This document shows, piece after piece, positions 1 to 20,463 of a DNA stretch of 20,463 nucleotides. A program made the translations under genes and the position numbers. The notes under the pieces are model-generated. The model saw only the letters and a list, made by a program, of their open reading frames with translations. It ran no database searches and was not told the DNA's origin. Location: positions 1 to 20,463 of the IMG/VR virus record IMGVR_UViG_3300030116_005215, one strand, 5' to 3'. Origin of the DNA: a virus. Within the stretch, counting starts at the first letter, position 1, and each line of letters begins with the position of its first letter.

Positions 1-738
1 GAATATACCGCTGAAGAAATTGGCAAAATAGCTAATAACGGGTTAATGATTCAAAATGAAGTTTCATCTTTTTTACAAAACCAAGATTTTGTAGGACTAG
101 CTGAGTATTTTGACAAAAAAAATGGAACCGATTTTGGTATTACTCTTACACGCACCGAAGGAGGAGGCGTTAAAATTGTAGAAGTAGCAGAAGGCGAGGT
201 TGTAGCTACATTAGTTGACGCCCCAGATGTGGCTACAGCTCTGCAAGACGTACAAGCGCTTACTACATTTGGAAATGCTGGAGGATATGCTGAGTTATTA
301 TTTAGTAGAGAGAAAGGTCAAGCTGAACTTAATAAAGTAATTGCGTCAACTGAAAATCTTGAAGCAGGTACAACATATCAAAATATACTTAACGATACTG
401 CTAAATACACAGAAATACTTAAACAAGAAAATACAAAAGTAAGAACTAGTTTAGCAAATGCCCAAATTGAAAAATTAAAACAAGAAGTAGCGCAAGAAGC
501 TGGTTTAACTTGGAATGATAAAGTTGCTCAAAGAGCGTATAATTCATGGGTAACTGGCGATACTTACGCAGTAATTGCAGAGTCTTTATCAGAAGAACCT
601 CAAAAATTATTAGAATATACAAACAGAGTAAAACAAGGTCTTGGTTTAATATCTGCTCCTCCTACTGGAGTATCAAACGAAGAGTGGTTAAGCATGACTG
701 ATGTACAAAGAGCAGAATTTATTAGGTTGGGTAACTAA
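1..738 (+). CDS. Unidentified phage protein, 3' part only (probable structural or ejection gene)
   Basis: The frame is open from the first base of the window, so the gene begins upstream. An ATG at 46 is in frame, but it has no Shine-Dalgarno site and 15 sense codons precede it, so it is probably an internal methionine. The visible 245 residues are hydrophilic and mostly helix-forming, with a likely coiled coil rich in Glu, Lys and Gln near residues 115-165. There is no signal peptide or membrane segment. I do not recognise the family. The stop overlaps the start of the giant virion protein by one base (TAATG), so the two are probably translationally coupled and made together. That neighbour suggests an internal virion or ejection protein, by context only. 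Confidence 0.8.
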   Translation, partial: EYTAEEIGKIANNGLMIQNEVSSFLQNQDFVGLAEYFDKKNGTDFGITLTRTEGGGVKIVEVAEGEVVATLVDAPDVATALQDVQALTTFGNAGGYAELLFSREKGQAELNKVIASTENLEAGTTYQNILNDTAKYTEILKQENTKVRTSLANAQIEKLKQEVAQEAGLTWNDKVAQRAYNSWVTGDTYAVIAESLSEEPQKLLEYTNRVKQGLGLISAPPTGVSNEEWLSMTDVQRAEFIRLGN

Positions 739-3700
739 TGAACCAAGCACAGCGTGAGTATTTAAATAGTGTTTTAAACAGAAATAATGATCCTTCTATT
801 TATGATGAAGAAGATGATCTTGGGCAAAGCAGTTTAAATGAAGCTCAAAAACAATTGCTTATTAGATTGCGTGAACAACGTAACAAACAAAGTAATGTAA
901 GTACAGAAGCTCCCACAGGATTTTTAGATACAACATATAAAACTGTTCGTCGAGGTTTATCAAATATAGCAAACCTTGCGAATGTTTCTAGGGCAGAAGA
1001 TTTTGTTGAATTATCAACTGCGGCAAAAGCAGTAGAAAAAGAAGACGCTAGGTTAGAAGCTGCAGGAGAAGAAAGACCTTGGTGGTATAAAATGCTAACT
1101 TGGCAATACGCAGACAGAGAGACACCTGAAGAATTAGATGCGCTGGCTGCTAAATACGCTCAAAAAGCATATGATCGAGCTGTTTATACTGAACAAAATT
1201 TTCCTATGACAGAAGCTGGAAAAAAACAACTTCAGGAAATTGTTGAAGCAGATACATGGTTTGGGCAAGATGGCGCTATTATGAAAGCATTATCTGATCC
1301 GTTAGCCACTACTTCTGCTATGCTTCAAGTTGCAGGTGAGCAGATACCTACACTTGCCGCAGTAATGTTAACTGCAAAGAAAAATCCTAAAACAGCAATG
1401 GGTATAATGGGAGGTTCTTCATATCTTCAAGAACGATATGGTCAACTTTTAGGGGAAGCACAAAAAGCAGGTTATGATTTAAGCGATCCTAATCAAGCTC
1501 TTGAAGCTGTAAAAGATACAAAATTTATGGCAGATCAAGCTGATAAAGGATTTACGCGTGGTTCAATTATTGCTGCTACGGATCTTGCTTTTCTTGGGTT
1601 AGCGTCAAGAGCTAATTTTAATTTGGCAGGAATTGGTACTCAAACAGGTGTTCAAGCTATTGGTGGTGGTACTGGTGAGGCTTTAGCACAAGTAGCAACA
1701 GGTGAAGAACTTAGACCAGGTGAAATATTAGTTGAAGGTCTTGCAGAAGGTGCGATGGCTCCCATTGATGTTGCGGCTTTTGGGGCTAGAAAAATAACAG
1801 AAAAAGGGCCTGGTAATTCAGAAACACAAATTAGTGAAGTTTCAACTAATTTACAACAAGAATTAGCTAACGAAGAAGCTCAATTGCAAGCCGCACAAGC
1901 TGCTGAAAATAAAGATACAGAAATTATACAGCAAGAAACAGATATTGATACAGGAATAAAACGTTTAGAAGCTGCAAAGTCATTTATTCCACGAGATCAA
2001 TTTTTAAAAGAAAGAGAAGCTAATCGTAAAACTGATGCTTTAAATCCTCAAACGGAAATTGGGCAAGCATATCAAAATTATAAACTTACAAAAGGGGTTT
2101 ATCCTGCAAACCAAAAAGAAGAAAACAGTGAACTAACAAAATTTATGAAAGATTTTGTACCAAAAGATGATAGAGATGCAGGTATACAAGAATATAATGC
2201 AGCGCTTGATGCACACGCTCAAGCTGTTATTGATGGCACTGTTATTCCAGTTGATAACGATGCTCCTAAACCTAAGAAGACTAAGACAACAACTAAAACA
2301 ACACCAACAACAACTGAAACATCTGTTGTTGAAACAACAGAAGTAAAACCTCCTAAACCCGAAGGAAAAGTTGTAGCTGCTCAACGTGCGTACGCGGAAG
2401 AAAAACTTGGAAAAGATTGGGAAACAGTTGGAGGACTATCTCAGGCATTTGAAAATAGAACTGGTTTTTACAAAAAAGATAAAAACGGTAGAACTGCATT
2501 CCAAAATAAAGTCGACGCTGAAGTTATGGCCAAGAACGAAGCAACGACGACACCTGAAACAACTGTAGATGAAACTACGGATCAATCTGTTAACGCGTTG
2601 ACAGTTAAAGAAGTTCCTAAAGTAAAAGGTTTAAGTAACGATCAGAAAAAAATATATGACGTTCTTGTCGATCATTTTGTTGGAGAAAATAAATCTAATA
2701 TAGATGATGTTTGGGCGGGAGGAAAATTTCAAACAACAAAAATTGCAGAACTAGCAGGCGTTAAGAGCAAACAAGCTGTTAGTACTTCGATTAATAGATT
2801 CAAAACAAAAATATTAGAACAGCAAGGCGTTATTCCTAAAAACGCTACTAAAGCCGAAAAAGATGCAGGAATTGCTAAGATTGCTAATGGTCTTGCTGAA
2901 ATGGCTAAAGCGCAACGTGCGGCAACTATAGAAGCAAGTAGACAAACTGATGAATTAGCTGATACAGAAAATGTCGTTGACCAACGACCGGATGCAGATG
3001 AAGTTACCGACGACGATATTGCTGATAATTCTATTTTTCAACAACAAGGAATGGGTACTGTAGCTTCTGTAGGTCAAGGTAATTACACAGGAGTAAGTAA
3101 AGAAGATAGAGCTTGGACAAAAGCAAAAGCTGAAGAAAAAGATGAATACGCAGATGTACGTCAAGAGCGTGCTGATATTGAACGTCGCGCTGCTCAAACT
3201 AGAATGATTCAAGAATATGGACAAGAAGCTATAACAGAATGGAGAAATACTAAATCAGACGGAGCAGTTGATGTTAAAAATTTAAGTAGAAATGATTTAC
3301 TTGAATGGATTTCAATTGTTGAAGAAAATCGTGTAGGAGATATTTCTGACGCTCAAATGCAACAAGAACAAAGGGAGATAGAAAGAAGATATGACGCAGA
3401 CACCACCCAAAATAACACAGAAGGAAAGACTGCCAGGGCTGTTAAAAGCTCAAGCGGCAGGAATCAAACTGAACAGGTCGGAACTCAGGATAATACAGAG
3501 ACACAGTCCCAAGAAGGAGACCCAGACAGTTTCACCGCAGTCAACGAACAAGCAAGACCAACAGTAGAAACAAAACAAAAACGAAAAGTAAAACGATCAG
3601 CTAAAGATGCTCCAAAAGGCAAGACAACTGTTGAAAATATTAACAATACTATTGAACAAATGTTTGGTCGAGGTGAAGCTTTTGTTGAAGACGATACAGG

Positions 3701-6700
3701 TGAAACGCGGGGGTACACAAAAAGCTCAAGTATTGGACGACTTTCATCACAATCAATATTATCTTTTCCAGTTTACCCTGATAGTCCATATAGTGTATTT
3801 AAAGTACATCAAAATGCTAGAACCGCTTACAAACAAATTAATCGCGGGTTAAAAAAATCAGAAGAATTTGTTTCTTTAAAAGAATTGGAAACAGCACAAG
3901 GTGTTATTGATCCTGATGGAGTTACTACTCATCTTATAGCTGATAATATAGATGTCGGTACTGAACAAGGAGTTATATTACACGAAGTTGGAGTTCATTT
4001 AGGATTAGAAAAACTGCTTGCTCCGAATCAAGTATCTAAATTAGCTAGCGCAGTAAATGAATGGAGAGATAGTCCTGAAAATTCTATAGAACGAAAAATA
4101 CATGACAGTACAATGGCGCGTATAGTGTTTGCTAGGGCAACTGGTATGCACGAAAGTGACATAGATGTTGAAACTATTGCTTATGCTGTAGAAGAAGCTG
4201 TAAATATGGGTGTTGAACCCGATGCTAAATCTAAAAATCTTGCTCAAAAATGGCTTAGTGATATTCAGGCTTTTTTCTCTGATTTAGTTTCTCGTTTTAC
4301 TAACAAAACTAAACAGATAACCCCTGCTGAATTAGTATCATTATCACATGGAGCCGCCGCAGGCGTTTACCATCAAGCTTATACAGAGTTAGGCGCAACA
4401 TCTAAAGATAATACTATAGTTGCTGACTATTATGCAGGATCGGACAGAGGCGTTTTTATGGAAGAAGACGCAAACGTAACAAGAGGTACTGGTCGTGGGG
4501 GAGAAGTTTTTTCTTGGGGTAAAAATTCAAGAATCGGTGAGTATACAGATATAAGAACTATAGCTGGTTTTGAAATACAAGAAAATATGGATGGAACATT
4601 TGTTGAGGGATCTCCTATGGAAGTTCAGATGGATGTTTATTCTGGTAACATGCAAGAACCTTTATTAACATTTGAAGCTTTTGAAATCCCTGAATCTAGG
4701 CAAGATACTGAAACAGATCCTTTTATTCCAAATTTGTTTGCGTTGACTATTGATGCAGGAGGAATGGGCAAAAAGATTAAATCTATAGGTGCAGGTTTTG
4801 GGCAATACAAACGCTTAGAAGGAGTAAATCAACGCGATGTTATGAGGCTACTTGCAGAGTTTCGTCGTAGAATAACCCGTCATAGACATGGTTTAGTTCC
4901 TAATGTTGTATTTGATCGTGTTACTGGAGCAGCCGCAGAACGTACTACTACTGGTAGACAGGGCGGTGTAAATTACAAAACTCTTGCTAAAAAATTCTCT
5001 ATGAAACGACAAGATTCAGGAGTATCTATACAACGAGCTAAAGGTAGAACATGGGTAAAAAGTAATTTAGGAGATGATGCTGCTCAATTTTATGATGGTT
5101 TAGCAGGGTTAGTAACAACACCTAAAGAGTATTTAAAATTTTTATATGATTTTGTACATGACGCATCTGTTAAAATGCCATCAGCAAAAACTGTGTATAA
5201 CGCGTTAAAGAGTCAAGAAGCTATTAAAAATTCTTTAGATCAAGAAACAGAAGCTATAGCTGTACGTGCTCAGAAATTAAAACCAGAACGATATGCTCTT
5301 TTAAATGATTTTTTAGGCAAGTCTACTTTCTTTCAAAAGTGGGGGTATGATCCAAAAGAATATAATCCTGATGTTTTTGAAGGGCAAGAAGACGTTAAAA
5401 TTGATCCTATTATGAAGATTGCGTTTAATCGTTTTAATAATGCTGAAAAACAAATTATTGCAGATATTTTTGCTCATGGTGCAAGACGACTAAAAGAAAA
5501 AAGAGATTTTGTAAAAGAACTTGGGATTGTAGGAAATTTCTTTAGTGCGTCATCTGTTAAAGGCCCTTACGCACCGTTGAAACGTTTTGGTAGATATGTT
5601 GCTGTTCTTAAGTCTGATCAGCTTTTAAACGCAGAAAAAGCTTTAGATGCCAACCAAACAACAGAAAATAGAAAAACTCTTGAAAAATTAAAGTCTGATG
5701 CAAAACATTATGTAGTTCAATTCTTTGATACTAGAGGAGCTGCAAATAGATTTGCTGAAAGTAATGGCTCTAAATATGCACGAACAGAAGCATTTAAAAG
5801 AGATTCTAGGTTTGATAATGATAGAGCACCTTCTACTGCTATGCTTGAAAGTTTATTAGGTAAATTAAAAGCAGATGAAAAATCAAATTTAGATGATTCA
5901 ACTAAAGAAGCATTTAGGACTATGATTCGCGAGCATTATTTTGAATCAATGGATGCACGTGATGCTAGAACATCTGGCGCAAGACGATTAAATAGAGCGG
6001 GTTATGATAAAGATATGGTTCGTTCTTTTGTATTTCAGGCGCGAGCAGAAGCAAATTTAATTGCTACAATGAAAACTGCGGGCGAAATAAATGAAGCGCT
6101 TGCGACAGCTAAAAAAGAAGCTGCTGAAGATCGCGGTAATTTACAGGAAACATATAATTTATTATCAGAACATTATACGCAAATGATGCGTCGAGACGAC
6201 GGTATTTTTAACGCAATTCAAGATCGTATTGCTGCGTTTAATACTGTTTCTATGTTAACTACAAATTATGCTTACCATGTACAAAACGCTACACAGGTAT
6301 TAATTGGCATTAATAAATTAGTTGGTGATTTTGGGGGCTATCCTAGAGCTTGGTATGAAATGTTTAAAGCATATCGTATTGCTCATAAAGCAATTAAAGG
6401 GGGATTTTTTAAACAAATAGCAACTGTTGGTACGATGGGTGTAATTGATACCAATAATAATGTTGAAATTGATAATACTGATGGTGTTATGCCAAAAGAA
6501 TACCAACCTCTTGTTAGAGAGTTAGAATTACATCAGCTTGCAGATGTTGGTATTCAAGAAGATTTAGCTCAGTTAAATCGTTTTGATACAGGTTTTGGAT
6601 TATTAAATAAAGCAACAGATAAAGTATCAGGTATAACTCACAGATTATATCAAGTTGCTCGTTATGTTGAAGCTCATAACCGATTATCAACAGCTATAGC

Positions 6701-7838
6701 AGCTTTTGAAATGGCTAAGAAAAATAAAAGTAGGCTAAAAGCATTGCGTATAGATAATCCTTTGGATTACGCTATTACAGCTGTACAGCACACACAAGGT
6801 GCATTTAACGGTTTAGATGCTCCATTAGCTATCAAAAAGCTTCCTAAATTAACAACACAATACCGTAAGTATCAAATTATGATGGCATGGAATTACGGAC
6901 GTGCTATGAAACAAGCTTTTGCAGGGGAAACTCCAGAAATTAAAATGATAGGTTGGAGAACTTTGGGAGCAACATTATCCCATGCTGCAATTACAACAGG
7001 TATCAAAGGTTTGCCTTTACTAACTCCATTTGCAGGACTTGTAATGTTATGGGGGGCAGATGATGATGAAGAATTTGCAGAAAAAGCAAAAGCTAATAAT
7101 GGTTATGCAAATTATGTAGAACAAACTATACGTGAAAATATAGATGATAAAGATTTAGCTAATTTGTTAACGCGTGGGCTACCTGCATATTTGGGTTTGG
7201 ATTTTTCTGGTAAAATTGGGCATCAAAATATTTTTGCATTTCAACCATATAGTGATCTTGAGTTTACTAGAGATGGAATAGCTAGTTATTTATTTGATGT
7301 TTTTGCAGGCCCAAGTGCTAGCACAGTTCGTAATTTTGGTGCAGGAGTTGAAGCTATAAGTAAAGGGCAAGAACTTAAAGGATTTGGGTTAATGATACCT
7401 AAAGGTGCTCGCCATTATATAGATTCTTTTATATACGCATCTGATGGATTTAAAGCTAGTAACAATGATGTAATTATTGATCCTCGTAATATATCTTTAT
7501 CTGAGTTAATAATGACTGCAACAGGTATGCCTCCTACAGAATTGCAAAACCTTAAATTTACACGTGGGCAGCAATTTAAAATGCTTGAGTATTTTACAGA
7601 AAGTTCATCTCGACTTAAACGAGAATATATAGAAGCTCATAAAGAACGTGATAAAAACAAAAAGAGTGAACTCCGAAAAGAATGGCGGGATCTTCAAAAA
7701 GCAAAAGATCGTGTTCGACCATTCTTTAATGATTCCAAAAATATTTTAACAAAGAGTTCTGTTATGGAGTTGTTAAAATCCACACGTGCACAAAAGAAAC
7801 GAGAATCTAAATTACAAAAAAGACTAGGTACAAATTAA
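738..7838 (+). CDS. Giant PLxRFG-domain polyvalent virion protein with zincin motif (2366 aa)
   Basis: This is a large phage protein of the polyvalent type, probably packaged in the virion and injected with the DNA. The N-terminal part (about 190-350) alternates Gly/Ala-rich and hydrophobic stretches, as in ejection proteins that touch membranes. A coiled-coil-like stretch follows (about 355-410), then a Thr-rich linker (about 510-545), an HTH-like segment (about 635-700) and a disordered linker (about 885-955). HEVGVH at 1082-1087 is a HExxH zinc metallopeptidase motif; a downstream ETIAYAVE (from E1145) could give the third ligand, as in gluzincins. PLKRFG at 1613-1618 is the signature of the PLxRFG family. 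The C-terminal third is long and helical, with a hydrophobic stretch near 2085-2115 and a basic tail. The family links are from established knowledge; virion location and protease activity are inferred. The start overlaps the previous stop by one base. Confidence 0.85.
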   Translation: MNQAQREYLNSVLNRNNDPSIYDEEDDLGQSSLNEAQKQLLIRLREQRNKQSNVSTEAPTGFLDTTYKTVRRGLSNIANLANVSRAEDFVELSTAAKAVEKEDARLEAAGEERPWWYKMLTWQYADRETPEELDALAAKYAQKAYDRAVYTEQNFPMTEAGKKQLQEIVEADTWFGQDGAIMKALSDPLATTSAMLQVAGEQIPTLAAVMLTAKKNPKTAMGIMGGSSYLQERYGQLLGEAQKAGYDLSDPNQALEAVKDTKFMADQADKGFTRGSIIAATDLAFLGLASRANFNLAGIGTQTGVQAIGGGTGEALAQVATGEELRPGEILVEGLAEGAMAPIDVAAFGARKITEKGPGNSETQISEVSTNLQQELANEEAQLQAAQAAENKDTEIIQQETDIDTGIKRLEAAKSFIPRDQFLKEREANRKTDALNPQTEIGQAYQNYKLTKGVYPANQKEENSELTKFMKDFVPKDDRDAGIQEYNAALDAHAQAVIDGTVIPVDNDAPKPKKTKTTTKTTPTTTETSVVETTEVKPPKPEGKVVAAQRAYAEEKLGKDWETVGGLSQAFENRTGFYKKDKNGRTAFQNKVDAEVMAKNEATTTPETTVDETTDQSVNALTVKEVPKVKGLSNDQKKIYDVLVDHFVGENKSNIDDVWAGGKFQTTKIAELAGVKSKQAVSTSINRFKTKILEQQGVIPKNATKAEKDAGIAKIANGLAEMAKAQRAATIEASRQTDELADTENVVDQRPDADEVTDDDIADNSIFQQQGMGTVASVGQGNYTGVSKEDRAWTKAKAEEKDEYADVRQERADIERRAAQTRMIQEYGQEAITEWRNTKSDGAVDVKNLSRNDLLEWISIVEENRVGDISDAQMQQEQREIERRYDADTTQNNTEGKTARAVKSSSGRNQTEQVGTQDNTETQSQEGDPDSFTAVNEQARPTVETKQKRKVKRSAKDAPKGKTTVENINNTIEQMFGRGEAFVEDDTGETRGYTKSSSIGRLSSQSILSFPVYPDSPYSVFKVHQNARTAYKQINRGLKKSEEFVSLKELETAQGVIDPDGVTTHLIADNIDVGTEQGVILHEVGVHLGLEKLLAPNQVSKLASAVNEWRDSPENSIERKIHDSTMARIVFARATGMHESDIDVETIAYAVEEAVNMGVEPDAKSKNLAQKWLSDIQAFFSDLVSRFTNKTKQITPAELVSLSHGAAAGVYHQAYTELGATSKDNTIVADYYAGSDRGVFMEEDANVTRGTGRGGEVFSWGKNSRIGEYTDIRTIAGFEIQENMDGTFVEGSPMEVQMDVYSGNMQEPLLTFEAFEIPESRQDTETDPFIPNLFALTIDAGGMGKKIKSIGAGFGQYKRLEGVNQRDVMRLLAEFRRRITRHRHGLVPNVVFDRVTGAAAERTTTGRQGGVNYKTLAKKFSMKRQDSGVSIQRAKGRTWVKSNLGDDAAQFYDGLAGLVTTPKEYLKFLYDFVHDASVKMPSAKTVYNALKSQEAIKNSLDQETEAIAVRAQKLKPERYALLNDFLGKSTFFQKWGYDPKEYNPDVFEGQEDVKIDPIMKIAFNRFNNAEKQIIADIFAHGARRLKEKRDFVKELGIVGNFFSASSVKGPYAPLKRFGRYVAVLKSDQLLNAEKALDANQTTENRKTLEKLKSDAKHYVVQFFDTRGAANRFAESNGSKYARTEAFKRDSRFDNDRAPSTAMLESLLGKLKADEKSNLDDSTKEAFRTMIREHYFESMDARDARTSGARRLNRAGYDKDMVRSFVFQARAEANLIATMKTAGEINEALATAKKEAAEDRGNLQETYNLLSEHYTQMMRRDDGIFNAIQDRIAAFNTVSMLTTNYAYHVQNATQVLIGINKLVGDFGGYPRAWYEMFKAYRIAHKAIKGGFFKQIATVGTMGVIDTNNNVEIDNTDGVMPKEYQPLVRELELHQLADVGIQEDLAQLNRFDTGFGLLNKATDKVSGITHRLYQVARYVEAHNRLSTAIAAFEMAKKNKSRLKALRIDNPLDYAITAVQHTQGAFNGLDAPLAIKKLPKLTTQYRKYQIMMAWNYGRAMKQAFAGETPEIKMIGWRTLGATLSHAAITTGIKGLPLLTPFAGLVMLWGADDDEEFAEKAKANNGYANYVEQTIRENIDDKDLANLLTRGLPAYLGLDFSGKIGHQNIFAFQPYSDLEFTRDGIASYLFDVFAGPSASTVRNFGAGVEAISKGQELKGFGLMIPKGARHYIDSFIYASDGFKASNNDVIIDPRNISLSELIMTATGMPPTELQNLKFTRGQQFKMLEYFTESSSRLKREYIEAHKERDKNKKSELRKEWRDLQKAKDRVRPFFNDSKNILTKSSVMELLKSTRAQKKRESKLQKRLGTN

Positions 7839-8042
7839 TTGGAAATACATTTCAACAGTTTTGCTAAAGAAAAGAAACTTCGTAAACCTATAACTTGTTG
7901 TATATGTAGTAGAAAAATAAATAACTATATGGATAGTCACAATCCTGAACCGTTATCTACGTTGCCTGGCAGAATTTGCAACGTCTGTAACGAAGAAGCA
8001 GTAGCACTTAGATTAAAGAGAATGCGTGAAAGCGGAATGTAA
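7839..8042 (+). CDS. Small Cys4 (zinc-ribbon-like) phage protein, TTG start
   Basis: A 67-residue protein with TCCIC near residue 20 and CNVC near residue 48. The two CxxC pairs flank an NPEPL segment, and the protein ends in ALRLKRMRE. This arrangement is widespread among small unnamed phage proteins and probably binds one zinc ion. No function is known to me. The only usable start before the first Cys pair is TTG at 7839, directly after and in frame with the stop of the giant virion protein. A weak AGGT lies 9 bases upstream of it. Reinitiation after the upstream stop, or low-level read-through of TAA, are both possible. A strong terminator follows about 60 bases downstream, so this is the last gene of the + strand operon. 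Confidence 0.7.
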   Translation: MEIHFNSFAKEKKLRKPITCCICSRKINNYMDSHNPEPLSTLPGRICNVCNEEAVALRLKRMRESGM

Positions 8043-8056
8043 TAGGTTACCTCCAT

Positions 8057-8095
8057 GTCGACACATTAAAATGCTCAATTGCCTGCAGTGTCGAC
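8057..8095. repeat. Inverted repeat GTCGACAC / GTGTCGAC
   Basis: Perfect 8-bp arms lie at 8057-8064 and 8088-8095, separated by 23 bases. It sits between the last + strand stop codon and the + strand terminator. The loop is long for an RNA hairpin, so it could be a protein-binding site or a structured 3' end. No T-tract follows on either strand. Confidence 0.6.
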
Positions 8096-8100
8096 CAACT

Positions 8101-8143
8101 GCCCCCGATCGTCCCTCCCCGAATCGGGGGCTTTTTTATTTTT
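8101..8143 (+). terminator. Rho-independent terminator of the structural operon
   Basis: A 9-bp perfect stem, GCCCCCGAT (8101-8109) with ATCGGGGGC (8123-8131), has a 13-base loop. It is followed at once by a T-tract of six Ts, then ATT and more Ts. The orientation fits termination of + strand transcription after the Cys4 gene. On the - strand the base of the stem is not followed by a T-tract, so it is not a good bidirectional terminator. Confidence 0.9.
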
Positions 8144-8171
8144 CACGTTGGCAGTAAACACCACCAACGTG
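8144..8171. repeat. Inverted repeat CACGTTGG / CCAACGTG
   Basis: Perfect 8-bp arms at 8144-8151 and 8164-8171 enclose a 12-base loop. It lies directly after the + terminator T-tract and before the stop of the convergent primase-helicase gene. On the - strand the hairpin is followed by an A-rich tract, not a T-tract, so it is not a canonical terminator there. It may stabilise a 3' end or bind protein. Confidence 0.6.
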
Positions 8172-8204
8172 TCGCTCAGTTGATGGAGGACAACATTTGA
8201 GCGA
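8172..8204. repeat. Hairpin with GGAGG in the apical loop
   Basis: TCGCTCA (8172-8178) pairs with TGAGCGA (8198-8204). Inside it GTTG (8179-8182) pairs with CAAC (8191-8194), leaving a 3-base ATT bulge and an 8-base loop, ATGGAGGA. It ends four bases before the stop of the - strand primase-helicase gene, so it would sit in the 3' end of that transcript. No T-tract follows. The role is unknown. Confidence 0.55.
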
Positions 8205-8207
8205 AAC

Positions 8208-11033
8208 TTATGAAGCTTTTGCATCTTCTTTTATTGGTGTGTTAGCTAATCCTACACCTACACCGTCCATGAGTTTATGATACTTTAACTCATAGCATCG
8301 AGCCATACCACTTGGAATTGTTGACCCTTGACCTATGTACATACGTTTGTTTGGTTCTCCATTTGGTTGTAATACAAGATACCCTGCGTTGTCTAATTCA
8401 TCACGCATTGCTCCTGCGGTAACAGAGTTTTCTTTGCACCAATCAGATAAAGATTTAACTGTTATAAATGCTTTTTTATCCTCAGTACATAAACGCCCTG
8501 CGGGTACAGTACGTAGTGGCATTGAAGTATCTTCTTTGCTTGTGTTTGCAGAGCCAAGTCGCTTAGTAACGATGAGTCGTCCGTGTAATGTAGCGATAAA
8601 AGCCGCTAGATGTTCTTGGATACTAGTATTAACCTCGCGTCTACTTTCTCTAAGTTTTAATACTTGAGCTGTTGCCCATTTACTCATTGCGTTTACATTA
8701 AATGAAATTAGACCAATTTTTTCTGCAATTTTTCCTGCAACTAAAGCTGTTACAATCGTGTCGCGGTAGAAACGTTCTTTGTTGTCGTCTTCTGATTGTG
8801 GGTTAAACTTGCTACGTGCAGCTATTAGCTGACGACGTACCCAATCACGATGTTTAATAACAAATCGAATATAAGGAAGACATGCTTCTCCATACACGTT
8901 ATCCATATGGTTTTCTACAAATGATTGGCTAACATCAGGAAAAGTATCTTTAACATATCCTTCGGCTAGTGGAACTTCAAAAAATCTTAGTTGAGTAGCT
9001 TCTACTTTATACCCTGCAGGTAACTTGGCTATAGATTCCAAAATTGAGTCATTGGAGGTGATAAAAGAATTTTTGAACCATTGACCACCTACTGTAGCAA
9101 ACCGACCGCTAGAAGACAGTCTTTCTTTGTCTCTGCCGTTTGCAAGGGCGTAACCTGTACGTGTAAGTTCTTCCGACGTTCTACCAGAAAACTCGTCAAG
9201 GAGTAGAGGAACCGAACCCATAATAGCAATTCGTTTGATTACGGCATTAAGTGTAGAACCTTGATCGCCAGTTTGTCTTTCCATGTATTCAGGTTTACCA
9301 TAAAAACCACATGCAATTTTTGCCGCCGTTGATTTACCTGTACCTCCATGACCCGTAAAAGCAAGCGGGAGTCCGTGCCAGTTTGACGAACCCATTAACT
9401 CGACAAGGATTGACCCCATCGAATGGCATAATGCAAACTGAAACGGCTCCGCTCCCTCCCTATTATAAAGCACGTCGATGTTGGAAATCCATTCTTCAAG
9501 CGTACCTTTACGACCAAAATTTACTGCTACATCTGTTGGTACATTTGGATCACATAAGACTTCGTGCGATCCTTTTTCTGTAATCATCTTAGTACCTATA
9601 ACAAAACCTTTACGGTCTTCTGTCCAACCAAACTGCCCATAGGTTTTTGTTTCGACGCGATATTTTTGTAGTGTTTCAATTAATGTTTCAGCAAATTCTG
9701 CCATATCATTCCTCGCGTTTCTTGTTCTTGTTAAAAATACTTCGTGGCTTGAAAGAGTTTCAGACATTTGAGTAGGTGAAGCTAACTCTGAGGTTGGCAT
9801 AAAAAACTCTCTCCATTGACCATTTTTTTCTTTTGCTTTCCAATGAATAACCCAAGTTCCTTCGCTATCTCTAATACGATTAATAGGATAAACAAATGAT
9901 TTACAAAAAGGTTTCCACGATATTGCTCCGTCGTCGTCAGTATAGGCCCTGGAAAGAGCAACGCCGTTCCACCTATACAATTTACTGTTCCAGTAAGGTA
10001 TAGTCTGCCCTTCAATCACTGTCGCGTTACTGGTTTGTTGACCGTCATCGTCGTCGTCACCCGCTGCGGCCGACTCCTGCTCGACGGTAGGTTCAATTTC
10101 AGGTGGGCAAAAACCTTTGCTCCTTGCACCATCAATCATTTTTTGAACTTCAGCACGAGTATCTTCTTCAGAGTACCCTTCAAGTATAAGTTCTTTTGCT
10201 AGTCCGTGTATTTCTGCGTCGGTATTACCTTTTGTAACCCATGAAGCTACTAGTTTAAGCATATTATTATGCCATTCGACGCCACTAAGGACAGCTTCAC
10301 GTGTTTCATTACGGTCTAATTTATCTCCATACTCAACAAAATCTCCAAACCCACCTTTTTTAATGGCTCTTTGAATATTGTTTTCTTGTATAAAAGACAG
10401 CATAGTAGCTCGTAAATGTTCAACTGAGTAACGCTTTCCTTGTTTAAGAAGAACTACAGGTCTAGGCGGATTATATTTTTTGTTGTGCGTACCTACAGGT
10501 CTCAAAACACGTGCTGAATCTAAGTCTACAGCTCGATCTATTTTCATCTCAAGAAAAGTTGTAATATCTCGTTTTAACGTAGATAATTCTAACCAAGTTG
10601 CTTTGTCTACTTCTTCATCTAAGTGAAAGTAAGTGTGGTAGCCCCCTCCGCTATCAACAACCGTTGGCGTTAGTCGTAGTGCCTGGGCTAGTTTAGCAAC
10701 GTCGGCGATTGCTTCTTTTTTGTCTTTGTATTTTTTGGGCTCATTAGGATTAACGTCATAATCATCGTAAAGAGCTTTACACCATTTGACGTTATCTTGT
10801 GTACGTATTCTGTACTTATCCTCTTTGTCTTTGTACCAATCACCAAACGAATTAATGGCGACGTAAACTTCTTTGGTTTCGTCCAATTTAACAGCTTCAG
10901 CCGCAGCTTCAGAAACTGTTGCGAATTTTCTATTTTTCCACCAAAATCTACCATAATCGTTTGCCTCTGGAACACCTAAGACAGTATGCCCTTTCGAGGG
11001 CAATAGCCACTCGAAGAACTCTAAGGTGTGCAT
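8208..11033 (-). CDS. Primase-helicase: archaeo-eukaryotic-type primase fused to DUF927-like helicase
   Basis: A replicative protein of about 941 residues that would make primers and unwind DNA at the phage fork. The N-terminal half carries archaeo-eukaryotic primase motifs: metal-binding DDYD at about 90-93, SGGGYH at 128-133, and DLDSARVLRPVGT with its acidic residues near 170-172. An acidic linker (five Asp in a row near 326-330) leads to a P-loop ATPase: Walker A GHGGTGKST at 561-569, Walker B LLLDE near 611-614, sensor-like TSND near 659-662 and a candidate arginine finger near 683. The longest frame starts at 11045, but that ATG is part of ATGGAGG, which is itself the ribosome site. The ATG at 11033 lies 5 bases after GGAGG and is preferred; 11036 is also possible. 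It is the last gene of the - strand module, following the ssDNA-binding protein. Confidence 0.85.
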   Translation of the reverse strand: MHTLEFFEWLLPSKGHTVLGVPEANDYGRFWWKNRKFATVSEAAAEAVKLDETKEVYVAINSFGDWYKDKEDKYRIRTQDNVKWCKALYDDYDVNPNEPKKYKDKKEAIADVAKLAQALRLTPTVVDSGGGYHTYFHLDEEVDKATWLELSTLKRDITTFLEMKIDRAVDLDSARVLRPVGTHNKKYNPPRPVVLLKQGKRYSVEHLRATMLSFIQENNIQRAIKKGGFGDFVEYGDKLDRNETREAVLSGVEWHNNMLKLVASWVTKGNTDAEIHGLAKELILEGYSEEDTRAEVQKMIDGARSKGFCPPEIEPTVEQESAAAGDDDDDGQQTSNATVIEGQTIPYWNSKLYRWNGVALSRAYTDDDGAISWKPFCKSFVYPINRIRDSEGTWVIHWKAKEKNGQWREFFMPTSELASPTQMSETLSSHEVFLTRTRNARNDMAEFAETLIETLQKYRVETKTYGQFGWTEDRKGFVIGTKMITEKGSHEVLCDPNVPTDVAVNFGRKGTLEEWISNIDVLYNREGAEPFQFALCHSMGSILVELMGSSNWHGLPLAFTGHGGTGKSTAAKIACGFYGKPEYMERQTGDQGSTLNAVIKRIAIMGSVPLLLDEFSGRTSEELTRTGYALANGRDKERLSSSGRFATVGGQWFKNSFITSNDSILESIAKLPAGYKVEATQLRFFEVPLAEGYVKDTFPDVSQSFVENHMDNVYGEACLPYIRFVIKHRDWVRRQLIAARSKFNPQSEDDNKERFYRDTIVTALVAGKIAEKIGLISFNVNAMSKWATAQVLKLRESRREVNTSIQEHLAAFIATLHGRLIVTKRLGSANTSKEDTSMPLRTVPAGRLCTEDKKAFITVKSLSDWCKENSVTAGAMRDELDNAGYLVLQPNGEPNKRMYIGQGSTIPSGMARCYELKYHKLMDGVGVGLANTPIKEDAKAS

Positions 11034-11038
11034 CATTA

Positions 11039-11043
11039 CCTCC
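11039..11043 (-). promoter_or_regulatory. Ribosome binding site GGAGG deciding the primase-helicase start
   Basis: GGAGG on the - strand overlaps the first in-frame ATG (11045) and lies 2 and 5 bases before the ATG codons at 11036 and 11033. Initiation at 11045 would have no ribosome site of its own, so one of the two downstream codons is the likely start. Confidence 0.7.
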
Positions 11044-11070
11044 ATAATGTGTTAATGCTTTAGCAAATAG

Positions 11071-11095
11071 GGTAGCCGAATTTGCTTCGGCTACC
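11071..11095 (-). other. Strong hairpin between ssDNA-binding protein and primase-helicase genes
   Basis: GGTAGCCGAA (11071-11080) pairs perfectly with TTCGGCTACC (11086-11095) around a 5-base loop. On the - strand it is followed by CTATTTGC, which is too poor in T for a full intrinsic terminator. A 14-bp perfect palindrome, TTAATTTAAATTAA (11104-11117), overlaps the stop codon of the upstream gene. The hairpin may be a weak attenuator or RNA-processing site that keeps ssDNA-binding protein output above that of the primase-helicase. That role is inferred. Confidence 0.6.
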
Positions 11096-11113
11096 TAGGA
11101 CTTTTAATTTAAA

Positions 11114-11872
11114 TTAAGCGTCTTCAAACTCTAAGTTATCTAATGCTTCATCAATGTCGTTATAGTCTTCGACATTTTTAGCTTCGTTTTTCGGTTTTGC
11201 CTTATCCGTTGGCTTAGACTTTTTTGGCTCTTCATATGTACCATCAAAGCCTTGACCTGATTTTTCAGGTGCTTTAGCCGCTTCTTCAGATACAGTTTCA
11301 AAACCCGTAGCAAAACCTTCAGATTTAGTCCACCCGCCCTCAACAGCGTCAAACGCAGATTTCTTTCTTAGTTCGGCTAAATCAATAACCTGTACTTGAC
11401 GTAAACGTAGGCTCACTCCCGATCCATCTAAGCGTGACGGATCATACACAACGAATGTTACAAGTACATTTATTTTAGACCCCGTCGTTAGCATGAAGTC
11501 CTTTGGCAACTCATTGTTGCTTGCATCAAATTGAGCAACAGATGTAGGTTCGTTATTAAACGCACCTTTGAGTTTAGTTTTAGCTATGTAAGATCCATTT
11601 TCGTCGACTTCAAAAACTTCATCATGCGAAGGAAATGCAGGCCATTTGTCCTGCTTGTTACCTGCATAAGTTTTTTTCATAGCGTTGTACAAAGGAACAG
11701 CTTGCTCTTTTGTTAGGGCAAGATTTAAGGTGTATTCCGCACCGTCGTCAGTTGGAGCACAAGCAATACGTTCTTGCTTATCTCCTTTTTTAACAAACTT
11801 ATAAGTTTGATTTAGTCTAGGCCAGAGCGCGGTCGCTCCAGTGACAATGTAGGTGGCATTTTTATCAGCCAT
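11114..11872 (-). CDS. Phage single-stranded DNA-binding protein
   Basis: A 252-residue protein that would coat single-stranded DNA during phage replication and recombination. The central region has the beta-rich pattern of phage OB-fold ssDNA-binding proteins. It includes a glycine-rich, valine-rich strand near 130-145 (TGSKINVLVTFVVYD) followed by VSLRLRQVQVIDL near 153-165 and FDAVEGGW, a signature I recognise from phage ssDNA-binding proteins. The C-terminus, after a Lys/Pro-rich linker, is strongly acidic (about 235-252, ending LEFEDA), as expected for a tail that recruits polymerase or helicase partners. AGGAG lies 7 bases before the ATG. It sits between the 171-aa Cys4 gene and the primase-helicase. 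The family is assigned by pattern, not by search. Confidence 0.75.
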   Translation of the reverse strand: MADKNATYIVTGATALWPRLNQTYKFVKKGDKQERIACAPTDDGAEYTLNLALTKEQAVPLYNAMKKTYAGNKQDKWPAFPSHDEVFEVDENGSYIAKTKLKGAFNNEPTSVAQFDASNNELPKDFMLTTGSKINVLVTFVVYDPSRLDGSGVSLRLRQVQVIDLAELRKKSAFDAVEGGWTKSEGFATGFETVSEEAAKAPEKSGQGFDGTYEEPKKSKPTDKAKPKNEAKNVEDYNDIDEALDNLEFEDA

Positions 11873-11893
11873 TAGCAGTCTCCTATTTTAGTT

Positions 11894-12409
11894 TTAGTGA
11901 ATGTAACCATCTGTTTTCTCGAATTGTGGTCGAGGGCTAGCAGACAGACTTTTAATTGCCATAAGCTCATTGTTTTCTAAAAAACGAACGACCTTAAAGA
12001 CAAGGAGGTTAAAGTTTTCTTTTGGTTGCGACGTTATAAAAGTAACAACACCTTTTAAACCATAACCTCTGCTCGATAACGACTTCTCATATGCTCTAAA
12101 AGATTTTAAAGAAGTCGAAGGTACACGCAACAGAGCATAATTAGGTTCGTCAAGTACAAGTAATTTAAGTGTAGCATACTCAGTACAAGCTCTTGCACGT
12201 TTTCCGTTGGGTGTAATTCTTGAACCCCAAGAACTTTGGGGGCATACGGCACATTGTTTTGCTTGTGGTGCAGAAATCTTTTCTGAGGGAGTTATCCCAT
12301 CTGCAGAAGCACAAATAATTTTTTCATCGTCTGAATAGTATGCTCTCATTCTATCCATTGAATGTACAATAACTGCTTCTACTGGAGGTTCTGCAATTTC
12401 AAGCATCAT
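11894..12409 (-). CDS. Conserved phage protein with four-Cys motif (171 aa)
   Basis: Function unknown. Cys residues at 33, 53, 56 and 75 (CAVC at 53-56, then RARAC) could bind zinc. The core, CPQSSWGS then NGKRARAC and VPSTSLKSFRAYEKSL near 96-111, resembles a recurrent but unnamed protein of phage replication modules. There is no signal peptide or membrane segment. The first ATG overlaps the stop of the 138-aa gene by four bases (ATGA); a second ATG follows directly at 12406. The weak AGGCG ahead of it suggests translational coupling. Its place just upstream of the ssDNA-binding protein suggests an accessory role in replication or recombination, by context only. Confidence 0.75.
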   Translation of the reverse strand: MMLEIAEPPVEAVIVHSMDRMRAYYSDDEKIICASADGITPSEKISAPQAKQCAVCPQSSWGSRITPNGKRARACTEYATLKLLVLDEPNYALLRVPSTSLKSFRAYEKSLSSRGYGLKGVVTFITSQPKENFNLLVFKVVRFLENNELMAIKSLSASPRPQFEKTDGYIH

Positions 12410-12822
12410 TTACGCCTAAAGTTAACAACTTGGGTTTCACTATATTTTGTGCCAGGAACAAGTTCACCATGTACTTCTGCGTACTCTTGGCAATTCTTTT
12501 TACTTGCACGTTTGTCTAGTAATTCCCATGCTTCATTTTTTATAATGTGTCCCATAAATGTATCAGGGTCATCAACTGTTACAGATGATCGTGTAGACCT
12601 ATAAGCAGTACCGTGTTCACGTGAAGACACGTTATCAATACCACGTTCATTAAACCTACGTAGAAACTCAACTTCAATTCCGTTTTGTTTCTCTTTATCA
12701 TTTGCGTCGTCAGCTTCGTACGCTGCCTTTCTTTGCGCGCGTCTATCTCTTAAACCGATAAATAGTTTTAGTAATGACGCATCATCAAGCTCCGGCACTT
12801 TCAATTTCGCCTGCATATTCAT
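12406..12822 (-). CDS. Conserved phage protein of unknown function (138 aa)
   Basis: Function unknown. The arrangement is one I recognise from many phages and integrated elements. A helical, charged N-terminal half contains LLKLFIGLRDRRAQRKAAYE and EFLRRFNERGI. A stretch like GTAYRSTRSSVTVDDPDTF follows near 70-90, then WELLDKRASKK and a C-terminal ELVPGTKYSETQVVNFRR. There is no catalytic motif that I can name. GGAG lies 7 bases before the ATG at 12822, which supports this start. The start lies inside the preceding HTH gene (38-base overlap), and the stop overlaps the 171-aa gene by four bases, so the three are co-translated. Confidence 0.75.
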   Translation of the reverse strand: MNMQAKLKVPELDDASLLKLFIGLRDRRAQRKAAYEADDANDKEKQNGIEVEFLRRFNERGIDNVSSREHGTAYRSTRSSVTVDDPDTFMGHIIKNEAWELLDKRASKKNCQEYAEVHGELVPGTKYSETQVVNFRRK

Positions 12823-13003
12823 GCTTACTCTCCTTCTTTTTTATTGTTAGCCATCTATTGATGTCATTTTCGTCCCATCTAAGAATTTTTTGAGAGACTT
12901 TAATGGGAGCGGGAAAACTAGCCTCTCGTCTTCTTAATTGATGCAACGCACCTTTAGAGAGACCCAGTTTTTCAGATAGTTGTGCTGTGTCTAAAAGATT
13001 CAT
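12785..13003 (-). CDS. AlpA/MerR-type helix-turn-helix DNA-binding protein (72 aa)
   Basis: A small regulator or excisionase-like protein. Residues about 5-27 (LDTAQLSEKLGLSKGALHQL) form a typical MerR-like helix-turn-helix. They are followed by the RREASFPAPIKVS segment and the RWDENDINRWL wing near 42-52 that marks AlpA and HTH_17 proteins. The basic tail after residue 53 is probably disordered. AGGTG lies 4 bases before the ATG. It is the first gene after promoter-like site 1, whose dyad begins about 20 bases upstream, so autoregulation through that dyad is a reasonable guess. An excisionase role is an alternative, but no integrase or att site is visible here. Confidence 0.8.
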   Translation of the reverse strand: MNLLDTAQLSEKLGLSKGALHQLRRREASFPAPIKVSQKILRWDENDINRWLTIKKKESKHEYAGEIESAGA

Positions 13004-13019
13004 GGTTCACCTATTTTAA

Positions 13020-13047
13020 ATTATATGTGTTAACATGTAAACACATA
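13020..13047 (-). promoter_or_regulatory. Promoter-like site 1: dyad operator plus TATAAT box
   Basis: Arms TATGTGTT (13024-13031) and AACACATA (13040-13047) flank an 8-base centre containing ACATGT; 11 of 12 pairs match across 24 bp. On the - strand, ATGTGTTTACATGT (13046-13033) is followed after 7 bases by TATAAT (13025-13020). The same 14-mer and spacing occur at 16229-16260. No good -35 hexamer sits at the usual distance. If TATAAT is the -10 box the leader would be only about 10 bases, so the site may instead be an operator. Confidence 0.5.
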
Positions 13048-13048
13048 A

Positions 13049-13067
13049 ACGTATATTCTTTATACGT
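13049..13067 (-). repeat. Short inverted repeat after the helicase stop
   Basis: ACGTATA (13049-13055) and TATACGT (13061-13067) enclose 5 bases. The outer arm touches the stop codon of the SNF2 helicase gene. The stem is short and A+T-rich and no real T-tract follows on the - strand, so it is a weak terminator at best. It lies next to the dyad of promoter-like site 1. Confidence 0.45.
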
Positions 13068-14638
13068 CAAGCAATAAGTTTTTCACGATTAGCTTTTATT
13101 TCATCAAGTAACGCACCTTGCAGTCGTTGTTTCTTCTGCAAGCGGCTGTATATTCGATGTTCAACTGGCGAACCTTCTAATAGAATAATAAAGTTATTCA
13201 TCTTTTGCCCAGGTCGGTTGATACGACCGTTGGCTTGTTCAAATACTTCATTACTGGTTACACAACTATACCATATTATTGTACTCGCGGCAGTTAATGT
13301 TAAACCGTGAGACATAGCCGCTGGTTGCGCGACTAACACTTTAGGGTCTTTTGTAGATTGAAACGCTTTAAATATTCTGTCTCGTTCTACTTTCTTTACC
13401 CCTCCATGAATAATTTCGACTGAAAAATCAGCACTAAGTTCTTCAGCAACCATGTTTACAGAAGATACATACGGAACAAATACTATGACTTTGCCCTCTG
13501 CTGATTCGATTATAGATTTTGTTTCTTCTATGCGTGGCGCAGTTGGTAGTGCCACTTCAGTGCCGTCATTGGCGTAGACGACGCCACAAGCTATCTGTAC
13601 TAGTTTACCCATTTTAACTGCTTCATTTACAGCAGTTATTTCTCCTTCGTCAGCTTCAGTACGTAGCTTAGTAACCATATCTTTGTACGCTTTATTTTGT
13701 TCACTTGTTAACTGCACAGATCGTGTTTCAAACATAACTGGAGGTAAGTCCAAACATTCATCACGTGTAAAACGCACTGCGGGTTGCATAACATTACGAA
13801 CAATATCGGTTGCTTCAGGTCTAGGAATCCATTGAAATTGTGTTAATTGTTTCATTACTTGGGATTTAAACCGACCAAAATAAGGGGGTACATTTTGTGG
13901 AGATACTAATCTACACTGCGCCCAAGCATCTGTTGGAGCATTAGGTGTTGGCGTTCCCGTCATTGCCCAACATGCGCGTGGTTCTGCGTGACGATTGACT
14001 ACAGTATTAATAGCTTTCCATTTCGTCGTACCTGCGTTGCGGGCGCACTGAGCTACTTCGTCGACGATAACTAAGTCTATATCTTTTCGGTTTTTAATGT
14101 GTGGTTCAATTATATTTACACCATCATGGTTAATAATATACACATCATAGTCTTGCTCAAGTAATTGTAACCGTTTTTTACGAGTACCATGCAGTACACC
14201 AAAGGTTAAATGGGGGAAATGGTTGAAGATTTCGTCGGCCCACGTACGTTCAAGCGTTGACAAGGGAGAAACTACTAACGCTTTGTTGAGTTGACCGACG
14301 CTTTTTAGGTAATCAAAAGCCCAAAGAGAAGCTAGTGATTTACCCGTACCAAGTTCGCTTAAGTTAAATGCACGTTTGTGAGTTGACAAAAAAGCCGCCG
14401 CTTCTTTCTGCGCTTGAAACGGTGTATATTGTCCTGACCATTTGTAATAAGTTCGTATTGGAGCAGGAGCATTAAAACCTAGATGTCGTAATGCAACTGT
14501 TTCACGTGTTTTGTGTGGAACAGCTACAAGAGGTTTTCCTCTAACACTGATTTGTTTGGCAGACGGTAGCACATTTAGTATACGTTCTGGATCTTTTATC
14601 TTCAAAATTAATGCTTGTTTGTCTTGCCATACTAACAT
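13067..14638 (-). CDS. SNF2-family superfamily 2 DNA helicase/translocase (523 aa)
   Basis: An ATP-driven DNA translocase, probably acting in replication restart, recombination or protein displacement. The motifs are in order: Q-like YTPFQAQKEA near 71-80, motif I SELGTGKS (94-101), motif Ia VVSPLSTLERTW (122-133), motif II VDEV (192-195), motif III MTGTPTPN (226-233), motif IV-V region VIVFVPY and QPAAMSHGLTLTAAS (438-452), and motif VI QANGRINRPGQ (468-478). The Walker B box is DEVA rather than DEAH, which occurs in phage members. Its length matches compact phage SNF2 proteins without accessory domains. The start lies 2 bases after the HNH stop, with AAGGG upstream. The operon places it directly after four nuclease or zinc-binding genes. 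Confidence 0.9.
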   Translation of the reverse strand: MLVWQDKQALILKIKDPERILNVLPSAKQISVRGKPLVAVPHKTRETVALRHLGFNAPAPIRTYYKWSGQYTPFQAQKEAAAFLSTHKRAFNLSELGTGKSLASLWAFDYLKSVGQLNKALVVSPLSTLERTWADEIFNHFPHLTFGVLHGTRKKRLQLLEQDYDVYIINHDGVNIIEPHIKNRKDIDLVIVDEVAQCARNAGTTKWKAINTVVNRHAEPRACWAMTGTPTPNAPTDAWAQCRLVSPQNVPPYFGRFKSQVMKQLTQFQWIPRPEATDIVRNVMQPAVRFTRDECLDLPPVMFETRSVQLTSEQNKAYKDMVTKLRTEADEGEITAVNEAVKMGKLVQIACGVVYANDGTEVALPTAPRIEETKSIIESAEGKVIVFVPYVSSVNMVAEELSADFSVEIIHGGVKKVERDRIFKAFQSTKDPKVLVAQPAAMSHGLTLTAASTIIWYSCVTSNEVFEQANGRINRPGQKMNNFIILLEGSPVEHRIYSRLQKKQRLQGALLDEIKANREKLIA

Positions 14639-14640
14639 TT

Positions 14641-14910
14641 TTACCCTTTCTTACTATACATAGATGGGTGCGTTTTACGCCAACCTTTATTTACTTTTGC
14701 ACTTACTATCTTTGTATTTGATTTTGCAGTACTGCCACCTTTATCAAGTGGTACTTTGTGATGAACGTGTGTACCATCACCTTTGGTAGCTCGTCCGTCG
14801 CGTAGCGCTTGGCGCCGCGCTTTGTTGTTGATGACGCGTTTTTTCTGAACACTAGGTTTTTTATTGTATTTGGCTTTTGTAGCTAATTCTTTTTTAGATG
14901 ACTTAGTCAT
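14641..14910 (-). CDS. Small HNH endonuclease-like protein (89 aa)
   Basis: A compact HNH-type nuclease candidate. The N-terminal half is very basic (about 5-40) and likely binds DNA. The core has HVHHKVPLDKGGS (48-60), with paired His 50-51, followed by N65 and N74 in a KSNTKIVSAKVNKG stretch, which fits the HNH pattern of metal-bound His and Asn. No Cys zinc knuckle is present. This layout (KGDG, then the His core, GGS, VSA) is common in short phage HNH proteins, so it may be functional rather than truncated. GAGGTG lies 4 bases before the ATG. Its start overlaps the end of the 59-aa Cys-rich gene by 8 bases. Confidence 0.75.
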   Translation of the reverse strand: MTKSSKKELATKAKYNKKPSVQKKRVINNKARRQALRDGRATKGDGTHVHHKVPLDKGGSTAKSNTKIVSAKVNKGWRKTHPSMYSKKG

Positions 14911-15082
14911 TTTCCACCTCTATGTTACAAGTTTTCTTTTCAACATAATAGTTATCTTTGGAAACTTCTTGAACTACAAGTCCTTGACAACAATCTTCTA
15001 TAACAGAATGGCATTGTGAACATTGTTCGTGTCCATGAACATAAATAGTTTTTGCTTCACACCCACATCTATTGCATCTCAT
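14903..15082 (-). CDS. Small Cys-rich (zinc-binding) protein, 59 aa
   Basis: A short gene filling what would otherwise be a 158-base gap. It begins MRCNRCGCEAK and carries CNRCGC (3-8), CSQC (21-24), a CC pair (31-32) and a late Cys at 52, with His 16, 18 and 25 between. This suggests one zinc-ribbon-like site. An excellent AAGGAG lies 6 bases before the ATG at 15082. The gene overlaps the end of the VRR-NUC gene by 14 bases and the start of the HNH gene by 8, as expected in this packed operon. I do not recognise a family. The combination of ribosome site, overlaps and Cys spacing makes it a credible real gene. Confidence 0.75.
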   Translation of the reverse strand: MRCNRCGCEAKTIYVHGHEQCSQCHSVIEDCCQGLVVQEVSKDNYYVEKKTCNIEVEND

Positions 15083-15374
15083 GTGTTACTCCTTCAATAA
15101 TTGTTTTGACTTGATCTACTGAGTCTACCACATATGCTAGTCCATTGGCACGTATTATCTCGTCAATTTCGCGTTGTTGATTTGGTGTGACGTTGTTGAT
15201 CTTGCCAGGGGCTTTCGTTTCAAACGCCATAAAACGACCATTAAAACACACAAGTATGTCAGGACAACCAGACCTACCCATGCCATTAGATACAGGCATA
15301 TAATACCAAGCGCCAATAGATTTAAGATATTCTTTAACCTTTTTCTTTACTTTTCCTTCGGGCGTTGTTGCCAT
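15069..15374 (-). CDS. VRR-NUC domain nuclease (101 aa)
   Basis: A single-domain nuclease of the VRR-NUC branch of the PD-(D/E)XK superfamily. Such proteins can cut branched DNA such as Holliday junctions. Key residues are visible: an N-terminal helix with Glu 6, SGCPDI with P38-D39, then FETK with E52 and K54, and a conserved QQ at 66-67. The length is typical of stand-alone phage members. The frame extends to a TTG at 15389, but the ATG at 15374 is preferred: GGGGTG lies 5 bases upstream and it starts 2 bases after the preceding stop. It lies between the Cas4/RecB-like nuclease and the 59-aa Cys-rich gene. Confidence 0.85.
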   Translation of the reverse strand: MATTPEGKVKKKVKEYLKSIGAWYYMPVSNGMGRSGCPDILVCFNGRFMAFETKAPGKINNVTPNQQREIDEIIRANGLAYVVDSVDQVKTIIEGVTHEMQ

Positions 15375-15376
15375 AT

Positions 15377-16045
15377 TTACACCCCACAAAACTCACATAA
15401 GGAACGTCCTACTGGACACCAATTTTTACAAAGTCCTGATGGTTTAGGCAACCATTTGTCGTCGTTGTAAGAATGCGCAAGTCTAGCTAAACGCGGTAAA
15501 AATTCACTCCATATATCTGGTACTTGTTCTCGAGTAAATTTTTCTTTGTCAAATTTTTTTGGTTTAAGCCAAACAAAACCCGTTACAACATTAGAAATCC
15601 AAGGGTACATAGCAAAAGCTAATGCCGCAAATAGTTTTAACTGATCAAGATCAGGTCGGTGTTTGCCTGTTTTCCAATCAAGTAAGTATGCGGTGTTCGA
15701 CCCAATTACTCCAATATCAATAATTCCACGCACCCATACGTCTTTCGCCATCCACGTCGTTTTACGGAATGCTTTCGTAAGCGCAACGCGTTCTTCTATA
15801 ACACGTTTGCCTTCAATCTTTTGTAGTTTGCGTACATATCTACCATAATCTGCTATGGATTCGGGTAATTGTTTTTGCCCTTTAGCAAATAATTCTAATG
15901 CTTTATGCACTTCGTTACCCCATTTAGTAGCTTCAGTCTGTGGTTCAGTAACTTGTCGCGTTACCCGTGTAAGTTGGTAACGCTTTGGGCAAGTTTCATA
16001 CGAGGTTAAAGCCGAGTAACTCCAAGGGTGGGTTAATTCTACGAT
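15377..16045 (-). CDS. Cas4/RecB-like PD-(D/E)XK exonuclease, probable ATC start (222 aa)
   Basis: A nuclease for DNA end processing or recombination. Motifs include an N-terminal HPWSYSALTSYETCPKRY (6-23), WGNEVHKALE with H47, GIIDIG with D110, DWKTGK (123-128) with D123 and K125, and QLKLFA from Q135. C-terminal Cys 206, 210, 217 and 220, with Cys 19, could hold an iron-sulphur cluster as in Cas4 and AddB (inference). The first ATG/GTG/TTG codon in frame is GTG at 15910, which would remove the first 45 residues including conserved parts. The frame is open upstream to 16075 with no ATG, GTG or TTG. AAGGA lies 7 bases before an ATC codon at 16045, at the position where homologues should begin, and overlaps the end of the 55-aa gene. 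I therefore place the start at ATC. A frameshift or sequence error is the alternative. Confidence 0.75.
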   Translation of the reverse strand: MVELTHPWSYSALTSYETCPKRYQLTRVTRQVTEPQTEATKWGNEVHKALELFAKGQKQLPESIADYGRYVRKLQKIEGKRVIEERVALTKAFRKTTWMAKDVWVRGIIDIGVIGSNTAYLLDWKTGKHRPDLDQLKLFAALAFAMYPWISNVVTGFVWLKPKKFDKEKFTREQVPDIWSEFLPRLARLAHSYNDDKWLPKPSGLCKNWCPVGRSLCEFCGV

Positions 16046-16206
16046 AGTATGTTCCTTTTTGTAAGGCGAAACGGTTTAAGACCAACCTTTACTGCCTTTT
16101 TTTGTACATGTACCTCACCAGTTTTTGTATTAATTATTGTACGTTTGTTAGGTGAGTAGTTAGCTTTAGGTATCTTTTTTAATTTAAACTCATCAGCTAT
16201 ACTCAT
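16039..16206 (-). CDS. Small basic protein of unknown function (55 aa)
   Basis: A hydrophilic protein rich in Lys and Arg, beginning MSIADEFKLKKIPK and ending with FRLTKRNILS. There are no Cys residues, membrane segment or motif I can name; it may bind nucleic acid. The frame extends to an ATG at 16260, but that lies inside promoter-like site 2. The ATG at 16206 has CAGGAG 6 or 7 bases upstream and is preferred. It is the first gene after site 2. Its last two codons and stop overlap the ATC start of the nuclease, so its translation may help the ribosome initiate at that weak codon. Confidence 0.65.
   Translation of the reverse strand: MSIADEFKLKKIPKANYSPNKRTIINTKTGEVHVQKKAVKVGLKPFRLTKRNILS
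16053..16057 (-). promoter_or_regulatory. Ribosome binding site AAGGA for the ATC-start nuclease
   Basis: AAGGA on the - strand lies inside the 3' end of the 55-aa gene, 7 bases before the ATC at 16045. No ATG, GTG or TTG exists nearby in the nuclease frame, so this site is the main sequence support for initiation at ATC. Confidence 0.55.
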
Positions 16207-16228
16207 ATTGTTCTCCTGCAATTTTTTA

Positions 16229-16260
16229 TTTATATATACACACATGTAAACACATTTCAA
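16229..16260 (-). promoter_or_regulatory. Promoter-like site 2 upstream of the nuclease operon
   Basis: On the - strand TTGAAA (16260-16255) could be a -35 box. It is followed by ATGTGTTTACATGT (16255-16242), identical to site 1, and 7 bases later by TATAAA (16234-16229). TATATA boxes at 16238 or 16236 would give 16- or 18-base spacing to TTGAAA. It lies between the PolA stop and the CAGGAG of the 55-aa gene, where an internal promoter would be useful. The left half of the dyad is degenerate here compared with site 1. Confidence 0.6.
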
Positions 16261-16263
16261 GTA

Positions 16264-18183
16264 TTATTTTGCTGATCCATAATTATCTGCAATGTCGCCC
16301 TCGCTCCATGTAATTAACTCAGGCCACCAAGTGGGAGGTGTTCGCATTATTGATTGCACGTCGTTCAGTATCCCTGGGGCTGCACACTCGTCGACGACGT
16401 ATACGAGCTCATCATGTACCATAAGTGCAGGATTTAAACCAAGTTCGTGTTGTACAGTTAATGCGTTGTCAGCAATTACACAGCGCGCAAGATGCTGAAC
16501 GATGTTTTCGTCAATTTTCCCTGCATATATTCTGGCTTTATTTCGACCATGTCCATACCACCATTCTTGTTGGTTTGTCTCATCATCATATTCTATACGT
16601 AAATCTGGATAACGGATCATTCCTTTAGGCGTACGTAGTCCTCCTTCTACAGGTGTTATAAACCCCCACGGATCAACTGATGCACCTTCTGCGCCACGTA
16701 TAATAGTCGGCAACGCTTTGTGGCATGTACGCCAACCAGTACAAATTTCGTTGTACTCGTATCGCCATCTATCAACTATATCTCGGCTTTCATCTTCGGT
16801 GATGTCTACACCACCCATAAGTTTTGCAACTTTTTGAAAAGTGACATGCCCTGCACCAAAACCTAGTCCTAGATGTGCTACTTTACCCACTTGCCTTTGT
16901 TGTTTAGATACATCATCTGGTGAAATTTCATATAACTTACTTGCAAAATCTCGGTACAAATCAGCTTTTTCAGGGTCGTCCTGATACATTTTCATGCTTG
17001 ATGGTACTTGCCACAAGAAATGGTTAACGCGTAATTCAATGCCGCTCAAGTCGGCGACGACGATCTTCTTCCCAGGCGGGGCTACCAACGACGATCTTAA
17101 TGCGTCTGATGGTTTTGGGTCATAAGGATTTATACGTGGTAAATTTTGTGGGTTATACCCCCAACCAGACCACCGACCAGTAGTATCTGCGCCATAATAT
17201 TTAAGTGGAATTGGTACTTTTTTGTCAGGGTGCGCTTCAGCCGCATCTATAAATGACTGTATACGTGTTTGTAAGATAGTAGACTTCGCGTCGAGGCGTG
17301 CTGCAGCAGCTGTAGCGACGAGCGGGTTTTGGTGTCCTTGGAGGGAAAGAAAACCTTCGTCCGTCTTCGCAAGCGCGGGAATCTCCTTACCAGTAGTAGG
17401 GGAAATTTTAGTCGGAACGTCGACACTTAAAGCCTCCAAGAACAGTGCGAATTTATTCGCAGAAGATAACACTGTCAAGCATTCTTGAGCGGCTTCTTCG
17501 TCAGACATTTCTGGAGTTCGTACACCCATAATATCAGCAGATTCTACAAGCATTGCTTGTTTACGAGCACTTTCATCTGCTAACGTGTTAACCAGTAAAT
17601 CCATATCTACATCAAATTGTGGTTCGACAAGCATACGAATTGTCATATCGATTAACTTAACTTCATCTTTGCGTGTGCGACTGATGAGTCGTGTCAATAA
17701 ATTGTAGCACTGATCGACGTCGTCAGCATTGTACTGCCGCATTGCATTAACTTCGTCTTCAGTAAAATCTGCAAGTTTTTTACCTTTAGTAGCTACTAAT
17801 GCCGATTGATCTTTCTCACCCAACTTGTAATGAGATACAAGTTTAGCTAGCGACAATCCCACATCTTTCGCGTGGATAGGTCTAGCCATTGCGAGAGTAC
17901 AACCCCATAGTTTAGGCTTAATGCCAAGTCGCCACGATAAAATCATAGCGTCAAAGCCAGAGAGATTATGCCCAACTACCCAGTAGTCAGACCAATCGAC
18001 ATTTTCGCAGATGTCTTTCACCTGCTGCTCCCCAAACGCGACGACAACTGGTTCGTCGCTAAATTTAAATGCACAAGAAATTATCTCTGTGTCAGGGTGC
18101 ATACAATACGCAATAGGAGACATTTTAGTAAGCGAGTGACCAACTGCCCAATAGGTTTCTAAGTCAACAATCGCTATTTTCAT
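16264..18183 (-). CDS. polA: Family A DNA polymerase with 3'-5' exonuclease (639 aa)
   Basis: The replicative polymerase of this phage, without the 5'-3' exonuclease domain of bacterial Pol I. Proofreading motifs are intact: Exo I VDLET (D7, E9), Exo II GHNLSGFD (N73, D78) and Exo III YNADD (Y151, D155). Polymerase motif A is VVADLSGIELRV with catalytic D378. Motif B runs RQVGKVAHLGLGFGAG with R430 and K434. Motif C is VHDE (589-592) with D591. The residue four after the motif B Lys is Leu 438, matching Phe762 of E. coli Pol I and Tyr526 of T7. A Leu there is known in many marine phage PolA proteins and is linked to slower, more accurate synthesis. The start overlaps the previous stop (ATGA), with AGAGGA upstream. 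Confidence 0.95.
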   Translation of the reverse strand: MKIAIVDLETYWAVGHSLTKMSPIAYCMHPDTEIISCAFKFSDEPVVVAFGEQQVKDICENVDWSDYWVVGHNLSGFDAMILSWRLGIKPKLWGCTLAMARPIHAKDVGLSLAKLVSHYKLGEKDQSALVATKGKKLADFTEDEVNAMRQYNADDVDQCYNLLTRLISRTRKDEVKLIDMTIRMLVEPQFDVDMDLLVNTLADESARKQAMLVESADIMGVRTPEMSDEEAAQECLTVLSSANKFALFLEALSVDVPTKISPTTGKEIPALAKTDEGFLSLQGHQNPLVATAAAARLDAKSTILQTRIQSFIDAAEAHPDKKVPIPLKYYGADTTGRWSGWGYNPQNLPRINPYDPKPSDALRSSLVAPPGKKIVVADLSGIELRVNHFLWQVPSSMKMYQDDPEKADLYRDFASKLYEISPDDVSKQQRQVGKVAHLGLGFGAGHVTFQKVAKLMGGVDITEDESRDIVDRWRYEYNEICTGWRTCHKALPTIIRGAEGASVDPWGFITPVEGGLRTPKGMIRYPDLRIEYDDETNQQEWWYGHGRNKARIYAGKIDENIVQHLARCVIADNALTVQHELGLNPALMVHDELVYVVDECAAPGILNDVQSIMRTPPTWWPELITWSEGDIADNYGSAK

Positions 18184-18599
18184 TCACTTTTTCCTCTCAT
18201 AGCATTACGAAAAACTTGTAGTTTTGCTTGGTCTTCAGGTTTTATAGCGTTGCCACATTTTCTAGCCTGAGTGTCGCGTTTCTCTAGTTTGTTTAGTCTG
18301 CGTCTATTAATTTCATGGTTTGCCCAGTTCAATCCACATTTTAAACTACAAAAATTACCAAAGTTCATAAGGTAAAAACCTGTATATACTTCGGTTATAT
18401 AGGAAATTTTACCTTCTTCGTCTGTAACAAGTTTTTCACTTTTTATTTCTTCTGGGCCTTGGTATTTTTCACCTTGATATGAAGAATAGTGTTTAACTGT
18501 TTCTCTTTTAGCTTCACTTTGGCAAGTGTAGCATTTAGGTGCAGTTTTGTATTTGTCTTCTCTCATACGTCGAGGTTTCGACAAATCAGATCGTATCAT
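18180..18599 (-). CDS. Cys-rich protein with FCS-type zinc-finger pattern (139 aa)
   Basis: Function unknown. A CYTC pair near residues 23-26 and FCSLKC near 83-88 form a two-part zinc site. The second half, NFCSLKCGLNWANHEINRR, resembles treble-clef FCS-type fingers. Between them is a charged segment and a short beta-rich stretch. The C-terminus is basic and helical. GGAGG lies 8 bases before the ATG. It directly precedes PolA with a four-base overlap, so it is co-translated with the polymerase and may assist it, although this is inferred from position only. Confidence 0.75.
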   Translation of the reverse strand: MIRSDLSKPRRMREDKYKTAPKCYTCQSEAKRETVKHYSSYQGEKYQGPEEIKSEKLVTDEEGKISYITEVYTGFYLMNFGNFCSLKCGLNWANHEINRRRLNKLEKRDTQARKCGNAIKPEDQAKLQVFRNAMRGKSE

Positions 18600-18621
18600 A
18601 ATAGTACCCTCCAGTTTTTTA

Positions 18622-18912
18622 TTATTGATCTTTTTCTTCTAGCTCGCATTCGTAAGCGATCCCAGTGTACGCCATGATGTCAACGTAATGATCCTTCTTA
18701 AGAGGACTTGTACGTTTGCGAGCAAGTTTTGTTGCCACATGAAGTATGGGAACATCTGATGGTTTAAGTTGATGACCAGTTATAGCGTTAAAAATGTTTG
18801 CTATATGGGTCATATTATCAACGGGATCGCCATATTCTTTATTACGGTCTTGTGATGTTAAAGCTGATGCTTCTGATAATAAATCACAACGTGTTACTTT
18901 CTTTTGTTGCAT
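18622..18912 (-). CDS. DUF6378-like phage protein (96 aa)
   Basis: A small, all-helical protein. The pattern LTSQDRNKEYGDPVDNM (18-34), then IANIFNAITG, DVPILHVATKLAR and DHYVDIMAYTGIAYE matches the phage family DUF6378 as I recall it. The biochemical role is unknown to me. The conserved acidic and amide residues and helical layout could suit a nucleotide-binding fold, but that is speculation. There is no signal peptide or membrane segment. GGAGA lies 8 bases before the ATG. It lies between the HTH-membrane protein and the Cys-rich gene that precedes PolA. Confidence 0.75.
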   Translation of the reverse strand: MQQKKVTRCDLLSEASALTSQDRNKEYGDPVDNMTHIANIFNAITGHQLKPSDVPILHVATKLARKRTSPLKKDHYVDIMAYTGIAYECELEEKDQ

Positions 18913-18927
18913 TTAATTTTTCTCCAA

Positions 18928-19233
18928 TTACCAAACCATGTAAAGCCACGAGCCAATTACTATTGTAATGGCAACAACAACTAATATTTGTAAAACTCTA
19001 TCTTTCCATACATTAACAGTATTAGGTCTAATAGGAGCGTTTACTATTGCTTTATCAAAATCAGATTGTGCTTTTGCTTCAGCTTCAAATATTTCTTTTG
19101 GAGTACCTATCGTACCCATAAGTTTTTGGACGTAGGCATAACTTACGCCAGTATCCTTTGAAACTTGTGACGGTGTGGCTAATCTGTTATCGAGTAAATA
19201 TTTCCAAACTACTTCAGCTTTCTTACCCATCAT
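18928..19233 (-). CDS. HTH protein with C-terminal transmembrane segment (101 aa)
   Basis: The N-terminal part (about 5-50) has a winged-helix-like pattern: VVWKYLLDNRLATPSQVSKDTGVSYAYVQKLM, with the recognition helix near 31-40. A polar linker follows, and residues about 80-101 form one hydrophobic stretch (ILVVVAITIVIGSWLYMVW) ending at the C-terminus. It looks like a tail-anchored membrane protein with a cytoplasmic DNA-binding head. The partner and target are unknown. The first ATG overlaps the stop of the sigma region 4 gene (ATGA); the second ATG at 19230 has better spacing from GGAGA and may be the real start. The tight coupling suggests a shared regulatory role. Confidence 0.75.
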   Translation of the reverse strand: MMGKKAEVVWKYLLDNRLATPSQVSKDTGVSYAYVQKLMGTIGTPKEIFEAEAKAQSDFDKAIVNAPIRPNTVNVWKDRVLQILVVVAITIVIGSWLYMVW

Positions 19234-19538
19234 AGGTCTCCTACTATTAAATGCCGAAGTTTTTTCATTTCAGGATTGTTACGTAGTTTACGTAACGCAC
19301 GTCTTTCTATTTGTTCGACACGTTGTTTAGTTACAGAAAACAATTTACCTATTTGGGTAAAAGTCCAAGGTTGTTCGTTAGGGCAATCAATACCGAATCG
19401 TAATCTAATTACCACTAACTCACGTTCAGTTAAGTTACCTGATTGACTATGCGAACCGTGTGTACCAGTTCGCATTTCTTCTTCTGTTTCATCAGGGAAC
19501 ATCTCATATTGGTGAGATTGAATAAAGTTATTAGTCAT
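19230..19538 (-). CDS. Stand-alone sigma-70 region 4-like protein (102 aa)
   Basis: A probable transcription regulator that imitates the -35-recognising domain of a primary sigma factor. Residues 36-51 (LTERELVVIRLRFGID) and 58-86 (WTFTQIGKLFSVTKQRVEQ, then IERRALRKLR) closely follow region 4 of RpoD-like factors, including the helix-turn-helix and the VxQIE recognition-helix end. Residues 1-35 are polar and probably disordered; there is no region 2 or 3, so it cannot be a full sigma factor on its own. It could bind the RNA polymerase beta flap, bind promoter DNA, or act as a co-activator. It starts 3 bases after the stop of the 236-aa gene and overlaps the HTH-membrane gene. Confidence 0.85.
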   Translation of the reverse strand: MTNNFIQSHQYEMFPDETEEEMRTGTHGSHSQSGNLTERELVVIRLRFGIDCPNEQPWTFTQIGKLFSVTKQRVEQIERRALRKLRNNPEMKKLRHLIVGDL

Positions 19539-19541
19539 AGT

Positions 19542-20252
19542 TTACTCACTTCCTGCAGACGCAATCTGATGTGCAACTGCCGCACTTGTTAACGCATCAA
19601 CATCTATACCTAATTCTTCAACCGTGGTCTTTTCGTCACGTTGTACTTTTCCTCGTGGTTTAGACGGGGCTTTTAGTTTATCTATATATTCCGTTGGTAC
19701 ATAGTGCTCGATCTCAGGCATAGCTTTGATAGCAGTGTTTAAAGATGCGTGTTGTTTCATAAACTCTTTAAGTTGTTCTTCAACTTTATCAAATTTTGCC
19801 TGCAAGCCTGCTTTAGTTGCTTCATTAGATTTACCACTTGCAAACCAGTTTAACACAACTGCTGGTATATCTTCTGGTTCAAATTTAATTATTGGAGTTG
19901 TATAATTACTGGCATTTTTATCAAAATGTTCTGGAGACAAACAAAACCCACTTTGTTTTTCTATATAAACTCTAAGATTACCACTATCAGGACATGATGA
20001 TGGAGCAGGGATTTTAACCTCAACTTTTTCTGCATTTGATAATCTTTTAGTCCATTTTGCAGGCATTTCATTTCTTAAATGAGGTGCTAATTTCCATGAT
20101 ACATCTTCTACAGCATCAGAAATTGCTTTATACTCTGGACTTCCAGATGTCACTGTATCTGCTTGATAAGGCTCTTGTGCCTTACGTGACATTTCTCTTA
20201 CCTTTTGTATTATTTCATATACAAGAGTTTCAGTTTTTCTTACATAAGCCAT
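19542..20252 (-). CDS. Unidentified phage protein (236 aa)
   Basis: I do not recognise this protein firmly. It has a helical N-terminal third (about 1-70), a central beta-rich part with paired Cys (about 75-130, with SSCPDSGNLRVYIEKQSGFC), and a helical coiled region (about 140-185) followed by IEHYVPTEYIDKLKAPSKPR. The C-terminal 40 residues are polar. The layout loosely recalls the phage domain Nmad5 (nucleotide modification associated domain 5), but I see no catalytic motif, so this is only a lead. GAGGAG lies 6 bases before the ATG. It lies between the VWA-like gene and the sigma region 4 gene. Confidence 0.75.
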   Translation of the reverse strand: MAYVRKTETLVYEIIQKVREMSRKAQEPYQADTVTSGSPEYKAISDAVEDVSWKLAPHLRNEMPAKWTKRLSNAEKVEVKIPAPSSCPDSGNLRVYIEKQSGFCLSPEHFDKNASNYTTPIIKFEPEDIPAVVLNWFASGKSNEATKAGLQAKFDKVEEQLKEFMKQHASLNTAIKAMPEIEHYVPTEYIDKLKAPSKPRGKVQRDEKTTVEELGIDVDALTSAAVAHQIASAGSE

Positions 20253-20276
20253 GTGTTTCTCCTCTCTGGCTAGGGG

Positions 20277-20463
20277 TTACGCTTCGACATCAAACTCAAC
20301 TACCTGACCCCAATCGAAACTGGTACATTCAGTAGTAAGCCAAACGGTGTCGTATTTAGAAGTGAAATCGTTCTGATCGCCATATCCGTCAGTAAGGTAG
20401 ACGACGACTTCAGGATCTAATTGGTGTTTGTCAATGTAGTCAAACACGGGTTCAAATGCTGTA
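20277..20463 (-). CDS. VWA-like domain protein (DUF2201 type), C-terminal end only
   Basis: The frame is open to the window edge, so only the last 61 residues and part of one more codon are visible; the gene continues beyond 20463. VVVYLTDGYGDQ and then YDTVWLTTEC and FDWGQVVEF match the C-terminal VWA-like half of DUF2201 proteins, where TDG gives a metal-site Asp. In phages and bacteria such proteins often pair with a MoxR-type AAA+ ATPase, which would lie outside this window. The stop is 25 bases before the start of the 236-aa gene, whose ribosome site lies in that gap. Confidence 0.75.
   Translation of the reverse strand, partial: TAFEPVFDYIDKHQLDPEVVVYLTDGYGDQNDFTSKYDTVWLTTECTSFDWGQVVEFDVEA

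Follow-up and report, generated by a model that had tools for sequence, protein, structure and literature searches.

We have found that a 14-mer present twice in the DNA of an uncultured virus forms one half of a 22-bp dyad, with the core TGTTWACNNGTWAACA, and that the dyad recurs through related phage genomes ahead of operons. The dyads are probably dispersed operators of a putative dimeric repressor, whose specificity would differ by lineage. As a set they look like a phage-wide genetic off-switch, the key of which has been changed between lineages. Repression is what we infer for these sites, and the binder could be encoded either by the phages or by their hosts. Wholesale replacement of dispersed operators demands concerted change in a regulator and in every one of its sites. 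How this happens is a standing puzzle in the evolution of phage immunity, and most work on it has, to our knowledge, concerned actinobacterial phages. The present group, with its common core genes, offers several site families within one group of phages, including syntenic sites before the primase gene that can be compared directly, and its cultured relative, Rhizobium phage RHph_TM3_14A, is a phage from which the regulator could be isolated.

Gene content and relatives of the window

The window, i.e. the whole stretch of DNA that was analysed, is a virus record of 20,463 bases. It encodes an A-family DNA polymerase, a SNF2-type helicase, nucleases, a primase-helicase, an SSB-like protein, an AlpA-like helix-turn-helix protein and a sigma region-4-like protein. 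Its close relatives are IMG/VR contigs, the closest being the contigs G001, G002 and G009. A search of named phages for DNA similar to the window found none; at the protein level, the nearest named phages are the RHph_TM3_14A group of Rhizobium phages, Pseudomonas phage Rollin, Acinetobacter phages and Xp15. Searching genome_contigs for a bacterial host or a prophage returned no close match. Part of the phage group is probably temperate, because tyrosine integrases are present in the dyad-bearing members G003-G008 and G010. No integrase was seen in the available stretches of G001, G002 and G009, or in those of the lineages in which the dyad has been switched.

Identification and distribution of the dyad

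The 14-mer ATGTGTTTACATGT was located on the minus strand at 13046-13033 (site 1) and 16255-16242 (site 2), as the preliminary description of this DNA reported, and no further exact copy exists in the window. The same description had pointed out a 24-bp dyad at site 1 with 11 of 12 pairs matched, which was confirmed, a mirror copy of the 14-mer, ATGTGTTAACATGT, being present on the plus strand at 13025-13038. The half-site consensus is AYSTGYTWACR.

A symmetric weight matrix was trained on site 1, and most of its matches lie elsewhere. At 12 bits or more, 84 dyads were detected in ten long relatives and the window, versus 0.0 in Markov shuffles. Among the dyads of at least 13 bits, 44 of 85 (52%) are found no more than 60 bp ahead of the start of a gene, versus 8.5% at random, and 60 of 85 fall between genes (random, 16%). 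Genomes of the group carry from several to about 19 copies, which are found at early and late operons alike, e.g. at the terminase operon in G003 and G004. Some copies are close to ribosome sites, and others are intragenic at recurring positions. Two weaker intragenic dyads were noted in the window itself, one in the DNA polymerase gene (17583..17604, 14.3 bits) and one, ATCTGTTAACGCGTTGACAGTT, in a giant ORF (2585..2606, 13.8 bits).

Palindromes near ribosome sites could also act as RNA, by folding into hairpins that mask the ribosome site or cause transcription to terminate. In 128 distinct sites, the arms showed no base-pair covariation: complementarity at positions 3/20 and 8/15 did not exceed what independently varying arms would give (at 8/15, 33 observed versus 42 expected), and an Rfam search of window positions 11000-20463 gave no match. 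An RNA hairpin is therefore extremely improbable, and the lack of covariation argues that the dyad is recognised as DNA, by a dimeric protein.

Such a protein could be an activator or a dual regulator, of phage or host origin, that serves early and late operons through a class of activator-dependent promoters. We regard this as unlikely. The occurrence of dyads at both kinds of operon suits it, but no activating role is evident for the copies that lie within genes or at ribosome sites. Under the repressor reading, these copies may be roadblocks to elongation.

Site 1 and the proposed promoter of the AlpA gene

Site 1, the 22-bp dyad ATGTGTTTACATGTTAACACAT (13025..13046, minus strand, PWM score 34.6), is proposed to be an operator lying over the -10 and +1 of the promoter of the AlpA gene. 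That gene, the first after the site (12785..13003, minus strand), encodes an AlpA/excisionase-like helix-turn-helix protein (PF05930, 2.7e-6). Of 60 non-redundant relatives, 50 retain the dyad, as ATGTGTTWACATGTNAACACAT, at the corresponding place behind the helicase gene. The proposed -35, TTGACG (13065..13070, minus strand), matches TTGACA in at least five of six positions in 48 of these 50. The proposed -10, TATGTG (13042..13047, minus strand), lies within the left arm of the dyad and reads TAATGT or TAATCT in most relatives; the window's own version is weak. In 46 of the 50 relatives the spacer from the -35 to the hexamer beginning 2 bases before the dyad is 16-17, and in these 46 the arrangement is consistent with a conserved promoter of the sigma-70 type, TTGACA-N16/17-TAATGT, with its -10 in the left arm. 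The -35 usually overlaps the stop codon of the helicase gene, of which it is not a by-product, because it is displaced from that codon in 11 relatives. TTGACA is also retained in nine of the ten relatives that lack the dyad. Among the latter, TAATAT, TATTCT or TAACCT is found at 17 from TTGACA in eight, and TATAAT at 16 in L079.

A different promoter had been suggested on the basis of a gap of 7 bases from each 14-mer to TATAAT (13025-13020) at site 1 and to TATAAA (16234-16229) at site 2. Both gaps are present in the window, but as a conserved feature the spacing to TATAAW did not hold up: the TATAAT at 13020..13025 (minus strand) is matched in at least five of six positions in only 12 of 50 relatives, and in other relatives the end of the dyad and the ribosome site are merged in this stretch. 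Since TTGACA and its spaced hexamer are conserved and the TATAAT is not, the promoter is predicted to lie upstream, its -10 and start being covered by the dyad. A further arrangement, in which TTTACA is the -35 with TAAAAT at 17 bp, was rejected; with a start only about 3 bases ahead of the ATG the transcript would lack the ribosome site, and the stretch is unconserved.

These observations bear on the model of the preliminary description, in which the 14-mer is an activator box of the MotA kind, set at a constant distance from TATAAT or TATAAA. The MotA box of T4 is asymmetric and replaces the -35 at a set distance from the -10. The T4 middle promoters resemble the present sites in having a phage-specific element near a -10, and an exact 14-mer with the same 7-base spacing at two sites is what such a box would give. 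However, the element is symmetric, a conserved -35 lies upstream of it, and the distance to the TATAAT is not maintained in most relatives, so that we consider the model very improbable. What stands of the suggested promoter class is an element that is phage-specific, regulatory in appearance, recurrent before operons and kept in relatives; its likeness to a MotA box does not. Further copies ahead of operons, and conservation among relatives, are among the findings that the description had named as support.

At site 1, a dimeric repressor that occupies the -10 would deny the host's sigma-70 RNA polymerase access to the AlpA operon. An activator fits the strength of the -10 hexamers, which are weak in the presence of the dyad (TAATGT, TATGTG) and nearer the consensus in its absence (TAATAT, TATTCT), but a dyad that covers the -10 and the start region is in the classical position of a repressor site.

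Site 2 and the proposed promoter of the nuclease operon

Site 2 is a dyad with one strong arm, the 14-mer (16234..16255, minus strand, PWM score 20.7), and it is kept after the polymerase gene in relatives. Here the proposed operator would be located in the promoter spacer. The proposed -35 is TTGAAA (16255..16260, minus strand), which in relatives takes the form TTGNAA; it stands at a constant offset before the 14-mer in 11 of 11 non-redundant sequences (window included) with a polymerase identity of at least 77.5%. For the -10 we propose TATATA (16231..16236, minus strand), 18 bp past TTGAAA, the alternative being the TATAAA at 20 bp. TATAWA or TATAAG is found at a spacing of 18 in all six sequences that reach 85.9% identity, and the -10 is less clear in more distant ones. 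In the closest relatives TATAWA or TATAAG lies 5 bases past the 14-mer, versus 7 bases for the TATAAA of the window.

MerR-type activator sites lie in promoter spacers of 18-20 bp, and the position of the site 2 dyad, within a spacer of this length, is a further point on the side of an activator. Under the preferred reading, a dimeric repressor seated between the -35 and -10 would keep host sigma-70 RNA polymerase off the nuclease operon.

The gap before the primase gene

According to the preliminary description, no gaps of about 60 bases exist in this block besides those of sites 1 and 2. This is inexact, because a third short gap, of 68 bp (11046-11113), precedes the primase gene; it contains a hairpin together with a half-degenerate dyad. 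The hairpin (11071..11095, minus strand) belongs to a conserved layout, in which a lineage-specific dyad follows next to it in relatives. The half-degenerate dyad, ATTTGCTAAAGCATTAACACAT (11047..11068, minus strand), lies directly before the primase ATG, where relatives have dyads such as ATCTGTTAACACGTnAACA. The order of hairpin, dyad, ribosome site and ATG is common to many lineages, and the dyads differ.

Changes of the dyad between lineages

Contigs with no dyad before the AlpA-like gene contain none of 10 bits or more anywhere in the contig. De novo searching of such contigs showed that several carry dispersed dyads of another family, namely TTTACAG-N1-CTGTAAA in L080 (4 copies), AGTATC-N3-GATACT in G011 (about 9 copies) and AAAGTCC-N5-GGACTTT in G013 (about 5 copies), these copy numbers being drawn from one or two contigs per family. 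The families are nearly mutually exclusive within a contig, and in several cases the unrelated dyads of different lineages occupy the same place, e.g. before the primase gene. No substitute dyad was recognised in L036/L038, L067/L068 or L126/L139/L143, and the signals AGTTAAC-N6 in G015 and TAGCTAA-N4 in G012 were near the shuffle maximum and unconvincing on inspection. The dyad type follows the helicase tree, on which well-supported branches force at least three departures from the common type. The cultured relative RHph_TM3_14A carries 23 copies of GTTACCT-N4-AGGTAAC (shuffles, 4), many of them at gene starts; no dispersed dyad above the shuffles was present in 40-kb stretches of Xp15, Rollin, Effie and KPP25.

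We suggest that each lineage has a binder of its own specificity, as in heteroimmune phages. Alternatively, a host transcription factor may read the dyads, and the lineage-specific types would then reflect different hosts. No phage gene has been matched to the dyad, and the AlpA-like protein, which is the only widely shared DNA-binding regulator of these phages, does not track the dyad type; both facts suit a host factor. Nevertheless, we judge it rather improbable, as related phages such as G011 and G013, which share most core genes, carry different dyad families, and the primase site of L135 differs from that of its neighbours by a symmetric change, AAAGTCC to AAAGTAC.

A broader reading can be put forward only tentatively: that in these uncultured phages and their Rhizobium-phage cousins nearly all operons are under dispersed symmetric operators, that the site has been swapped wholesale several times, and that the regulator is of an undescribed kind, no known helix-turn-helix repressor, ParB or ribbon-helix-helix family having been detected.

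Comparison with known dispersed-operator systems

Cluster A mycobacteriophages (L5, Bxb1 and others) carry stoperators, repressor sites that are spread through the genome in large numbers, mostly outside promoters, and whose consensus differs between heteroimmune phages (PMC6550527, PMC9283540). These sites are 13 bp long, asymmetric and oriented with transcription, and their repressor is known and monomeric (PMC6550527, PMC9283540). The dyads are similar in their many dispersed copies, some of them over inferred promoters, and in a consensus that varies by lineage; they differ in being symmetric and mostly upstream of genes, and in having a putative binder. Phage P1 has 22 C1 operators dispersed over its genome, all served by one repressor, and its operator is a 17-bp asymmetric sequence, ATTGCTCTAATAAATTT (PMC8546580). 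Dispersal over the genome is shared with the P1 sites, whereas the dyads are symmetric.

The conserved inverted repeats (CIRs) of Streptomyces phage phiC31 are mostly intergenic and are bound by a phage repressor. In site layout they resemble the dyads, which are likewise conserved and mostly intergenic inverted repeats, but here lineages with common core genes carry different dyads. A position over the -10 or within the spacer, many copies at early and late genes and the exchange of a whole set of sites between relatives suit a dispersed-operator repressor system that has diverged in the manner of heteroimmune phages. From the stoperators and the P1 operators it differs in its symmetric sites and in a regulator that is still putative.

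Search for the binding protein

The AlpA-like protein is probably not the binder of the dyad. Its recognition helix is the same whether or not the phage has the dyad, and differs among phages that share it, and because the helix does not track the dyad type the protein is unlikely to set specificity. Profile scans of the pooled proteins gave no clear repressor. A search for HTH_3 gave one clear match, in G008 only, and nothing general, and searches for ribbon-helix-helix proteins and serine recombinases found nothing. ParB_N had no match in 17 records, mostly fragments (controls were positive in 11 of 14 genomes), and a ParB/parS interpretation was set aside, no ParB having been found. MotA and AsiA had no match in 7 records, in searches whose controls were silent too.

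One further candidate was considered as the binder and rejected, the product of a small variable gene located by the terminase. In G002-G004 this gene is of the phrog_1448 type, and in G013 it encodes a 166-aa protein that is flanked by dyads and is 36% identical to a protein of G011. The phrog_1448-type products are too divergent among phages with the same dyad. Repeats of another kind adjoin the phrog_1448-type proteins.

Sequence elements upstream of the primase and AlpA-like genes

A hairpin located upstream of the primase gene (window 11071-11095, minus strand) is kept throughout the group of related uncultured phages, and across the group it directly precedes the lineage-specific dyad. 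In the cultured relative Rhizobium phage RHph_TM3_14A (L119, MN988472.1), the right arm AGGT of the dyads often overlies the ribosome site. Two relatives from lineages lacking the common 22-bp dyad carry other palindromes within the -35/-10 spacer upstream of the AlpA-like gene: ACATCTGTATACAGATGT at 2140-2157 of L079, and ACCCTAAAAAATTTAGGGT, 3' of the helicase gene, in L135.

Candidate regulatory protein and other genes

At 19230-19538 of the window the minus strand encodes a short protein that carries a sigma-70 region 4 domain (PF04545, 2.8e-14) and could be a phage transcription factor; its homologs are limited to part of the group (relatives G001-G003, G009, G014 and L080). The 101-aa protein encoded at 18928-19233 (minus strand) was judged by eye to resemble an HTH at its N-terminus and to have a membrane segment at its C-terminus, and the 2366-aa ORF at 738-7838 (plus strand) gave a DarB-like antirestriction match (phrog_10089, 4.5e-26).

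Variable gene and integrase loci in relatives

A small variable gene, of the phrog_1448 type or encoding a 166-aa protein, adjoins the terminase operon in relatives L105 (8135-8632), L098 (959-1453), L151 (563-1500) and L154 (16400-17730), where it is itself adjoined by direct repeats, e.g. AATAAGACAATAAGACA or ATGACGTT; together they resemble an iteron-bearing locus for replication or control. In relative G003, a tRNA-Glu gene (L101, 1261-1329) adjoins a tyrosine integrase gene and is a possible attachment site.
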